64,000 nucleotides of DNA, taken from the NCBI RefSeq assembly GCF_005938745.2, contig NZ_VCBX02000001.1, positions 949,501 through 1,013,500 of the forward strand, in the 5' to 3' direction. Of the stretch, positions 1 through 64,000 are shown piece by piece. The position numbers and the translations under genes were made by a program. Position 1 is the first letter of the stretch. Every line of letters begins with the position of its first letter. The notes under the pieces are model-generated. The model was not told where the DNA came from and ran no database searches. It saw nothing but the letters and a program-made list of their open reading frames with translations. Source of the DNA: Rhodococcus sp. KBS0724. GTDB taxonomy: Bacteria; Actinomycetota; Actinomycetes; Mycobacteriales; Mycobacteriaceae.

Positions 1-1
1 C

Positions 2-1408
2 GGGCGCGTTGATGCGCGCGATCGAGTAGCAAAGTTCCTGGACCAGGATACATTTCAGGAGATCGGCCTGCTGGCCGGTGACGCGTCGATTCCGTCCGAC
101 GCCTTCGTTGCAGGGTCAGGGCTTGTCAACGGCCGGCCGGTTCTGGTCGGTTCGGAAGATTTCACGGTTGCCGGCGGATCCATCGGCACGGCAGCCGCCA
201 CTAAGCGCGCCCGGATTGCGGAACTCGCCAAGCGCGAACGGACTCCGCTGGTCATGATGCTCGAAGGCGCCGGGCATCGGGCAACAAATGCACTGCATCC
301 ACACCGGCCGGCACCCAACGATCTCCAGGCGATGGCTGAGCTTGCCGGGTTGGTCCCGACGGTCTCGATTGTGTGTGGACCCTCTGCCGGCCACGGAGCA
401 CTTGCCGCACCCATGTCGGATTTTGTCATCATGGTCAAAGGCCACGGCGCGATGTTCACGGCCGGCCCGCCGCTGGTGGAGGCGTCGCTTGCCGAGAAGG
501 TGACAAAGGAAGACCTGGGTGGATCGACTGTTCACGCGGTGCAGAGTGGCATCGCCGACAACATTGCTGTGGATGTGGATTCGGCGCTCGACTTGACGCG
601 TCGATACCTGTCCTATTTCCCGTCGAATGCATGGAACCGCGCGCCGATATCGGATCCTGACGCTCCGGTTGCCGCGCCGCGCTCCCTCGACGCCCTTCTC
701 GACATAGTTCCGCCGAATCCTCGTGTCCCGTACGACATGCACGATGTGTTGTCCGTGATGGTGGACGAGGGCACACTCTTCGAACTGCAACCGCAGCACG
801 GTTCTTCCGTCATCACAGCGCTGGCAAGGATGGGTGGCAGGGTTGTCGCCGTTGTCGCCAACCAGCCACTGGTTCTTGCTGGTGCATTGGATGTTGCTGC
901 GGCGGAGAAGGCGTGCCGGTTCATCGAGATGACAGGCGCTTTCCATATCCCGTTGATCTTCCTGGCCGACAACCCGGGAGTTCTTGCAGGCAGTAAATCC
1001 GAACGGGACGGGATTCTTCGGGCGAGCGCCAGGATGTTTGCGGCGCAACATCGGTCCACAGTGCCGAAAATGCATGTGACAGTGCGCAAGGCTTTCGGAT
1101 TCGGAGGCTCGGTCATGGGGCAGAATGCGTTCGACAACCAGACCGTGTCGTTGTCGTTCCCGGGTGGAATGCTGGGAGGAATTCCGGCTGCCGTGGGTGG
1201 GAGCACCTCGAAGGCAGACGAGCGAACACAGCGCGCCTTGATCGAGAACGAGGCTGCAGGTCCGTGGCGTCTGGCAAGTTCGGTGACCTACGACGATGTG
1301 ATCGACCCCCGCGAGCTGCGTAACGCATTGCTCGGCGCGCTGAGGCTCTCCGGTGTGCGGGATTCGGAACCGGTTGCTCCGGTGGTGCACACCGGATACC
1401 TGCCCTGA
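2..1408 (+). CDS. Acyl-CoA carboxylase carboxyltransferase (beta) subunit, 5' end outside window
   Basis: The reading frame is open from the first bases of the window, so the start lies upstream; about 468 residues are visible. The sequence has carboxyltransferase-family features. An N-terminal half carries a glycine-rich oxyanion-type turn (GGSIGTAAATKRAR) followed by PLVMMLEGAGHR. Further on are GALAAPMSDFVIMVKG and GAMFTAGPP, and the C-terminal half has FGFGGSVMGQNAF and PGGMLGGIPAAVGG. Such subunits transfer CO2 from biotin to an acyl-CoA (acetyl-, propionyl-, methylcrotonyl- or geranyl-CoA); the substrate cannot be told here. No biotin carboxylase gene is visible, so its partner is upstream or elsewhere. 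Its stop overlaps the next ATG (TGATG), so the two genes are translationally coupled. Confidence 0.85.
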   Translation, partial: GRVDARDRVAKFLDQDTFQEIGLLAGDASIPSDAFVAGSGLVNGRPVLVGSEDFTVAGGSIGTAAATKRARIAELAKRERTPLVMMLEGAGHRATNALHPHRPAPNDLQAMAELAGLVPTVSIVCGPSAGHGALAAPMSDFVIMVKGHGAMFTAGPPLVEASLAEKVTKEDLGGSTVHAVQSGIADNIAVDVDSALDLTRRYLSYFPSNAWNRAPISDPDAPVAAPRSLDALLDIVPPNPRVPYDMHDVLSVMVDEGTLFELQPQHGSSVITALARMGGRVVAVVANQPLVLAGALDVAAAEKACRFIEMTGAFHIPLIFLADNPGVLAGSKSERDGILRASARMFAAQHRSTVPKMHVTVRKAFGFGGSVMGQNAFDNQTVSLSFPGGMLGGIPAAVGGSTSKADERTQRALIENEAAGPWRLASSVTYDDVIDPRELRNALLGALRLSGVRDSEPVAPVVHTGYLP

Positions 1409-2397
1409 TGAAACCCGAAGTGGCACCGGGATTTCGGAGTAGATTTGGCGCCCGCTTGCGGATACCGCTTATCGCGGCCCCCATGTTGAGGGTGAGCGGG
1501 CCGGACCTCGTCGCGGCGGCGTGCGCTGCGGGCGTCGTCGGTGCCTTTCCGACGGCAAATGCGCGTACACCCGAAGAGCTCGATTCGTGGCTGGAGGCAT
1601 TCGATCATGCTCACGAGGAGAGCGGCGGAGCACTGGCTCCGTACTGCCCCAATCTGATCATGAGAGCGCCGCGACTCGCAGACGACGTTGCGTGCTTGGT
1701 GCGCCGCCGAGTGGAAATGGTGATCGCGAGCGTCGGCTCGCCGGCCCCGGTCATCGGACCGCTCCACGACATAGGCGCTGCGGTCTTTGCCGACGTCGGC
1801 ACGCTTCGTCATGCCGAAAAGGCAGTTGAAGCGGGAGCGGACGGACTCGTGTTGCTCTCGGCCGGTGCCGGCGGACAGACGGGGTGGATGAACCCGTTTG
1901 CGTTCATACGTGGTGTCCGTGAATTCTTCGACGGGACAGTAATTCTCGCGGGTGGAATCTCGGACGGGCACGCATTGTGGGCAGCTGAGGTGGCCGGATT
2001 CGACGCGGCCTACATGGGCACGCGCTTCATTGCCACAGACGAGAGTCTGGCGTCGACGCGGTACCAGGACATGTTGGTCGAAGCGACGATGGACGACGTG
2101 GTGTTGACCAGCGCCTTCACTGGACTGCGAACGAACATGCTTGCTCCGTCCATCAGAGCTCAGGGGCTCGATCCCGAGAAACTGAACGAGCAGATCTCCG
2201 TGAAGGAATCGGCGGAACTGTTCGGACCGACGTCGTCAGCGCCGGGGCCGAGAAGATGGACCGATGTCTGGAGTGCAGGGCATTCGGTGTCCGGGGTGAA
2301 ACGGCGCGGTCCAATTTCGGACATAGTGCACGAAACCGTCGGAGAGTACGAGGACGCCCGAGCGAGGACGCTGTCGTTGCTGGCCGATCAACCATGA
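1408..2397 (+). CDS. Nitronate monooxygenase / 2-nitropropane dioxygenase-like FMN protein
   Basis: A 329-residue TIM-barrel flavoprotein of the NAD(P)H-dependent flavin oxidoreductase/NMO family. The N-terminal IPLIAAPMLRVSGPDLVAA strand-loop, the glycine-rich phosphate-binding stretch LSAGAGGQTG, and VILAGGISDG followed by GFDAAYMGTRFIAT are the usual FMN-site landmarks. Family members oxidise nitronates, but many actinobacterial paralogues beside CoA-thioester genes have unproven roles. The second flavin loop reads AGGQTG rather than the more usual AGGHxG. The ATG overlaps the carboxyltransferase stop. About 200 bases of non-coding sequence follow before the transporter gene. Confidence 0.75.
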   Translation: MKPEVAPGFRSRFGARLRIPLIAAPMLRVSGPDLVAAACAAGVVGAFPTANARTPEELDSWLEAFDHAHEESGGALAPYCPNLIMRAPRLADDVACLVRRRVEMVIASVGSPAPVIGPLHDIGAAVFADVGTLRHAEKAVEAGADGLVLLSAGAGGQTGWMNPFAFIRGVREFFDGTVILAGGISDGHALWAAEVAGFDAAYMGTRFIATDESLASTRYQDMLVEATMDDVVLTSAFTGLRTNMLAPSIRAQGLDPEKLNEQISVKESAELFGPTSSAPGPRRWTDVWSAGHSVSGVKRRGPISDIVHETVGEYEDARARTLSLLADQP

Positions 2398-2602
2398 GCG
2401 GTTGTTGAAATCTGTTTTCGCTAGTCACCTTCCCAGTGATCGGGACATTTATGGAGAAGGTCTGTGCCGGTAGCGATCGTCAAAACCAGTTCCGAAAAAA
2501 CGTATACCTAATAGACATATCCGGGTTAGTCTGCCTGTGAGCCGAAGAGACCGTGTGCGTGGGGGTTTCTCGCCGACTTTGATCTACTTCGAGAGGAATT
2601 CG

Positions 2603-4183
2603 ATGAGCGGAAAATGGAACGGCAAAGGCAAGGTTGCCGCGGTGTCGTTGGTGGCCGCCTTGGCGGTCGCCGGCTGCGGCGGGGGCGGCGGCACCAGCAC
2701 TGCCGGCGGCTCGACTGCATCGGCCGCGGATATCGACCGTGCGGCTGTACTTCGTGTCACCGCGTCGGCGCCGACCCGAAACCTCGATCCGTACCTCCAG
2801 ACCAGCTACGGCGGTTGGGGATACCTGACTCCGATGTTCGATCGCTTGACCATGGTGGACAAGGACGGAAATCTTGTTCCGGGACTTGCAGAATCGTGGG
2901 AGTTTTCCTCTGACGGTGGCTATCTCGAGCTGAAGCTGCGCGACGATGTCTCCTTCCATGACGGCACCAAGTTCGACGCGGCCGCCCTCGCGGCGAATGT
3001 CCAGCGAGGAAAGACGTTGGCAGGCAGCACAGTTGTCGCTGCGCTCGACGATATTACGTCCGTCGATGTTGTCGACCCGACGACTGCCCGGCTGAACCTG
3101 ACCAAGGGCTCCGGTGTGGAGCTACCGGGGTTGTTCAGCACCAACGTCGGCATGATGGTCAGCCCCAAGACCATCGAAGCCGGAACCGACATCCGAAACG
3201 ATCCGGGCCAGAGCGGATCCGGACCGTACACCGTCACCAAATACGTACCGGAGGAATCTCTCGAAGTTACTCGCGCAGCGGGCGACTACTGGGATTCGGC
3301 AGCGGGTCTGCTCGGCGGAATCAGCTTCAAGACCATGCCCGACGCGACGACGCGTTTGAACGGAATGCAGACCGACGCCACCGATATCAGTTGGGTCAGC
3401 TCGGCCAACGAGATCGTTCAGGCCCAGTCGCTCGCGGACCGCAACGTCATGGGTATCGACAAGGTGAAGTTCCGCAACGTACTCGGTGTCTTCATGCGAG
3501 CCCGTGATGACCTCGCGAAACCTGAAGTGCGTCAGGCTGTTGCACACGCTATCGATCCTGAGGCCATCAGCGCGCTCTTCTCGGGAACCTGCACCCCGTA
3601 CCGTCAGATGTATCCCGAATCGAGCTGGGCGGCCGACCCGTCGTACCAGTACCCGTACACCTTCGACGTGGACAAGGCCAAGAGTCTGGTCGCCGGTGCC
3701 GGTGGAGCCAAGATCACGCTGACCTTCGGTGCCGGAACAAATACGGAGAAGCCGGCTAACGTTATTCAGTCCTCCTTGGCGGCAGCAGGATTCGACGCCG
3801 AGCTCAACCCCGTTCCCAACACCCAGAATGAGCCCGGCTACATCGCCGGCACGTTCCAGTCGATGGTGTCGAACAGCTTCAGCCCCAAGGTAGATCCCGC
3901 CGAGACCGTCAATACGTTTGTTGTGGGACCCTACGACTTCGGCAATGGCAATCCCGAGATCGCCGCACTGGCGACAAAGGCTGCCAACCCGACGTTGTCG
4001 CAGGACGAGCGGGCCGAGATGTACCACGAGATCTGGTCGAAGACTCTGGCCGAGGCGATGTTCGTGCCGATCTGCAACCAGACGAACGCAACGATTTTCA
4101 GTGACAAGGTAGTCAATGCCGACAACATCCCGTGGGTTGACACCGGAATCTTCGATCTGCGCTACGTAGGAATGACCAAGTAG
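2603..4183 (+). CDS. Peptide/opine-type ABC transporter substrate-binding lipoprotein
   Basis: A 526-residue solute-binding protein of the dipeptide/oligopeptide class (SBP family 5). The ATG at 2603 is chosen because GAGAGGA lies about six bases upstream and it yields a clean lipoprotein signal: basic start, hydrophobic core, lipobox AVAGC with Cys25. A longer GTG start at 2537 would bury this signal. Family landmarks include LDPYLQTSYGGWGYLTPMFD, GLAESWEFSSDG and FHDGTKFDAAALAAN. It would sit on the outer face of the membrane and feed the permeases that follow. The ligand is not evident; in this enzyme context it could be an acyl conjugate or other organic acid rather than a peptide. The 2398-2602 upstream gap is AT-richer (around GTATACCTAATAGACATAT) and probably holds the transporter promoter. 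Confidence 0.85.
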   Translation: MSGKWNGKGKVAAVSLVAALAVAGCGGGGGTSTAGGSTASAADIDRAAVLRVTASAPTRNLDPYLQTSYGGWGYLTPMFDRLTMVDKDGNLVPGLAESWEFSSDGGYLELKLRDDVSFHDGTKFDAAALAANVQRGKTLAGSTVVAALDDITSVDVVDPTTARLNLTKGSGVELPGLFSTNVGMMVSPKTIEAGTDIRNDPGQSGSGPYTVTKYVPEESLEVTRAAGDYWDSAAGLLGGISFKTMPDATTRLNGMQTDATDISWVSSANEIVQAQSLADRNVMGIDKVKFRNVLGVFMRARDDLAKPEVRQAVAHAIDPEAISALFSGTCTPYRQMYPESSWAADPSYQYPYTFDVDKAKSLVAGAGGAKITLTFGAGTNTEKPANVIQSSLAAAGFDAELNPVPNTQNEPGYIAGTFQSMVSNSFSPKVDPAETVNTFVVGPYDFGNGNPEIAALATKAANPTLSQDERAEMYHEIWSKTLAEAMFVPICNQTNATIFSDKVVNADNIPWVDTGIFDLRYVGMTK

Positions 4184-4304
4184 CAATCTCTTGCTGAATG
4201 ACCGATCCGCTTCACGGGTGATGCGACAGAAGGATTCACGTAGTCGCATCATCCGTGAGGGAACCGCCGACAAGACCGGCTGTAAGCGCCGGTGAGGGGT
4301 GCTT

Positions 4305-5246
4305 ATGTTGCGTTACGCCGGGCGACGGCTGCTGGCGGCGGTGCCGCTGCTGTTGATCGTGCCCTTGATGATCTTCTTGCTGATCGATCTCGCGCCGGGG
4401 GATCCGGCTGCGATTCTTGCCGGCGATGATCCGACTCCGGAGCGGTTGGCGGAGATCCGGTCCACACTTCACCTGGACGACAACATCTTTGTGCGATACG
4501 TCCGGTGGGTGGGCGGTGTTCTGCACGGTGATCTGGGTACGTCGTTTCTGTCGAATCAATCTGTGACGGAACTGATTTTCCGCCGGATGGCGACGACGTT
4601 GTCGTTGGTGATTTTCGCGATGGTGCTCGCGGTGACGATCGGCCTGATCCTCGGTGTCGTGGCCTCGCTTCGTCCCGGCGGAATTGTCGATCGCCTGGTG
4701 AATGTGGTGGCGTCGATCGCAATTGCGATTCCCGCATTCTGGTTCGGTCTGGTGTTGGTGTCGGTGTTCGCGGTGACCAATCAGATTTTCCCGGCTTTCG
4801 GCTATGCACCGCTGTCCGACGGTTTTGTGCCGTGGATTCAGCACCTCATCTTGCCTGGCACAGCGTTGGCGTTGTTGCCCGCGGCGGAGGTGACCTTGCA
4901 GCTTCGGTCGTCGCTGGGGCAGGTACTCAAGAGCGACTACATTCTCAATGCGGAAGCAAAGGGCCTGGGACGCGGGACGGTTGTGTTCAAACACGGGCTC
5001 AAGAATGCGTGTATCCCGGTGGTCACGGTGCTCGGCTTCCGTGTTGCCGAGGTCTTGGGCGGGGCGGTGACTATCGAAATCATCTACAGCATGCCGGGGT
5101 TGGGCAGCTTGGCTGTCAACAGCGTCCAGAACCATGACATTCCGGTGTTGCTCGGGTTTGTCCTTTTCACCACCGTGGTGGTGGTGCTGGTGAATCTGAT
5201 TGTCGACATTTCCTACGGCTACTTCAACCCTAAGGTTCGCGCATGA
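4305..5246 (+). CDS. DppB-type ABC transporter permease
   Basis: A 313-residue inner-membrane permease with about six hydrophobic segments, of the DppB/OppB type. The characteristic cytoplasmic coupling region is seen as YILNAEAKGLGRGTVVFKHG (EAA-like loop), followed by RVAEVLGGAVTIEIIYSMPG. The ATG at 4305 is preferred over the GTG at 4299 because GAGGGG ends five bases before it. The stop overlaps the next gene's start (ATGA at 5243-5246). It would form the heterodimeric channel with the next gene product. Confidence 0.88.
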   Translation: MLRYAGRRLLAAVPLLLIVPLMIFLLIDLAPGDPAAILAGDDPTPERLAEIRSTLHLDDNIFVRYVRWVGGVLHGDLGTSFLSNQSVTELIFRRMATTLSLVIFAMVLAVTIGLILGVVASLRPGGIVDRLVNVVASIAIAIPAFWFGLVLVSVFAVTNQIFPAFGYAPLSDGFVPWIQHLILPGTALALLPAAEVTLQLRSSLGQVLKSDYILNAEAKGLGRGTVVFKHGLKNACIPVVTVLGFRVAEVLGGAVTIEIIYSMPGLGSLAVNSVQNHDIPVLLGFVLFTTVVVVLVNLIVDISYGYFNPKVRA

Positions 5247-6136
5247 CAGATCCGAAGGTAGTGACCACCAAATCCGAGACGGCGGAGCGGCCTGCGAGGG
5301 GACAAGGCTTGAAAGCTGTTCTGCGTAAGCCGGTGACGATGGTGGCAGGTATTTTCATCCTGCTCCTGGTGATCATGGCTGTGTTCGCCCCCATCCTGGC
5401 GCCGCACGATCCGTACGTGCAGGACCTGGTCAACCGGTTGCAGCCGCCCAGTGCGGATCATCTGCTCGGTACCGACGACTACGGCCGAGATGTGCTGAGC
5501 CGGTTGATCTACGGTGCGCGGATCTCGCTGACGGCGTCGTTGCAGGCGGTGAGCGTCGCGCTGATTCTCGGCCTTCCTCTCGGCGTCATCGCGGGGTATC
5601 GCGGCGGCTGGGTCGATTCGGTGATTACCCGGGTGATGGATGCGCTGATGTCGGCTCCGTCGCTGGTGCTGGCAATCACGATCGTCGCGGTCCTCGGTTC
5701 GGGAATCACCAACGCAATGTTGGCCATCGGTTTGGTCATGGCGCCCAGGTTTTTCCGTGTTGCTCGCGCATCGACGATGGATGTGCGACACGAGACGTAC
5801 ATCGAAGCTGCGATCGCGTTGGGGTGCCGGCCGGTGCGAACGATTGTCAGGCATATTCTTCCGAACGTGATGCCGCCGGTGGTGCTGGTCATCTCGGTCT
5901 CTCTCGGTGCTGCGGTCGCGGCGGAGGCGAGTTTGAGCTTCCTCGGTCTCGGGGCGAAGGCTCCGGCGGCGAGTTGGGGTTCGATGCTCAGCACGGCGGC
6001 GTCGAATATGCAGCTCGCACCGTACTTGGTGTGGCCTCCCGGTGTGATGATCTTTTTGACCGTCCTGTCCTTCACCTATCTGGGCGACGGTGTTCGCCGA
6101 TCCTTGCTACGGAGTCGTAATGGTGACAATGACTGA
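5243..6136 (+). CDS. DppC-type ABC transporter permease
   Basis: A 297-residue permease of the DppC/OppC type. It has a cytosolic N-terminal tail, a first membrane span near residues 33-52, then the periplasmic-side motif HLLGTDDYGRDVLSRLIYGA that is diagnostic of the family. The coupling loop is TYIEAAIALGCRPVRTIVRH, and the C-terminus has AEASLSFLGLGAKAPAASWG. It overlaps DppB by four bases and the following ATPase gene by 17 bases, so the transporter is one tightly coupled operon. Confidence 0.88.
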   Translation: MTDPKVVTTKSETAERPARGQGLKAVLRKPVTMVAGIFILLLVIMAVFAPILAPHDPYVQDLVNRLQPPSADHLLGTDDYGRDVLSRLIYGARISLTASLQAVSVALILGLPLGVIAGYRGGWVDSVITRVMDALMSAPSLVLAITIVAVLGSGITNAMLAIGLVMAPRFFRVARASTMDVRHETYIEAAIALGCRPVRTIVRHILPNVMPPVVLVISVSLGAAVAAEASLSFLGLGAKAPAASWGSMLSTAASNMQLAPYLVWPPGVMIFLTVLSFTYLGDGVRRSLLRSRNGDND

Positions 6137-7166
6137 TCTGATGCGAAAAGAAGAGCTCGGTGCGAGTGCTGAACCGCTGTTGCGAGTTCGGGATCTGACT
6201 ATCGAATTCCCGGGCAGCGGGGGGTGGCAGACGACGGTCGAGGGTGTCTCCTTCGATGTCGGTGCCGGCGAGTCGGTGGCGTTGGTCGGTGAGTCCGGAT
6301 CAGGCAAGACGGTGTCCTCGCTTGCGGTGATGGGTTTGACGCAGGCTACCGGCGGCCGGATTTCGCGGGGTTCCATCGAATTCGACGGTCGTGATCTGAC
6401 GAAGGTTCCGGAGCGGGAGTGGCGCAAGCTCCGCGGCACCGGGATGGGCATGATTTTTCAGCAGCCTATTCGCAGTCTCAATCCGGCCTACACGGTCGGT
6501 GATCAGATCGCTGAATCCGTGCGCAAGCACTTGGGTTTGAGTCGTAAGGAAGCAATGGCTCGGGCGGTGGAGATGCTCGAGTTGGTGCAGATTCCCCGGG
6601 CGAAGGAGAGGGTAGGCGATTATCCGCACGCGTTCAGTGGTGGCATGTGTCAGCGTGTGATGATTGCGATGGTGATGGCGTGTAATCCGCGGTTGCTGAT
6701 CGCGGACGAGCCGACCACTGCGCTCGATGTGACGGTGCAGGAGAAGATCCTCGATCTGTTGCGGGATTTGCAGGAGCAGACCGGTGTGGCGTTGCTGTTC
6801 GTCAGTCACGATCTTGCGGTGGTGGCGGAATTGTGTCAGCGGGTGGTGGTGATGTATGCCGGTGAGATCGCGGAAAACGCTGCGGCAGAAGAAGTGTTCT
6901 TCCGTCCTCAGCATCCGTACACGTCGGGGCTGCTTGCCTCGATCCCGCAGCCGGGGCTCAATACCGATCGTCGGCTGCATGCGATCCCGGGGGGAATCCC
7001 GGCGGCGGCCGACTGGCCGACAGGTTGCCGGTTCTCGCCGCGTTGCCCTCATGCCACACCGGGAGTATGCGATGTGGAGCATCCTTCGATGGCGAGTGTT
7101 CCCACCGGAGAAGCGCGATGCCTGCGCGTGCAGGACCTCGATCTGCAGGGAGTGAGTGTGCGATGA
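6120..7166 (+). CDS. DppD-type ABC transporter ATPase
   Basis: A 348-residue ATP-binding subunit. Walker A is GESGSGKT, the Q-loop region is GMIFQQPIRSLNP, the signature is FSGGMCQRVMIAM, and Walker B is [16 protein letters not shown] with the switch His in FVSHD. The C-terminal oligopeptide/dipeptide extension has the Cys-containing pattern TGCRFSPRCPHATPGVCD seen in family members. ATG 6120 is selected because GGAG lies five bases upstream; the longer reading frame from 6090 lacks support. The signature reads SGGMCQR rather than the commoner SGGxRQR, a pattern also found in DppD-like proteins. Confidence 0.87.
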   Translation: MVTMTDLMRKEELGASAEPLLRVRDLTIEFPGSGGWQTTVEGVSFDVGAGESVALVGESGSGKTVSSLAVMGLTQATGGRISRGSIEFDGRDLTKVPEREWRKLRGTGMGMIFQQPIRSLNPAYTVGDQIAESVRKHLGLSRKEAMARAVEMLELVQIPRAKERVGDYPHAFSGGMCQRVMIAMVMACNPRLLIADEPTTALDVTVQEKILDLLRDLQEQTGVALLFVSHDLAVVAELCQRVVVMYAGEIAENAAAEEVFFRPQHPYTSGLLASIPQPGLNTDRRLHAIPGGIPAAADWPTGCRFSPRCPHATPGVCDVEHPSMASVPTGEARCLRVQDLDLQGVSVR

Positions 7167-8002
7167 GTCTTCTCGAAGTGAAGAACGTGTCGAAGTCGTT
7201 TGCGTCGGGACGCGACTTTCTCGGCCGCCGCACCAAGTGGTCGCATGCGGTCAAGGATGTCAGCTTCAGCCTCGAGGCCGGTGAATGTCTTGCCGTGGTG
7301 GGGGAGTCGGGTGCGGGTAAGTCGACGGTGGGCCGGATTGCGCTGCGGTTGATCGAGCCGGATACGGGTTCCATTACGTTCGACGGTGTTGATGTGCGGG
7401 CTGCAAAACCAGCCGAATTGCGTTCGATGCGCCGCGGTATGCAAATGATCTTCCAGGATCCGCACAGCTCCCTCAATCCGCGGATGACCGTCGTCGACGC
7501 CGTAGTAGAACCGCTGATGGTTCACACCGACATGGGTCGCGGTGAACGTGAGAAGTTGGCGACGGCAATGTTGGACAAGGTGGGGATCGGCTCCCGCTAT
7601 TTCGGCCGATATCCGGCGGAGCTCTCGGGTGGTCAGCTTCAGCGAGTGGCGATCGCTCGCGCGTTGACTCTCAATCCGAAGATGATCGTGTGTGACGAAC
7701 CCGTGGCTGCGCTCGATGTTTCGGTTCGCGCTCAAGTCCTCAATCTGTTGCGAGATCTCCAGGAGGAGTTGGGTCTTGCGTATCTGTTCGTGTGCCATGA
7801 CTTGGCGTTGATCGAAGTGATCGCGGATCGCGTACTGGTGATGGCGCGCGGTGAGGTAGTGGAAAGCGGGTCGGTCGCGGACATCTTCCAAAGCCCGCAG
7901 CAGGAGTACACCCGAACATTGCTCGACGCCATACCGGTGCCCGTTCCACGTTCAGTCCGTGGGCAAGCTCGCGAGGTCGTCCGAGCCGAACCTGTCAGTT
8001 GA
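7163..8002 (+). CDS. DppF-type ABC transporter ATPase
   Basis: A 279-residue second ATP-binding subunit, partner of the preceding ATPase. It shows Walker A GESGAGKST, MQMIFQDPHSSLNPRMTV, signature LSGGQLQRVAIARAL, Walker B MIVCDEPVAALDVSVR and the switch region FVCHD. The ATG at 7163 overlaps the upstream stop (ATGA). The protein lacks the long C-terminal Cys extension of its partner. Together the five genes from 2603 to 8002 make a complete importer. Confidence 0.87.
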   Translation: MSLLEVKNVSKSFASGRDFLGRRTKWSHAVKDVSFSLEAGECLAVVGESGAGKSTVGRIALRLIEPDTGSITFDGVDVRAAKPAELRSMRRGMQMIFQDPHSSLNPRMTVVDAVVEPLMVHTDMGRGEREKLATAMLDKVGIGSRYFGRYPAELSGGQLQRVAIARALTLNPKMIVCDEPVAALDVSVRAQVLNLLRDLQEELGLAYLFVCHDLALIEVIADRVLVMARGEVVESGSVADIFQSPQQEYTRTLLDAIPVPVPRSVRGQAREVVRAEPVS

Positions 8003-8012
8003 GGAGAATTCG

Positions 8013-8726
8013 ATGACATCGCTACCAGCAGCAGTAACACCCGCGCAGTCACGAACCATACTGCGTACCACGGAGTCCGGAGACTTCCTGATGAGTGACT
8101 ATCTGGGTGAGCATTCGGACGGGTCGGCAACCGAGGGCTTTCAGGCTTACCTTGTCGGTCAGAAGGCGCCGAAGCTTCGGCCGCATTATCACGAGGTAGA
8201 TCAGTTTCAGGTAGTTCTCGACGGCAGTGGACGGTTGGGTAGGCACGCCATCGGTTCGGGCACTGTGCATTACAGCGATGCGTACACGGTGTACGGCCCG
8301 ATCTTTGCCGACGCACCGGAGGGGCTGTCGTACTTCACACTTCGGCTCGACCCCGCCGCTGGATTGAACTACATGCCGGAATCGCGCGTGAAAGGTGAGA
8401 CGCGTGCCGGAGAACATTTCACCTGTGCGATCGACGACGCCGCAGAAGTGAAAGGAAAGCTGGATCTGCTGGCGCGTACCAGACGCGGCGCCGCGGCATT
8501 CGGTGTTGCGCTCGAGCCCGGTGCAGCATTGACTGCCGATGCGCTGGCCGAATGTGTGGGCCAGGGGTATGCGGTGGTGTTGTCCGGCAGTGCCTCGTTC
8601 GGCGGCCGTACATTGCCGCCGGGAAGTCTCATTCCGTTCGAGTCCGCTAGTGCACTGGAGGGGCTTTCGGGACAGTCTGATCGCACGAACCTGGCCCTGG
8701 TCGTCTTTGCCGCACTGAGCAAGTGA
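8013..8726 (+). CDS. Cupin-fold protein co-transcribed with the ABC transporter
   Basis: A 237-residue protein with a cupin core. The metal-binding first motif is visible as LRPHYHEVDQFQVVLDGSGR (His58, His60 and a nearby Glu/Gln), followed by a second half with weaker resemblance (LPPGSLIPFES near the end). GAGGAG lies about six bases before the ATG at 8013, and only ten bases separate it from the ATPase stop, so it belongs to the transporter operon. Cupins include dioxygenases, isomerases and small-molecule sensors. The pairing suggests it acts on, or senses, the imported compound, but the reaction cannot be named. It runs convergently into the IclR gene with six bases between stops. Confidence 0.65.
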   Translation: MTSLPAAVTPAQSRTILRTTESGDFLMSDYLGEHSDGSATEGFQAYLVGQKAPKLRPHYHEVDQFQVVLDGSGRLGRHAIGSGTVHYSDAYTVYGPIFADAPEGLSYFTLRLDPAAGLNYMPESRVKGETRAGEHFTCAIDDAAEVKGKLDLLARTRRGAAAFGVALEPGAALTADALAECVGQGYAVVLSGSASFGGRTLPPGSLIPFESASALEGLSGQSDRTNLALVVFAALSK

Positions 8727-8732
8727 ATCCGC

Positions 8733-9461
8733 TCAGCGGGAGCCGCCGAGTTGATCCGCTGCTTCTCGGAGAAGCTCGCCGTACTGCGTGAAGTGCTCCT
8801 CGGTCAGCCGCATCGCGGGCCCGCTGATCACGATTGCGGCGAGTGGCGATCCCGACGCATCCAGTATCGCTGCGGCGAGGCTGGTCGATCCTTGTTGGAC
8901 GGCTTCCGCGCTGGCAGCCCATCCGCGGCCGCGAATCTCCCGGTACTCCTCCTCCCCGAGAAGGAGATCGGGCTGACCCGAACTGTTCACGCGTTCTTCT
9001 TGCGACAGATACGCGTGGATGACCCGGCCCGCGGCACTTGCTTCGGGTACGTGTACCTGTCCGATCTTCAGACCGGTCCGAACCATGTGGGTACCTTCGA
9101 CAACCCCGAGAACGATCATGTGTTCGTCCTCGGTGACCGCGAGATGCACTGTCTCGCCGGTGGTATCCCGGAGCCTCGTCATGACGGGTTGTGCTCGGGC
9201 TGCCAGGGACGAGCCGTTGTAGACCTGTCCGGCAACGACAACGCAACGGGTGGAGAGCTCCCATCGTGGCGGCGCCTCGCCGACGGGGTGGATCCATTGC
9301 GCTTCATGGAGAGTCGCCAGGGTGCGTTGCATGGCGCTTTTGTCGACGTCGAGTAGGCGTGAGAGCGCGGTCAGGCCGATCGGCTGGTGGGCGGCAACGG
9401 CTTCGATGACGCGAAGTCCACGCGTGAGTCCGCTGATTGTCTTGACTGCGATCTGAATCAC
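8733..9461 (-). CDS. IclR-family transcriptional regulator
   Basis: A 242-residue regulator. The N-terminal winged helix (LTALSRLLDVDKSAMQRTLA) is followed by the IclR effector domain (ELSTRCVVVAGQVYNGSSLA, DTTGETVHLAV and the final GPAMRLTEEHF). IclR proteins bind small carboxylic or aromatic effectors and control adjacent catabolic operons. The reading frame is open to an ATG at 9509, but that start would put the repeated GATAC operator inside the gene. The GTG at 9461 gives a normal IclR N-terminus and is preferred, though its ribosome site is poor. It is divergent from the 9601-17895 operon and convergent with the transporter-cupin operon, so either or both are plausible targets. Confidence 0.85.
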   Translation of the reverse strand: MIQIAVKTISGLTRGLRVIEAVAAHQPIGLTALSRLLDVDKSAMQRTLATLHEAQWIHPVGEAPPRWELSTRCVVVAGQVYNGSSLAARAQPVMTRLRDTTGETVHLAVTEDEHMIVLGVVEGTHMVRTGLKIGQVHVPEASAAGRVIHAYLSQEERVNSSGQPDLLLGEEEYREIRGRGWAASAEAVQQGSTSLAAAILDASGSPLAAIVISGPAMRLTEEHFTQYGELLREAADQLGGSR

Positions 9462-9482
9462 CCCTAATGTAGAACACGAATT

Positions 9483-9525
9483 GATACATAGTATCACATA
9501 GCGATACATGCTGCGTTAGAGATAC
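9483..9525. promoter_or_regulatory. Repeated GATAC operator candidate between IclR gene and catabolic operon
   Basis: GATAC occurs at 9483, 9503 and 9521, i.e. at 20- and 18-base steps. The first copy forms a palindrome with GTATC at 9491-9495 (GATAC-ATA-GTATC). Spacing near two helical turns in the 140-base divergent gap is typical of a regulator operator; assignment to the adjacent IclR protein is inferred. Confidence 0.5.
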
Positions 9526-9600
9526 ACACTGCGCGATGGTCTTTCCGAAGTTCTCCCTTTCTTTCCTGCTGGCGGTCCAGTGCACTACCGAGAGGTTGCT

Positions 9601-10356
9601 GTGAAGAAGTTCAAACCCACTGTTGATCAATTGATCCCGAACCTGACGCCGGCGGAGGAGATAGTCCTGCTCGCGCGCGCCTTGTGGACCGAGGGGTATC
9701 AGGATCATCTTGCCGGGCACATCACGTACAACCTCGGCGACGGCACCATGCTGTGCAATCCCTGGTTGCTCACCTGGGAGGAGATCCTCCCCGCCGACAT
9801 CATTCGCATCGATATGGACGGCAATGTTCTAGACGGCGATTGGCCTGTCCCGCTGGGAATTCCCCTGCACCTCGCGCTTCACCGCGCTCGTCCCGATGTC
9901 GGCATCGCGCTGCACAATCATTCGGAGTTCGGAACGGTCTGGGCCGATCTGGGTGAGGTTCCACCTGCCTACGATCAGAGTTCGAGCCTCGGCGGCGGGG
10001 AGGTAGTGCTTGTCGACGAATACGACGGTGGCGTCGACAACATGGAGGCGGCCGAGGCGGCGATTCGGTCGATCGGGCCCGCTGATCGAGCGCTGCTCGC
10101 CGGGCATGGTGTCTTTGTCACGGGTGGCACTGCTGCCGCCGTCTACCTGCGGGCGGTCGCACTCGAACAACGTTGTAAGAATGCCTGGATGGTCCGAGTG
10201 GCCGGTGGACCGGAGAAGACAGCACTGCCCGACTGGTGGCTCGATCGAATGGCCGGTAGTGACGGAAACAGTTACCACGGCTTCTGGGAGGCTGCGGTGC
10301 GCGCTGCGTTGCGCTCGGATCCCGAACTGTTCGAGAGCCTGCAGGCCTCCCAATGA
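9601..10356 (+). CDS. Class II aldolase/adducin-family protein
   Basis: A 251-residue protein of the class II aldolase/adducin fold (fuculose-phosphate aldolase-like). Visible metal-site motifs are ALHNHSEFGTVW (His-x-His) and a later His in LLAGHGVFVTGG. An HLAGHITYN segment near residue 45 matches the family start. The GTG at 9601 is chosen because GAGAGG lies five bases upstream; a longer start at 9580 is possible. Relatives cleave or decarboxylate hydroxy acids, or act as epimerases. It is the first gene of the long + strand operon and could release or process a short oxygenated fragment. The substrate is unknown. Confidence 0.75.
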   Translation: MKKFKPTVDQLIPNLTPAEEIVLLARALWTEGYQDHLAGHITYNLGDGTMLCNPWLLTWEEILPADIIRIDMDGNVLDGDWPVPLGIPLHLALHRARPDVGIALHNHSEFGTVWADLGEVPPAYDQSSSLGGGEVVLVDEYDGGVDNMEAAEAAIRSIGPADRALLAGHGVFVTGGTAAAVYLRAVALEQRCKNAWMVRVAGGPEKTALPDWWLDRMAGSDGNSYHGFWEAAVRAALRSDPELFESLQASQ

Positions 10357-10401
10357 ACGACCAAGGCTTTCAAGCTATCAGCTGCTCCGGAACGGATACT
10401 C

Positions 10402-11580
10402 ATGGATTTTGAACTCGACGCAGATCAGCGAGCGTGGCGCGAGGAGATACGTGCGTTTCTTCGCGAAAATGTGACGCCGGAATTGCGTGCGGAAATGGCC
10501 GAACACGACCTGGAGTTCATAGGCGGGGAGCTCACTGCATTTCGGCGAAAGATCGGGGCAAAAGGATGGTTCGGGCTCAATTGGCCCACAGAGTTCGGTG
10601 GGCTTGGCCTCGGGGCGGTGTATCAGCATCTCCTGGTCAGTGAATTCGAGTACTGGGGCGTTCCGGGACCGGACTTGACGGTCACGTCGGTGGCACCGAT
10701 GATCATGCGCCACGGCACGCAGCAGAACCGGGAGGAGTTCCTGCCGCCGATCGCCCGCGGTGAACTGACCTGCGCCGTGGGCTATTCCGAACCCAATGCC
10801 GGAACCGACCTTGCGAGTTTGAAGACCAAGGCGGTACGCGAGGGCGACGAGTGGGTGATCAACGGTTCCAAGATCTGGAACAGTATGGCGCAGCGCGTCA
10901 CTCACGAATGGTTGTGTGTTCGCACCAACACCGAGGTACCCAAACACAAGGGAATCTCGGTGATCATCGTGCCGATCGACGCTCCCGGCGTCGTGATTCG
11001 CCCGATCACCGCGTGGTCCGGGTATCGAACCAATGAAACGTTCTTCGACAACGTCCGTGTCCCCGTGACCAACCTGATCGGTGAGGTCGACAAGGGATGG
11101 AAGTACATCACCGGCGCACTGGACCTCGAACGTGGTGCGCTCACGAATGCCGGCGACCTTCGTAGAGCTGTCGACGATCTTGTGATTCTTGCGCGCGAGA
11201 TCCGCGAAGACGGAACAAGGCCGCTCGACAACGCAGATGTACGACGAAAGCTTGCTCAGTTGGACGCGGATGTCGAACTCGCGCAACTCATGGGTTTCGA
11301 AGCGTCGTCGCTGCTCGAGAGCGGAACCATTCCGTCCGTGCTCGTCAGCGTCGAAAAGGTCTTCTCCAGTGAACTCAGACAACGGATTGCCGACGTCGGA
11401 ACGTCGATGCTCGGTCCGGCAGGTTTGATCGCGGGTACAGATTCACATGCAGTGATGGCGGGAAAGTTCGAGCGACTGTACCGCGCCGCGCCGTTGCTGC
11501 GATTCGGTGCCGGAGCCAACGAAGTTCTGCGAGATGTCATCGCACAGCGCGGGCACTCTTTGCCGAGTTACGGGCGCTGA
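10402..11580 (+). CDS. Acyl-CoA dehydrogenase (large-type subunit)
   Basis: A 392-residue FAD acyl-CoA dehydrogenase. Landmarks are GWFGLNWPTEFGGLGLGAVY at the N-terminal helical domain, the FAD-facing loop VGYSEPNAGTDLASLKTKA, INGSKIWNS in the beta domain, and the C-terminal GAGANEVLRDVIAQRG. It introduces a double bond alpha-beta to a CoA thioester. It sits directly before a second, different dehydrogenase gene. Paired adjacent genes of this sort commonly encode alpha2-beta2 enzymes in actinobacterial sterol side-chain and cyclic-acid pathways (as shown for ChsE1-ChsE2), so a heteromer is inferred. Confidence 0.85.
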   Translation: MDFELDADQRAWREEIRAFLRENVTPELRAEMAEHDLEFIGGELTAFRRKIGAKGWFGLNWPTEFGGLGLGAVYQHLLVSEFEYWGVPGPDLTVTSVAPMIMRHGTQQNREEFLPPIARGELTCAVGYSEPNAGTDLASLKTKAVREGDEWVINGSKIWNSMAQRVTHEWLCVRTNTEVPKHKGISVIIVPIDAPGVVIRPITAWSGYRTNETFFDNVRVPVTNLIGEVDKGWKYITGALDLERGALTNAGDLRRAVDDLVILAREIREDGTRPLDNADVRRKLAQLDADVELAQLMGFEASSLLESGTIPSVLVSVEKVFSSELRQRIADVGTSMLGPAGLIAGTDSHAVMAGKFERLYRAAPLLRFGAGANEVLRDVIAQRGHSLPSYGR

Positions 11581-11619
11581 CATGATTTCGACAATCCTTG
11601 ACGGCGTAGGAGTTCGCTG

Positions 11620-12759
11620 ATGAAACTTGTTGCTACCCAAGACCAACTCGATCTGCAGGCGATGTCGGCTGCCGTCCTGGCCAAACAATGTCCGATCAGT
11701 CTGGTGCGTGAACTGGCAGAACCGATGTCCGAGAGCCATCCGGACAAGCTGATGACGGCGCTGGCCGAGGTTGGTGTTCTGGGATTGGCGATCGACGAAG
11801 AATACGGCGGCGGTGGAGCGAGCCTGTACGAACTCGGTGTGTTCTTTCGAGAGGCCGGACGGGTACTGTGCCCCTCGATCGTCTACAGCACAGTGCAATT
11901 CGGTATCGCTGTCGGGCGACTGGCCACGCCGGCGCAACGCAGCAGGTATCTGCCCGCATTGGCCGAAGGTCGACTCCGGGCCGGCGTTGCCGCCTGGAAT
12001 CCCGGTGACGCCGGTGATATCCGACCGACGGTGACGGCAACCCCAGTTCAGGGTGGGTGGTTGCTCAACGGAACCCTGTCATTTGTCGTGAACGCTTCGG
12101 CGTCCGATGTGGTCCTCGTGACTGCTCGCACCGCGGTGTTCGCTGAACCGGAACGATTGATCTGCGCCTTCGTCGAGCCGACAGCCACCGGGTGGAATGC
12201 CGTCGCGTTGTCGAACATGTCCGGAGAGAGACTCTCTCGGGTCGACCTTGTCGACATCTTCGTCTCGGACGAGTCGGTATCGCTCGGGGTGAGCGGGAAC
12301 GGGTTGGGCGTCGACGATCTTCGATGGGTCGCCAATGCGGCAGTGGCGCTCCAGTGTATGGAGATGGCCGGTGGTGGCGCCGCAGTTCTGGATCGCACCG
12401 TCGACTACATTGCCCAGCGCGAGCAATTCGGTCGATCGATCGGCAGTTTCCAAGCCGCGCAACACATTGTCGCCGATATGCACATCGCACTCGAAGGTGC
12501 CCGCTTGGCTGCCGCACAAGCGGTGTGGTGGGTGGCTCGCGGCGAATCCGCCACTCGTGCGGTCGCGATTGCAAAAATGCAGTGCAACGAAGCTTACAAG
12601 CGCGCGACGCTCGACGCACATCAATTGCACGGTGGCATGGGATACGTCCTCGAAACCGATCTGCATCTGTGGTCGGAGCGGGCAAAGGTCACCGAAATCC
12701 GCTACGGCACAGCAGATGTTGCTGCGGGCTGGCTGCAGAAGGAGCTGAATCTTGCCTAG
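11620..12759 (+). CDS. Acyl-CoA dehydrogenase (second subunit)
   Basis: A 379-residue acyl-CoA dehydrogenase, more divergent than its neighbour. TAGGAG precedes ATG 11620. The C-terminal helical domain is recognisable (QREQFGRSIGSFQAAQHIVA, ATLDAHQLHGGMGYVLETD). The position equivalent to the classical I-Y-E-G-T motif reads EIRYGT, so the catalytic Glu usual at that site is not seen. Residues may be shared across a heteromer interface with the 10402 gene product. Its end overlaps the TTG start of the CoA-transferase gene by eight bases. Confidence 0.82.
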   Translation: MKLVATQDQLDLQAMSAAVLAKQCPISLVRELAEPMSESHPDKLMTALAEVGVLGLAIDEEYGGGGASLYELGVFFREAGRVLCPSIVYSTVQFGIAVGRLATPAQRSRYLPALAEGRLRAGVAAWNPGDAGDIRPTVTATPVQGGWLLNGTLSFVVNASASDVVLVTARTAVFAEPERLICAFVEPTATGWNAVALSNMSGERLSRVDLVDIFVSDESVSLGVSGNGLGVDDLRWVANAAVALQCMEMAGGGAAVLDRTVDYIAQREQFGRSIGSFQAAQHIVADMHIALEGARLAAAQAVWWVARGESATRAVAIAKMQCNEAYKRATLDAHQLHGGMGYVLETDLHLWSERAKVTEIRYGTADVAAGWLQKELNLA

Positions 12760-13981
12760 CGAGGCGAAGCCGGAACCGCGGCAGGCACTTCAGGATCTCC
12801 GGATCGTGGATTTGTCGAGATGGGTGGCAGGCGAATACGCAACGAAGATGTTCGCAGATTTTGGTGCGGACGTTGTCAAGGTCGAAAAGCCGGAGACCGG
12901 CAGTCTGACGCGGTCATGGGGGCCGTTTCCCGACGATGTTCCGAACGTCGAGCGTAGTGCTCTGTTCCTGCATCTGAACACCAACAAGAAATCGCTTGTC
13001 CTCGACCTGAGCTCGGATTCCGGGCGTGAGGCTCTCCTGAACCTCGTGGACACGGCGGACGCGGTGGTGGAGTCTTTCCGGCCCGGGCAGCTGGAGAAAT
13101 TGGGCCTGGGGCCGGACGTGCTCCAGGCGCGCAACCCCTCGCTGGTGATCACGCGAATCAGTGCGTTCGGCCAGACCGGACCGTACCGGGATCGTGAAGC
13201 GAGCGGCCTGGTCCTGCAGGCTGCCGGTGGTCCGATGAATGCAACCGGCGCGGCTGATCGCGCGCCGTTGCGCAAACCGGGACTGCTCGAGCACTACACG
13301 ATCGGCCGTACGGCCGGCGAAGCAACGATGGCCGGAATTTTCAGCGCGAAGCGCACGGGAAAAGGTTCGGTGATCGACGTGTCCGGGCAGGAGGTTCTGC
13401 TTTCCGGCGCCGATCGGCGAGCGTCGTATCTGGTCTCGGCAGCGTATTCCGGCATGAATGCTCCACGCGGAGTTCGAAGCCCGCATCGGCACGGCGTGAC
13501 GTTCACCGGGCCGTTCCGGGCGAAGGACGGATTCGTGATGCTGTACGTGACCAATCAAGCGTTCTGGAATCGATTGGTCGACATCGTCGGTGAGCACGAC
13601 AGCGAATTCCATGCGCGGTATCACGGGCGCGAGACGATCATGGGAACCGACCGTGACGAGTTCATGGGCTATGTCACCAAGTGGTTCGCGCAGCGACCGA
13701 AAGTCGCGATCATGGAACAGTGCGAGGCGGCCCGTATTCCCGTCACGGCGTATCTCGACGTCTCGGAATTGTTGAGTCACGATCACTTTCGTAGCCGAGG
13801 CGCGTTTGTCCGTGGTTCGCACCCGGTCGCGGGAACATTGGAGTACACCGGTGCCCCGTGGCGGATGGCCAACGGGTACCGGTTACGTCATACCGCACCG
13901 ACTCTCGACCAGCACGGTCCACAGATCCGTGAGTCGCTGGCACAGACAGAGTCGCTGGCACAGACAGGGGAGCGATCGTGA
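12752..13981 (+). CDS. CaiB/BaiF family III CoA-transferase, lacking the usual catalytic Asp
   Basis: A 409-residue family III CoA-transferase. TTG at 12752 is used as start: AAGGAG lies seven bases upstream and it overlaps the dehydrogenase stop. The family N-terminus (LQDLRIVDLSRWVAGEYATK, DFGADVVKVEKPETG) and FGQTGPYRDREASGLVLQA are clear. The catalytic Asp of family III enzymes normally lies just before the helix that reads IGRTAGEATMAGIFSAKRTG here; this protein has Glu180-His181 (PGLLEHYTIG). It may be a non-acylated subunit of a heteromer with the next gene product, as in the two-subunit BbsEF-type transferases. An 18-base tandem duplication near the 3' end gives a repeated ESLAQT at the C-terminus. 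Confidence 0.82.
   Translation: MPSEAKPEPRQALQDLRIVDLSRWVAGEYATKMFADFGADVVKVEKPETGSLTRSWGPFPDDVPNVERSALFLHLNTNKKSLVLDLSSDSGREALLNLVDTADAVVESFRPGQLEKLGLGPDVLQARNPSLVITRISAFGQTGPYRDREASGLVLQAAGGPMNATGAADRAPLRKPGLLEHYTIGRTAGEATMAGIFSAKRTGKGSVIDVSGQEVLLSGADRRASYLVSAAYSGMNAPRGVRSPHRHGVTFTGPFRAKDGFVMLYVTNQAFWNRLVDIVGEHDSEFHARYHGRETIMGTDRDEFMGYVTKWFAQRPKVAIMEQCEAARIPVTAYLDVSELLSHDHFRSRGAFVRGSHPVAGTLEYTGAPWRMANGYRLRHTAPTLDQHGPQIRESLAQTESLAQTGERS
13931..13966 (+). repeat. 18-base tandem duplication inside the first CoA-transferase gene
   Basis: GAGTCGCTGGCACAGACA occurs twice head-to-tail (13931-13948 and 13949-13966), in frame, adding ESLAQT a second time eleven residues before the stop. The copies are identical, so the duplication is recent or slippage-prone. 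Confidence 0.95.
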
Positions 13982-15249
13982 GTTATCCGCTCGAAGGAAT
14001 TCGTGTTGTCGACTTGACGGTTGTCTGGTCCGGACCCGGTGGGACAGCGATGCTGGGGGACTTGGGTGCCGAAGTGATTCGGGTGGAAGGGAACAACCGC
14101 GTCAGCCGGCAAGTATCGGCAAAGACCACGAAGGAATCGATCGCGCAGACCGGCTATCACGGCGGGACCTATCCGGAGAAGGATCCCGGCGAGCGGCCGT
14201 ACGACCGCACAGCTCTGTTCAATTGGCATTCCCGGAACAAACTTTCGGCGTGCATGAATCTCGATACCGAAGCGGGACACGCAGCGGTGATCGAACTGAT
14301 CAAGGTCAGTGATGTTCTGGTGGAGAACAATTCCAACGGCACTCTGGAAAAGTTGGGTCTCGGACATGAGCGTTTGCTCGAACTCAACCCTCGTTTGATC
14401 GTCGCTCGTATGCCTCCCCTCGGGATGACCGGACCGATGAGTGACTATCTCGGTTACGGGCCCAATTTCAATTCGCTCGTGGGGATCGCCGCAATGGACG
14501 GATACGAGGGTGAGGAAGCCGACTCGGCCGGCGAGAATTACCACATGGATGAGGCAGCGCCGGCGGGATTGGCCTTTGCTGTGATGGCCGCGTTATGGGA
14601 CCGCGAGCACACCGGCGCCGGGGGACTTGTGGAGTTTGCGCAGGCGGAGAACGTCATGGCGGAGATCGGGGAATTTGTACTCGACGCTCAGGTAAACGGC
14701 AGAGTTCCGGAGATCCTCGGCAACTCCGATCCTCATGTGCTGCAGGATGTTTTCCTCAGTGCCGATGAGGACCGTTGGGTCGCAATATCTGTACGCAGCG
14801 ATCGCGAGTGGACGGCATTGGCCGCAGTGATCGGCGGGGACGAACTTGCCGAACTTGGCGCCGATGCGGTCGCAAGACGGACCAACTCCGCGTCGATCAG
14901 GGATCGAATCGCGAATTGGGCACGGTCCAGGTCGGCCGCCGAGATCGTTTCGGTGTTGCAGGATTGCGCCGTTCCCGCGGGTGAGGTGATGAGAGAAACC
15001 GGATTGCTCGAGGACGACCACCTACGCGAGCGTGGCTGGTTCCAGGAGCGAACACACCCGTCCGTGGGAACCTATCGATATCCCGGACATCCCTGGCGGG
15101 TGGAGGGATTCGATCTGGCATTCGGGCGAGTGCTCCCGGGGTTCGGTGAGGACAACGAGTACGTCTACAAGAAGATTCTCGGCTATTCCGATGAGAAGTA
15201 CGCAGAACTCGAGAATTCCGGACTGGTCACAGACCATCAAATAGCATGA
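13978..15249 (+). CDS. CaiB/BaiF family III CoA-transferase (Asp-containing partner)
   Basis: A 423-residue family III CoA-transferase starting at a GTG that overlaps the preceding stop (GTGA), with GGGGAG five bases upstream. It shows LEGIRVVDLTVVWSGPGGT, DLGAEVIRVEGNN, PPLGMTGPMSDYLGYGPNFN and, at the expected active-site position, NYHMDEAAPAGLAFAVMAAL with Asp191. It could therefore carry the acyl-aspartyl intermediate. Paired with the previous gene it probably transfers CoA to a free acid entering the pathway. No substrate-specific feature was recognised. Confidence 0.84.
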   Translation: MSYPLEGIRVVDLTVVWSGPGGTAMLGDLGAEVIRVEGNNRVSRQVSAKTTKESIAQTGYHGGTYPEKDPGERPYDRTALFNWHSRNKLSACMNLDTEAGHAAVIELIKVSDVLVENNSNGTLEKLGLGHERLLELNPRLIVARMPPLGMTGPMSDYLGYGPNFNSLVGIAAMDGYEGEEADSAGENYHMDEAAPAGLAFAVMAALWDREHTGAGGLVEFAQAENVMAEIGEFVLDAQVNGRVPEILGNSDPHVLQDVFLSADEDRWVAISVRSDREWTALAAVIGGDELAELGADAVARRTNSASIRDRIANWARSRSAAEIVSVLQDCAVPAGEVMRETGLLEDDHLRERGWFQERTHPSVGTYRYPGHPWRVEGFDLAFGRVLPGFGEDNEYVYKKILGYSDEKYAELENSGLVTDHQIA

Positions 15250-15261
15250 GAGAGAAAGAAT

Positions 15262-15786
15262 ATGACTGAAAACGTAGCCGTGGTTCCGGATTCGGAATCT
15301 CTGATCCCCTCCGCTGTTGCCGATCGGGTCGGGGAAGTGGTCTCGAGGGCGACAGGAGCTGTCGTTGCGCGAGATTGGCAACGGTGGGCGGTGTCTGTCG
15401 GCGAGACCAACCCGCTGTACTTCGATAGTGCCTATGCCCGTGAGCACGGCTATCGCGATGTTGTTGCCCCACCGCTGTATTTGCAGTACGCGATTCTCGG
15501 GGTGACGCCGATACCGGAACTGCGGGTAGACGGGTCATCCGGGGCTGCCTCCGGGAATCTGGTTTTCCCCTTGTGTCCCAAGCGGATGGCCGGCGGCGAG
15601 AACACCACTTTCCTTCGGTCAGCCTACGACGGCGACGTGATCACCAGTGTGCGCGTCGTGGATTCGGTGGTCGAGAAGCGCGGTCGGTCCGGCCGGTTCG
15701 TGCTGGTGACGTGGAAAACCACGTACACCAATCAGAATGACGAGGTTGTGGCCGAAGCGACGACCTCGATGATCGCCCGTCCGTAG
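15262..15786 (+). CDS. MaoC/FAS1-like hot-dog dehydratase, N-type
   Basis: A 174-residue single hot-dog protein of the FAS1-like/MaoC N-type. The segment SVGETNPLYFDSAYAREHGY followed by APPLYLQYAI matches the family's core helix, and the final strand ends NQNDEVVAEATTSMIARP. GAGAGAAAG precedes the ATG. Proteins of this type usually need a second hot-dog chain to make an active enoyl-CoA hydratase, and that partner is encoded 26 bases downstream. Confidence 0.8.
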   Translation: MTENVAVVPDSESLIPSAVADRVGEVVSRATGAVVARDWQRWAVSVGETNPLYFDSAYAREHGYRDVVAPPLYLQYAILGVTPIPELRVDGSSGAASGNLVFPLCPKRMAGGENTTFLRSAYDGDVITSVRVVDSVVEKRGRSGRFVLVTWKTTYTNQNDEVVAEATTSMIARP

Positions 15787-15812
15787 CTCGCCCTGCCGTA
15801 TCCCGCAGAAAG

Positions 15813-16277
15813 ATGAAAGTTATGTCACCGCAAGTGTATTTCGACGACATCGAGACCGGCGACACGATTCCGGTGTTGGCTGTCAGTGTCACTCAACTGC
15901 AGATGTTCCTCTTCAGTGCAGCGACGTACAACGGGCACCGCATCCACTACGACCGGAGTTGGGCCGTCGACGTCGAGGGCTATCAGGACGTCGTAGTGCA
16001 GGGGCCGCTCCAGGCGGCGCTTCTGGCGCGCGTTGTCACCGACTGGATCGGTGGCGCTGGATCATTGGTGAACTTCTCGGCCTCGAACCGCGCCGTAGCC
16101 TTTCCCGGCGAGCCGTTGGAATTCACGGGAACAGTGACCGGCAAGCGCGACGAGAACGGCAGAGCGTTGGTCGATCTGGACCTTGCGGGAGTGCGTGGCG
16201 GTGAGGTGCTGATGCCGGGAACTGCGACAGTACTGCTGCCGCGTCGGGGCACTGCCACCTCGGCCGGAGTGTCCTGA
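15813..16277 (+). CDS. MaoC-like hot-dog enoyl-CoA hydratase, C-type
   Basis: A 154-residue hot-dog protein (or 151 if the ATG at 15822 is used). The hydratase-2-type signature appears as SAATYNGHRIHYDRSWA, with the His that polarises water in this family, and QGPLQAALLARVV follows. It likely forms a heteromer with the 15262 product, analogous to ChsH1-ChsH2, and hydrates the enoyl-CoA made by the dehydrogenase pair. Its stop overlaps the next ATG (TGATG). Confidence 0.8.
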   Translation: MKVMSPQVYFDDIETGDTIPVLAVSVTQLQMFLFSAATYNGHRIHYDRSWAVDVEGYQDVVVQGPLQAALLARVVTDWIGGAGSLVNFSASNRAVAFPGEPLEFTGTVTGKRDENGRALVDLDLAGVRGGEVLMPGTATVLLPRRGTATSAGVS

Positions 16278-17479
16278 TGGCGGGACTGCGCGGCGAGGCT
16301 GCCATCGTCGGATTCTGTGAACTGCCGGCCCAGCGTAAGCAGACCCGACCGGAGTTGTTCACCATCGAGCAGTGGGCAATGCTCTCGAAGCTGGCAATTG
16401 AGGACGCGGGGCTGGAGGCGTCACAGATCAATGGTCTTGTCACGCATGGTATTGCGGAATCCGATATGTTTGCTCCGGCCACACTGTCCGAATATCTCGG
16501 GATTCCCCTGAACTTCGGTGAGCGAGTCGACCTCGGCGGTGCAACGGCAGCGGGGATGGTGTGGCGAGCTGCCGCAGCCGTCGAACTCGGTATCTGCGAC
16601 GCGGTGTTGGTTATTGTTCCTGGGTCGTACATGACACCGAAATCTCGGATTCAGCCCGCGGCGGATCCGGGGTATCTCGGTGCCTCGAGTGGCAAGTTCG
16701 GTTCTCCTCAAGCCGAATTCGAGATTCCGTTCGGTAATCTCGGGCAGAACGCGCCGTATGCTCAGATTGCTCGGCGGTACGCGGCGGAATTCGGGTACGA
16801 CGAGCGCGCCACTGCAAAGATCGCGGTGGACCAGCGAACCAACGCCTGTAGTACTCCGGGAGCGGTGTTCCACGGAAAGCCGATCACCATCGACGATGTC
16901 CTGGCGAGTCCGATGATCGCCGATCCCATTCGGATGCTCGAGGTCGTGATGCGGGTTCAGGGTGGCGCGGGCATTGTCGTGGCGAACGCTGATATCGCCC
17001 GTCGCGGCCGTAACCGTCCGGTCTGGGTCAAGGGGTTTGGCGAGCACCTGTCGTTCAAGACGCCGACCTATGCAGACGACATGGTGCGCACGCCGATCGC
17101 GAAGGCTGCGGACACGGCATTCGACATGGCTGGAATCTCGCGATCAGCGGTGGATGTGGCTTCGATTTACGACTGCTACACGATCACGGTGGTAATGAGC
17201 CTCGAAGATGCAGGCTTCTGCGAGAAGGGGAAAGGCATGGAGTTCGTGTCGTCGAGAGACCTGACCTTCCGCGGCGACTTCCCGGTGAATACCGCGGGCG
17301 GCCAATTGTCCTACGGGCAAGCGGGAATGGCGGGCGGAATGCATCACGTGTGTGACGGTGTGCGTCAGGTGATGGGCCGATCCGGAGCGGCGCAGGTCGA
17401 GGACTGCAATACCGCGTTCGTGACGGGGAACGGCGGCATCATGAGTGAGCAAGTTGCACTGATACTCCAGGGAGACTAG
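16277..17479 (+). CDS. Thiolase-fold lipid-transfer-protein-like enzyme, probable retro-aldolase
   Basis: A 400-residue thiolase-superfamily protein. All three classical thiolase active-site elements are replaced. The position of the nucleophilic Cys reads DLGGATAAGM, the G-H-P box reads GGQLSYGQAGMAGGMHH, and the C-terminal C-x-G box reads VTGNGGIMS. Tyr residues stand at Tyr298/Tyr301 (IYDCYT) and Tyr346 (QLSYGQ). In the Ltp2-DUF35 steroid retro-aldolase, Tyr rather than Cys residues are the proposed catalysts. Together with the DUF35 gene two bases downstream, this suggests carbon-carbon cleavage of a beta-hydroxyacyl-CoA by retro-aldol chemistry rather than thiolysis. Its exact product is inferred only. 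Confidence 0.75.
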   Translation: MAGLRGEAAIVGFCELPAQRKQTRPELFTIEQWAMLSKLAIEDAGLEASQINGLVTHGIAESDMFAPATLSEYLGIPLNFGERVDLGGATAAGMVWRAAAAVELGICDAVLVIVPGSYMTPKSRIQPAADPGYLGASSGKFGSPQAEFEIPFGNLGQNAPYAQIARRYAAEFGYDERATAKIAVDQRTNACSTPGAVFHGKPITIDDVLASPMIADPIRMLEVVMRVQGGAGIVVANADIARRGRNRPVWVKGFGEHLSFKTPTYADDMVRTPIAKAADTAFDMAGISRSAVDVASIYDCYTITVVMSLEDAGFCEKGKGMEFVSSRDLTFRGDFPVNTAGGQLSYGQAGMAGGMHHVCDGVRQVMGRSGAAQVEDCNTAFVTGNGGIMSEQVALILQGD

Positions 17480-17481
17480 GC

Positions 17482-17895
17482 ATGTCGAACGAAAAGCCGT
17501 TTCCGGAACCGACGCCGGTGTCCGCACCGTTCTGGAATGCTCTGCGAGAGCGCAAGATAAAGATCCAGTACTCACCCTCGTCGGACGATTTTGTCTTCTA
17601 TCCGCGTTTGCTGGCGCCGCGCACGTTGGCTGACGACCTCGAGTGGCGTGAGATCAGTGGATTGGGCACGCTCTACACCTATACGGTGGCTGACCGTCCG
17701 ACGGCACCGCCGTGGTCGGATGCGTTGCCGCAGTTGTTGGCAGTGGTGCAGTGGGACGAGGGGCCGCGGTTCAGTACCGAACTGGTCGAGGTGGGCGATC
17801 GCGAGCTCAGCGTCGGTATGCGGGTGGAACCCGTGTTCTGTGACTATCCGGATCGTGACATCACTCTGCTGAGATACCGGCCTGTATCGCTCTGA
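17482..17895 (+). CDS. DUF35 OB-fold protein without zinc-ribbon cysteines
   Basis: A 137-residue DUF35/OB-fold protein (PFWNALRERKIKIQYSPSSD, then FYPRLLAPRTLADDLEWRE, ISGLGTLYTYTVADRP). Most DUF35 proteins have a C-x2-C zinc ribbon where this one reads QYSPSSDDFVFYPR, so the metal site is lost. DUF35 proteins dock on thiolase-fold partners and help build the CoA channel. The immediate upstream thiolase-fold gene is the obvious partner. It is the last gene of the + strand operon; the PadR gene converges 28 bases away. Confidence 0.82.
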   Translation: MSNEKPFPEPTPVSAPFWNALRERKIKIQYSPSSDDFVFYPRLLAPRTLADDLEWREISGLGTLYTYTVADRPTAPPWSDALPQLLAVVQWDEGPRFSTELVEVGDRELSVGMRVEPVFCDYPDRDITLLRYRPVSL

Positions 17896-17923
17896 CACAT
17901 TCGGTGCCAGAGCGATCCGAGCA

Positions 17924-18577
17924 TTAGTCTTCGTGTTTGCGGAGCTCGTCCGGAGTGCGGGGTTCAGGCTTTTTCCGGCGTGCTTTTCCGGCGCTGGTTT
18001 TGTCAGATCCGAGTCGAGAGATGTTCTCCAACATCCAGTTTGCTCGGTCACGCTCTGATTCGTAGTACATCTCCGACCAACGCAGCACCAGTTCGGGATA
18101 TGCCCATCCAGCTTCCTCGGATGCGCCTTCGGCATCGGCAATTGCGCGGATGCGCATCTTCTCGGACTGGTCGCGGTGTTCGGTAAGTACCGATTGCAGT
18201 TTGTCGGGGTCGGCTAGATGGCCGAGCCACATCCTGAGCATCACGCCGTGTTTGAGCACTGCGGGTTCGACCGGCGATTCGTTTGCCCACGTCGCTACCG
18301 CGTCGGTTCCGGCTGGAGTGATCGCGTACAGGCGCTTGCTCTTGACGTCGTTTGTGCTCACCACGCGGGAGGTGGCGTAGCCGTGCGCCTCGAGATTGCG
18401 TAGTTCACTGTAGATCTGGCTGTACGACGGTGCCCAGTAGAAGAACCGCAGGCTCCAGTCCGCCCATTTCTTGAGGTCGTAACCGGAGAGTTCGGATCCG
18501 AATGACAGGAGGCCAAGGACGGCCCAGCTTGTCGGTCGCAGAGTGGGCGCGTCTGCGGATGTTTTGTCCTTTGCCAT
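17924..18577 (-). CDS. PadR-family transcriptional regulator
   Basis: A 217-residue PadR regulator. The winged helix is seen as LRPTSWAVLGLLSFGSELSG, FFYWAPSYSQIYSELRNLEA and GYATSRVVSTNDVKSKRLYA, followed by the C-terminal helical dimerisation domain and a basic tail rich in Lys/Arg. The long upstream extension of this frame is non-coding because it would cover the divergent ligase gene; ATG 18577 is therefore chosen. PadR repressors typically respond to phenolic acids, though many have other ligands. The divergent acyl-CoA ligase is the likeliest target. Confidence 0.85.
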   Translation of the reverse strand: MAKDKTSADAPTLRPTSWAVLGLLSFGSELSGYDLKKWADWSLRFFYWAPSYSQIYSELRNLEAHGYATSRVVSTNDVKSKRLYAITPAGTDAVATWANESPVEPAVLKHGVMLRMWLGHLADPDKLQSVLTEHRDQSEKMRIRAIADAEGASEEAGWAYPELVLRWSEMYYESERDRANWMLENISRLGSDKTSAGKARRKKPEPRTPDELRKHED

Positions 18578-18613
18578 GGTCGAAAGGTTACCTGCCGGTA
18601 GACCACAAGAGAG

Positions 18614-18630
18614 TATTTCGGTTAGAAATA
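18614..18630. promoter_or_regulatory. Candidate PadR operator
   Basis: A perfect 6-base inverted repeat TATTTC-GGTTA-GAAATA lies centrally in the 81-base gap between the divergent PadR and ligase genes. Position and symmetry fit an operator; no binding data are available. Confidence 0.4.
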
Positions 18631-18658
18631 TGCTGAAAAGTAGTGCGGGAAGGTACGT

Positions 18659-20218
18659 ATGAACGGCTCTCTGCGCCCCGGTCCCGGGGAACCACTCAGC
18701 GGGAGAGGTGCCAAGCCTACGTCGGCCGAATGTTTCAATGCAGACATGCCGCGTGATCTTTTGGTACCGACGCTCGACGCGCTCTGCCTGGACTTGGCGC
18801 AGCGGTGCGGAGACCGAGTGGCATTGCTCGACGGCAGCCAGGAGATCACGTACGGCGAACTGACGGACCACGCGCTGAGGGTGGCGACTGTTCTTGCGGA
18901 TGCGGGCGTGCGACCGGGCTCGCGGGTGGTCCTCAGCGGCCGCAACACCACCGACTGGGTCTGTATCGCCCTCGGGATCCTGTGCGCTGGGGCGACTGTT
19001 GTTCCGGTGGGCCATGGCGTCAGCGACATCGAGTATTCACGAATTCTCGATGTCACAGAACCAGCCCTCGTAGTCGACGAACCACGGATCACCGGGATCA
19101 TGGCAGCCGCCGGAGTCGCCACCCCTGATCCCGATCGGCCGGCTGCGAGTCCCGACGATGTTGCGGTGATTCTCTCGACCTCCGGTTCGACCGGAGTGTC
19201 CAAGCAGGTTCCCATGACCCACGGACAGCTGTCGCGGTTGTACTCGGCAGTGGCGCAGCGACTCGAATTGACCAGTGCGGATCGGGTGATCGGTGCCGTC
19301 CCGTTTGCACATTCGTTCGGTTTCAACGGCGTGCTGCTGACCGCGATGTGCGCCGGAGCCTCGGTGCGCGTCGTCGAACAGTACGACAGAGCCGACCTGG
19401 CCGACGTGATAGTCCGTGACCGCGTCACCGTGGTGATGGGGCCACCGACAATTCTCTTCGACCTGGTCGGCAGCGGCCGCGACGACATCGGGTTGGTATG
19501 CAGGATGGCGGTGAGCGGCGGTTCCGAAGTGCCGCTCGACCGTATGCGCGGAGCGTGCCGCGAACTCGGAATCGTGAACATGGTTGTCGGCTACGGACTT
19601 ACCGAAGCGTGCGGGACCGTCGCCATGGGCAGTATCACCGAGGGCGAATCAGGTTCGCTCGCGATGTTGACCCCCGTCGACGGACTCGAGATCCGGATTG
19701 TCGACGACTACGGCTATCCGCTTCCCCCCGACGAGGACGGCCACGTGCTCTGTTCCGGGTACAACATCATGCACGGATACCTCCGAGCCGGAGACGATCC
19801 GGAATCAACGCTCGACGACGCGGTAGACGGTGACGGTTGGTTGCGAACCGGCGACATCGGTTGGTCGGACGACGAAGGACACCTGTACATCGTCTCGCGG
19901 TCAAAGGACACGGTGATTGTCAGCGGATTCAACGTGTACCCCCAAGAAGTCGAGACGGTGTTGATGGAGCACCCGTTGATCCTCGAAGTCGCAGTGATCG
20001 GTGTGGCCGACGAACGGCAAGGTCAGCGGCTGGTTGCCTGCATCATCCCGGTCCACGGACACTCCGTCGATTCGCAGGATCTGATCGAATTCTGCAAAGA
20101 ACGGTTGAGCGCCTACAAGGTGCCGCGCATCTTTGTCGAGTTGGAGATGTTCCCGACAACGCACACCGGAAAACGATCACGTGAAGAACTACGCAAGCAG
20201 ATTTCGCAGCGATTATGA
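18659..20218 (+). CDS. AMP-forming acyl-CoA synthetase/ligase
   Basis: A 519-residue adenylate-forming enzyme. The AMP/ATP loop is STSGSTGVSKQVPMTH, the A5-type motif is VGYGLTEACGTVAMG, the hinge region is GWLRTGDIGWSDDEGHLYIV, and the C-terminal catalytic Lys lies in TTHTGKRSREEL. ATG 18659 has GGGAAGG five bases upstream, although family similarity only begins near residue 30, so a start at 18746 is possible. It probably activates a carboxylic acid as CoA thioester and is divergent from the PadR regulator. It is a second entry route to the CoA-dependent enzymes upstream, or belongs to a separate pathway. Confidence 0.82.
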   Translation: MNGSLRPGPGEPLSGRGAKPTSAECFNADMPRDLLVPTLDALCLDLAQRCGDRVALLDGSQEITYGELTDHALRVATVLADAGVRPGSRVVLSGRNTTDWVCIALGILCAGATVVPVGHGVSDIEYSRILDVTEPALVVDEPRITGIMAAAGVATPDPDRPAASPDDVAVILSTSGSTGVSKQVPMTHGQLSRLYSAVAQRLELTSADRVIGAVPFAHSFGFNGVLLTAMCAGASVRVVEQYDRADLADVIVRDRVTVVMGPPTILFDLVGSGRDDIGLVCRMAVSGGSEVPLDRMRGACRELGIVNMVVGYGLTEACGTVAMGSITEGESGSLAMLTPVDGLEIRIVDDYGYPLPPDEDGHVLCSGYNIMHGYLRAGDDPESTLDDAVDGDGWLRTGDIGWSDDEGHLYIVSRSKDTVIVSGFNVYPQEVETVLMEHPLILEVAVIGVADERQGQRLVACIIPVHGHSVDSQDLIEFCKERLSAYKVPRIFVELEMFPTTHTGKRSREELRKQISQRL

Positions 20219-20234
20219 CCCGCGTGTACGGGCA

Positions 20235-20915
20235 TCACGCAATGAAATGAATAGGCCACTGGCCGTTTACATCTGACACGTCTTTCCCCTGGCTGCTCAG
20301 GAATTCGGCAAAATCACGTTGCCGTTCGGCGTGCCACTGTGCCTGATCGACCATGAGATCAAGATCGTTGATCTCCGGAAAACGCACCGCCAGTTCTTGT
20401 GCGAGAGCGGCAGCGGCCATCGCATCTGCCTCTGCCTCGTGTGCGGATTCGAGGGTAATTCCGTAGAACTCGCAGACCGCAGACAGTGTTCGCTTCCCCT
20501 TGCGGAACTTGTCCATCGCGCGATCGATGACGTACGGGTCCACAACCATCCCGGGAACCAGCGCGGGCTTACCGATTCGTAGACCTTCGGAGTGCATGAC
20601 CGTGAGGTCGTAGGACGCGTTGAACGCAACAACCGAATGATCACGGGCCCACGAATTGTGGAGAGCCTCACGGATCTCCTCGTACCCCTCGGCGTAGTCC
20701 TGGCCGTGCTCGGCCGCATGCTCGGTGGTGATGCCGTGGATGGCGATGGCACCGGCCGGAATATCGACGCCCGGGTTGAGTAACCAGGTGCGGGTCTCCA
20801 CACTCGAACCGTCCACGACGGCAACACACGCGCTGACGATCCGGGCAGTGGATGGATCGCGCCCCGTGGTCTCGAGGTCGAACGCGCAGATCGGGCGATC
20901 GGACCAGTTGTTCAT
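20235..20915 (-). CDS. DnaQ-like DEDDh 3'-5' exonuclease
   Basis: A 226-residue exonuclease of the DnaQ (epsilon) superfamily. Motif I is AFDLETTGRDP, motif II lies around HSVVAFNASYDLTVM, and motif III is HEAEADAMAAA with the HxAxxD signature of the DEDDh class. The start at 20915 is preferred because GAAAGG precedes it. It may act in repair or RNA turnover rather than in the replicative polymerase. It is convergent with the ligase gene, with 16 bases between stops. Confidence 0.85.
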   Translation of the reverse strand: MNNWSDRPICAFDLETTGRDPSTARIVSACVAVVDGSSVETRTWLLNPGVDIPAGAIAIHGITTEHAAEHGQDYAEGYEEIREALHNSWARDHSVVAFNASYDLTVMHSEGLRIGKPALVPGMVVDPYVIDRAMDKFRKGKRTLSAVCEFYGITLESAHEAEADAMAAAALAQELAVRFPEINDLDLMVDQAQWHAERQRDFAEFLSSQGKDVSDVNGQWPIHFIA

Positions 20916-21020
20916 CGGGGGCCTTTCGGTGTGCAAGTTCATGTCCGGTTCACTATGCACGCAGGCACCGACAAACAACTGGCCCGCCGACAATCGGAGT
21001 AGCGGCCTCGTCGATGTCGT

Positions 21021-21935
21021 TCAGGCGGAAGGTTGCTCGGCTACTGCCTTCTCCACGAATCGGCGCGTCTGATCGAATGCCGCGGCAACCTGGACCGAGT
21101 TGGTCATGTCACTGATTTCGGCCCAGCGTTCGGCGACAACCTCGGGCGAGAGCGCATCCCGCGGGATGTAGACACCCTGTGACTCCTCCATGCGGGCAAT
21201 CGCGAACACACCGGCGCCCGCGCTGAGGATCGTCTTGGTGGGGGCGTCGTCGGAGACCATGAACAGCGCGCCGGGTGAAATCGACTCGGGAGCAAGGAGT
21301 GCAAGGGTTTTCTCGTCGAGGAGGTCCTCGGTCATGCGAGTAGCCGCAGTGGGGGCAAGGGAGTTCACGCGAATGCCCTTGCGCTCGCCTTCGATGGACA
21401 ACACGTTCATCAAACCGACGACGCCAGACTTGGCGGCACCGTAGTTGGCCTGGCCGAAGTTGCCGTAGATACCCGACGCGGACGTGGTCATGAGAATGCG
21501 GCCGTAGTTCTGCTCGACCATGTGCGGCCAGACGGCTTTGGACACGATGACGGAACCCATGAGGTGAACGTCGATGACCTTGCGGAAATCGTCCAGTTCA
21601 GCCTTCACGAACGACTTGTCGCGCAGGATGCCGGCGTTGTTGATGAGAATATCGACGCGGCCCCACTTCTCGATCGCAGCGGCGACCATGGCGGCAACTG
21701 CGTCGGCGTCGGTGATGTCGCAGTGGTCCGCAAGTGCTTCACCGCCGAGAGCCTCGATCTCGGCGACTACCTTTGCGGCTGCGGTATCGGCGCCGCCACT
21801 GCCGTTGACGGATCCGCCCATGTCATTGACAACAACGCGTGCGCCGCGCGCGGCAAGCGCCATGGCGTGTGCTCGGCCGAGGCCACCGCCTGCGCCTGTG
21901 ATGATCGCGACCTTGCCTGAGAAATCCAGTGACAT
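21021..21935 (-). CDS. Short-chain dehydrogenase, (3R)-hydroxyacyl-CoA dehydrogenase-like
   Basis: A 304-residue SDR. The cofactor loop is TGAGGGLGRAHAMALAARGA with an Asp after the second strand (VVVNDMGGS), indicating NAD preference. NNAGILRDKSF and the catalytic Ser/Tyr-x3-Lys (TTSASGIYGNFGQANYGAAK) are present. The length and the DMGGS/ILRDKSF pattern match the dehydrogenase domain of peroxisomal multifunctional enzyme type 2, suggesting (3R)-hydroxyacyl-CoA or 17beta-hydroxysteroid oxidation. It is divergent from a TetR regulator. Confidence 0.83.
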   Translation of the reverse strand: MSLDFSGKVAIITGAGGGLGRAHAMALAARGARVVVNDMGGSVNGSGGADTAAAKVVAEIEALGGEALADHCDITDADAVAAMVAAAIEKWGRVDILINNAGILRDKSFVKAELDDFRKVIDVHLMGSVIVSKAVWPHMVEQNYGRILMTTSASGIYGNFGQANYGAAKSGVVGLMNVLSIEGERKGIRVNSLAPTAATRMTEDLLDEKTLALLAPESISPGALFMVSDDAPTKTILSAGAGVFAIARMEESQGVYIPRDALSPEVVAERWAEISDMTNSVQVAAAFDQTRRFVEKAVAEQPSA

Positions 21936-21958
21936 GGGAAAAACCTCTCTGATCTGGG

Positions 21959-21972
21959 ATACTACTGAGTAT
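21959..21972. promoter_or_regulatory. Candidate TetR operator between SDR and TetR genes
   Basis: ATACT-ACTG-AGTAT is a 5-base inverted repeat in the 84-base divergent gap, within a run of related TACT/AGTA steps. It is a plausible site for the adjacent TetR protein. Confidence 0.4.
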
Positions 21973-22019
21973 TACTATGTCAAAGTGTGGAAACAAGTCA
22001 AGGCAGTGAAGGGTGAACG

Positions 22020-22637
22020 ATGAGTGCTGACGCACCGGATATGCGCTCGGTGATCATCGAGACGGCCGCAGACGCATTTGCGGCGGACGGATATGCCGCC
22101 ACGACCATCGACGACCTCGCCGATCGCGTCGGCGCTACCAAAGGTCTTGTCTACTACCATTTTCGGTCGAAGTTCGATATCTACCTGGCTATTTTCGAGC
22201 AGGGCATGAACAGGCTCCGCGCGGAAGTCGACCGAGAAGTGGCGGCGGGCGGCACCGGATTGGTCAAGCTGACGGCGATGTCGCGGGCCCATCTGATCAA
22301 TCTGATGACGCACCTCGGACATCACCATGCAATTCACCAGGGCGTGCGGGGGCAGATGAATTCGGCACTCAAACTTCGCCAACAGCAGGCGCTCGTCGAA
22401 CTCAACGACCTCCGGTTGGGCTACGAGAAACTCTTCGAACAGGTGATGATCGACGGAGTCGCCGACGGGTCGATCCGCGCGACGTCACCGCGGATGGCGG
22501 CAAAAGTGCTGCTCAGCAGCCTTAACGGTATCGATCTCTGGTATCGCCGTCGCGAAGGCCAGTCGCTCGCGGAAACCGAGGCGTTGGCCGACGAGATCGT
22601 CGAACTCTTGATCGGCGGGTTGCGCGCGCCGCACTAG
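22020..22637 (+). CDS. TetR-family transcriptional regulator
   Basis: A 205-residue TetR regulator. The helix-turn-helix is clear at the N-terminus (AADAFAADGYAATTIDDLAD, RVGATKGLVYYHFRSKFDIY). The C-terminal ligand domain resembles fatty-acid/acyl-CoA-responsive members (HLINLMTHLGHHHAIHQGVR). Its start faces the SDR gene, so control of that dehydrogenase and of itself is the simplest model. Confidence 0.87.
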   Translation: MSADAPDMRSVIIETAADAFAADGYAATTIDDLADRVGATKGLVYYHFRSKFDIYLAIFEQGMNRLRAEVDREVAAGGTGLVKLTAMSRAHLINLMTHLGHHHAIHQGVRGQMNSALKLRQQQALVELNDLRLGYEKLFEQVMIDGVADGSIRATSPRMAAKVLLSSLNGIDLWYRRREGQSLAETEALADEIVELLIGGLRAPH

Positions 22638-22645
22638 CGCGCCGC

Positions 22646-22685
22646 CAGACTGTCCGTAGAACCGGCTGCGGTGGCGGACAGTCTG
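22646..22685 (+). terminator. Hairpin terminator candidate after the TetR gene
   Basis: A perfect 11-base inverted repeat CAGACTGTCCG / CGGACAGTCTG with an 18-base loop starts nine bases after the TetR stop. There is no T-run, as is common in actinobacteria. It also lies 40 bases ahead of the permease start and could act there as a leader structure. Confidence 0.55.
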
Positions 22686-22724
22686 TCGGTTGTCGCAGCT
22701 CTCCCCGCACCCCAAGGTTCTCTT

Positions 22725-24146
22725 ATGGCAATTACCGAGGGTGTAACCGGCGAGCAGACCGGGGCGGATCGCGAGTACGGAGACCGCGTACTTGCCGTCG
22801 AACCTGGCGGAAACGAGTTCATTCCCGACGAGGATCGCCACGGCACGCCCGGCCAGTTGTTCTGGACGTGGATGTCCCCGAACCTCGAATTCGCCACGAT
22901 CTTCATCGGGGTTCTCTCCGTATCCGTGTTCGGCATGACGTTCTGGCAGGCAACCCTCGGGCTGGTCATCGGAACAGCTCTCGGTGCGGCCGCGCATTTC
23001 GTGCTGTCGGCACGCGGACCCCTGCACGGTGTACCTCAAATGGTGCTCGGCCGATTGGGATTCGGATACCGAGGCAATGCTCTGCCGTCGGCGTTCATGT
23101 CGATCATGTGCGGCGTCGGATGGTTTGCGACCAACAGTGTCAGTGGCGCTTTTGCGCTCAACACACTGACTGGATTGCCGCCGGTACCTTCACTGTTGGT
23201 GATCGTGGTCATCCAGACCGTGTTTGCCTTCTTCGGGCACAACCTCGTTCAGGCTTTCGAGCGATACGCGTTTCCCGTCCTCGCCGTCATCTTTGCGATC
23301 ACTGCGATTGTCATTCTGACCAAAGCCAATCCAGGTGCACCGGCGATCGAGGGTGGCGTCGGTGGCCTTGGCGGGTTCCTTCTCACGGTGGGTACCGCGT
23401 TCGGGTACGCGGCCGGGTGGACGCCCTATGCCGCTGACTACACGCGCTACCTCCCATCGTCGGTCTCGACGTTCCGAACGGGCCTGTTCGCGTCGTCCGG
23501 GCTGTTTGTCTCCTGCGTGGCACTGTCGGTTGTCGGTGCAGCATCGGTCACGATCGGTGCAGCATCGTCGGATAACCCCGCCGACGCCTTCACTTCCAAT
23601 CTGCCCTCGGCACTTGCCAATCTGACGCTACTGGCCATCGCGCTCGGAGCCGTTGCCGCGAATGCGCTCAATGTCTATTCCGGCTCGATGGCTTTTGTGA
23701 CCATCGGCTTGAAACTCCCGGTGAAAACGCAACGCGCCATGGTCGCAATGGTCTTCGGAGTTGTCGGATTCCTCGTTGCATGGTGGGCGCTTGCCGACGC
23801 AGCAGCAAGCTACGAAGCTTTCCTTCTTGTTGTCGCCTACTGGATCGGGCCGTGGCTCGGCATCATGTTCGCCGACCAGTATCTGCGCCGCGGGCAGCGC
23901 ATCGACAATCTCCTCTACGATCCCGAGCACACCAACTGGGGTGGATTCTCAGCCTTCGTGATCGCACTCCTCACCTCGGTTCTGCTGTTCTCCAATCAGG
24001 AGAAGTTTGTCGGCTACGTCGTACGGTCAGTCCCCGAACTCGGCGACATCACGTTCTTCGTGGGATTTGTCATCGCGGGCGGGCTTTATCTCCTCGTCAA
24101 CGGTTCGAAAATCTCTCGCGGCAAGTCGGTGAGCACACAGCGCTAG
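22725..24146 (+). CDS. NCS1-family nucleobase (cytosine/purine) permease
   Basis: A 473-residue membrane protein with about 12 hydrophobic segments, of the nucleobase:cation symporter-1 family. Family landmarks are FWTWMSPNLEFATIFIGVLS at the N-terminus, LSARGPLHGVPQMVLGRLGF, GYAAGWTPYAADYTRYLP and SMAFVTIGLKLP. ATG 22725 is preferred over GTG 22671, which lies in the hairpin. NCS1 carriers import cytosine, uracil, purines, allantoin or thiamine. The cytosine-deaminase-like gene 1.6 kb downstream favours cytosine or a close analogue. Its last 120 bases overlap the end of the convergent PucR gene. Confidence 0.85.
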   Translation: MAITEGVTGEQTGADREYGDRVLAVEPGGNEFIPDEDRHGTPGQLFWTWMSPNLEFATIFIGVLSVSVFGMTFWQATLGLVIGTALGAAAHFVLSARGPLHGVPQMVLGRLGFGYRGNALPSAFMSIMCGVGWFATNSVSGAFALNTLTGLPPVPSLLVIVVIQTVFAFFGHNLVQAFERYAFPVLAVIFAITAIVILTKANPGAPAIEGGVGGLGGFLLTVGTAFGYAAGWTPYAADYTRYLPSSVSTFRTGLFASSGLFVSCVALSVVGAASVTIGAASSDNPADAFTSNLPSALANLTLLAIALGAVAANALNVYSGSMAFVTIGLKLPVKTQRAMVAMVFGVVGFLVAWWALADAAASYEAFLLVVAYWIGPWLGIMFADQYLRRGQRIDNLLYDPEHTNWGGFSAFVIALLTSVLLFSNQEKFVGYVVRSVPELGDITFFVGFVIAGGLYLLVNGSKISRGKSVSTQR

Positions 24147-25640
24147 AAGCAGAGTTGCGTACATCGACGGCGTCGACGGGTCGTATCCGAGTAGCGCCCG
24201 GATGCGATCGAGTCGTTGATAGAGCGACTGCCTCCCCAGATGTAATGCGGCCGCTGAACGTGTTGCGCTGCAACCGTGTCGGAGATGAACTTCGAGTGTT
24301 CCGGTGAGATTACTCGAATGGGTGTCGTCCCAGGAAACCAAAGGAGCGACGACGGAGACCATTCGCTCCCGGACGTCCACGGGCAACTGGTCCACCGCAA
24401 GTTCCGGTGCCAGTTCGCGCGTAGTTGTCACCACGCGTCCGGCGAGCCAGGTCCGACGAGCCGACGTCGCAAGGCGAAGCCCTGATCTGGCAGCGTGTAG
24501 TGCCGCACTTACCTCCGACGGCGTCAACGCACACGGGTCTCCGATCACCACCGTGACACCGTCGGTAATGTTGGACGACAAGGATGTTCCGAATGCCGCA
24601 CTCACGGCTCCGACAGCATCGATTGTCTTGGCAGGCACCGCGACAAGACCGAAAGTGCTGGCATGAACTTCGGCTGCCAGATTGGGTTGACCGAGCAGTT
24701 TGGCTGCAGAATCAAGCAGACGTATCGCGATTCGTGAGCCAGGGGAGTCGATAGCGATCGCAACGACGCGGTGCCCGGGAGTGGGATGGAACCCGGCGGC
24801 CGCGGATCTGACGCGAAGGTCGATCTGCCGTACGTCGCCCCGCTCCAGCAGATCCGACACGAGGGTAGCGGCCGCTCGCTGGGGGCGGCCGGTCAGGCTT
24901 CCCGAATAGGTCAGTGCCAACCCCAACGAACCGGCAGCGCGTTGCAACAGCCCATGCAACGTCGCCGGATTCAGTGTCGAACCTGGTCCCGCCGTCAGGG
25001 TTCCCCAGATTCCGTCTCTGGAATGGATAGCGGCAGTGGCAGTTCCGGCGTCAGCGGCACGCCACGCAGATCGATCATCGTCGACGCCATGTGCCGCGAC
25101 GAGGGCGCCGCTGCCGCTTGTCACGATCAACGGGCAGCCGGTTACGTCGCTGATGCGCTCGAGCAGAGTGGCGACACCGCTGCCTGCCATCAATTCGATT
25201 TCGAGCACCCGCGCAAGATCGTTTCCCAGGCGCAGGACCGAGACTTCACGCGAAATGATCTCCGTGTTCGCGTTCTGGCACAGTTCGATGAAAGGGACAA
25301 CAGTTCGGAGTGCGATCAGCGGCATCCCCATGATCGATGCCTCCTCGATCATGTCCGGCGGAATCATGTCGAAGGTTCGCCCGAGTTCTACGGCAACCCC
25401 GGCGACGTTTCGATTCCCGACTTCTCGCAGATAATGCCGCCTTGTCCCCGGATCGACTCCGGACAGCCCCAAGCCGGTGGTGAGCAACAGTTCATCCCCG
25501 GACAGCAACGGACTGATCTCGTAGATCTCGCTCGAATGGACCCAACGGACCACCCGTCCCAACTGGCTGCCACCTGCTAGAACCTGCGGATCGGCCCCAC
25601 GAAACTGGTTGTCGAGTAGCTCGCGCACGGTGAGAGTCAT
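24027..25640 (-). CDS. PucR-family transcriptional regulator
   Basis: A 537-residue regulator. The N-terminal PucR/PurC-like domain begins MTLTVRELLDNQFRGADPQV, followed by a middle region and the C-terminal PucR helix-turn-helix (HLGRQSLYQRLDRIRALLG). Regulators of this family control purine, nucleobase or related nitrogen-compound use. ATG 25640 gives a standard N-terminus; the longer frame to 25679 is less likely. The last 40 residues extend past the usual family end and overlap the permease gene by 120 bases in convergent orientation, which could give transcriptional interference. Confidence 0.85.
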   Translation of the reverse strand: MTLTVRELLDNQFRGADPQVLAGGSQLGRVVRWVHSSEIYEISPLLSGDELLLTTGLGLSGVDPGTRRHYLREVGNRNVAGVAVELGRTFDMIPPDMIEEASIMGMPLIALRTVVPFIELCQNANTEIISREVSVLRLGNDLARVLEIELMAGSGVATLLERISDVTGCPLIVTSGSGALVAAHGVDDDRSAWRAADAGTATAAIHSRDGIWGTLTAGPGSTLNPATLHGLLQRAAGSLGLALTYSGSLTGRPQRAAATLVSDLLERGDVRQIDLRVRSAAAGFHPTPGHRVVAIAIDSPGSRIAIRLLDSAAKLLGQPNLAAEVHASTFGLVAVPAKTIDAVGAVSAAFGTSLSSNITDGVTVVIGDPCALTPSEVSAALHAARSGLRLATSARRTWLAGRVVTTTRELAPELAVDQLPVDVRERMVSVVAPLVSWDDTHSSNLTGTLEVHLRHGCSATRSAAALHLGRQSLYQRLDRIRALLGYDPSTPSMYATLLLALCAHRLAARDFRTVDEEIKPARDDKSHEERDVAEFGD

Positions 25641-25696
25641 CGGTTCGGCTTTCCTCACTCTGGGCGACAGTATGTCCACACTAGGGGCGGCTCGTT

Positions 25697-25715
25697 ACAA
25701 CAATGTGTCAGTTGT
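25697..25715. promoter_or_regulatory. Candidate operator between PucR and deaminase genes
   Basis: ACAAC and GTTGT form an inverted repeat with a 9-base spacer in the 106-base divergent gap. It is the only clear dyad there and may be the PucR site; this is positional inference. Confidence 0.35.
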
Positions 25716-25746
25716 GGATGTAGCCGGAACCGCAGAAGGTAGAGGT

Positions 25747-26226
25747 ATGTCGACGACTGTGACGAGCGCTTCTCGCGCTCTCGACCCCCAGACAATGTTG
25801 CAGGCAGCGATAACCGAGGCTGAACTCGGCCGCAGTGAGGGTGGAATCCCCATCGGCGCGGCACTCTTCGCATCCGACGGCACCCTTCTCGGGAGTGGCA
25901 GAAACCGTCGAGTCCAGCATGACGATCCCTCGGTGCACGGTGAAACCGACGCCTTCCGTGCCGCCGGCCGGCAACGCGACTATCGGCAGACCATTATGGT
26001 CACCACTCTCTCGCCGTGTTGGTACTGCAGCGGACTCGTGCGTCAGTTCAACATCGGATCCGTGATCGTCGGTGAAAGCGTCACATTTACCGGCGGGCAC
26101 GAGTGGCTCCGAGAGAACGGGGTGTCTGTCACCGTTCTGCGGGATCAGCACTGCATCGATCTGATGACCGAGTTCATCGAAACAAATCCGGCACTGTGGA
26201 ACGAAGACATCGGAGTAGCAGAATGA
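25747..26226 (+). CDS. Yeast-type cytosine deaminase
   Basis: A 159-residue zinc deaminase of the CDA fold. The active site is SVHGETDAF (His64 ligand, Glu66 proton shuttle) and SPCWYCSG (Cys91, Cys94 ligands). Length, spacing and the C-terminal stretch FIETNPALWNEDIG closely follow the fungal enzyme Fcy1, whose zinc ligands are at His62/Cys91/Cys94. That is different from the amidohydrolase CodA of enteric bacteria. Expected reaction: cytosine (or 5-methylcytosine) to uracil (or thymine) plus ammonia. GAAGG lies seven bases before ATG 25747. Its stop overlaps the next gene's ATG, so deaminase and oxygenase are coupled. Confidence 0.82.
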   Translation: MSTTVTSASRALDPQTMLQAAITEAELGRSEGGIPIGAALFASDGTLLGSGRNRRVQHDDPSVHGETDAFRAAGRQRDYRQTIMVTTLSPCWYCSGLVRQFNIGSVIVGESVTFTGGHEWLRENGVSVTVLRDQHCIDLMTEFIETNPALWNEDIGVAE

Positions 26227-27179
26227 AAGCTGTATCGACCGTGGATATTTCCCTGTGGCGAGCCGGCGGCCTCGGTGCCGAAGCTGTCGCGCGTGAGGTG
26301 GACGAAGGGCTGCAACGGGCGGGCTTCCTCCTCGTCCGTGGGCATGGGATCACGCGGGAACTTGCCGCCGACGTGCGCGCCGCGGCGCGGAAGTTCTTTG
26401 CACTACCGGAGTCGACCAAAGCCAGGTATGCCGCAGCAGTCGGCGAACGCGGATGGATCGGTCCGGGAATGGAGGCAAACGGCTACTCCGAGGGAACCGA
26501 AACTCCGCCGGATCTCAAGGAAACCTTTGCGATCGGAGCGGAAACTCGGACGGGAGATCCACTGGTCGACGACGTCTGGTTCCTCTCCAACGTCTGGCCG
26601 AGCGAGGTCGCCGAACTTCACGAACTCTTGACCGTCTACACCGCGCAGATGCGTCGACTGTCGGACGATTTGCTGGAGATGTTCGCCGCAGCACTAGGTT
26701 TGGCGAATAACCCGTTCGACGGGCTTGCCGACCTCCCCACCTGGACGTGCAACATCAACCACTACCCACCGATGAGCGTGGTGGGTGAGCCTGAGCCGGG
26801 ACAGTTCCGCATCGGTCCGCACACAGATTTCGGAACGGTGACAGTTCTCGATCGTGAGCTCGGATCCGGCGGACTGCAGGTGTACACGGACGAGGGCGGC
26901 TGGGAAGACGCTCCGTACGACGCCGAAGCGCTAACGGTCAACATCGGGGACCTCCTCGAGTACTGGAGTGGCAAACGCTGGCCGTCGGGCCGGCACCGCG
27001 TGCTTCCTCCCCAGACGGACGCTCCGGAGGAAGATCTGGTCTCGCTCATCTACTTCTACGAACTCAATCACGACGCAGTGGTTACCCCGTTGGAGTTGCC
27101 GATCGGGCGGGTTTCCGGCCTGGAACCCGTCGTGTCGGCCGACTTCATCAAACTTCGGCTGGACGCGATCACTCTCTAG
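26223..27179 (+). CDS. Isopenicillin-N-synthase-like non-haem Fe(II) oxygenase
   Basis: A 318-residue protein of the IPNS/2-oxoglutarate Fe(II) oxygenase family. The N-terminal DIOX_N-like half includes GFLLVRGHGI. The jelly-roll core has the iron triad His200-x-Asp202 (IGPHTDFGTVT) and His258 (SGRHRVLPPQ), plus NINHYPP. The R-x-S motif that normally anchors the 2-oxoglutarate carboxylate reads Leu272-Val-Ser274 here, so cosubstrate binding may differ. Fungal thymine 7-hydroxylase belongs to this family. Coupling to a cytosine deaminase (ATGA overlap) raises the possibility of pyrimidine-base oxidation; this is inference. Confidence 0.8.
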   Translation: MKAVSTVDISLWRAGGLGAEAVAREVDEGLQRAGFLLVRGHGITRELAADVRAAARKFFALPESTKARYAAAVGERGWIGPGMEANGYSEGTETPPDLKETFAIGAETRTGDPLVDDVWFLSNVWPSEVAELHELLTVYTAQMRRLSDDLLEMFAAALGLANNPFDGLADLPTWTCNINHYPPMSVVGEPEPGQFRIGPHTDFGTVTVLDRELGSGGLQVYTDEGGWEDAPYDAEALTVNIGDLLEYWSGKRWPSGRHRVLPPQTDAPEEDLVSLIYFYELNHDAVVTPLELPIGRVSGLEPVVSADFIKLRLDAITL

Positions 27180-27323
27180 TTGGCGGAATCCTGGGTTTGT
27201 CCAGTTCCAGGAAGAGGGGTAGTGTGTGGGCGTCGTGCGCCGTCCGAGTGCATGATGATCGAGTAGGAATTCAGGGAAGAGGAGGTGTGGCTTGTAATGC
27301 GTGGCCAACCTCCGAGTACCAAC

Positions 27324-27370
27324 TGAAGCTGTAGACCACCCGGATTGGCGGGTATTTTGCTGCAGCTTCA
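27324..27370 (+). other. Nested hairpin in the oxygenase-corA gap
   Basis: Outer arms TGAAGCTG (27324-27331) and CAGCTTCA (27363-27370) enclose inner arms ACCCG (27338) and CGGGT (27349). It lies 145 bases after the oxygenase stop and about 75 before corA, so it is either a terminator or a leader structure. It does not match the M-box magnesium riboswitch pattern. The rest of the 266-base gap shows nothing recognisable. Confidence 0.35.
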
Positions 27371-27445
27371 TCGTGTGTTCATCGGCCTGACGATTCGCTG
27401 TGAAGCGAACCCGGCCGTTCACTCTTCCTTGAAAGCTGTTGCAGC

Positions 27446-28594
27446 ATGTCTGAATTCAAGTCCCGCAGGTCGCCATTTCCACGTCGTTCGGCAGGTTTCG
27501 GTGACAGCCGAACCGGCCATGTGCGTGCCCGTACCGTCGTGAAGGCCGCACCGGCCGATGCGATTGCGCCGGTGGAAGCCACGGTGGTGAACAGTGGCGT
27601 GTACCGCGACGGAGCTCGTATCGCGTCGCCGTCCACGCTGGCCGAAGCGTTGTCGTGCCTGCCGGATTCGCAGTCGATGGCATGGATCGGGCTGTACCGT
27701 CCTGATGACGCTCAATTGTATGCTGCAGCACAACATTTCGATCTGCACGAGTTGGCTGTCGAAGACGCGATCGTCGCCCATCAGCGGCCCAAGCTCGAGC
27801 GCTACGGTGAGACCCTTTTTGTCGTGCTGCGCGCTGCGCGCTACCGCGACGAGACCGAACGCGTCGAATTCGGCGAACTGCACGTGTTCTGCGGCCCCAA
27901 TTTCGTTCTCACTGTCCGTCACAGCGAATCGCCGGACCTCACCGCCGTGCGAACCAGAATGGAAAACGATCCCGATCTCCTCCGTCTGGGGACGGAAGCG
28001 GTTCTCTACGCGATCCTCGACGCGGTCGTCGACGGCTATGCGCCGGTTGTCGCCGGCCTGCAGAACGACATCGACGAGATCGAGACCGAGGTATTCAGCG
28101 GTGATCCCGGAGTGTCGCGTCGTATCTACGAATTGACCCGTGAAGTCATCGAATTCCAGAGGGCCACAAGGCCGTTGCTCGGTATGCTCCGTGGACTGTC
28201 CGCCGGATTCGACAAATACCACACCGACGAAGAATTGCAGCGGTATCTCCGCGATGTCACCGACCACGCGACAACGGTGGTCGAGCAGGCCGACGGGTTC
28301 CGGCAGCTGTTGGGAAACATCCTGACCGTCAATGCAACTCTGGTGTCGCAGAATCAGAACGAGGAAATGCGAAACCTCACGCACGCAAGTTATGCGCAGA
28401 ACGAGGAAATCAAGAAAGTGTCGGCGTGGGCAGCAATTCTCTTTGCCCCGACACTGATCGGAACCGTGTACGGCATGAACTTCGACGACATCCCGGAACT
28501 GCACTGGCAGTTGGGGTATCCGTTTGCACTCTCGATGATGGTGCTGACATGTGGAAGTCTCTACACGATTTTCAAGCGGCGAGGCTGGCTCTGA
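27446..28594 (+). CDS. corA: CorA-type magnesium/divalent cation transporter
   Basis: A 382-residue CorA family channel. A large cytosolic N-terminal domain (residues about 60-300) contains LYAAAQHFDLHELAVEDAIV and RPKLERYGETLFVVLRAARY. Two C-terminal membrane spans follow, with the pore signature Tyr-Gly-Met-Asn at the end of the first (GTVYGMNFDDIPELHW). A basic tail FKRRGWL is cytosolic. It forms a homopentamer importing Mg2+ (or Co2+/Ni2+). The first 50 residues are unconserved and basic, so a start further in is possible. A long palindrome begins immediately after its stop codon. Confidence 0.92.
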   Translation: MSEFKSRRSPFPRRSAGFGDSRTGHVRARTVVKAAPADAIAPVEATVVNSGVYRDGARIASPSTLAEALSCLPDSQSMAWIGLYRPDDAQLYAAAQHFDLHELAVEDAIVAHQRPKLERYGETLFVVLRAARYRDETERVEFGELHVFCGPNFVLTVRHSESPDLTAVRTRMENDPDLLRLGTEAVLYAILDAVVDGYAPVVAGLQNDIDEIETEVFSGDPGVSRRIYELTREVIEFQRATRPLLGMLRGLSAGFDKYHTDEELQRYLRDVTDHATTVVEQADGFRQLLGNILTVNATLVSQNQNEEMRNLTHASYAQNEEIKKVSAWAAILFAPTLIGTVYGMNFDDIPELHWQLGYPFALSMMVLTCGSLYTIFKRRGWL

Positions 28595-28638
28595 CTGTGC
28601 GCCTTTGTCAACCGCCCGCGGTTGACAAAGGCGCACAG
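28595..28638. repeat. 21-bp perfect palindrome, family A copy 1 (bidirectional terminator)
   Basis: Arms CTGTGCGCCTTTGTCAACCGC... (28595-28615) and its exact complement (28618-28638) flank a two-base CC centre. It fills the gap between the convergent stops of corA and lppU, with the hairpin starting on the base after the corA stop. A second copy at 43737 differs only by a matched pair change, so it is a dispersed element, very likely acting as a shared terminator. Confidence 0.85.
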
Positions 28639-28641
28639 CGA

Positions 28642-29262
28642 TTACATGGTTGCCGTGCAGACGGTGAACTTGCGTTCGGCGTGCTCGAATCCCGAATCTG
28701 CGTCGGAACCACAATCGTCGATGGACGTCGAGCCCTGCAGGATTTCGATTACCTGGACAACGTCGCTTCCCGAATCGCCGCAGTCGATACGGGCCGGCTC
28801 GTCGTCGAGGCCGCCAGGTCCGAGATCCATGCATCCGCCGACGACCCAGTCGATGTCGAGGCAGACAGCGCCCTGTTCCTGACCGAGGAGAGTCTCGTAA
28901 TAGGTCTGATCGATGTCGGACGCGCACTGATCCGACGTGGGGGCTTTGGAGACAACCTTGTAGTTGGATTCATCGCTGCCGCACACGGCGTGGTCGATTT
29001 CGGCGTCGTTCGCGGTGCCGCCGATCTTGACGCAGTCTCCGATGCTCACGTCGATATCGACGTCACCGCCCGCGTCGGTGCCCTCTTGACCGTCGATTTT
29101 CGAGGTCGTGGGACTCGCTGACGTGGTGGTCGAATCTGCCACGGATGATGATGATTCCGCGATGGCTTTGGGTTCGATGTCAGATCCGCACCCGACGGTG
29201 AAAATGGCGATCGCAGATGTCGCGATTACCGCTGTACACAGGCGTCCGAAGATTCCGGACAT
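28642..29262 (-). CDS. lppU: LppU-like lipoprotein
   Basis: A 206-residue exported lipoprotein. The signal peptide ends in lipobox FTVGC with Cys25, followed by a Ser/Thr/Asp-rich linker to about residue 65. The extracellular domain has evenly spaced cysteines (DVSIGDCVKIGG, DHAVCGSDES, DQCASDIDQTY, AVCLDIDWVVGGC, RIDCGDSGSD, FTVCTATM) suggesting disulfides. The pattern matches mycobacterial LppU-type proteins of unknown function. It is divergent from ligC. Confidence 0.7.
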   Translation of the reverse strand: MSGIFGRLCTAVIATSAIAIFTVGCGSDIEPKAIAESSSSVADSTTTSASPTTSKIDGQEGTDAGGDVDIDVSIGDCVKIGGTANDAEIDHAVCGSDESNYKVVSKAPTSDQCASDIDQTYYETLLGQEQGAVCLDIDWVVGGCMDLGPGGLDDEPARIDCGDSGSDVVQVIEILQGSTSIDDCGSDADSGFEHAERKFTVCTATM

Positions 29263-29351
29263 GAAGCCCCCTTTGCTAGATCTTGAACTGTTCGGGATCT
29301 ATTCCACTTGACCGCTAGTCGAATTGCGAATTGGACTGTCAGTATGAGTGG

Positions 29352-30398
29352 GTGGACCTCCCTCAGATGCCGCCGCTCGCCCCGATGTTGGCGAAGGCCG
29401 CTACGACAGTGCCGGTACAACCCGAATCCGATGAGCCGATGTGGTCGTACGAACCGAAATGGGATGGCTTTCGGTCGATTGTCTTCCGCGACGGGGACGA
29501 GGTGGTCCTCGGTTCTCGAGGCGGAAAGGACCTGGCACGGTACTTTCCCGAAATCGTCGAAGCAGTGAAAGCGGAACTGCCTGACAGATGCGTGGTGGAC
29601 GGCGAGCTCGTCGTTCCTCGGGAAGTGAACGGTGTGACGCGGCTGAGTTGGGAAGCGCTGTCCGAACGTATCCATCCGGCGGCCAGCCGGGTGAAATTGC
29701 TCGCCGAGCAGACACCAGCGCAATTTGTCGGATTCGACCTGCTGGCGCTTGGAGATCGCGACGTAGCGGCCGAAGATTTCACGCTACGACGCGCATTGTT
29801 GGTCGACACGATCGGCGGCGGTCTCAGCTGCCATGTCACGGCTGCCACTTTCGACAGCGGTGAGGCGATGCGGTGGTTCGAGATGTTCGAAGGCGCTGGT
29901 CTGGACGGTGTGATCGCCAAGAAGCTGGTCGGCCCCTACCTGCCGAACAAGCGCGAAATGATCAAGGTCAAGCACGCTCGAACGGCAGATGTCGTACTGC
30001 TCGGATATCGTCCGCACAAGAGCCAACCGGGGATCGGGTCGATGCTGCTGGGTTTGTTCGACGGCTCCGAATTGAAGATGGTCGGTGGCGCTTCGGCATT
30101 CACCGCGGCGCGGCGCATCGAGTTGCTGGAAGAACTCGAACCGCTCCGCGTCGGCGACGACGTGGTGGCCGAAGGGGAGGCAAGCCGATGGAAGTCGGCG
30201 GCCGACCGCTCGTGGGTTCCGCTCCGCCCGGAGCGGGTGTTGGAAGTGGCATACGACCAAATGGAAGGGGAACGCTTCCGGCACGCAGCGCGTTTTCTGC
30301 GGTGGCGTCCGGATCGGGTTCCCGACGAGTGCACGTTCGATCAGTTGGAGGTTCCGGTGCGGTACGACTTCGCGGATGTCCTTGCAGGTGGTGTGTGA
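29352..30398 (+). CDS. ligC: ATP-dependent DNA ligase LigC
   Basis: A 348-residue ATP-dependent DNA ligase of the LigC type. The adenylated Lys is Lys36 in EPKWDGFR, motif III-like VGFDLLALG and EGAGLDGVIAKK follow, and the OB-fold carries DVVLLGYRPHKS with a final WRPDRVPDECTFDQ. GTG 29352 is chosen because it gives the family N-terminus DLPQMPPLAPMLAK; an upstream TTG at 29331 is possible. It seals nicks with ATP in repair. Its stop overlaps the start of the PrimPol gene (TGATG), the same pairing as Mycobacterium ligC with its PrimPol gene. Confidence 0.9.
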   Translation: MDLPQMPPLAPMLAKAATTVPVQPESDEPMWSYEPKWDGFRSIVFRDGDEVVLGSRGGKDLARYFPEIVEAVKAELPDRCVVDGELVVPREVNGVTRLSWEALSERIHPAASRVKLLAEQTPAQFVGFDLLALGDRDVAAEDFTLRRALLVDTIGGGLSCHVTAATFDSGEAMRWFEMFEGAGLDGVIAKKLVGPYLPNKREMIKVKHARTADVVLLGYRPHKSQPGIGSMLLGLFDGSELKMVGGASAFTAARRIELLEELEPLRVGDDVVAEGEASRWKSAADRSWVPLRPERVLEVAYDQMEGERFRHAARFLRWRPDRVPDECTFDQLEVPVRYDFADVLAGGV

Positions 30399-31441
30399 TG
30401 GCCAGTCCGGCAGTGGAACTGGATGTCGACGGAATCGCGGTTCGTCTCTCCAGCCCCGACAAGATCTACTATCCGCAATTGGGCGCAGACGGCGGGACCA
30501 AGCGTCATCTTGTGGAGTACTACCGCACAGTCGCGTTACAGGGCGCCGCGGTGGCCGCACTGAAGGATCGACCGACTCACCTTCAACGTTTCCCCGACGG
30601 TATCGAAGGCGAAGAGGTCTACCAGAAACGGTTGCCGGCAAAACGACCTGAACACGTCCAATCCTGTGAGGTCATGTTTCCGTCCGGGCGCAAGGCCGAT
30701 GTCCTGCGAGTACAGAACGCTGCCAACATCGTGTGGGCAGCGAACCTCGGGACCATCACGTTCCATCCTTGGGCAGTGCGCTGCCCGGATACCGATCACC
30801 CGGACGAATTGCGGATCGACCTCGATCCGCAGCCCGGTACCGGCTTTGCGGAGGCCGTTGCGATCGCTGACGATGTACTGCGTCCACTCCTGTCGGAATT
30901 GGGTTTGGAAGGGTTCCCCAAGACGTCCGGCGGACGGGGCCTGCACGTGTACATTCCGATCGCGCCGCGCTGGGATTTCATCGAGGTTCGCCACGCGGGA
31001 ATTGCACTTGCCCGTGAAGTCGAACGACGCAGCGGCGATCGAGCGACAACGGCGTGGTGGAAGGAAGAACGTGGTGAGCGGATCTTCATCGACTTCAACC
31101 AAAATGCCAGGGACAGAACGATTGCCGCGGCCTATTCTGCGCGCAAGACGCCGATAGCAACCGTGTCGACGCCGGTGACGTGGGACGAACTGCGCGACGT
31201 ACACCCCGATGACTGCACTATCGCGACGGTCCCGAGTCTGCTCGCCGACCGCGGTGATCCGATGGCAGCGATGCACGAGAAAGCCTTCGAACTCGATGTT
31301 CTTCTGGAAATGTTCGACAAGGACACCGCGGCTGGATTGGGAGACCTCCCTTATCCGCCCAACTACCCCAAAATGCCGGGTGAGCCGAAACGGGTGCAAC
31401 CGAGTCGCGATCGAGATCGGAAGGAGCCGGAAACCGAGTAG
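30398..31441 (+). CDS. LigD-type polymerase domain protein (PrimPolC-like)
   Basis: A 347-residue archaeo-eukaryotic-primase fold polymerase. The catalytic Asp pair is Asp141/Asp143 (ELRIDLDPQPGTGF), with the SGGRGLHVYIPI motif and a third acidic site in RIFIDFNQNARDRT. It is a stand-alone homologue of the LigD polymerase domain. In mycobacteria the LigC-linked member (PrimPolC) fills short gaps, preferring ribonucleotides, and works with LigC in excision repair. Direct overlap with ligC here supports the same role. A longer frame open from 29873 is a shadow of ligC. Confidence 0.88.
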   Translation: MASPAVELDVDGIAVRLSSPDKIYYPQLGADGGTKRHLVEYYRTVALQGAAVAALKDRPTHLQRFPDGIEGEEVYQKRLPAKRPEHVQSCEVMFPSGRKADVLRVQNAANIVWAANLGTITFHPWAVRCPDTDHPDELRIDLDPQPGTGFAEAVAIADDVLRPLLSELGLEGFPKTSGGRGLHVYIPIAPRWDFIEVRHAGIALAREVERRSGDRATTAWWKEERGERIFIDFNQNARDRTIAAAYSARKTPIATVSTPVTWDELRDVHPDDCTIATVPSLLADRGDPMAAMHEKAFELDVLLEMFDKDTAAGLGDLPYPPNYPKMPGEPKRVQPSRDRDRKEPETE

Positions 31442-31490
31442 CGTCTGAATCGGACAAATCCGAGACTCGCGAGTGCATTGTGAGGTTGAA

Positions 31491-32003
31491 ATGGATCACC
31501 GGGGCGCACGGGTAACCGGATTATTGATGGGTGGCGGGATAATTGCTGCTCTGAGCATTGTCGGCGCAACTTCACACGCGTCGGCCGCAACGTTGGACTG
31601 CTCTGCGAGAGGGCTCGACCAGACTCTGGTGGACGGCTCGTCGGCCTGCCGGGCGGTGGCCGATGCCGGCAGTTCCGCTATCTCGCATGTCGAAGGTGAC
31701 GGAGTGGGGGCCGCGGACTCGCGTGACGGCGGCACGTCTGCTGGGCTTGCGATGTTCGGTGGTGTCGCGGCGGCGGAAACACGCGGTGGCATGCTTGCTG
31801 CCGTTGCTTTCGGGCGGGATTCGTTAGCTCTCGGCCGCACCGCGTCACCCTTTGCACTCGTGTTGGCGGGTCCAGGCGGTCGCGCCGCCGTCGGCGACGC
31901 CGACGTTGGCGCAATCTGCGGCGGGGGCCCTGCGCTGGTTTTCAATATCGCGACTGCTCAGGGGTGTTTCAGCGATGGAATATCGACCTGGACGCTGCCG
32001 TGA
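31491..32003 (+). CDS. Small exported protein, DUF6764-like
   Basis: A 170-residue protein with a Sec-type signal (basic start, GLLMGGGIIAALSIVGATSH, cleavage near ASAATL) and a mature part rich in Gly/Ala. Four Cys (LDCSARG, SACRAV, AICGGG, QGCFSDG) could form two disulfides. GAGG lies five bases before ATG 31491. It resembles small secreted proteins of unknown function found in Rhodococcus/Nocardia. No catalytic motif was seen. Confidence 0.7.
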   Translation: MDHRGARVTGLLMGGGIIAALSIVGATSHASAATLDCSARGLDQTLVDGSSACRAVADAGSSAISHVEGDGVGAADSRDGGTSAGLAMFGGVAAAETRGGMLAAVAFGRDSLALGRTASPFALVLAGPGGRAAVGDADVGAICGGGPALVFNIATAQGCFSDGISTWTLP

Positions 32004-32111
32004 CGGTACCTCGCACTACAGTTCACATCGTGACACCGGTCACAAGGATGTAAAGCTGTGGTGGGTCGATCAGGGCAGTTGGCCGTGATCAAACGGGGAT
32101 CGGAGGACGCG

Positions 32112-33323
32112 ATGACTGCAAACGCACGGCGCGGTTCACTCGCATACACAGAGTCGCCGGCGCGGACCGAGTTGTATGTGGATCGTCGATTCCTGCCACT
32201 GGCAGACCGGTTCTTTGCGATGTACCGGCAACCGCAGCAAGGCGGCGGCGCTTTGGTCGCGTATCAGGGCGGCGAGAAAGTACTCGACATCTGGGCCGGA
32301 TATGCCGACCGTGACCGCCGTTGGGACCACGACACGATCTCGCTCTCCTTCTCCACCGGCAAAGGCGTGGCCAGTACCGTCGTACATCGTTTGGCTGAGC
32401 GCGGATTGATCGATTACGACGCACCCGTTGCGCAGTACTGGCCTGAGTTCGGCGCCGCAGGCAAAGACAAGATCACCGTTCGTGAATTGATGACGCATCG
32501 CGCCGGCCTGCACAAGGTGCGTGGGTTGATGCGCAATCCGCTCGATCTCATGGACTACGACGCCGTAGTCGCCGCGCTGGCTGAGAGCAAGCCGGATCCG
32601 CGCCGGCTCAAGGGACCCGGATACCACGCGGTGACCTACGGATGGTTGGTAGCCGAGTTGGTTGCGCGGGTGACCGGACTTCCCTTCACAGACGTCGTCG
32701 AGGCGGAGATCGCGAAGCCTCTCGGTGTCGACGAATTCTGGTTCCGGGTACCCATCTCCGAGCGGACGCGTATCGCGAAACTGTTTCCGCACATCAACCC
32801 GGCAGGCCTCAACTGGGCGTTTGCCTCCACGGTTCTCTCTCATGTCGGACCTACTCGAGGTCTGGCCGAGGCGGCGATGCCCGACGGGTTCGACGTGATG
32901 GTTCGTAATCCCGCGGTGCACGATACGGTGATGCCGGGTTGGAACGGGGTCTTCAGCGCGCGGGCGCTGGCGAGAATGTATGCGGCAATTGCCAACGGCG
33001 GCATGCTCGACGGAAAGCGGTTCCTGAAAGAGTCCACCATCGAACAGATGGCGACCATTCAAACGCGAGAGCGTGACTACGTGCTTGCCGTTCGGCCCAA
33101 TTGGGCTCTCGGCTATCACCCGCCGATCATCGCGGCACGCCGTCAACCGCGCAACGCCATCGGCCATTACGGGGTCGGTGGTTCGGGTGCGTACGCCGAC
33201 CTCGACAGTGGTCTGTCCTTGGGTTTCACGACCAACCGATTGGGTAGTGCCGTAACAGCGCTCGGCGACCTTCGTCTTGCCAGGCTGGGAGCCGAGGCAC
33301 AGGAGTTGGCGCGTCGAACATAG
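32112..33323 (+). CDS. Beta-lactamase-fold serine hydrolase (family VIII esterase-like)
   Basis: A 403-residue serine hydrolase of the class C beta-lactamase/esterase superfamily. The nucleophile motif S-x-x-K is Ser81-Thr-Gly-Lys84 (LSFSTGKGV). The second-motif Tyr is in GYHAVTYGWLVAELV, and the third box is HYGVGGSG. There is no signal peptide, so it is likely cytosolic and an esterase/lipase (EstB or LipE/LipL-like) rather than a drug-resistance enzyme. CGGAGGA precedes ATG 32112. The gene ends 15 bases before the alpha/alpha-toroid gene, suggesting co-transcription. Confidence 0.83.
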   Translation: MTANARRGSLAYTESPARTELYVDRRFLPLADRFFAMYRQPQQGGGALVAYQGGEKVLDIWAGYADRDRRWDHDTISLSFSTGKGVASTVVHRLAERGLIDYDAPVAQYWPEFGAAGKDKITVRELMTHRAGLHKVRGLMRNPLDLMDYDAVVAALAESKPDPRRLKGPGYHAVTYGWLVAELVARVTGLPFTDVVEAEIAKPLGVDEFWFRVPISERTRIAKLFPHINPAGLNWAFASTVLSHVGPTRGLAEAAMPDGFDVMVRNPAVHDTVMPGWNGVFSARALARMYAAIANGGMLDGKRFLKESTIEQMATIQTRERDYVLAVRPNWALGYHPPIIAARRQPRNAIGHYGVGGSGAYADLDSGLSLGFTTNRLGSAVTALGDLRLARLGAEAQELARRT

Positions 33324-33338
33324 GCGGGTGAGGGGAAA

Positions 33339-34205
33339 ATGGTCGTCGATCTTGCGGCAGCAACACGATTTCTGGCGGGCAACGGCCGGATACTCGACCG
33401 TCACCGGTTGAATTTGGTTCTGGGACAAGGTGATCGCGATGGTGCCTTGGCGTCCGTCGACGGCTACCGAAATCCCGACGGTGGGTACGGCTGGGGTCTC
33501 GAGCCGGACCTGCGCTCGTCAAGCAGTCAACCAGGTGGCGCACTGCATGCGTTCGAGGTTTTTGCCGATGCCGGTACGGCGACCCCGCGGGCCCTGGAAT
33601 TGTGTGACTGGTTGCAGTCGATATCGCTCGTCGACGGCGGTTTGCCCTTTGCCCTTCCGATTTCCGAGCCGGCGGGGTGCGCGCCGTTCTGGGTCGACGC
33701 GGATCCGACCGTGTCGTCATTGCAGATCACGACCATCGTGTGCGCTACGGCGTTGCGGGTGGCCGAATTCGATTCCGCAGTGGCCCAGCACCCCTGGCTC
33801 GACTCGGCGGTTCGGTTCTGCCTGGGTGCAATCGAGCGTGCCGGGACGTTCAGCGCTCTCGAATTGGCGTTTGCGTTGCAGTTCCTCGACGCGGCGAACG
33901 AGGTTCGGTTGGTGGCAAAGCTCGGTGCGCTGATTCCTCCCGACGGAGTGGTGCACGTGGACGGGGGTGCCGACGACGAGTACATGCGCCCGCTTGATTT
34001 CTCGCCGTATCCGGGAGGACCAACCCGCACGCTGTTTCGTGGGGACGTGATCGAGGAGGAACTGTCCGCGTTGGCGTCGCGGCAGTGCGACGACGGCGGA
34101 TGGACGGTAAATTTCGACAGTTATTCACCCGCTGCTGCACTTGAATGGCGTGGTCATGCCACCGTTTCTGCAGTTGACTTGTTGAAACGCAACGGCGTGA
34201 TCTGA
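33339..34205 (+). CDS. Alpha/alpha-toroid (prenyltransferase/squalene-cyclase repeat) protein
   Basis: A 288-residue protein with repeats of the terpenoid-cyclase/prenyltransferase toroid: GYRNPDGGYGWGLEPDLR, QPGGALHAFEVFADAG and, near the end, SRQCDDGGWTVNFDSYSP then WRGHATVSAVDLLK. The DGG-W/Y-G and Q-x-x-D-G-G-W patterns are QW-motif-like. No catalytic DxDD or prenyltransferase zinc site was seen, so it may be a binding or scaffolding protein. GAGGGGAAA precedes its ATG. Function unknown; it is paired with the upstream hydrolase. Confidence 0.65.
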   Translation: MVVDLAAATRFLAGNGRILDRHRLNLVLGQGDRDGALASVDGYRNPDGGYGWGLEPDLRSSSSQPGGALHAFEVFADAGTATPRALELCDWLQSISLVDGGLPFALPISEPAGCAPFWVDADPTVSSLQITTIVCATALRVAEFDSAVAQHPWLDSAVRFCLGAIERAGTFSALELAFALQFLDAANEVRLVAKLGALIPPDGVVHVDGGADDEYMRPLDFSPYPGGPTRTLFRGDVIEEELSALASRQCDDGGWTVNFDSYSPAAALEWRGHATVSAVDLLKRNGVI

Positions 34206-34225
34206 AAAGCGTTCTCGCACCAAAT

Positions 34226-34239
34226 TGGAACACGTTATA
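34226..34239. promoter_or_regulatory. KstR-like box upstream of fprB
   Basis: TGGAACACGTTATA fits the KstR consensus TnnAACnnGTTnnA at all eight fixed positions, 46 bases before the fprB ATG. Its right end overlaps a possible -10 (TTATAGT). One such match is expected by chance in a window of this size, so position, not sequence alone, is the argument. Confidence 0.45.
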
Positions 34240-34285
34240 GTCTGGAAAGTAGACGTGCTTTGTGGTTCAGGGATAGGGGAGAGCA

Positions 34286-35968
34286 ATGGCGTATGTGATC
34301 ACGCAGCCGTGCTGTAACGACGCCTCGTGCGTGGACGTGTGCCCGGTCAACTGCATTCATCCGACGCCTGACGAAGCCCAGTTCGCCACCACCGAAATGC
34401 TCTACATCGACCCGGACACCTGCATCGACTGCGGTGCCTGTGTGGACGAGTGCCCGGTCGAGGCCATCTACGCCGACAACGAACTTGCCGAAGCTGACGC
34501 GCCTTACCTCGAGATGAACGCGTCGTACTTCGAGAAGCATCCGATGGGGCCGGACTGGCCGGAGCCGATAACCATGGCCAAGATCCCTCCCGAGTTGGGG
34601 ATACTTCGGGTCGCGATAGTCGGTTCGGGGCCGGCTGCGTGTTACGCGGCGATGGAACTGACCGGCAAGCCGCGAGTCGAGGTCGACATTTTCGATCGCC
34701 TGCCGACGCCGTACGGGTTGGTCCGAGCGGGCGTGGCTCCCGATCACCCGGGTACCAAGGGCGTCACCGACCAGTTCCGGGCCGTGGTGTCGAAGAAGAC
34801 GGTGCACTGCCATTTCAATGTCGAGGTAGGTAAGCATATTTCGCATACCGAACTGCTCGAGCACCATCACGCGGTGGTCTACGCGGTAGGCGCGGCGGGT
34901 GACCGCAAGCTCGATATTCCGGGTGAAGATCTTCCGGGAAGTCACGCCGCTACCGAATTCGTAGCCTGGTACAACGGTCATCCGAGTTACGCCGACCGTA
35001 GTTTCGATCTGTCGGGGGAGCGGGCCGTCATCGTCGGCAATGGCAACGTGGCACTCGACGTCGCGCGCATACTTGTCACGGACCCCGAGGTTCTGGCCAA
35101 GACGGACCTTGCGGATCATGCCCTCGCAGCGTTGCGTAACAGCAATATTCGTGAAGTGGTGATCCTCGGTCGCCGGGGTCCGGCCCAGGCTGCCTACACC
35201 AACCCCGAATTGCTGGCGCTGGGCCAGATGGCTGATGTGGACGTCGTCGTGGATCCGGCAGAGGCGGAACTCGACGATTCGAGTCGAGCTTTTGTCGAGA
35301 GCGACGCAGCAGAGCCGTCGGTGCTTCTCAAGGTGAAGCAGGCCCAGGAATTTGCCTCGCACACAGCCGATCCCACGCGTAAGCGCATTGTTCTTCGATT
35401 CCTCACCTCGCCGGTGGAAATCCTCGGCGACGGCAGTGTGGAGCAGATTCGCATCGTGAAAAACGAACTGATCGCAACACCCACCGGTCAATTGTCCGCG
35501 CGGCCCACGGAGGAAACCGAGACCCTCGACACCGGACTGGTATTGCGCTCCGTCGGGTATCGAGGAACGCCCGTCGCGGACCTCCCGTTCGACGACGCAC
35601 GGGGTGTGATCCCGAACGAGAACGGCCGCGTGATCGATCCGGAATCAGGGATGCCCATGCCGGGTGTTTACGCGGCGGGGTGGATCAAGCGTGGACCAAC
35701 CGGTGTGATCGGCACGAACAAGTACTGCTCGGCCGAAACCGTTTCGATGATTTTCGACGACTTCGCCGCTGGGCGTCTTGCAACGCCGAGCGCCGAAGCG
35801 GAGAAGTTGACGGTACTTCTCGCTGACAGGTCACCGGATCAGGTGGACTACCAAGGCTGGCAACGAATCGACAAGGCCGAGCGCGCATCCGGGTCGGCAG
35901 TCGGCCGTCCGCGAACCAAGCTTATTTCGATCGAATCGATGCTCGCGGCCGCTCGCGAGGAAGGCTAG
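34286..35968 (+). CDS. fprB: Ferredoxin-NADP+ reductase fused to an N-terminal ferredoxin (FprB)
   Basis: A 560-residue redox fusion. Residues 1-75 are a bacterial ferredoxin domain with two Cys clusters (CCNDASCVDVCPVNC and CIDCGACVDECP) for 3Fe/4Fe clusters. From about residue 108 follows an adrenodoxin-reductase-type flavoprotein: FAD loop VAIVGSGPAACYAA, PTPYGLVRAGVAPDHP, NADP loop VIVGNGNVALDVARIL, and a C-terminal FAD segment with GWIKRGPTGVIGTNK. It passes electrons from NADPH to iron-sulfur partners, for example to P450s. A GGGGAGAG site precedes the ATG. It is monocistronic between a toroid gene and a convergent transporter gene, and a KstR-like box lies upstream. Confidence 0.92.
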   Translation: MAYVITQPCCNDASCVDVCPVNCIHPTPDEAQFATTEMLYIDPDTCIDCGACVDECPVEAIYADNELAEADAPYLEMNASYFEKHPMGPDWPEPITMAKIPPELGILRVAIVGSGPAACYAAMELTGKPRVEVDIFDRLPTPYGLVRAGVAPDHPGTKGVTDQFRAVVSKKTVHCHFNVEVGKHISHTELLEHHHAVVYAVGAAGDRKLDIPGEDLPGSHAATEFVAWYNGHPSYADRSFDLSGERAVIVGNGNVALDVARILVTDPEVLAKTDLADHALAALRNSNIREVVILGRRGPAQAAYTNPELLALGQMADVDVVVDPAEAELDDSSRAFVESDAAEPSVLLKVKQAQEFASHTADPTRKRIVLRFLTSPVEILGDGSVEQIRIVKNELIATPTGQLSARPTEETETLDTGLVLRSVGYRGTPVADLPFDDARGVIPNENGRVIDPESGMPMPGVYAAGWIKRGPTGVIGTNKYCSAETVSMIFDDFAAGRLATPSAEAEKLTVLLADRSPDQVDYQGWQRIDKAERASGSAVGRPRTKLISIESMLAAAREEG

Positions 35969-35980
35969 CGGAGATTGTTT

Positions 35981-37873
35981 TCAACCCACGTGCTCGGTGA
36001 GTGACCATTGTCCCGAACCCTGCAGTTCGAGTTGCCGATTGTGAAAGACGTTGAGGGTGCTGCGATGCCCCACGCTGACCATGATGCTGTCGGGCAGTTC
36101 GCTGCGAAGCATGCGGTAGAGCGAGTATTCGAGGCCTTCGTCGATCGCGGATGTCGCTTCGTCGAGGAACACGGTGCGGGGATTGGCCAGAACGACCCGG
36201 GCAAACGAGAGTCGCTGCTGTTCGCCCGGAGACAGGATTCGCGTCCAATCGGCTACCTCGTCGAGGCGGTCGGTCAGATGCGCCAGATGTACTTGGCCGA
36301 GTACCTCGTGGAGTCTGCCGTCGGGGGCGATCGATTGATCCGGATACGCCAGTCCGGTGCGCAGCGACCCCAGTGGCAGGTACGGGCGCTGGGAAAGGAA
36401 GAGGGACTTACCGGCCGGCCGGGTTACCGACCCGTCCGCGTACGGCCACAATTGTGCGAGGCTCCGAAGCAACGTGGTCTTACCGCTGCCGGACGCACCC
36501 TTGACCAGCAGGGCGTCGCCGTGATCGAGCGTCAGATTCAGCTCGGAGATCAGAGTCTCGCCGGACGGCTTGCGTACGTGGAGTTTTCGGATGACGAGTT
36601 GATCTCCACCGTCCGAAACATCGAGCGTCGGTAGCGCCCGAGCTTGTTTGTTGGCGTCGGCGAGGCCGGTCAAGCGAATGAGGGTGGCGCGAAAACTCGC
36701 GAAATCGGCGTACGACTCGCGGAAGAACGACAGCGAGTCGTGGACTTGGCCGAACGCCTGCGCCGTTTGCATGACGTCGCCGAAAGTGACCTGCCCCTTG
36801 AACAACCGATCGCCCTGCACCAAGAACGGGAAGATGACCGCGGTCTGGTTCACGGCGAGATTGAAGCCGCTGAACTTCAGCGTCCGGAATACGATGGCCC
36901 ACATGTTGCGGATCACGGCAGCGAAGCGTGTTGCGAGAGTTCGACGCTCGACGTCCTCCCCGCGATAGAACGCAATGCTCTCGCCGTACTCCCGCAATCG
37001 CACCAGCGCATAGCGAAAGGTTGCCCCAAATTTCTCATTCAGAAAGTTCAACATGATCAGCGGTCGGCCGATCCAGAATGCCAACGCGGTGGTCACCAGC
37101 ACATAGATGTAGACCAGGAAGATCATCGCCCGCGGAATCTCGGTACCGAAAATGGTCAACGGTCCGGAGAGATTCCACAGGATTGCGGTGAAGCTCACAA
37201 TCGACACCATCGCGGTGACGGCACCCATCGACAACGTATTGGCTGATGTGACAAATGCGGTGATGTCCGCCTGGATACGTTGATCCGGATTGTCGATCGG
37301 GTCGTGCAGGAATTCTCCGCGGTAGTACGCAAGACCGTCGAGCCAGTCGTCGGTCAAGTTGTTGTTGAGCCAGATGCGCCAATTGATGACGAGGGCCTGC
37401 CCGACAAAGTATGTGAGGAGCGAGCTCACGACGTGGATGACAGCCAAGATGGCGAACACTCCGAGGTAGTGCCAGAATCCGGCTTCGTCGAGGTTTTGAA
37501 TCGTGTCGTAGAAATCCTTGTACCAGTACGAGAACAACACCGTCACGCGCACAGCCCACACTGTGAGCAGCAGGAGTACCGCAAGGATCAGCAACGGGAC
37601 GGGGCTGCGACGGGGGTTGAAATACGGCCAGGCCATCCGTCGAAACTGACTACCCCAATGGGTGAAGCGAGCCAGCAGAATTGCCGTGATCGCGAAGGCG
37701 GCGGCGGTGATCGTATATGCCTTTGCCAGCCACAACGCACTGTCCGGAACTGCGGTGCTCCAGTTCACGTGCACCTCCGTCGCAGAACGGAAAAGGCGAT
37801 CCCGTCGGATACGGAAGCTGAAAAACGGATTCACCGAAGTGAGCGCCGCCAAACCTGGAAAGTCGAGCTGCAT
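35981..37873 (-). CDS. SbmA/BacA-like ABC transporter with fused ATPase
   Basis: A 630-residue protein. Residues about 50-400 form an SbmA/BacA-type membrane domain (WYKDFYDTIQNLDEAGFWHY, WRIWLNNNLTDDWLDGLAYY, NPDQRIQADITAF, RFRYALVRLRE-like loop). Residues about 420-630 form an ABC ATPase with Walker A GASGSGKTTLL, signature LSPGEQQRLSFAR and Walker B TVFLDEATSAIDE. Size and layout match Mycobacterium Rv1819c (BacA), an importer of hydrophilic compounds including vitamin B12 and peptides. It ends 12 bases from the convergent fprB stop. The divergent gap to the L,D-transpeptidase gene contains no clear dyad. Confidence 0.87.
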   Translation of the reverse strand: MQLDFPGLAALTSVNPFFSFRIRRDRLFRSATEVHVNWSTAVPDSALWLAKAYTITAAAFAITAILLARFTHWGSQFRRMAWPYFNPRRSPVPLLILAVLLLLTVWAVRVTVLFSYWYKDFYDTIQNLDEAGFWHYLGVFAILAVIHVVSSLLTYFVGQALVINWRIWLNNNLTDDWLDGLAYYRGEFLHDPIDNPDQRIQADITAFVTSANTLSMGAVTAMVSIVSFTAILWNLSGPLTIFGTEIPRAMIFLVYIYVLVTTALAFWIGRPLIMLNFLNEKFGATFRYALVRLREYGESIAFYRGEDVERRTLATRFAAVIRNMWAIVFRTLKFSGFNLAVNQTAVIFPFLVQGDRLFKGQVTFGDVMQTAQAFGQVHDSLSFFRESYADFASFRATLIRLTGLADANKQARALPTLDVSDGGDQLVIRKLHVRKPSGETLISELNLTLDHGDALLVKGASGSGKTTLLRSLAQLWPYADGSVTRPAGKSLFLSQRPYLPLGSLRTGLAYPDQSIAPDGRLHEVLGQVHLAHLTDRLDEVADWTRILSPGEQQRLSFARVVLANPRTVFLDEATSAIDEGLEYSLYRMLRSELPDSIMVSVGHRSTLNVFHNRQLELQGSGQWSLTEHVG

Positions 37874-38051
37874 GACCGTTGACAGCTACGGTTCAGCGAA
37901 CCTTCGTATTGCTGGATTTCTCGTTTTATGTGTTAATTACAAGGGAATTGTGCGGTTTGCTCCGAATGGCGCGTTGACGTCGATGCCAGGCGGGTATCGA
38001 CGTCAGCCACGCATGACCAGCAAATGCACGTTGTCGAAGGAAAGTAGTGAG

Positions 38052-38969
38052 ATGGTCAGCAAGCGAGTGCGTCGGACGTCCCGGATAGCTGTGGCAGTTG
38101 TCGGAGTAGTGGCTGCAGGCCTCACCTTTGCCGGACCGGCCGCGGCTTTCCCTCTCTTTCCCGGTGGTCCGGAGATTCCCGTACCCGTCGTCGCAGGTGT
38201 TGCCGGCCTCGACCCGGCGCTCCCCGGTTTCATGGGCACAGCGGATCAGATCCCCGCCCCGGTTCCCAACTTCTCGGCGCCGTCGGTGAACCCGTCCAAC
38301 GGTGAGCGAGTCGGCATCGCCCAGCCTGTCATCATCCGCTTCAACGAATCGATCGATGACCGTGCCACCGCGGAACGTGCTATTCGCGTCACCACCAATC
38401 CGCCGGTCGAGGGCAACTTCTACTGGATCAACAACAGCCAGGTGCGGTGGAAGCCGACGCAGTTCTGGCCCGCGAACATCTCCGTGACCGTCGACGCCGG
38501 TGATTCGCACTCCACGTTCAACATCGGTGACGCGCTCGTCACCGTCGCGGACGACAACACGAAGCAGGTCACCGTTACCCGCAACGGCGAGGTGGTGCGC
38601 ACCATGCCGACGTCGTTCGGCAAGCCGGGACACGAAACACCGAACGGTACGTACATCGTCGGCGAGCAGCTGCGCGACATGTACATGGATTCGTCCACGT
38701 ACGGCGTTCCGATCGATTCTCCGGAGGGCTACCGCACCTACGTCGAGTACGCGACACGAATCTCCTACAGCGGCATCTTCGTCCACGCCGCTCCGTGGTC
38801 GGTTGCGCAACAAGGTTTCACCAACGTCAGCCACGGCTGCCTCAATGTCAGCACCGAGAATGCCAAGTGGTTCTTCGAGAACGCAGGCAAGGGGGACCCG
38901 GTGATCGTGCAGAACACCGCCGGTGGAGTCCTCAGCGGCGCCGACGGATTGGGTGACTGGAACCGCTAG
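38052..38969 (+). CDS. L,D-transpeptidase with Ig-like domain
   Basis: A 305-residue exported peptidoglycan cross-linking enzyme. The signal peptide (MVSKRVRRTSR, hydrophobic to GPAAA, cleavage near residue 32) leads into a proline-rich stretch. An Ig-like domain (VGIAQPVIIRFNESIDDR... to about residue 160) precedes a YkuD catalytic domain. The active site is His245 (FVHAAPWS), and Ser260-His-Gly-Cys263 (SHGCLN) supplies the nucleophile. It makes 3-3 cross-links as in LdtMt enzymes and is a carbapenem-type target family. There is no lipobox. The classical terminator at 38982 follows. Confidence 0.9.
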   Translation: MVSKRVRRTSRIAVAVVGVVAAGLTFAGPAAAFPLFPGGPEIPVPVVAGVAGLDPALPGFMGTADQIPAPVPNFSAPSVNPSNGERVGIAQPVIIRFNESIDDRATAERAIRVTTNPPVEGNFYWINNSQVRWKPTQFWPANISVTVDAGDSHSTFNIGDALVTVADDNTKQVTVTRNGEVVRTMPTSFGKPGHETPNGTYIVGEQLRDMYMDSSTYGVPIDSPEGYRTYVEYATRISYSGIFVHAAPWSVAQQGFTNVSHGCLNVSTENAKWFFENAGKGDPVIVQNTAGGVLSGADGLGDWNR

Positions 38970-38981
38970 AGCTCGTCGACG

Positions 38982-39019
38982 AAGGCCCTGCGCGAGAAGT
39001 ATTCGCGCAGGGCCTTTTT
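38982..39019 (+). terminator. Rho-independent terminator of the L,D-transpeptidase gene
   Basis: A 14-bp perfect stem AAGGCCCTGCGCGA / TCGCGCAGGGCCTT with a seven-base loop is followed by a T-run (TTTTTC), 13 bases after the stop codon. It insulates the ugp operon. Confidence 0.92.
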
Positions 39020-39088
39020 CGTGTCTCGTTCAGCTCGAGTGTCTTGTGCGTTCACCATTCATTCTTTGCGGGCGGTCAGACTGCCTCA

Positions 39089-40018
39089 GTGAGATCGAGT
39101 CCGGAAAGAACGCTGCCCACATCAGGCAAGCCAGGTCTGTGGGGCAGACCATGGCGTGACTACGCGCTCTTTGCGCTCTTGGTAGGTCCCAATCTCGCGT
39201 TGCTGATCTTGTTCACCTATCGTCCGTTGGTCGACAACATCCGACTTTCGTTCTTCGACTGGAACATTGCGGATCCGAAGGCGACGTTCATCGGTCTGAG
39301 TAACTACCGCGAGTGGTTCGGACGAAGCGACACCTGGCAGATCGTGACCAACACAGTGGTATTCACGTTGGTCACCGTGGTGGGTTCGATGGTCATCGGT
39401 TTGGCGTTGGCCATGCTGCTCGATCGCAAGCTGGTCGGGCGAAACCTGGTCCGTTCGGCCATCTTCGCGCCGTTCGTGATCTCCGGAGCAGCGATCGGTG
39501 TCGCGTTTCAGTTCGTCTTCGACCCCAACTTCGGGTTGATCCAGGATCTCCTGCACCGGGTCGGTCTCCAATCGCCGGACTTTTATCAGGATCCCCACTG
39601 GGCGCTGTTCATGGTGACCGTGACGTACATGTGGAAGAACCTCGGCTACACGTTTGTCATCTATCTCGCTGCGCTGCAGGGAGTTCGGCAAGAGTTGAAC
39701 GAAGCGGCCGAAATCGACGGCGCCAAACCGTGGACCAAGTTCCGCCGAGTGCTCCTGCCTCAGTTACGACCGACCACGTTCTTTCTTTCCATCACTGTCA
39801 TGCTCAACTCGCTCCAGGTCTTCGACATCATCAACGTCATGACCCGTGGTGGTCCACTGGGGACGGGGACGACGACCATGGTCTACCAGGTTTACAACGA
39901 GACCTTCCGAAACTTCCGGGCGGGCTACGGCGCGACGGTTGCCACCATCATGTTCCTGATCCTGCTGATCATCACCGTCTACCAGGTTCGTGCCATGGAT
40001 CGGGGAGAAGAAAAATGA
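39089..40018 (+). CDS. ugpA: UgpA-type ABC sugar/glycerophosphodiester permease
   Basis: A 309-residue permease (GTG 39089; the frame stays open to 39044 and the exact start is unsure because no strong ribosome site is seen). It has six spans and the MalF/UgpA-type coupling loop EAAEIDGAKPWTKFRRVLLP. The gene order A-E-B-C matches mycobacterial ugpAEBC, which imports glycerophosphocholine and related phosphodiesters. Its stop overlaps the next ATG (ATGA). Confidence 0.85.
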   Translation: MRSSPERTLPTSGKPGLWGRPWRDYALFALLVGPNLALLILFTYRPLVDNIRLSFFDWNIADPKATFIGLSNYREWFGRSDTWQIVTNTVVFTLVTVVGSMVIGLALAMLLDRKLVGRNLVRSAIFAPFVISGAAIGVAFQFVFDPNFGLIQDLLHRVGLQSPDFYQDPHWALFMVTVTYMWKNLGYTFVIYLAALQGVRQELNEAAEIDGAKPWTKFRRVLLPQLRPTTFFLSITVMLNSLQVFDIINVMTRGGPLGTGTTTMVYQVYNETFRNFRAGYGATVATIMFLILLIITVYQVRAMDRGEEK

Positions 40019-40917
40019 CAGCAGTAGAGGAAAAGAAAAGCGCTGCTACGACTTCCGTCGTCAGGGTGGGGCCGGATCGCAAGAACGTGGATCGGCGTGA
40101 GGTCGGCGTCAAGATCCTCGGCTACGCGGCAATGGTGATCGCCTTGGTCATCATCGTCCTGCCGCTGTACTGGATCGTGATGACCTCGTTGAAGGAGCGG
40201 CCGGAGATCTACACCCAGCCGGCAACGTGGTTGCCGTCGTCGCTGCATCCCGAAAACTATTCCGAAGCAACAACATCGGTCCCGTTCTGGATGTTTCTTC
40301 GGAACTCGATTGTGATCACGACGATTCTGTCCGTGGCGAAGTTCGTTCTGGGGACTCTCAGTGCCTACGGGTTGGTGTTCCTACGCTTCCCGGGGAAGAA
40401 TTTCGTCTTCCTCGGAATTATCGCAGCGTTGATGGTGCCGAACCAGATCACCGTTATCTCGAACTACGCGCTCGTGGCAGAGTGGGGTTGGCGTAACACG
40501 TTCCAGGGCATCATAGTTCCGCTCGCGGGTGTAGCCTTCGGTACGTTCCTCATGCGTAACCACTTCCTTTCGATTCCTTCGGAGATCATCGAGGCGGCGC
40601 GAATGGACGGCGCCGGCCACTGGCGACTGCTCTGGCGCGTGGTGCTTCCGGTGTCCGGACCGACGATGGTGGCGTTCGGGATCATCACGGTGGTGAACGA
40701 ATGGAACGAGTACCTGTGGCCGTTCCTCATGTCCGACGATTCCTCGGTGGCGCCACTACCGATTGGATTGACCCAACTGCAGAACAACGACGGGCTCACC
40801 AACTGGGGTCCGGTCATGGCAGGAACGGTGCTGACGATGTTACCGATTCTGGTGATTTTCCTTCTGCTGCAACGACACATGATCAAGGGCCTCACCTCCG
40901 GTGCGGTCAAGGGCTGA
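40015..40917 (+). CDS. ugpE: UgpE-type ABC permease
   Basis: A 300-residue permease with six spans. A soluble N-terminal tail is followed by LPLYWIVMTSLKERPEIYTQ at the first span exit. The coupling loop IIEAARMDGAGHWRLLWRVV is of the MalG/UgpE type, and FGIITVVNEWNEYLWPFLM is the typical seventh-region signature. It overlaps ugpA by four bases. Partner of UgpA in the membrane. Confidence 0.87.
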   Translation: MTAVEEKKSAATTSVVRVGPDRKNVDRREVGVKILGYAAMVIALVIIVLPLYWIVMTSLKERPEIYTQPATWLPSSLHPENYSEATTSVPFWMFLRNSIVITTILSVAKFVLGTLSAYGLVFLRFPGKNFVFLGIIAALMVPNQITVISNYALVAEWGWRNTFQGIIVPLAGVAFGTFLMRNHFLSIPSEIIEAARMDGAGHWRLLWRVVLPVSGPTMVAFGIITVVNEWNEYLWPFLMSDDSSVAPLPIGLTQLQNNDGLTNWGPVMAGTVLTMLPILVIFLLLQRHMIKGLTSGAVKG

Positions 40918-40954
40918 CAGCTTTCCCGTCACATTTCTTTCTCGAGGAGCAGCA

Positions 40955-42286
40955 ATGGCAAACATGAACAGGCGCGGATTTCTGAGCCTCGGCGGTGCAA
41001 TCGCCGCCGGCGCCGCACTGACCGCGTGCGCGGGTTCCGGCGGATCCAGCGCTGATGCTGCGGAAACATCCGGTGCTTCGGGTGATTCCAACACCATCAC
41101 CTTCTGGTCGAACCACCCGGGCAAGTCCACCGACGTAGAGAAGGAACTGATCAACCGGTTCCAGACCAAGTACCCGGACCTGAAGGTCAACCTGGTGGAC
41201 GGTGGCAAGAACTACGAAGAGGTGGCGCAGAAGTTCAACGCTGCACTCTCCGGCGGAGACGTTCCCGATGTGGTTGTGCTCTCCGATGTCTGGTGGTTCA
41301 ACTATGCACTGGCCGGAGCGATCGAGCCGCTCGACGGGCTCTTCTCCGAGGTGGGCGTCGACTCGGGTGACTACGTCGACTCGCTGCTCGCCGACTACCT
41401 GTTCCAGGGCAAGCACTATGCGCTTCCCTACGCGCGGTCGACGCCGTTGTTCTACTACAACAAGGCGGTCTGGTCGCAGGCAGGTCTTCCCGACCGTGGG
41501 CCGGCGACATGGCAGGAGTTCGACGAGTGGGGACCCGAGCTGCAGAAGGTCGTGGGCAACGGCAAGTTGGCACACGGGTGGGGCAACGCGAAGGATTACC
41601 TCGGCTGGACCTACGAAGGCCCAATCTGGACGTTCGGCGGCTCGTACTCCGACCAGTGGAATCTGCAGCTCGACAACGAGAAGACCATTGCCGCAGGGCA
41701 GTTCCTCTCCAGCATGATTCACGACAAGAAGTACGCCGCGGTCTCCACTGACATCGCGAACGAATTCGGTACCGGCATTCTGGCGTCGACCATCGCGTCG
41801 ACGGGCGATCTGTCCGGCATCAAGAAGACTGCCAACTTCGACTTCGGCACCGCTTTCCTCCCGGCAGTGGACGGAACTCCCGGTTGCCCCACCGGCGGTG
41901 CCGGGCTTGCCATCCCGTCCAAGATCTCCGATCAGCGTAAGAAGAACGCGCTCAAGTTCATCGACTTCATCACCAATGGTGAGAACACGGCGTACTTCTC
42001 GCAGAACGTCGGCTACATGCCGGTCCGCAAGTCGGCAACCTCGGAGCCGAGCATGAAGGCGTTCCTCGACGCGAACCCCAACTCCCGTACCGCTGTGGAT
42101 CAGCTCTCGCGTACGCGCTCGCAGGACTACGCACGCGTGTTCGTCCCGGGTGGGGATCAGATCATCGGCACCGGACTCGAGCAGATCGCTCTCCAGAAGG
42201 CCGACGTCGCATCGACATTCGCCGGCGTTGCCACGCAGTTGCAGCAGATCATCGACCGGCAGATCACCCCCAAGCTGCCGAAGTAG
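40955..42286 (+). CDS. ugpB: UgpB-type substrate-binding lipoprotein (Tat signal)
   Basis: A 443-residue periplasm-facing binding protein. It carries a twin-arginine signal (Arg6-Arg7-Gly-Phe-Leu) followed by the lipobox LTAC with Cys25, so it is probably exported folded and then lipidated. The mature domain is SBP family 1 (TITFWSNHPGKSTDVEKELI, SGGDVPDVVVLSDVWWFNYA, YARSTPLFYYNKAVWSQAG). CGAGGAG precedes ATG 40955. Likely ligand is glycerophosphocholine or glycerol-3-phosphate, from operon order rather than residues. Confidence 0.87.
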   Translation: MANMNRRGFLSLGGAIAAGAALTACAGSGGSSADAAETSGASGDSNTITFWSNHPGKSTDVEKELINRFQTKYPDLKVNLVDGGKNYEEVAQKFNAALSGGDVPDVVVLSDVWWFNYALAGAIEPLDGLFSEVGVDSGDYVDSLLADYLFQGKHYALPYARSTPLFYYNKAVWSQAGLPDRGPATWQEFDEWGPELQKVVGNGKLAHGWGNAKDYLGWTYEGPIWTFGGSYSDQWNLQLDNEKTIAAGQFLSSMIHDKKYAAVSTDIANEFGTGILASTIASTGDLSGIKKTANFDFGTAFLPAVDGTPGCPTGGAGLAIPSKISDQRKKNALKFIDFITNGENTAYFSQNVGYMPVRKSATSEPSMKAFLDANPNSRTAVDQLSRTRSQDYARVFVPGGDQIIGTGLEQIALQKADVASTFAGVATQLQQIIDRQITPKLPK

Positions 42287-42301
42287 TAGGAGAGAACACT
42301 C

Positions 42302-43387
42302 ATGGCCAACGTGCAATTCGCGGGAGTCACGCACCGCTACGAAGGAACCGATCGACCGGCAGTCGACCGTCTCGACCTCGACATCGCCGATGGTGAGTTC
42401 CTGGTACTCGTAGGACCTTCCGGTTGCGGTAAGTCCACCAGCCTGCGAATGCTCGCCGGTCTCGAGTCCGCGTCGGACGGCCGGATCGAGATCGGCGGCA
42501 CGGACGTCACGCACCTCGCTCCGCGAGCACGTGACGTCGCCATGGTGTTTCAGAGTTACGCGCTGTACCCGAACATGACCGTCGAACAGAACATGGGCTT
42601 CGCGCTGCAGAATGCCGGAGTAGGAAAGACCGAACGCCGGGAGCGGGTACTCGAGGCGGCGCGGATGCTCGAACTCGAACCGTTGCTCGGACGTAAACCG
42701 GCAAAGCTGTCCGGCGGGCAACGTCAACGAGTTGCCATGGGTAGAGCCATTGTTCGCCATCCCAAGGTGTTCTGCATGGACGAACCACTCAGCAATCTCG
42801 ACGCCAAACTGCGCGTCAGTACGCGGTCGCAGATCGCCGCTCTGCAGCGTCGTCTCGGTACCACTACGGTCTACGTCACCCACGATCAAGTGGAAGCGAT
42901 GACGATGGGTGACCGGGTGGCGGTGATGCTCGACGGTAGGTTGCAGCAGGTGGCGAAGCCGCGCGAGCTTTACGACAACCCTGTCAACACTTTTGTGGCC
43001 GCCTTCATCGGGTCACCGGGCATGAACCTGATCGAAGCGCCGGTCGAGGGCACCGTCGCAGTGCTCGGTGATCTGCGGATACCGATTCCGACTGGTGCAT
43101 CTGATCGGGACAGAATTGTGGTGGGCGTCAGGCCGGAATCGTGGAGTTTGGCGGGGGCGTGGCGTGAAGGCTCGCTCGCCGTCGACGCCGATTTGCTCGA
43201 AGAGTTGGGCGCCGAATCATTCGTCTACGCAAAGGGGGAGCCCGCCGCGAAGTGGAAGAGCCGATCGGGAAGAGTAGTGGTTCGGCTCGACCGGAAGACA
43301 TCGATTCTCCCGGGAGAGAGGATTCACCTGTTGCCGAATCAGGACGAGGTGTACTTCTTCTCGGCGGAGACCGGTGCCCGTTTGTAA
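42302..43387 (+). CDS. ugpC: UgpC-type ABC ATPase
   Basis: A 361-residue ATPase of the MalK/UgpC class. Walker A is GPSGCGKST, the Q-loop lies in [16 protein letters not shown], the signature is [15 protein letters not shown] and Walker B is [17 protein letters not shown]-terminal TOBE-type beta domain ([25 protein letters not shown]) closes the protein. TAGGAGAG precedes the ATG. Last gene of ugpAEBC. Confidence 0.88.
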
Positions 43388-43404
43388 ACGCTAGTCTGTG
43401 CCCC

Positions 43405-43731
43405 ATGACCGTCGCCCGCTCGCTTTTGCTGTTCGTTCTTGCCGCCGTACTCGAAATCGGTGGAGCCTGGCTGGTGTGGCAGGGAATTCGCGAGAACAAG
43501 GGCTGGATCTGGGTCGGCCTCGGCGTGATCTCGCTCGGCCTCTACGGACTGGTCGCGACGATGCAGCCCGATGCCAACTTCGGTCGCATCCTCGCCGCGT
43601 ACGGCGGCATCTTTGTCGCCGGATCCTTGCTGTGGGCGGTAGCGATGGACGGTTTCCGCCCCGATCGATTCGACATCACCGGTGCGCTGATCTGCCTCGT
43701 CGGAGTTGGCGTGATTATGTATGCGCGCTAA
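43405..43731 (+). CDS. YnfA/UPF0060-family small membrane protein
   Basis: A 108-residue protein with four predicted spans ([79 protein letters not shown]). It matches the UPF0060/YnfA family related to small multidrug-resistance exporters. The conserved Glu in LEIGGAW and the GRILAAYGG motif are present. The ATG lies 18 bases after ugpC and the ribosome site is weak. Transport substrate unknown. Confidence 0.87.
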
Positions 43732-43736
43732 TACTG

Positions 43737-43780
43737 CTGTGCGCCTTTGTTAACCGCGGGCGGTTAACAAAGGCGCACAG
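43737..43780. repeat. 21-bp perfect palindrome, family A copy 2 (bidirectional terminator)
   Basis: Arms 43737-43757 and 43760-43780 are exact complements around a GG centre (22 bp if the outermost G-C pair is counted). The sequence equals the copy at 28595 except that C/G at arm position 15 is T/A on both arms, so pairing is kept. It again sits exactly between two convergent genes (ynfA-like and the GyrA-acetyltransferase fusion). Confidence 0.85.
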
Positions 43781-43787
43781 CACATGC

Positions 43788-44459
43788 TCACGCCTTCGCC
43801 CGAACCACCAGAACAGTGCCGGGGAATTCGGCGGCAAGTTCGCGGCGAGCGTGCTTGATGCACGCCGTGCCGTAGCCCTTCTTCCTGGCCTGCGGTGCGA
43901 TCCAGATCGCAACGTTCACTTCCTGATCGGTGAGCTCACCGAATACCAGGCCGACGCTCGTCGGAGTGTCGGACGAAAGATCCTCGGCGACAAACCAAGC
44001 CGCGCTTTCGTCGTCGATACGACCCAGGCCGGCAGTGCGCTCCGACTCGACGCGATCCGACGCCCACGGAGTGCCGCTGTCGTCGAGCTGCTCTGTGGAG
44101 CGCTCGGCGAACAGTGCTGCATCGTCGGCGCTGTCGGTGAACGGGCGCAGGTTGAAGTTCACGCCGCTGCTTGCCGGGCGGTCTACGGCGGTCCATTCCA
44201 AGGTGGCGTCGAGGTTTTCGAGTTCGCCCTGAATGCGGTCGCGTGCTGCTTTGGTCAGTGCGCTGAACTTGAGGCCCAACACTGCTTCCGCGTTGGACTC
44301 GGACGTTCCGAGTAGTTCTGCAACCGTTGCCACTGCTGCCTGATGGTCTGCGCTGTCGACAACGGCGTCCAGTACCTCGTGTCGGCGTTCCAAGGCGCGA
44401 ACAAGTGCGGCGGTGAGCTCGCGACGGTCCAGGATCTGATCTTGAATGTGCGTCGTCAT
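43788..44459 (-). CDS. GyrA/ParC tower-helix segment fused to a GNAT-like domain
   Basis: A 223-residue protein. Residues about 8-88 resemble the helical coiled-coil arm of DNA gyrase/topoisomerase IV subunit A: LDRRELTAALVRALERRHEV, then AELLGTSESNAEAVLGLKFS and LTKAARDRIQGELENLD, the last recalling the A-x-A-I-L-D-x-R-L-x-x-L-T pattern. Residues about 150-223 look like a truncated acetyltransferase fold (VNVAIWIAPQARKKGYGTAC), with the GNAT R/Q-x-x-G-x-G/A-type loop as RKKGYGTA. AAGGAG lies nine bases before ATG 44459. The combined role is unknown. It is convergent with the ynfA-like gene through a shared palindrome. Confidence 0.6.
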   Translation of the reverse strand: MTTHIQDQILDRRELTAALVRALERRHEVLDAVVDSADHQAAVATVAELLGTSESNAEAVLGLKFSALTKAARDRIQGELENLDATLEWTAVDRPASSGVNFNLRPFTDSADDAALFAERSTEQLDDSGTPWASDRVESERTAGLGRIDDESAAWFVAEDLSSDTPTSVGLVFGELTDQEVNVAIWIAPQARKKGYGTACIKHARRELAAEFPGTVLVVRAKA

Positions 44460-44551
44460 AAATGCGACTCCTTGCTGTTCGAGGCTACAAGCGCTTGCCG
44501 TGCGGACCGTACTGGTCAATAGTGCTCCAACTTGCACGTTATGGCACGTGT

Positions 44552-44965
44552 TCAGCCTGTGGTGCGCCGGACGAGTCGTTCGTAGCGCTGACGTGCAGCC
44601 TGTGTGCTGCCGAGACCGAGTCCGAATGCGATGTCCTGCCACGTCATCCCGCGTTTGCGTGCGACCGCGAGGAAGAGTGCTTCGTCCTGGTCCATTTCGG
44701 CGCGGGCCTTGGGGATCAGACTCAAGGCGGCCATGACATCGGCGTCGTCGACGTCCGGTTCGCCGGGTTCGAGTGTGCTGCTACCCGCGGCGAGACCGCC
44801 GACGACGCGGATCGCGCCGTACGGTTCGAGCATGTGGGGGAGGGATTGCCTGGCGCGTTGGCTCTCGGTTGCTCCGTGTCGTTCGTTGATCCGAAAGAGC
44901 CCGGCGTACTCGCGGTGTGCGCGCTCTCGGCCGGGCTCGATCGGTCGGAATTGGTCATCGGTCAT
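44552..44965 (-). CDS. Small helix-turn-helix protein
   Basis: A 137-residue protein whose C-terminus reads MTWQDIAFGLGLGSTQAARQ then RYERLVRR, a sigma-region-4-like or MerR-like helix-turn-helix. The middle part (ADVMAALSLIPKARAEMDQD) is helical. It resembles small actinobacterial DNA-binding proteins of unknown targets. ATG 44965 is chosen because sequence before it looks non-coding. It is in the same direction as the GyrA-acetyltransferase gene, 92 bases upstream of it. Confidence 0.6.
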   Translation of the reverse strand: MTDDQFRPIEPGRERAHREYAGLFRINERHGATESQRARQSLPHMLEPYGAIRVVGGLAAGSSTLEPGEPDVDDADVMAALSLIPKARAEMDQDEALFLAVARKRGMTWQDIAFGLGLGSTQAARQRYERLVRRTTG

Positions 44966-45023
44966 GCATGTCAGGTTTGCATGAACCGCTGGCAATGTAA
45001 ACACTTTGTTGTAAACAAATTGT

Positions 45024-46803
<1,780 letters not shown>

Positions 46804-46855
46804 TTACGGATGGTCATCACCGCGGTGGTGAAAAGGCTCATGGCAGGAGACATCA

Positions 46856-48106
46856 GTGGCACAGCCCGCAATCCCCCAGGGGATCGACTTCACGGACCCC
46901 GACATCTACGCAGAGCGGATGCCTTTCGAGGAATTTGCGCAGCTGCGTAAGACTGCTCCCGTGTGGTGGAATCCGCAGCCGCCGGAGATCGGCGGGTTCC
47001 AGGACGAGGGCTACTGGGTGGTCACTCGACATGAAGAGGTCAAGGAAGTCTCGCAGCGCAGCGACATCTTCTCGACCCACGAGAACACTGCGATCCCGCG
47101 TTTCGCCGACGACATCCCGCGTGAGAACGTCGAAATGCAGCGGTTCATCCTCATCAACAAGGACGCTCCCGAGCACACCAAACTCCGCAAGCTGATCTCG
47201 CGTGGGTTCACACCGCGAGCTATCAACAGCCTGCGCGACGAACTGACCGAGCGGGCCGAGCAGATCGTGAAGACCGCCGCCGAAAGCGGTGCCGGAGACT
47301 TCGTCACGCAGGTGGCGTCGGAACTTCCGTTGCAGGCGATTGCCGAGCTTCTTGGCGTGCCGCAGGAAGATCGTATGAAGCTCTTCGACTGGTCCAACCA
47401 GATGACGTCGTATGACGACCCCGAATTCGACATCGACCCGCAGGCTGCGTCGATGGAGATCCTCGGGTACGCGTACCAGATGGCGGATCAGCGCAAGAAG
47501 TGTCCCGCCGATGACATCGTCACCAAGCTCATCGAAGCTGACATCGACGGAAATGAGCTCTCCCCTGAGGAATTCGGCTTTTTCGTGATTCTTCTTGCGG
47601 TCGCCGGAAACGAGACCACTCGCAATGCGATCACACATGGCATGGTGGCGTTCCTGGACAATCCCGACCAGTGGGAGCTGTACAAGAAGGAACGCCCCAA
47701 GACTGCTGCCGACGAAATCGTTCGCTGGGCCACCCCGGTGACGTCTTTTCAGCGCACCGCTCTCGAGGACACCGAGCTCGGTGGACAGAAGATCAAGAAG
47801 GGCGATCGCGTCGTCATGATGTACGCGTCGGCCAACTTCGATGAAGAGGTCTTCGAGAACCCCACGAAGTTCGACATCATGCGCGACCCCAACCCGCATC
47901 TCGGGTTCGGCGGCACCGGTGCGCACTACTGCGTCGGCGCGAATCTGGCTCGCCTCGAAATCGACCTGATCTTCAATGCGATCGCCGATCATCTCCCGGA
48001 CATCACCCGGCTCGGAGATCCTCGTCGTCTGCGTTCAGGCTGGCTGAACGGCATCAAAGAGTTTCAGGTTGATTACAAGACCGGCGGCTGTCCGGTCAAA
48101 CACTGA
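46856..48106 (+). CDS. cyp125: Steroid C26/C27 monooxygenase, cytochrome P450 CYP125
   Basis: A 416-residue P450. The haem ligand is Cys359 in FGGTGAHYCVGANLAR, the oxygen-activation I-helix is AVAGNETTRN, and ExxR is DEIVR (Glu287-Arg290). Overall similarity, including IPQGIDFTDPDIYAERMP and SYDDPEFDID, matches CYP125, which hydroxylates and oxidises the terminal sterol side-chain carbon to the acid. GTG 46856 has AGGAGA five bases upstream. Electrons would come from a ferredoxin/reductase pair such as the FprB fusion at 34286. It is divergent from fadA5 under KstR boxes. Confidence 0.92.
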   Translation: MAQPAIPQGIDFTDPDIYAERMPFEEFAQLRKTAPVWWNPQPPEIGGFQDEGYWVVTRHEEVKEVSQRSDIFSTHENTAIPRFADDIPRENVEMQRFILINKDAPEHTKLRKLISRGFTPRAINSLRDELTERAEQIVKTAAESGAGDFVTQVASELPLQAIAELLGVPQEDRMKLFDWSNQMTSYDDPEFDIDPQAASMEILGYAYQMADQRKKCPADDIVTKLIEADIDGNELSPEEFGFFVILLAVAGNETTRNAITHGMVAFLDNPDQWELYKKERPKTAADEIVRWATPVTSFQRTALEDTELGGQKIKKGDRVVMMYASANFDEEVFENPTKFDIMRDPNPHLGFGGTGAHYCVGANLARLEIDLIFNAIADHLPDITRLGDPRRLRSGWLNGIKEFQVDYKTGGCPVKH

Positions 48107-48132
48107 ACCAGCCCTATACTGAGCTGGTAACC

Positions 48133-48171
48133 GGCAAGTAGGTATGTGCCAAGTAGGCAAGTAGGTATGTG
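48133..48171 (+). repeat. 16-base direct repeat after cyp125
   Basis: GGCAAGTAGGTATGTG occurs at 48133-48148 and 48156-48171, with a partial unit CAAGTA between, giving a 23-base period. It lies 27 bases after the cyp125 stop, before the terminator. Role unknown. Confidence 0.85.
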
Positions 48172-48259
48172 TATGGAATCGAAGGTTGGCACTGCGCTTT
48201 CGACTGCACAGAACTACAGTTGACGTTCTGAGGAGCCACTAGCTGGCTACTTGGAACTG

Positions 48260-48302
48260 CGGCGGCGTCTGTGGGATCCCTCATCTCCCGCAGGCGCCGC
48301 CG
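48260..48302. terminator. Bidirectional hairpin terminator between cyp125 and the VOC gene
   Basis: Arms 48260-48276 and 48286-48302 form a 17-bp stem (CGGCGGCGTCTGTGGGA with its partner), two positions being G-T wobbles on one strand, with a nine-base loop and TTT on the + side. It serves the convergent cyp125 and VOC genes. Confidence 0.75.
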
Positions 48303-48319
48303 TTTGTAGTTCGCGAGAG

Positions 48320-48700
48320 TTAGCCGCCGTATGGTTTGGTGATCGCTTCGAGGAAGTGTCCCGACGGGTCGAGGAAGTAGACGCCGCGCCCACCGTCATT
48401 GGTGTTGAAGCCGGTGCTCGATTTTCGCGGATCAGCCCAATGTTCGAGTCTGAGGGCGAGTATCCGCTGGTAGATTCCGTCGAAGTCATTCTCGGAGACC
48501 AGGAATGCGTAGTGCTGTGGTGAAATCTCAGCGCCCTGCTCCACTTGTGCATAGTCCAGCATCACTCCGTGCTCGAGTTCGACGGAGAGGAAATGCCCGG
48601 CCGGAGTGGGATCCGGAAGACCGAAAATGTGGGTGAAAAACCACGCAGACTCTTGTCTGTCGTGCGCTGCGATGATGGTGTGATTGAACGAAATGGTCAT
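48320..48700 (-). CDS. VOC (glyoxalase/bleomycin-resistance fold) protein
   Basis: A 126-residue single-module VOC protein: FNHTIIAAHDRQESAWFFTH with His7, GHFLSVELEHGVMLDYAQ, and the closing GVYFLDPSGHFLEAITKPYG with the Glu that would complete a metal site. VOC proteins include isomerases, epimerases and dioxygenases. Within this sterol block it might be an isomerase or detoxifying enzyme, but nothing specific is seen. ATG 48700 with AAGGG seven bases upstream is preferred over the longer frame, which would run through a terminator. Confidence 0.75.
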   Translation of the reverse strand: MTISFNHTIIAAHDRQESAWFFTHIFGLPDPTPAGHFLSVELEHGVMLDYAQVEQGAEISPQHYAFLVSENDFDGIYQRILALRLEHWADPRKSSTGFNTNDGGRGVYFLDPSGHFLEAITKPYGG

Positions 48701-48802
48701 TGGAGAACCCTTGGTGTACGACGCCTCCATGCCTGGCGCAGTCCGCCATCGACACGCGACGATAAAGACCAGGAAACCATTCTCGTGAACCTTGCGCAAC
48801 AG

Positions 48803-48834
48803 TGAGGGCTCCGGTCGTGTGACCGGAGCCCTCA
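48803..48834. terminator. Hairpin terminator of the ltp operon
   Basis: A 14-bp perfect stem TGAGGGCTCCGGTC / GACCGGAGCCCTCA with a four-base loop starts 17 bases beyond the SnoaL-like stop on the minus strand. It separates that operon from the VOC gene. Confidence 0.8.
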
Positions 48835-48851
48835 ATTGTTTGTTTGTACGA

Positions 48852-49262
48852 TCAGGCCTTGCGAGCTGTTTTCATGGCGCGTTCCACTTCCCAGAATGCG
48901 CGAAGCGACTGGATTTTTCCCTCGTCGTTGACGCGGTAGACGAATACGCCTTCGGCGTCGATGACGGATCCGGCGATTGTCGTCCGTATCTTGCCGATGT
49001 TGACGTTCTCGTTACCGCACACCAAGGAATCGTCGATGAGGAACTCGAGTTTGTCCGTGTTCGCGATCGTCATATCGTAGAACTTGGAAATGGCCTCGCG
49101 GCCATGATGGCCTTTGCCCTCGGGGTCGAAGCCTGAAGGACCGACGGGATCTTCGACCCAGCCGTCCTCGGCAAAGAGATCCAGCCAGGCTTCCTTGTTC
49201 TTTCCGCTTGCTGCTGTCCGCGATGCGTTGCCCGCTACGCGGGCGGGATGTTCGGTGGTCAT
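48852..49262 (-). CDS. SnoaL-like/NTF2-fold protein, ketosteroid-isomerase type
   Basis: A 136-residue cone-fold protein of the NTF2/SnoaL superfamily (WLDLFAEDGWVEDPVGPSGF, GREAISKFYDMTIANTDKLE, then VIDAEGVFVYRVNDEGKIQS). The superfamily includes ketosteroid isomerase, epoxide hydrolases and polyketide cyclases. An Asp in EDGWVEDPVG stands near the usual catalytic base region. GAGGG precedes ATG 49262. It is the last gene of the minus-strand operon starting at 53410, 10 bases after the LLM gene. Confidence 0.75.
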   Translation of the reverse strand: MTTEHPARVAGNASRTAASGKNKEAWLDLFAEDGWVEDPVGPSGFDPEGKGHHGREAISKFYDMTIANTDKLEFLIDDSLVCGNENVNIGKIRTTIAGSVIDAEGVFVYRVNDEGKIQSLRAFWEVERAMKTARKA

Positions 49263-49272
49263 CGATTTTCCC

Positions 49273-50136
49273 TCACTGGATGTATTTCTCGGCGAACCTG
49301 CGCATGGAATCCTGCTTTGCCTCGAGCGGTGCGTCGAACCCGATACCGTCGAAAACCCAAGGAACGGTGATGATGTCGGTGACACCGGCGTCCTCGAGCT
49401 CGGCGTAGCCATCTTTGCCGAATCGGTCGACGCACACAGTCTGGATCTCGTACGGTTCGTTCTCCTTGCCGTACTCGGCACGAAGTTCGCGCAATCTGGC
49501 GATGACACCGACCAGATCGTCGAACTTGATCATCGCCGACGTCCAGCCGTCGCCGACCCGTGCTGCGCGCTTGAGAGCAACCTCGGTGTGGCCACCGACG
49601 TAGAACGGAACCGGTTTGGTGGGAGTCGGACTCATCTGCAGACGATCGAAATCGAAAAACTCGCCGTGGTACTCGACCATACCGCCGCCGAGGATCAGCT
49701 TGATGACGTCGATCATCTCGTCCACCCGGGCGCCGCGACGCTGGTAGGGAGCTCCGCACCACTCGAATTCTTCCGGAGCCCAGCCGATTCCGACACCGAA
49801 TCCGAAACGGTTGTTCGTCAACGCGGCGACCGACCCGACTTGGCGGGCGAGAAGCACCGGATTGCGGCTACCCAGTTTCAGTACCTGCGTGTAGAACTCG
49901 ATTTTCTCGGTGACAGCGCCCATCGCGGCCGCGGCGATCAGCGGATCGACCCAGGGGGTCTCGGCAGTCCACATCCGAGACCCGTCCGGCGTATACGGGT
50001 AGTCCGCCGTCTGGGTTTCCATGAAGAACAGTGAATCCGGCAACGCAATGGACGTAAAGCCGCACTCTTCAGCGGTTTTGGCGATACCGGGCAGCTGATC
50101 CAAGGGGTTCATCGCAACCCCGACGGTGTACTTCAT
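49273..50136 (-). CDS. LLM-class F420/FMN-dependent oxidoreductase
   Basis: A 287-residue luciferase-like TIM-barrel protein: PLDQLPGIAKTAEECGFTSI, AAAAMGAVTEKIEFYTQVLK, RQVGSVAALTNNRFGFGVGI and GWAPEEFEWCGAPYQRRGAR. LLM proteins in actinobacteria generally use F420H2. Substrate unknown; it lies between ltp3 and the SnoaL-like gene. GGGAGAAG precedes its ATG. Confidence 0.8.
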   Translation of the reverse strand: MKYTVGVAMNPLDQLPGIAKTAEECGFTSIALPDSLFFMETQTADYPYTPDGSRMWTAETPWVDPLIAAAAMGAVTEKIEFYTQVLKLGSRNPVLLARQVGSVAALTNNRFGFGVGIGWAPEEFEWCGAPYQRRGARVDEMIDVIKLILGGGMVEYHGEFFDFDRLQMSPTPTKPVPFYVGGHTEVALKRAARVGDGWTSAMIKFDDLVGVIARLRELRAEYGKENEPYEIQTVCVDRFGKDGYAELEDAGVTDIITVPWVFDGIGFDAPLEAKQDSMRRFAEKYIQ

Positions 50137-50169
50137 CTTCGACTTCTCCCTGATCGACGGTTGGCGTGC

Positions 50170-51351
50170 TTACGTGGTGGGGCGTTCGGAGCCGACAACC
50201 CACATCGAGAAATACTGTGAGCCACCGCCGTACGCGTGACCGAGAGCCTTACGTGCACCGGCTACTTGGTGGTCGCCGGCGCGGTGCATCACCTGCATCG
50301 CGGATTCGGCAAACCGGATCATGCCGGACGCACCGATCGGGTTGGACGAGAGAACGCCACCCGACGCGTTGACGGGAAGCTTGCCACCGATGGCTGTTTC
50401 GCCGGCTTCGGTGAGCTTCCATCCCTGGCCTTCCTCGGCAAATCCGAGGTTCTCGAGCCACATCGGTTCGAACCAGGAGAACGGCACGTAAATTTCGGCG
50501 CAGTCGATCTCGTTGAGCGGATCCGTGATTCCGGCCGCCTTCCACAGGGCTGCCGCAGCATCGCGTCCGGCCTGCGGGTTGACCTGGTCGCGACCCGCGT
50601 AGGTCGTCGGTTCGGTGCGCATCGCCGTTGCATGAATCCATGCGACGGTACGGCCCTGTGCCTCGATCTCGGCGGCAGCCTCTTCGTTGCCGATCACCAG
50701 CGCGCACGCGCCGTCGGAAGACGGGCACGTCTCGTCGTAGCGGATGGGATCCCACAGCATCTGTGACGCTTGAACGGATTCGACCGTGATATCGGGTTGC
50801 TTGAGGTGTGCGTAGGGGTTGATGCTGCCGTTGAGGCGGTCTTTTGCGGCAACAATGGCACCGATGTGCGAGGGCGCCCCAGATCGGCGGATGTACGAAC
50901 GGACGTGCGGCGCAAAGTAACCGCCGGCTCCGGCCCCCACCGGCATGTTGAAGGGGATCGGCGTGGACAGTGCCCACATCGCATTCGACTCGGACTGCTT
51001 CTCCCAGGAAACCGTCAAAACCCGTTTGTGAACTCCGGATTTGACGAGGGTCGATGCCACGATCGCTGTCGAACCACCGACAGACCCGGCGGTGTGGACG
51101 CGAAGCAACGGTTTCCCGTTGGCGCCGAGAGCATCCGACATGGCCAGTTCCGGCATCATCGATCCCTCGAACAGGTCGGGGGCCTTGCCGATCACGACGG
51201 CGTCGATGTCGTCCCAGCCGACCTGTGCGTCGAGCATCGCGGCGTCGATCGCTTCACGGACCAATCCGGCCATCGACACGTCGTGACGCTTTGCGACGTA
51301 ATGAGTCTGGCCGGTGCCGAGCACGGCCGCGAGTTGTGGCGTTCCGGCCAT
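50170..51351 (-). CDS. ltp3: Thiolase-fold lipid-transfer protein Ltp3 (sterol side-chain aldolase)
   Basis: A 393-residue thiolase-superfamily protein. The nucleophilic Cys position reads VHTAGSVGGSTAIV (no Cys), and the G-H-P box reads GGVLSSNPIGASGM, so thiolysis is unlikely. Length and neighbours equal M. tuberculosis Rv3523/ltp3 beside ltp4 and Rv3521. In R. rhodochrous, Ltp3 and Ltp4 are aldol-lyases needed for C-24-branched sterol side chains. Its ATG overlaps the ltp4 stop. The frame open to 51444 is an ltp4 shadow. Confidence 0.83.
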   Translation of the reverse strand: MAGTPQLAAVLGTGQTHYVAKRHDVSMAGLVREAIDAAMLDAQVGWDDIDAVVIGKAPDLFEGSMMPELAMSDALGANGKPLLRVHTAGSVGGSTAIVASTLVKSGVHKRVLTVSWEKQSESNAMWALSTPIPFNMPVGAGAGGYFAPHVRSYIRRSGAPSHIGAIVAAKDRLNGSINPYAHLKQPDITVESVQASQMLWDPIRYDETCPSSDGACALVIGNEEAAAEIEAQGRTVAWIHATAMRTEPTTYAGRDQVNPQAGRDAAAALWKAAGITDPLNEIDCAEIYVPFSWFEPMWLENLGFAEEGQGWKLTEAGETAIGGKLPVNASGGVLSSNPIGASGMIRFAESAMQVMHRAGDHQVAGARKALGHAYGGGSQYFSMWVVGSERPTT

Positions 51352-52421
51352 CAGTTCCGTCCCTCCAAGACTGCTACCAGGTTCTGTTGCAGCACTGGGC
51401 CGCTGGTTGCATGGGCCAGTGCGCGATTCGCCTGGCCTCCCCAAATTGCCTGTGCTGCGTAACCGATACGTTCGAGACCACCCGCGAACATCGGGTTGCC
51501 ACTCAGCGGGCCACCCGACGGGTTGATCGTGGTGGCATCCGTGAGACCGATTGCCTCCTTGAGGATCAGTTCCTGATGGCTGAACGGTGCGTGGAGTTCG
51601 GCGATGTCGATGTTGCTGACATCACCGCCCGTCGCAGCCTTCGCAGCGGATGCCGTCGACGGTGATGTCGTGAGATCACGCGCCCCTAGGTTGGGAGAGT
51701 CGATGCGGTGTTCGATGCCGGAAATCCAGGCGGGGCGCTCGCACAGGTCACGAGCGCGGGTGCCGGATGCCAGCACGATGGCGGACGCGCCGTCGGTGAT
51801 GGGCGCACAATCATGGGCGCGTAACGGATCTGCCAGGAAGGGGCTGGCCAGCAAAGCCTCGATGTCGACCTCGCCGGCGAGCTGCGCATTGGGGTTGCTC
51901 ATTGCGTGACGACGGCTGCGAGCGGTCACTTCGGCCATGTCCTCGTGCGTCCACTTGCCTGCGTCGAGACCGAGCCGCGCTTGCAGCCCGGCGAGGGATA
52001 CCGAGTCGGGCCACAGGGGCGCAACAAGATACGGATCGAGCTGCATGGTCAGGATCTTGCGCAGGTGCCCTGCGGACGATTTGCCGAAGCCGTACACGAG
52101 TGCGGTATCGACCTCACCCGTCAAGATTTTGATCCAGGCTTCGTAGAACGCCCAGGCCGCGTCCATCTCGACGTGTGACTCGTTGATGGGCGGAACGGCA
52201 CCGATGGAATCGATAGCCGAGATGAAGGAAAACGATCGTCCGGCAAGGTAATCGGAAGAACCTGAGCACCAGAATCCGATATCGGACTTGGTGATCCCCA
52301 GGTCCTTGTACAGCTGCTGGAAACAGGGGACCAGCATTTCGACGCCATTGGTGGTGCCGTGGGTCTCGCGTACGTGCGGGGCTTGTGCAAAGCCCACCAC
52401 TGCGATGTCTGCAGAAGTCAT
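51351..52421 (-). CDS. ltp4: Thiolase-fold lipid-transfer protein Ltp4 (sterol side-chain aldolase)
   Basis: A 356-residue thiolase-superfamily protein without the classical Cys (ESHVEMDAAWAFYEA in that region) or G-H-P box (GGPLSGNPMFAGGLERIG). It corresponds to Rv3522/ltp4 in gene order and size. ATG 52421 is supported by GAGGG seven bases upstream; a GTG at 52436 that overlaps the previous stop is an alternative. It probably acts with Ltp3 and the adjacent OB-fold protein in retro-aldol removal of the C-24 branch of phytosterol side chains. Confidence 0.83.
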   Translation of the reverse strand: MTSADIAVVGFAQAPHVRETHGTTNGVEMLVPCFQQLYKDLGITKSDIGFWCSGSSDYLAGRSFSFISAIDSIGAVPPINESHVEMDAAWAFYEAWIKILTGEVDTALVYGFGKSSAGHLRKILTMQLDPYLVAPLWPDSVSLAGLQARLGLDAGKWTHEDMAEVTARSRRHAMSNPNAQLAGEVDIEALLASPFLADPLRAHDCAPITDGASAIVLASGTRARDLCERPAWISGIEHRIDSPNLGARDLTTSPSTASAAKAATGGDVSNIDIAELHAPFSHQELILKEAIGLTDATTINPSGGPLSGNPMFAGGLERIGYAAQAIWGGQANRALAHATSGPVLQQNLVAVLEGRN

Positions 52422-52432
52422 GTCAGAAGCCC

Positions 52433-53410
52433 TCACAGGTGGTGTTGGAAGGTGGAGTACTCGGCGTCGGGTTCACCGGTCGGCCTGAAGTATTCGATGT
52501 TCTCGAGCGTGTAACCCCACTCCTCGCGTGGCTTCCACTTGGCCTCGACGCGCATCCCCATCCGCACGTCGGCCGCGTCGCATTCCAGGATCAGATGCAG
52601 GAACGGAATGTCTGCGCCGTCGAGCAGCACATACGCCGCGACGTATGGCGGCTTGATCCGCTGACCGAGGAACGGAACGTTGACGATGCAAAACGTCGTG
52701 ACAGTGCCTTTGTCCGGTAGTTCGATCTGTTCGTTTGTCGGAAAACCGTTGGTGGGGTTAGCGCCGCGCGGCGGGATGTAGACCTTGTCGCCCGGGCCGC
52801 TCCGTCCGCCGATGAGCTTGCCCTCGGCGAGCCCGCGGAGGTAGAAGCTCTCTTCAGCCGACGCGGAGTGCATGAAGTTCAAGTCGATGGGCGTCGTGAT
52901 CATGGTGACTGGATCCGCGCTCGAATCGACTGAGGCGATGCCATTTTCGCTCTCACCAGGCTCGAAGCACTCGATGTCCTTGATCTGTCCGACTCGCTCC
53001 GACGCCCACCGAGCGCGCACCCGCATACCGGTGCTGATTGCGCTGGGGGAGTCGACGTCGACCGCGTGAAGCATCGCGGTGTCTGCGCCGTCGAGTCTGA
53101 TGAGGGCCCATGCGAATGGTTTCGTGAGTGGTTGGCCGTCGATCGGTTCCGGCATCCACGACCAACTCACGACGGTTCCGCCGTCGGACACTCCGACGAA
53201 GTCGGTGAGTGGTTCGGCGGTGTCGGGATCGAATTCGGGAGGCGGCACAAAAACTCGACCGTTCGACCCGCGCGCCCCGATCACCTTGCGATCACGCAAG
53301 GCAGTTACGAATGCGCCGATGGTCGGCCCCGTCGATCTGGTGTAGTCGAAATGAAGATTCAATGGTGCGCTCAGCGGCTTTTCGGCCACCCCGCTCTTTC
53401 CGATGGTCAC
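52433..53410 (-). CDS. Tandem DUF35 OB-fold protein, Ltp partner (Rv3521-like)
   Basis: A 325-residue protein made of two DUF35-like units. The first runs about residues 10-150 (FDYTRSTGPTIGAFVTALRD, RKVIGARGSNGRVFVPPPEF) and the second about 170-315 (SFYLRGLAEGKLIGGRSGPG, DKVYIPPRGANPTNGFPTNE). Neither unit has the C-x2-C zinc ribbon, since both read GxRGxxGxVxxPP-type loops. It corresponds to Rv3521 in the same cluster and likely activates the Ltp proteins. The start is uncertain: GTG 53410 leaves the KstR box ten bases upstream, whereas TTG 53446 would put the box inside the gene. A leaderless mRNA is plausible. Confidence 0.8.
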   Translation of the reverse strand: MTIGKSGVAEKPLSAPLNLHFDYTRSTGPTIGAFVTALRDRKVIGARGSNGRVFVPPPEFDPDTAEPLTDFVGVSDGGTVVSWSWMPEPIDGQPLTKPFAWALIRLDGADTAMLHAVDVDSPSAISTGMRVRARWASERVGQIKDIECFEPGESENGIASVDSSADPVTMITTPIDLNFMHSASAEESFYLRGLAEGKLIGGRSGPGDKVYIPPRGANPTNGFPTNEQIELPDKGTVTTFCIVNVPFLGQRIKPPYVAAYVLLDGADIPFLHLILECDAADVRMGMRVEAKWKPREEWGYTLENIEYFRPTGEPDAEYSTFQHHL

Positions 53411-53419
53411 AAGATCGAG

Positions 53420-53433
53420 TAGAACAGGTTCTA
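53420..53433. promoter_or_regulatory. KstR box between the OB-ltp operon and the LLM gene
   Basis: TAGAACAGGTTCTA is a perfect match to TnnAACnnGTTnnA and nearly a perfect palindrome. It lies 10 bases before the OB-fold GTG and 50 bases before the divergent LLM ATG, so one operator may serve both. Confidence 0.9.
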
Positions 53434-53483
53434 GAGATTGTGGCAAGGGTCACTTCTGATCACCGGAGACGTGGAGGCGCAAG

Positions 53484-54521
53484 ATGAAGCTTGGGTTGCA
53501 ACTCGGATACTGGGGCGCACAGCCCCCCACGGCCGCTCCGGAACTGATCGAAGCGGCCGAGAACGCGGGCTTCGACTCGGTCTTCGCCGCGGAGTCCTGG
53601 GGGTCCGACGCTTTCACACCACTCGCGTGGTGGGGATCGCGGACCGAGAACATTCGGCTGGGCACGTCCGTCGTCCAAATTTCAGCCCGCACGCCCACCA
53701 GTTGCGCCATGCATGCGCTCACACTCGATCACCTCAGCGGCGGTCGGACCATCCTGGGACTCGGCGTATCCGGACCGCAGGTTGTCGAAGGGTGGTACGG
53801 GCAACCGTTCGAAAAGCCGCTCGCGCGGACCCGCGAATACGTGGACATCATCCGCCAGGTCCTGGCTCGTGAAAAACCTGTCACCAGCCTCGGACCGCAC
53901 TACCCGCTGCCGTACAACGGGCCAGGTAATTCCGGTCTTGGCAAGCCGCTCAAGGCGATTACACATCCGCTGCGCGCCGATATTCCGATCTGGCTCGGCG
54001 CCGAAGGACCCAAAAATGTTGCCCTTGCCGGAGAAATCGCCGACGGTTGGCTAGCGATCTACTACACCCCGCGGCTCGCCCCGATGTACAACAAATGGCT
54101 CGACGAAGGATTCGCTCGCACCGGAGCACGTCGCAGCCGTGAAGACTTCGAGGTAGCCGCGACCTGTCAGGTCATCGTCACGGACGATCGCGCGGCAGCC
54201 ATCGCGAAGCTCAAACCGATGACAGCCCTCTACGTCGGCGGAATGGGCGCACCGGAGTTGAACTTTCACGCCCAGGTCTACAAGCGCATGGGTTACGAGA
54301 AGGAGGTCGACGAGATCGGCCGTCTCTTCATGTCGGGGCGCAAGGAAGAAGCTGCGGCCATCGTCCCCGACGAGATGGTCACCGAGACCATGATCATCGG
54401 CAACGTCGACGAGGTGCGCGCGGACGTGAAGCGCTGGGAAGACGCCGGCGTCACGATGCTGTTGGTGACCTGCCGCGACGCCGATCATGTGCGGGAATTG
54501 GCGGCCGCGGTGCGGGGCTGA
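53484..54521 (+). CDS. LLM-class F420-dependent oxidoreductase (Rv3520c-like)
   Basis: A 345-residue luciferase-like protein: MKLGLQLGYWGAQPP, APELIEAAENAGFDSVFAAE, LDHLSGGRTILGLGVSGPQV and PIWLGAEGPKNVALAGEIAD. It is divergent from the OB-fold/ltp operon exactly as Rv3520c is from Rv3521-ltp4-ltp3, and it shares the KstR box. GGAGG lies six bases upstream. Likely an F420H2-dependent reductase or dehydrogenase on a sterol catabolite; the precise step is unknown. A long family-B palindrome follows 40 bases after its stop. Confidence 0.83.
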   Translation: MKLGLQLGYWGAQPPTAAPELIEAAENAGFDSVFAAESWGSDAFTPLAWWGSRTENIRLGTSVVQISARTPTSCAMHALTLDHLSGGRTILGLGVSGPQVVEGWYGQPFEKPLARTREYVDIIRQVLAREKPVTSLGPHYPLPYNGPGNSGLGKPLKAITHPLRADIPIWLGAEGPKNVALAGEIADGWLAIYYTPRLAPMYNKWLDEGFARTGARRSREDFEVAATCQVIVTDDRAAAIAKLKPMTALYVGGMGAPELNFHAQVYKRMGYEKEVDEIGRLFMSGRKEEAAAIVPDEMVTETMIIGNVDEVRADVKRWEDAGVTMLLVTCRDADHVRELAAAVRG

Positions 54522-54560
54522 CATTTTTTGAGCGAACGTACCTTTCAGCGCCCCATCGAC

Positions 54561-54613
54561 CGCGTGAACGTATCGCTGCCCTTGTCAGACAGGGGGAGCG
54601 ATACGTTCACGCG
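54561..54613. repeat. Long palindrome, family B copy 1
   Basis: Outer arms CGCGTGAACGTATCGCT (54561-54577) and AGCGATACGTTCACGCG (54597-54613) pair perfectly. The inner part pairs with one mismatch and one wobble to a CAG loop, for about 25 bp in total. It lies between the LLM stop and the AbiEi-like gene and shares its arms with the copy at 55649. Confidence 0.85.
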
Positions 54614-54674
54614 CCGAAATGTTATCCACAGCCCTGTGAATAACCCCGAATTTTGAGACAGTTCACCCTCAGCG

Positions 54675-55652
54675 ATGACCCATGCTGTTTCCATGCGAAG
54701 AGGACAGTGGGGCGACGATCCGAGGTTGTTGTACGCAGCGAGCGCCGACGGAGTGATTCGGGTGGCAGAACTGACGCGGTTGGGAGTTTCAGACACTGCA
54801 ATCGCGGGGCGATGTAAGCCGGGAGGTGCGTGGCAGCGATTGTTGCCCGGGATCGTGATGCTGAGCAACGGCCATCCGAGTCCGCGCCAACGCACCATTG
54901 CAGCACTCATGTTCTGTGGTCGCGGGTCGATGGTCACGGGACGGGCGGCAATGACTCAATATGGGTACCGCGCGCATTCGGGGGACGTTCAGTTGTTGAT
55001 GCCCATGCACCGTCGCGTACAGTCGACGGGTTTTGTCGTCGTCGAGCGCACCGTCAGATTGCCGGACCCATTGACCCGTAACGGAATCGACTGCGCACCA
55101 TTGGTTCGTTCGGTACTCGACGTTGCCCGGCGATGCAAGACGCTGGATGCTGCTCGCGCGGTCATTGCAGAAGTCGTTCAGCGTGGCGATGTTTCAGTTC
55201 GTGACCTGTCGAAGGAACTCGAAGCTGGAAGCATCCGAGGAAGCGCGTTGCCGCGCGAAGTCCTGCGTGAGGTCGACGCCAATGTCCACTCGGTACCCGA
55301 GGCGCAGGCTCGCAGGCTGTGGAAACGGAGTGGGCTGCCCGAGATGGTCTTCAACCGCGAAATCTGCGACGTAGATGGGAGATTCATCGCTATGCCGGAC
55401 GGGTGGATCGATTCTGTCGCGTTTGCCTGGGATATCGATTCACTGGACTGGCATCTTTCACCCGATGATTACCGTGCGACAGTTGAGCGTCGGACGAGGA
55501 TGCAGAACGCGGGAATCATCGTCCTGCCGACGGTGCCCAGCGCCTTGCGCGTTGAGCCTGAGCGCGTGATCGCAGATCTGCGCGCGCATTATGCGTTGGC
55601 GGCGTCACGGCCACGCCCAAGGGTGTCCATCAGCGCCAGACCCGGAGGGTGA
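54675..55652 (+). CDS. AbiEi-like antitoxin-domain / restriction-endonuclease-like protein
   Basis: A 325-residue protein. The N-terminal winged-helix resembles AbiEi antitoxins (GVIRVAELTRLGVSDTAIAG, AWQRLLPGIVMLSNGHPSP). The middle part contains DCAPLVRSVLDVARRCKTLD. The C-terminal part (residues about 225-310) resembles DUF559/Vsr-type PD-(D/E)xK-like folds (DGWIDSVAFAWDIDSLDWHL, RRTRMQNAGIIVLP), with acidic residues but no firm catalytic set. No cognate AbiEii toxin is adjacent. The ribosome site is poor; ATG 54693 is an alternative start. Its stop codon is the first part of a family-B palindrome, and another copy lies 62 bases before the start. Confidence 0.65.
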   Translation: MTHAVSMRRGQWGDDPRLLYAASADGVIRVAELTRLGVSDTAIAGRCKPGGAWQRLLPGIVMLSNGHPSPRQRTIAALMFCGRGSMVTGRAAMTQYGYRAHSGDVQLLMPMHRRVQSTGFVVVERTVRLPDPLTRNGIDCAPLVRSVLDVARRCKTLDAARAVIAEVVQRGDVSVRDLSKELEAGSIRGSALPREVLREVDANVHSVPEAQARRLWKRSGLPEMVFNREICDVDGRFIAMPDGWIDSVAFAWDIDSLDWHLSPDDYRATVERRTRMQNAGIIVLPTVPSALRVEPERVIADLRAHYALAASRPRPRVSISARPGG

Positions 55653-55695
55653 ACGTATCGCTCCCCCTGTTGGACAGGGGGAGCGATACGTTCAC
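55649..55695. repeat. Long perfect palindrome, family B copy 2
   Basis: Arms of 22 bp (55649-55670 and 55674-55695), beginning GTGAACGTATCGCT, are exact complements around a TGG loop. The left arm contains the TGA stop of the AbiEi-like gene (55650-55652). It lies between that gene and the convergent echA19 and can terminate both. Confidence 0.9.
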
Positions 55696-55743
55696 GCGAT
55701 CGACGGGAGCGGGCGGGGTCGGGGCAGGGAACGAGGGCTAGCC

Positions 55744-56568
55744 TCAGACTCCCTTGAACTTGGGCGCCCGCTTCTCGCCGAAGGCTCGGGGGCCTTCCTT
55801 GGCGTCCGCGCTCATGAAGACCTTCATGCCCAGTTCCGCATCGATGCGGAAGGCTTCTTCCTCGTGCATGCCCTCGGTGTCGCGGATGGTCTTGAGGATC
55901 GCCTGGACTGCGAGAGGTCCGTTGGCGCTGATCAGTTCGGCAAGTTCGAGTGCCTTGTCGAGGGCTTGACCGTCCGGGACTACGTGGCCGATGAGTCCGA
56001 TTTCCTTGGCTTCCGGCGCTTTGATGTGGCGTCCGGTGAGCAGAATATCCGCGGCGATGGTGTACGGAATCTGCCTGACCAGGCGCACTGCTGAACCGCC
56101 GAGCGGGAAGAGCCCCCACTTGGCCTCGGACACTCCGAATTTGGCGCTTTCACCGGCGACGCGGATGTCGGTGCCTTGCAGGATTTCGGTTCCGCCGGCG
56201 ATGGCGGCGCCTTCGACGGCTGCGATCAAGGGCTTGGTGAGCCGTCGGCCTTTGAGGAGACCTTCGATTTTGGACATGTCGACACCGCCGCCCGCAAAGG
56301 CGTCTCCCGGGGGTTTGGCGGACATGTTCTTGAGGTCGGCGCCGGCGCAGAAGTCGCCGCCGGCTCCGGTGAGGACGGCGACGCGGATGTCCGGGTCGTT
56401 GTCGACCTGATCCCACGCGTCGACCATGATCGCCATCATGTCGCCGGTGATGGCGTTCTTCCGCTCGGGGCGGTTCATGGTGATGATCAGGACGTGACCG
56501 CGTTTCTCCACGAGGCAGTGCGGTGCGGTTTCCGAAGTGTCGGATTTCTCGGTCGTCGTAGCGGACAC
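55744..56568 (-). CDS. echA19: Enoyl-CoA hydratase EchA19
   Basis: A 274-residue crotonase-fold protein. The oxyanion-hole segments are [13 protein letters not shown] and [20 protein letters not shown]. The catalytic Glu region reads [20 protein letters not shown] 56568 is used, with CAGGAG six bases upstream. EchA19 in M. tuberculosis is a sterol side-chain enoyl-CoA hydratase adjacent to fadD19 (Rv3515c-Rv3516), the same divergent pair as here. It would hydrate the C24-26 enoyl-CoA in side-chain beta-oxidation. A KstR-type box lies in the gap to fadD19. Confidence 0.87.
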
Positions 56569-56623
56569 TGATGGCTCCTGGTGAGTCTGTGAGCTGGCTC
56601 TCAAATTGGGTCTTGCCAGAAAA

Positions 56624-56637
56624 GGTAACACGTTCTA
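56624..56637. promoter_or_regulatory. KstR box between echA19 and fadD19
   Basis: GGTAACACGTTCTA keeps the AACnnGTT core and the right flank; only the first T is changed. It is 11 bases from the fadD19 GTG and 55 bases from the echA19 start. The short distance to fadD19 suggests a leaderless transcript. Confidence 0.78.
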
Positions 56638-56648
56638 CTTTGAAGGGC

Positions 56649-58322
56649 GTGGCCCTTAACATCGCAGACTTCGTAGAGCACTCGATCGACCTCGTTCCGG
56701 ACCGGGTTGCACTGGTCTCCGATGATCGGGAGGTGACGTACGCGCAACTCGAGGACCGCGCCAACCGGCTTGGTCATTACCTGCGCGAACATGGCGTGAA
56801 GCCGGGTGACAAAGTCGGCATCTACTGCCGCAATGTCATCGAGGCGATCGAGGCTATGGTCGCGATCTTCAAGATCCGGGCGGTGATGGTCAACATCAAC
56901 TACCGCTATGTCGAGAACGAGTTGCAATACATCTTCGACAATTCGGACATGGTTGCGCTGGTCGCTGAGCGCCGTTATGCCGACAAGATCAAGAACGTTC
57001 TCCCGAACGCGCCCCTCGTCAAGTCGGTTGTCATCATCGACGACGGCACCGATGCCGACTACTCGTCGTTCGGTATCGAGTACGAAGCCGCACTCGCGCA
57101 GAGTTCGGGCGAGCGCGATTTCGAGGATCGCAGCAACGACGACATCTTCATGCTCTACACCGGCGGCACGACGGGTAGCCCGAAGGGCGTCATGTGGCGT
57201 CACGAGGACTGGTGGCGCGTGCTCGGTGGTGGCATCAACTTCGTCACCGGAGTTGCGGTCGAGGACGAGTACGAGATGGCGAAGGTCGGTGCTGCCAATC
57301 CGAGCATGGTTCGCTACCCGATTCCCCCGATGATCCACGGTGGCTCGCAGTCGGCAGTGTTCCACAGCCTCTTCGGTGGCGGCACCTGCTTGATGCACCC
57401 CGAGTTCGACGCCCACGAGGTGTGGCAGAACATCGACAATCACAAGGTCAACCTCATCTTCATCACCGGCGATGCCATGGCCAGGCCGATGCTCGACGCT
57501 TTGATCGCCGGAAACCCGAAAACGGGTGAACCTTACGACCTTTCGTCGCTGTACGTCATGGCCAGCAGTGCGGCGCTCTTCTCGCCGAGCATTCAGGAGC
57601 AGTTCCTGGAACTGCTGCCCAACCGTCTGCTCACGGACTCCATCGGAGCGTCGGAAACCGGTTTCGGTGGCCTCGCGGTTCTCTCCAAGGGGCAGAAGCA
57701 CACTGGCGGCCCGACGGTCAAGATCGACGCCTCCACAACGGTTCTCGACGACGACGGCAACGAGGTCGAACCGGGATCAGGTCAGCGCGGCATGCTTGCG
57801 CGCAAGGGCAACATCCCGCTCGGGTACTACAAGGACGAGGTCAAGACGGCGGAGACGTTCCGCACCATCAACGGTGTTCGCTACTCGATCCCCGGTGACT
57901 ATGCGCAGGTCGAGGCCGACGGTACGGTCACGATGCTCGGACGCGGTTCGGTGTCCATCAACAGCGGCGGCGAGAAGGTGTACCCGGAAGAGGTCGAAGG
58001 TGCGTTGAAGGCGCACCCGGATATCTTCGACGTGCTGGTGGTCGGTATCCCCGACGAGCGTTTCGGGCAGCGAGTTGCCGCAGTGGTTCAGGTCCGCGAA
58101 GGCACATCTCCGACGCTGCACGACATCGCTACGGCGGCACGCAAAGAGATTGCCGGATACAAGGTTCCGCGCAGCGTGTGGTTTGTCGACCAGATCAAAC
58201 GCAACCCAGCAGGTAAGCCGGATTACCGATGGGCCAAGGCCGAAACGGAATCCCGTGAAGCCGACGACCACAACGGGAACAGTGCTCCCGAGGCAAACAG
58301 TGCAGAGAGTGTGGAAGCCTGA
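56649..58322 (+). CDS. fadD19: Sterol C26-oate CoA ligase FadD19
   Basis: A 557-residue adenylate-forming ligase. The P-loop is YTGGTTGSPKGVMW. TDSIGASETGFGG (A5) and GYYKDEVKTAETF follow, then GRGSVSINSGGEKVYPEEVE (A8), and the catalytic Lys is in NPAGKPDYRW. GTG 56649 matches the family N-terminus (VALNIADFVEHSIDLVPDRV). FadD19 activates the carboxylated sterol side chain and in R. rhodochrous is required for C-24-branched sterols. A tail of about 25 residues rich in Glu/Asn/Ser is unusual. It overlaps the next gene's ATG (TGATG). Confidence 0.9.
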   Translation: MALNIADFVEHSIDLVPDRVALVSDDREVTYAQLEDRANRLGHYLREHGVKPGDKVGIYCRNVIEAIEAMVAIFKIRAVMVNINYRYVENELQYIFDNSDMVALVAERRYADKIKNVLPNAPLVKSVVIIDDGTDADYSSFGIEYEAALAQSSGERDFEDRSNDDIFMLYTGGTTGSPKGVMWRHEDWWRVLGGGINFVTGVAVEDEYEMAKVGAANPSMVRYPIPPMIHGGSQSAVFHSLFGGGTCLMHPEFDAHEVWQNIDNHKVNLIFITGDAMARPMLDALIAGNPKTGEPYDLSSLYVMASSAALFSPSIQEQFLELLPNRLLTDSIGASETGFGGLAVLSKGQKHTGGPTVKIDASTTVLDDDGNEVEPGSGQRGMLARKGNIPLGYYKDEVKTAETFRTINGVRYSIPGDYAQVEADGTVTMLGRGSVSINSGGEKVYPEEVEGALKAHPDIFDVLVVGIPDERFGQRVAAVVQVREGTSPTLHDIATAARKEIAGYKVPRSVWFVDQIKRNPAGKPDYRWAKAETESREADDHNGNSAPEANSAESVEA

Positions 58323-59437
58323 TGCGATCCGATCTTGCCGACAAGTTCGGCATCGAATACCCGATCTTCGGATTCACTCCGTCGGAGCATGTCGCGGCTG
58401 CGATTTCTCGCGCCGGTGGACTCGGAGTCCTGGGTTGCGTGCGATTCAACGATCCCGAAGAACTCGAAGCGGCGCTTACCTGGATGGACGAGAACACCGA
58501 CGGTAAGCCGTACGGCGTCGACATCGTCATGCCCGCAAAGGTTCCCACCGAGGGCGGCGCGATTGATCTCGACAAGCTGATCCCGGCCGAGCACCGCGCG
58601 TTTGTCAACCGCACCCTCGACGAACTCGGTGTACCGCCCTTGTCCGACGACGTCGAACATGCCACCGGTGTGTTGGGCTGGTTGCATTCCGTGGCCCGCT
58701 CGCACGTCGATGTAGCTCTGGGGCATCGAATTGCCTTGATCGCCAATGCTCTTGGTTCACCGCCGAAAGATGTCATCGATCAGGCGCACGCAAAGGGTGT
58801 GCCGGTCGCGGCGTTGGCCGGTGCGGTCGAGCATGCCCGTCGTCATGTGGAGAACGGCGTCGACATAGTGATCGCCCAGGGCTACGAAGCCGGCGGGCAC
58901 ACCGGTGAGATCGCCTCCATGGTGCTGGTTCCCGAGATCGTCGACGCACTCGGTGACAGTGCGGCCGTGTTGGCTGCCGGCGGAATCGGAAGCGGCCGAC
59001 AGGTCGCCGCAGCCCTCGCGCTCGGTGCATCCGGAGTGTGGATGGGTTCGTACTGGCTCACCACGTCGGAATACAAACTGGGCAGCGCGTCGGGGGATGA
59101 CCCGTCAGCCATTCAACGGGCGCTGCTGAAGGCGACGTCGGCGGACACCGTTCGGTCCCGGATCTACTCGGGCAAGCCCGCCCGACTGCTCAAGACGAAG
59201 TGGACTGAAGCCTGGTCGAAGCCCGGAGCGCCGGACGCTTTGCCGATGCCGCTGCAGAATCTTCTGGTGAGTGATGCGCACCAACGTATTTCGGCGTCGG
59301 AAAATCCTGACGTCGTGGCAATGCCGGTCGGTCAGATCGTAGGACGGATGAACGAGATCCGTCCGGTCGCCGAGGTTATGGCGGAGTTGGTTTCCGGATT
59401 CGAGGATGCACGTGCGCGCCTGGACTCCATGAAATAG
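58322..59437 (+). CDS. Nitronate-monooxygenase-like FMN oxidoreductase (sterol cluster)
   Basis: A 371-residue TIM-barrel flavoprotein, a paralogue of the gene at 1408. Landmarks are IEYPIFGFTPSEHVAAAISR, IVIAQGYEAGGHTGEIASMV with the usual AGGHTG loop, LAAGGIGSGRQVAAALALGA and GVWMGSYWLTTSE. Translational coupling to fadD19 places it in the KstR-controlled operon. A double-bond reductase or oxidase role on a sterol intermediate is possible; no nitro substrate is implied by context. Confidence 0.82.
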   Translation: MRSDLADKFGIEYPIFGFTPSEHVAAAISRAGGLGVLGCVRFNDPEELEAALTWMDENTDGKPYGVDIVMPAKVPTEGGAIDLDKLIPAEHRAFVNRTLDELGVPPLSDDVEHATGVLGWLHSVARSHVDVALGHRIALIANALGSPPKDVIDQAHAKGVPVAALAGAVEHARRHVENGVDIVIAQGYEAGGHTGEIASMVLVPEIVDALGDSAAVLAAGGIGSGRQVAAALALGASGVWMGSYWLTTSEYKLGSASGDDPSAIQRALLKATSADTVRSRIYSGKPARLLKTKWTEAWSKPGAPDALPMPLQNLLVSDAHQRISASENPDVVAMPVGQIVGRMNEIRPVAEVMAELVSGFEDARARLDSMK

Positions 59438-59463
59438 AACGCCGTGAAATAAGCAGGCAGGGC

Positions 59464-59501
59464 AAAAGGCTCTCGACCACAAGAGTGGTCGAGAGCCTTT
59501 T
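59464..59501. terminator. Bidirectional terminator after the fadD19 operon
   Basis: A 17-bp perfect stem AAAAGGCTCTCGACCAC / GTGGTCGAGAGCCTTTT with an AAGA loop. T-runs fall on both strands because the stem ends in A/T tracts. It serves the 58322 gene and the small gene on the opposite strand. Confidence 0.93.
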
Positions 59502-59508
59502 GTTTGTT

Positions 59509-59667
59509 TCAGCCCGCGAGGTCGTCCGGTCCGACGCTGTCGGCCAGCCATTCTCCGCGACTGAGCACGCCGCCGTCATCTCGACGACGGGCGATCACGA
59601 AAATGACCAGGGCAGCGGCGGCGACCAGCGCGAGGATGCGCGACGGCGTCAGGTTCGGATTCTTCAT
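59509..59667 (-). CDS. Small single-span membrane protein, 52 aa
   Basis: A short open frame MKNPNLTPSRILALVAAAAL..., with one hydrophobic span (about residues 11-27, ending VIFVIARRR) and an acidic C-terminus (LADSVGPDDLAG). It ends eight bases before the T-rich side of the shared terminator, which is where a real minus-strand gene would end. The Arg-Arg-Arg after the span predicts a cytosolic C-terminus. The upstream ribosome site (GCAGG) is very close to the ATG and weak. Function unknown. Confidence 0.6.
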   Translation of the reverse strand: MKNPNLTPSRILALVAAAALVIFVIARRRDDGGVLSRGEWLADSVGPDDLAG

Positions 59668-59738
59668 GCCTGCAATTTTGCCGCAAGATCCGTCGACATG
59701 GGGGATCGCGTGTCCAAAATCAACGCCTGGCGTGAGCG

Positions 59739-60476
59739 CTAGTTCGAACTCTCCGCGTGCAGACTTCCGATCCGCTCCCGGAGGCCACCGAAATGCACGT
59801 CGAGACTATGTGCGGCTTCGATGGCGTCACCGGTACGAATAGCGTCGAGAATTGCGCGGTGCTTCGACGCTATATCGACGAGCGGTGTATCCGAATGACC
59901 GATTGCCTGCTGGATTTCGCTGTACACCTGCCAGAAGACATCCATCAACTGCGCAAGCACCTGATTGTCGAGCGGTGAATACAACCGGCTGTGGAAAGTC
60001 GCATCGATATCGGAGAAGTTCTTTCCGGCAGCTGCGCGGACTTCCATTCCGGTGACGAGTTCGTCGAGAGCGTCGTGATCTGCGGTGGTCATTTCGGCCA
60101 TTGCGGCGCCGATCAGACCGGTTTCGAGAGCCTGACGGATATCGACCAATTCCATTGCTTCGTGGCCGGTGCCCTGGAGCGACAATCGGCCGCGGAACGT
60201 CAGACCGTCGGCCAGAGCGTCGAAGTTACTCGGGGCGACAAACATTCCGAACCCGTGCCGGATTTCGACGACGCCTAAGGCCTGCAGAACCTTGAGAGCC
60301 TCGCGCAGTGTGTTCCTGCCGATTCCCAGTTCTTCGGAAAGTTCGGCTTCCGTCGGCATGGGATCACCGGGGCAGAGTCGACGATCCAGGATCAAGTTCA
60401 TGATGTCGGATTGAAGCGCACGCATACGGTTTTGCGCGCTGAAACGAGCACGCGGTGTGCCATTCCGAACAGACAT
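59739..60476 (-). CDS. FadR-type GntR transcriptional regulator
   Basis: A 245-residue regulator. The N-terminal winged helix (MPTEAELSEELGIGRNTLRE, ALKVLQALGVVEIRHGFGMF) is followed by a helical FCD ligand domain with candidate metal residues (DIRQALETGLIGAA, DIDATFHSRLYSP, SKHRAILDAIRTGDAIEAAH, DVHFGGLRER). ATG 60476 has AAGGGGA five bases upstream. FCD-type regulators bind organic acids or sugar acids. It lies just after the ABC operon on the same strand, 63 bases from its last gene, so it probably controls it. Confidence 0.85.
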   Translation of the reverse strand: MSVRNGTPRARFSAQNRMRALQSDIMNLILDRRLCPGDPMPTEAELSEELGIGRNTLREALKVLQALGVVEIRHGFGMFVAPSNFDALADGLTFRGRLSLQGTGHEAMELVDIRQALETGLIGAAMAEMTTADHDALDELVTGMEVRAAAGKNFSDIDATFHSRLYSPLDNQVLAQLMDVFWQVYSEIQQAIGHSDTPLVDIASKHRAILDAIRTGDAIEAAHSLDVHFGGLRERIGSLHAESSN

Positions 60477-60539
60477 CGATTCCCCTTTTCCGAATTGAAC
60501 GTCCTTCATCCTATGTCCGCTTGTCGACTCCATCGGTTA

Positions 60540-61355
60540 TCACGCATCCACGGTGCGTTGAAGCAGGCTCGGTGCCGCGCCGAGCAGCTTTGCGGTATAG
60601 GCGTCTGACGGGTTGTCGAACACTTCGCGAGCTGTTCCCTGTTCGACGATCCGGCCGGCATTCATGACGACAATGCTGTCGGAGACGTAGCGGACGGTCT
60701 GGATATCGTGCGAGATGAAGACCATGCCGAGCCCGAGTCGTGCCTTGATGTCGCTGAGCAGATTCAGGATCTGCGCGCGCACCGACACGTCAAGCGCGGA
60801 TGTCGGCTCGTCGGCCACGATCACGTCCGGTTCGAGTGCCAGCGCACGAGCGATCGCAACTCGCTGACGCTGTCCGCCCGAGATCTGACTCGGGAGGACT
60901 TCGAGCGCTGACGGGGGAAGCCCGACCAGTCCGACAAGTTCGCGGACCCGAGCGGTGCGGGTCGAACGATTGCCGATCCCGTGAACGTCGAGCGGATCGG
61001 TGAGGATGTCGGCCACCGTCATTCGCGCATTGAGCGCGGTGGCCGGATCCTGGAACACGATGGAGATCGCGCGCCCGAATTCCTTGCGCACCGACGCCGA
61101 TCGGGTCAAAGCGCTCTGTCCACGGAAGATGACGTCGCCCGACGTCGGCTTCTGCAGCCCGACCATGACCTTTGCGAGCGTCGACTTACCGCAACCGGAC
61201 TCGCCCACGATGCCGATCGTCGCCCCTCGTCGAACGGCGATACTGACATCGTTGACGGCGTGCACGGTTCCGGGTTTGAACAGCGATCCCGAACGAGTCT
61301 TGTGGACGACGTGAATGTTCTTCAGTTCCAGGATGGGTGTTTCAGCTGTGGTCAT
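60540..61355 (-). CDS. Oligopeptide/dipeptide ABC ATPase (DppF-type)
   Basis: A 271-residue ATPase: Walker [29 protein letters not shown], signature [15 protein letters not shown], Walker B VIVADEPTSALDVSVR and FISHD. The first 40 residues carry the usual ILELKNIHVVHKTRSGSLFK start. Its ATG overlaps the stop of the fused permease-ATPase gene (ATGA). Substrate unknown. Confidence 0.87.
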   Translation of the reverse strand: MTTAETPILELKNIHVVHKTRSGSLFKPGTVHAVNDVSIAVRRGATIGIVGESGCGKSTLAKVMVGLQKPTSGDVIFRGQSALTRSASVRKEFGRAISIVFQDPATALNARMTVADILTDPLDVHGIGNRSTRTARVRELVGLVGLPPSALEVLPSQISGGQRQRVAIARALALEPDVIVADEPTSALDVSVRAQILNLLSDIKARLGLGMVFISHDIQTVRYVSDSIVVMNAGRIVEQGTAREVFDNPSDAYTAKLLGAAPSLLQRTVDA

Positions 61356-63430
61356 CGCACGCTCTCCAATTCCGATTCTGCGGACAACGGTGCCGCGGAC
61401 TGGTTGGCGAACCAGTGCTCGGTTCCGTCGATCCGAACCATCTCGGGCTTTCGGTGGGGATCGGAATCCGGACGCAGGGAACGTTCGGCAAAGCGGTCGC
61501 CGGTGGCGAAGCTGCCGGGCGACGGCACGGTTCCCTGGATCTGGTGGAGCCTCGGAGCCTCGTCCTCGATGGAGAGAACAGCGCCGAGAAGACCCTGGGT
61601 GTATTCGTGGCGGGGATCGACGAGCAGATCGCGGGTAGGCGCCGACTCGACGACCTGACCGGCGTACATCACCGTGATCTTGTGAGCGAGTGAAGCAACC
61701 AGAGCAAGATCGTGGCTCACGAAAACCATGGCAAAGCCGAGCTTTTCCCGCAGATCGTTGAGCAGATCCACCACCTGAGCCTGGACGGTGACGTCGAGAG
61801 CAGTGGTGGGTTCGTCGGCGACGATCAGGCGCGGGCTACGCGTGAGGGACATGGCGATGAGGACACGCTGGCGCTGGCCACCGGACAACTCGTGCGGGTA
61901 GCTGGCGAGCGTGCGAACCGGGTCGAGTCCGACGAGTTCGAGCAGTTCGTCGGCGGTACGCGTTCCGCCTCGTTTGGTGAGCTGCTTGAACTGGGCGCGG
62001 ATCAACATTGCCGGGTTCAGGGAGCTGAGTGCGTCCTGGTAGATCATGGCCATGTCGTGTCCGCGCAGCTTGTTTCGCTCCCGGTTGTTCAGCTCGAGGA
62101 CGTTGACCCCGTCGAACAGGATTTCGCCGGTCACCACTGCGGTCTTGGGGAGTAGGCCCATGATCGCCAGCGACGTCAACGACTTGCCACAGCCCGATTC
62201 GCCGACAAGAGCCATCGTTTCGTTCGGGCGGACGGTGAAGCTCACGTTGTCGACGATTGCCGTGTCGCCATAGCGTTCCGGGAACCGGATCGTGAGATTG
62301 CGCACCTCGAGCAGCGGAGCGGCATCACCTTCGTACACAAGACGATCGGTGCGTGTCCGTTCGGTTTCCGCCAGGATCTTCAGGTGCGTTTCGAGTGGCG
62401 TCGGTGCGGCAACCGGTTTGAGCGCCTTGCTGACGATGACACTCGAGTCGGCGAAGTCGTCGTCGATGACCGTCAACTTGGCATCCGATGCGGCTTCCGC
62501 TTCGAGAATGAGCTCGTTGGACGTTTCCTCGGCAGCGGCGGTGCGGGCGGCTTCGAGAGCCGTCTTCTTGGTCTTCTTGAGGCTCGGATCAGCCATCGCG
62601 TCGGTGAGACCCTCGGCAAGCACGTTGAGGGAGAGCACCGTCAGCAGAATCAGCAGACCGGGGAACACCGTTGCCCACCAACCGCCGAGCAGGACCATGT
62701 TCTTACCGTCGGCGATCACCGATCCCCATGACGGGTCCGGCGGGCGCACACCCGCGCCGATGAACGACAGGCTGGCTTCGAGCACGATCGCGTCGGCGAC
62801 CATGACCGTGCAGAACACGAGGACCGGTGCGGCGCAGTTGGAGATGACGTGTTTGACGACGATGTGGAAAGTGCTTGCTCCGATGACCTTTTCGGCTGCA
62901 ACGTAGTCCTCGCCGTACTGAGCGAGCACGTTGGCGCGAACGACACGGGCAACCATCGGGGTGTAGAGGAAGGCGATGGTCACGATCAGGGTCGGGATCG
63001 AACCACCGAATGCCGCGACGAGGACGGCTGCGAGTGCAATACCCGGGAATGCCATGACGACGTCGAGAACACGCATGATGGTCTCGTCGACGGCTTTACG
63101 GCTGGTAGCCGCCACCGAACCGATGAGAGCACCGACGCACAGGGCCAGGAATGTGGAGCCAAGGCCGATGGCGAGTGACCAGCGCCCGCCGTACAGCAAG
63201 CGGCTGAACAGATCTCGTCCGAGACTGTCCTGACCGAACCAGTGGTCAGCGCTGGGTCCGGCCGTACCGACGGCCTGCTCGAGCGGGCTGTACTGCGTGA
63301 CCAGTGGCGCGAACAGACACGCGAGAACGATGATCGCGAGGACTGCCATGGACAGCCAGGCGGAGAGGGGAAAGCGTGAAAAGGTGATACCGGGACGCGA
63401 AAGCTTCTCGGTGAGTTTTCTTCTCATCAT
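61352..63430 (-). CDS. Fused DppC permease-DppD ATPase
   Basis: A 692-residue fusion. Residues about 1-280 are a DppC-type permease ([60 protein letters not shown]). A charged Ala/Glu-rich linker spans about 285-365, and from about 370 a DppD-type ATPase follows (Walker A GESGCGKS, signature [15 protein letters not shown], Walker [17 protein letters not shown]). The usual Cys pattern of the DppD C-terminus is not evident. The fusion fixes one ATPase to one permease, while the second permease and ATPase remain separate. Start at 63430 or 63427. Confidence 0.88.
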
Positions 63431-64000
63431 GCTGCGCTCCGAAGTCGTGGATTGACAAGCAGGTAGAGGATGTCGACCACGAGGTTGACGACAACGAAGC
63501 CAACTGCGATGACGATGACAACACCCTGGACAACCGCGGGGTCACCGTTGGTGACGCCGTTGATCATGAGCTGGCCCATGCCGGGAAGGCCGAAGATCTG
63601 CTCGATGACCACGGCGCCGCCCAGGAGGTAACCGACGCGCAGGCCCAGAACGGTGAGCGGGTTGATCAGGGCGTTACGCAACACGTTTCGCCCGATCACC
63701 ACGGGGTAGGGCAGGCCGCTTCCGATTGCCGTGCGGACGTAGTCCTTGTCCAATTCCTCGACCATGGACGTGCGGATGATGCGAGTGAGTTGGGCTGCGA
63801 CGGGGAGCGACAGAGACAGTGCCGGCAGCGCCATGTACCAGAGCCAGTCCGTGATGGAGTCGGCCGGATTGACGTAGCCGCCGGTGGGGAACCAGCCGAG
63901 TTGGACGGCTAGGTACTGAATCATCAACAGTGCCAACCAGAATGACGGCGCGGCCACGCCGCCGAGTGAAATCACTCGAATGACCTGATCAGGCCAGCGA
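63427..64000 (-). CDS. DppB-type ABC permease, N-terminus outside window
   Basis: The minus-strand frame is open to the window edge (residues RWPDQVIRVISLGG precede the first internal start), so about 190 C-terminal residues are visible. The family motifs are APSFWLALLMIQYLAVQLGW, RTSMVEELDKDYVRTAIGSG and GYLLGGAVVIEQIFGLPGMG. The stop overlaps the start of the fused gene. The substrate-binding protein should lie beyond the right edge. Confidence 0.87.
   Translation of the reverse strand, partial: RWPDQVIRVISLGGVAAPSFWLALLMIQYLAVQLGWFPTGGYVNPADSITDWLWYMALPALSLSLPVAAQLTRIIRTSMVEELDKDYVRTAIGSGLPYPVVIGRNVLRNALINPLTVLGLRVGYLLGGAVVIEQIFGLPGMGQLMINGVTNGDPAVVQGVVIVIAVGFVVVNLVVDILYLLVNPRLRSAA

Follow-up and report, generated by a model that had tools for sequence, protein, structure and literature searches.

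The nine-gene operon described here, from Rhodococcus sp. KBS0724, probably shortens a steroid-like carboxylic acid at its side chain, releasing one acetyl-CoA per pass as a module of the Sal/Atf1 lineage, a reading to which we give a probability of about 0.55. The gene set and its order, their conservation, the clade and catalytic residues of the aldolase, the loss of zinc ligands from its putative partner and a swap of the activation step are observed in the sequences compared. Removal of two carbons from a steroid-like acid is likely because the closest solved relative of the operon aldolase cuts steroid side chains. This relative, CtSal with CtShy-DUF35 (PDB 9MYR), is the aldolase acting on the C5 side chain of bile acids in Comamonas testosteroni (PMC12329534).

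The operon lies in the window, that is, the whole stretch of 64,000 nucleotides analysed. Open reading frame positions and a Pfam scan placed nine same-strand genes at 9601-17895 (+), with successive intergenic gaps of 45, 39, -8, -4, 12, 26, -1 and 2 bp, which bears out the single uninterrupted operon proposed in a first-pass annotation. They encode, in order, a class II aldolase, two acyl-CoA dehydrogenases, two type III CoA-transferases, two hot-dog proteins, a thiolase-fold protein and a DUF35 protein. The same annotation had set the class II aldolase and both CoA-transferases ahead of the module; the former does head the operon, but the latter lie inside it, between dehydrogenases and hydratases. 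A close homolog of the class II aldolase/adducin-fold protein (9601..10356, +; Pfam Aldolase_II, 122.8 bits) heads the module only in L001, L002 and L005 among the 80 loci compared.

The regulator and adjoining uptake system that had been described were both recovered. The IclR-family gene (8733..9509, -; Pfam IclR_C, 97 bits), whose true start is probably slightly inside this frame, is divergent from the operon, and beside it stands an Opp/Dpp-type ABC transporter (2537..8002, +), made up of a family-5 binding protein (2537-4183, +), two permeases (4299-5246 and 5243-6136, +) and two ATPases (6090-7166 and about 7163-8002, +), with Pfam SBP_bac_5, BPD_transp_1 and ABC_tran/oligo_HPY matches on the three of the five genes that were scanned. 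Four of the five transporter genes also adjoin the module in Rhodococcus loci L003, L004 and L007 (the fifth is expected beyond the end of the locus); aldolase II, IclR and the unknown gene went undetected at that position. The 15-bp palindrome TGATAC-ATA-GTATCA (9482..9496), the longest perfect inverted repeat between iclR and the class II aldolase gene, is a candidate IclR operator; it overlaps the longest possible iclR frame and lies upstream of the likely iclR start, and its arms are intact in three of the four sequences compared (window, L001 and L002), with one base changed in L005.

The thiolase-fold protein (16277..17479, +) is a predicted retro-aldolase of Sal type. Profile search against the Ltp2 kinship claimed for it placed it on the Sal side, with 449 bits to CtSal versus 135 bits to TcLtp2, and the identities were 53% and 32%, respectively. 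In the tree, the operon aldolase, CtSal and a second mycobacterial group form one clade (support 100/99), whereas TcLtp2 joins the own-genome sequences L088, L083 and L082 (100/96); of 20 own-genome paralogs found, 19 entered the tree, and all 19 fell outside the Sal clade. The genome has two YDHF modules, L082 and L088, whose YDHF paralogs both cluster with Ltp2, while the operon aldolase carries YDCY. With this motif and its grouping with CtSal, the aldolase was rejected as a member of the igr/Ltp2 type.

Its residues Tyr298, Cys300, Gln157, Gln343, Gln348 and Gly387 were mapped onto CtSal, and positions Tyr302, Cys304, Gln161, Asn162, Gln347, Gln352 and Gly391 in CtSal numbering are kept in 83 of 83 orthologs. 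Glycine (Gly88 here) replaces the thiolase nucleophile in all 83, so the protein is Cys-less, as had been stated, only in this sense; Cys300 of YDCY is present and corresponds to the catalytic Cys304 of CtSal. The aldolase is accordingly a predicted catalyst for retro-aldol cleavage of a 3-hydroxyacyl-CoA to give acetyl-CoA. No measured substrate was found for any enzyme of the operon aldolase's own clade, a point against the main reading. Since Gly takes the place of the ring-contacting CtSal residue His59 in 83/83 orthologs (His in 3/3 sequences of the Atf1-like sister group) and Pro that of Arg216 in 82/83, the ring or size preference may differ from that of CtSal.

The stand-alone DUF35 protein (17482..17895, +; Pfam OB_ChsH2_C) may pair with the aldolase, judging from gene order. 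It is a separate 137-residue protein with no Cys in its first 60 residues, and zinc Cys are absent from the finger region in 82 of 83 such proteins, including the three Atf1-like ones. It shares the fold of 9MYR chain B (109 bits), and of five models (pLDDT 80.5, 75, 58, 58 and 44) the top-scoring one matched 9myr_B most closely (TM 0.84/0.81). Two traits tied to CtSal specificity, the Cys3His1 zinc site of the Shy DUF35 and the His59 ridge, are missing. The igr-type DUF35, fused to ChsH2 and bearing a Cys4 zinc finger, was rejected, the operon protein being unfused and free of the finger Cys. The preference of Sal for bent bile-acid rings has been attributed to an unusual zinc finger in its DUF35 partner and to a clash with His59 (PMC12329534). 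A large natural clade that has lost the zinc Cys, sister group included, and carries Gly for His59 thus makes both roles directly testable.

The two acyl-CoA dehydrogenases have lost complementary motifs in each of seven aligned loci. Subunit A (10402..11580, +) keeps the flavin/substrate motif YSE[PA]xAGTDLAxL without RxQFG, and subunit B (11620..12759, +; Pfam middle domain below cut-off) keeps R[EH]QFGR...FQAxQH without the flavin motif, suggesting that they probably form a two-gene alpha2beta2 heteromer. The best solved relatives of A are 4X28 chain A (268 bits) and T. curvata Tcur3483 (263 bits); for B it is 7SZV (127 bits), with only 98 bits for the steroid enzyme Tcur3481. The hydratase genes are similarly divided. 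The first encodes a MaoC-fold partner (15262..15786, +; Pfam FAS1_DH_region, 77 bits) that resembles the MaoC half of ChsH2 and would be inert, with GETNPLY in place of the catalytic His; its closest solved relatives are the A chains of 4W78 and 4WNB, both entries of ChsH1-ChsH2 (25 bits). The second is an active-type hot-dog subunit (15813..16277, +; Pfam MaoC; itaconyl-CoA hydratase, 42 bits) with TYNGHRIH. The motif TYN[GA]HR[IV]H occurs in 83/83 active subunits, and the partner has NPL[YW] in most sequences compared, other letters in a few and His in none. A heteromer of the ChsH1-ChsH2 type, with catalytic His in one subunit only, is the arrangement these motifs suggest.

These features bear on whether the operon is an igr/Ltp2-type module removing propionyl-CoA from a C3 side chain, which we consider highly improbable. 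The operon does share with igr (ChsE1-ChsE2, ChsH1-ChsH2, Ltp2) its functional order, a putative heteromeric dehydrogenase whose subunit A is nearest to steroid heteromeric enzymes, and an inert plus active MaoC pair, and the igr-like chemistry suggested earlier is well supported at the sequence level by the complementary motif loss, the MaoC pair and the catalytic residues shared with CtSal. Beyond functional order, however, the analogy fails: YDCY with Gln348 replaces the YDHF of the igr aldolase clade, the tree sides with Sal, the DUF35 is zinc-free and unfused rather than part of a zinc-bearing ChsH2, the gene set differs, and the genome already holds two YDHF modules. The igr operon is under KstR control, with a KstR box and the P450 gene cyp125 as neighbour; neither such a box nor a neighbouring cyp125 was found for the present operon.

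For CoA activation, the two type III CoA-transferase subunits (12752..13981, +; Pfam CoA_transf_3, 306 bits; and 13978..15249, +; 262 bits) have, at the catalytic Asp column, His in the first (6/6) and Asp in the second (6/6), and two MAGs, L011 and L019, encode both as a natural fusion of 838 residues. A heterodimer with the catalytic Asp in one subunit only would fit this alignment. The pair occurs in 12 of 15 non-mycobacterial loci (at least one subunit in 14) and in 0 of 65 mycobacterial loci, whereas a FadD1 ligase occurs in 61/65 and 0/15, respectively, so that the same need for activation is, by sequence assignment, served by CoA-transferase in most loci outside the mycobacteria and by ligase in most of those within them. 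The one FadD1 scanned (L027) scored 969 bits against a cut-off of 800, with the steroid-22-oyl-CoA synthetase CasI ranking third. The swap is incomplete: Amycolatopsis L006 has, beside its CoA-transferase genes, a ligase scoring highest with CasI (638 bits, cut-off 900).

Conservation of the operon was borne out across genomes, its core (dehydrogenase pair, hydratase pair, aldolase and DUF35) being present completely or partially in 80 loci of actinobacteria (65 mycobacterial and 15 non-mycobacterial). The dehydrogenase pair is absent in 4 of the 15, and its absence from L019 is no contig-end effect. A Baeyer-Villiger monooxygenase (BVMO), predicted to oxidise ketones, lies within reach in 57 of the 80 loci but in none of 25 control loci, and the tree indicates that this linkage arose separately in at least three lineages. 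None lies near the operon in the species group of the window itself (the window, L001, L002 and L005); the genome of the window has BVMO and esterase enzymes elsewhere. The presence of different BVMO versions near the same core genes in relatives suggests that a BVMO takes the next step.

The reactions, substrate and product that follow are predictions from these assignments. The CoA-transferase pair would load CoA onto the acid, the two-gene dehydrogenase would form the 2-enoyl-CoA, and the MaoC pair would hydrate this to the 3-hydroxyacyl-CoA. With the zinc-less DUF35 holding it, the aldolase could then cleave this intermediate, Tyr298 serving as the base and Cys300 as the acid, to yield acetyl-CoA and an aldehyde or ketone; in relatives, the linked BVMO and esterase could convert this carbonyl compound first to an ester and then to an alcohol. 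As a tentative extension, the operon may belong to a second, igr-independent route for removing side chains from polycyclic rings. A steroid- or hopanoid-like acid would be cut by a zinc-free Sal-type aldolase to a methyl ketone or an aldehyde, a BVMO would convert this into the acetate or formate ester, and an esterase would release the alcohol; the relay from aldolase to BVMO would have been assembled separately in mycobacteria, Nocardioides and Rhodococcus. Taken together, the CoA-transferase/ligase swap and the arrival of different BVMOs next to a shared core in three or more lineages point to a so far unassigned catabolic pathway of soil actinobacteria; were its substrate a steroid, it could serve to make steroid synthons.

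In line with the earlier suggestion of another branched or cyclic acid, the substrate might instead be an alicyclic or isoprenoid acid with a beta branch, such as cyclohexylacetate, citronellate, or a resin or naphthenic acid. Hydration would then give a tertiary alcohol, from which the aldolase would form a ketone and acetyl-CoA; we regard this as rather unlikely. Old biochemistry of cyclohexylacetate describes a 1-hydroxycyclohexyl-acetyl-CoA lyase (EC 4.1.3.35). The BVMOs, together with the HSL-type esterase in many loci and the Zn-alcohol or aldehyde dehydrogenases in three Nocardioides loci, make up the usual ketone-to-lactone set, the change of His59 to Gly alters the ring-contacting ridge, and CoA-transferase activation and an Opp-type transporter fit small acids. 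However, the two linked BVMOs scanned favour steroid and phenylacetone over cyclohexanone monooxygenase (780/607/491 and 610/550/444 bits, in that order), and mycobacterial activation runs through FadD1, kin of steroid ligases. A steroid-like acid is likelier because the outgroup CtSal and, as far as the available part of its source describes, the sister group act on steroid side chains (PMC12329534; PMC10398937), the role of the latter resting on its being equated with the HBC operon.

That operon, atf1-chsH4-chsE6-kstR3 of Mycolicibacterium neoaurum, comprises atf1, the stand-alone DUF35 gene chsH4, one dehydrogenase gene and a regulator in the part of the report available (PMC10398937). The sister group (L108, L110 and L112; wider stretches L114-L116) was equated with it by gene set rather than accession, dehydrogenase neighbours being seen in L114 and L116 and not in L115. 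The operon in the window could be an ordinary paralog of the sterol HBC shunt, repeating the Atf1/Sal cleavage of 22-hydroxy-C24-steroid-CoA to a C22 aldehyde and acetyl-CoA, which seems improbable. The aldolase and DUF35 are 64-65% and 67% identical to those of the Atf1-like group, both systems place a stand-alone DUF35 (about 138 residues in the HBC operon) without zinc Cys beside a Sal-type aldolase, and a sterol cluster lies nearby in the window. Yet, unlike the four-gene HBC operon, the present one encodes a dehydrogenase pair, a hydratase pair and CoA activation itself, and Gly at CtSal position 59 (83/83 versus His in 3/3) separates the groups. Of the seven mycobacterial genomes that gave a match, five have both copies, which makes redundancy between the two look unlikely. 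For the HBC operon, neither the present comparison nor the available part of its source showed a hydratase pair of its own, CoA activation, a transporter or a BVMO, and membership in it was rejected for a nine-gene operon with IclR, although the aldolase and DUF35 are common to both.

Compared with CtSal/CtShy-DUF35, the operon keeps the oxyanion as well as the catalytic residues, but its hydratase is a MaoC pair instead of Shy. The proteobacterial first-cycle cholate set includes scd1AB. According to the papers, it further contains shy, sal and an aldehyde dehydrogenase gene; like the operon, it combines a hydratase and Sal in one acetyl-CoA-releasing pathway, whereas the operon has no aldehyde dehydrogenase gene and would activate its acid by CoA-transferase. 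A heterodimeric type III CoA-transferase, a thiolase fold and a DUF35 likewise recur in the Bbs operon for benzylsuccinate (BbsEF CoA-transferase; BbsAB thiolase with DUF35), but BbsAB is a true thiolase with a zinc DUF35, and the operon aldolase matches it with 86 bits only.

To our knowledge, actinobacterial operons for steroid side chains do not usually include type III CoA-transferases, a transporter of the oligopeptide type or a class II aldolase; the presence of all three counts against the main reading, as do the replacement of His59 and Arg216, a subunit B whose nearest relative is not a steroid enzyme, the incomplete activation swap, an operon without a KstR box, the lack of a nearby BVMO in the window, L001, L002 and L005, and the four loci without the dehydrogenase pair. 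A motif search of the window found no exact KstR-type box within the operon, where the sole one-mismatch match (11621) falls in coding sequence, and three exact boxes outside it (34226, 46788 and 53420). The earlier statement that P450 and KstR box are lacking therefore holds for the operon but not for the window, where a sterol cluster that includes a P450 and a thiolase of the FadA5 type starts about 28 kb downstream. Directly beyond the operon, a PadR regulator (-) and a FadD3-like acyl-CoA ligase (+) are adjacent (17924..20218; Pfam), the ligase scoring 342 bits with NCBIfam FadD3, below the cut-off of 657, and the role of both in the pathway is uncertain. Speaking for a steroid substrate, the distance from aldolase to sterol-cluster P450 is 22-31 kb in four of five R. 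globerulus group genomes, the fifth being split over contigs; speaking against it, outside this group the module lies far from the FadA5 gene in the two genomes in which both were confirmed on one contig, at 128 kb (the genome of L003) and 2.6 Mb (M. triplex).

The nine genes at 9601-17895 lie on one strand, with gaps of 45, 39, -8, -4, 12, 26, -1 and 2 bp, and encode a class II aldolase, two acyl-CoA dehydrogenases, two type III CoA-transferases, a FAS1-dehydratase-like hot-dog protein, a MaoC protein, a thiolase-fold protein and a DUF35/OB protein (window position G000:C1:949501-1013500, genome size 7.25 Mb). A divergent IclR gene stands between the operon and an Opp-type ABC transporter. 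The gene set of the first-pass annotation was borne out; however, the CoA-transferases that it had placed ahead of the module lie inside it, and the thiolase-fold protein that it had called "Cys-less" keeps Cys where relevant. We consider it highly probable (about 0.85) that the operon is a Sal-type retro-aldol module with a two-gene dehydrogenase and a two-gene hydratase. Between the transporter and IclR, a 237-aa ORF (8013-8726) appears cupin-like by eye and gave zero Pfam or NCBIfam matches.

Among solved structures, the thiolase-fold protein scored 449 bits against the bile-acid side-chain aldolase of Comamonas testosteroni (CtSal, chain A of the Sal-Shy(DUF35) entry PDB 9MYR; 53% identity) and 135 bits against the igr-type retro-aldolase TcLtp2 (6OK1; 32%), and it fell below every NCBIfam cut-off (best 252 bits, cut-off 421). 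Its Tyr298, Cys300, Gln157, Asn158, Gln343, Gln348 and Gly387 equal the equivalent CtSal residues. YDCY homologs are reported from cholesterol-degrading Actinobacteria, with two papers cited in support (PMC12329534). In a 43-row tree, which also included all but one of the genome's 20 other thiolase-fold matches, CtSal formed one clade (support 100/99) with the window aldolase and its orthologs and with a second mycobacterial group; all 19 own-genome paralogs fell outside it, and two of them, the YDHF proteins L082 and L088, grouped with TcLtp2. Active-site motif and tree placement thus rule out an Ltp2-type aldolase, and the analogy to igr (ChsE1-ChsE2, ChsH1-ChsH2, Ltp2) under which the operon was first read does not hold for this enzyme. 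An ordinary thiolase is ruled out by Gly88 at the nucleophile position and by the lack of a 3-hydroxyacyl-CoA dehydrogenase gene in the operon. The operon is outside the igr family and is a novel version of the Sal/Atf1 kind. The same genome holds four more clusters (L082, L083, L084 and L088) in which acyl-CoA dehydrogenases and a thiolase-fold protein occur with genes for DUF35, MaoC or both; L084 contains two CoA-transferases as well.

In the alignment, each of the two adjacent dehydrogenases lacks the half of the flavin site that the other retains (7/7 loci each), a sign of a two-gene enzyme. The nearest solved relatives of subunit A are the steroid heteromers 4X28 and Tcur3483, and that of subunit B is 7SZV (127 bits), the steroid enzyme Tcur3481 reaching only 98 bits. 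As for the hydratase, the MaoC protein carries the active motif in 83/83 loci, while the FAS1-like hot-dog protein, which resembles the inert half of ChsH2 from igr, mostly has NPLY- or NPLW-type letters where the His motif would be. The catalytic column of the CoA-transferases holds Asp in one subunit (6/6) and His in the other (6/6), and both subunits are fused as a single 838-aa ORF in two Pseudonocardiales MAGs (L011:356-2869 and L019:6489-9002).

The core of dehydrogenase pair, hydratase pair, aldolase and DUF35 recurs, complete or partial, across genomes, as the first-pass annotation had proposed to check. Among the best 80 of 274 relative-encoding stretches, comprising 15 non-mycobacterial and 65 mycobacterial loci that are therefore not independent, the aldolase and MaoC genes were found in 80 each, the FAS1-like gene in 79, DUF35 in 76 and the two dehydrogenases in 73 each. 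To call a gene present, we applied identity and coverage thresholds of our own. Some contigs stop within the module, and several of the absences are such contig ends; in L019, more than 6 kb of upstream sequence holds no dehydrogenases of this type. The nearest locus in this set is from Rhodococcus globerulus, with an aldolase 97% identical to the window's. At the genus level, an ortholog of at least 94% identity occurs in 5/28 genomes, and among 396 evenly drawn Actinomycetota genomes 8 match at 1e-80, from 2/237 genera, 2 of the 8 with an Atf1-like copy alone.

Further traits mark the clade in 83 sequences, drawn, like those of the MaoC motif count, from the 80-locus set and a few from the 396-genome search. 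The first 60 residues of DUF35 are Cys-free in 82/83, including three from the Atf1-like sister group, the sole exception being the outlying L100. DUF35 homologs are described as binding zinc via four Cys, and the CtSal partner CtShy via three Cys and one His (PMC12329534); the fold is predicted to be kept, the best model having a pLDDT of 80.5 (others down to 44) and 9myr_B as best match. The CtSal His59 position is Gly in 83/83 and His in 3/3 of the Atf1-like group; by the model in that paper, His59 would clash with planar rings (PMC12329534). The CtSal Arg216 position is Pro in 82/83 and in the three Atf1-like sequences.

Judged from gene content, the mode of CoA activation is exchanged between mycobacterial and other loci. 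The CoA-transferase genes CaiB1 and CaiB2 occur in 13/15 non-mycobacterial loci each (both in 12/15) and in 0/65 mycobacterial ones, whereas the ligase FadD1 occurs in 61/65 mycobacterial and 0/15 non-mycobacterial loci. The one FadD1 scanned (L027) scored 969 bits against an NCBIfam cut-off of 800, followed by FadD17 and the steroid-22-oyl-CoA synthetase CasI. In an Amycolatopsis locus (L006), a ligase with CasI as its top score (638 bits, cut-off 900) adjoins the CoA-transferase genes.

Regarding the substrate, the HBC operon of M. neoaurum is reported to comprise the aldolase atf1, a stand-alone 138-aa DUF35 (chsH4), the dehydrogenase chsE6 and the regulator kstR3, its atf1 being described as the gene that converts the 22-OH-BNC-CoA arising in sterol breakdown (PMC10398937), and thl of the same species is described as governing 4-HBC formation (PMC12409849). 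We equate the second mycobacterial aldolase group with this operon by gene set, not accession: DUF35 and dehydrogenases adjoin the aldolase in L114 and L116, and DUF35 alone in L115. This group is widespread in mycobacteria (best 120 of 4468 listed). Accordingly, CtSal as outgroup and, probably, the HBC-like sister group act on steroid C24 side chains, and with moderate confidence we favour a steroid-like substrate for the operon itself.

A sterol side-chain cluster lies in the same window (45520-58319), with a P450, a FadA5-type steroid thiolase (721 bits, cut-off 515), two lipid-transfer-type thiolases (50173-51444 and 51354-52436), a double DUF35 protein (52436-53446), an Rv3520c-type F420 oxidoreductase and a PRK07798-type acyl-CoA synthetase. 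Exact KstR-type boxes were found at 34226, 46788 and 53420 (expected 0.30; 0/100 shuffles reach 3), and none inside 9601-17895. The distance from the cluster's P450 to the aldolase is 22-31 kb in 4/5 genomes of the R. globerulus group, the fifth being split over contigs; elsewhere, FadA5 lies 128 kb from the module in Rhodococcus sp. H36-A4 (L003) and 2.6 Mb in M. triplex. The linkage holds in the R. globerulus group only and is ruled out as general support.

A Baeyer-Villiger monooxygenase (BVMO) at least 48% identical to that of L003 was detected by tblastn in 57/80 loci (49 mycobacterial and 8 others), and an HSL-type esterase in 51 (48 from mycobacteria, 3 from Nocardioides). No BVMO was found in 25 control loci (319 kb), comprising 19 other thiolase-fold loci of the window genome, L100, three Atf1-like loci, L117 (itself a core locus without BVMO) and L120. 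These control loci span 11-18 kb against up to 21 kb for core loci; most come from the window's own genome, which makes them a weak control for mycobacteria. ORF-based counts (BVMO 55, ligase 52, esterase 38) are below those of tblastn (57, 61 and 51) because our simple ORF caller merges some genes and overlooks others. The L003 BVMO scored 780 bits for steroid, 607 for phenylacetone and 491 for cyclohexanone monooxygenase, and a mycobacterial one 610, 550 and 444, so that for these two, the ones scanned, a cyclohexanone-type identity is less likely.

Linked BVMOs across lineages (L003, L047 and L010) are 49-56% identical, and their aldolases 72-84% identical to the window's. We built a BVMO tree of 14 linked and 10 unlinked sequences (tblastn segments, 8 of them from 5/6 genomes searched; two more own-genome BVMOs, 55% and 51%, left out) plus steroid monooxygenase, with ORFs above 560 aa trimmed to their last 545 residues. 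The Rhodococcus-linked pair fell with steroid monooxygenase among unlinked rows that resemble it (100/98), the Nocardioides-linked and mycobacterial-linked ones formed separate clades (100/100 each), and L019, on a long branch, was placed unsurely. From these placements, the BVMO can be read as having joined the core separately in at least three lineages. Nevertheless, a second N. daejeonensis BVMO (L126, G461:C13:414163-415749), about 18.5 kb from the aldolase module, shares 60% identity with the linked mycobacterial enzyme and branches next to the mycobacterial clade as its sister (100/99); part of the linkage may therefore be old, against a simple count of recruitments.

No BVMO lies near the operon in the R. 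globerulus group, and tblastn with proteins of the loci (1e-5) found no BVMO, esterase, aldehyde or alcohol dehydrogenase in the window; a suspected 550-aa ORF (24030-25679) is a PucR regulator. Elsewhere in this genome, C1:5.19 Mb encodes a BVMO and two mycofactocin-type dehydrogenases, and C1:6.07 Mb a BVMO and HSL esterase with SDR, P450-like and ALDH matches, which could possibly supply downstream steps away from the operon. A single relay made up of aldolase and BVMO is, in our view, possible but less likely than not. Judged by title and abstract, and apart from the papers cited, none of the non-subscription publications listed, including those for a non-steroid reading and for FadD1 with BVMO, describes the operon.

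Near the module, a P450 occurs in 17/80 loci, in mycobacteria (e.g., L033:15157-16419), and could prepare the acid there. An amidohydrolase-like protein directly follows DUF35 in a Nocardioides locus (L047:11681-13405; 66 bits, L047 scanned), with the same ORF cluster in L035 and L066, and a family-5 binding protein comes after this gene in L035 and L047. A carboxyltransferase gene, seemingly truncated by the left window edge (1-1405), has 67-69% identical homologs near the module in Nocardioides (L017, L035 and L047), and a 692-aa ORF at 61355-63430 combines oligopeptide-type permease and ATPase domains.
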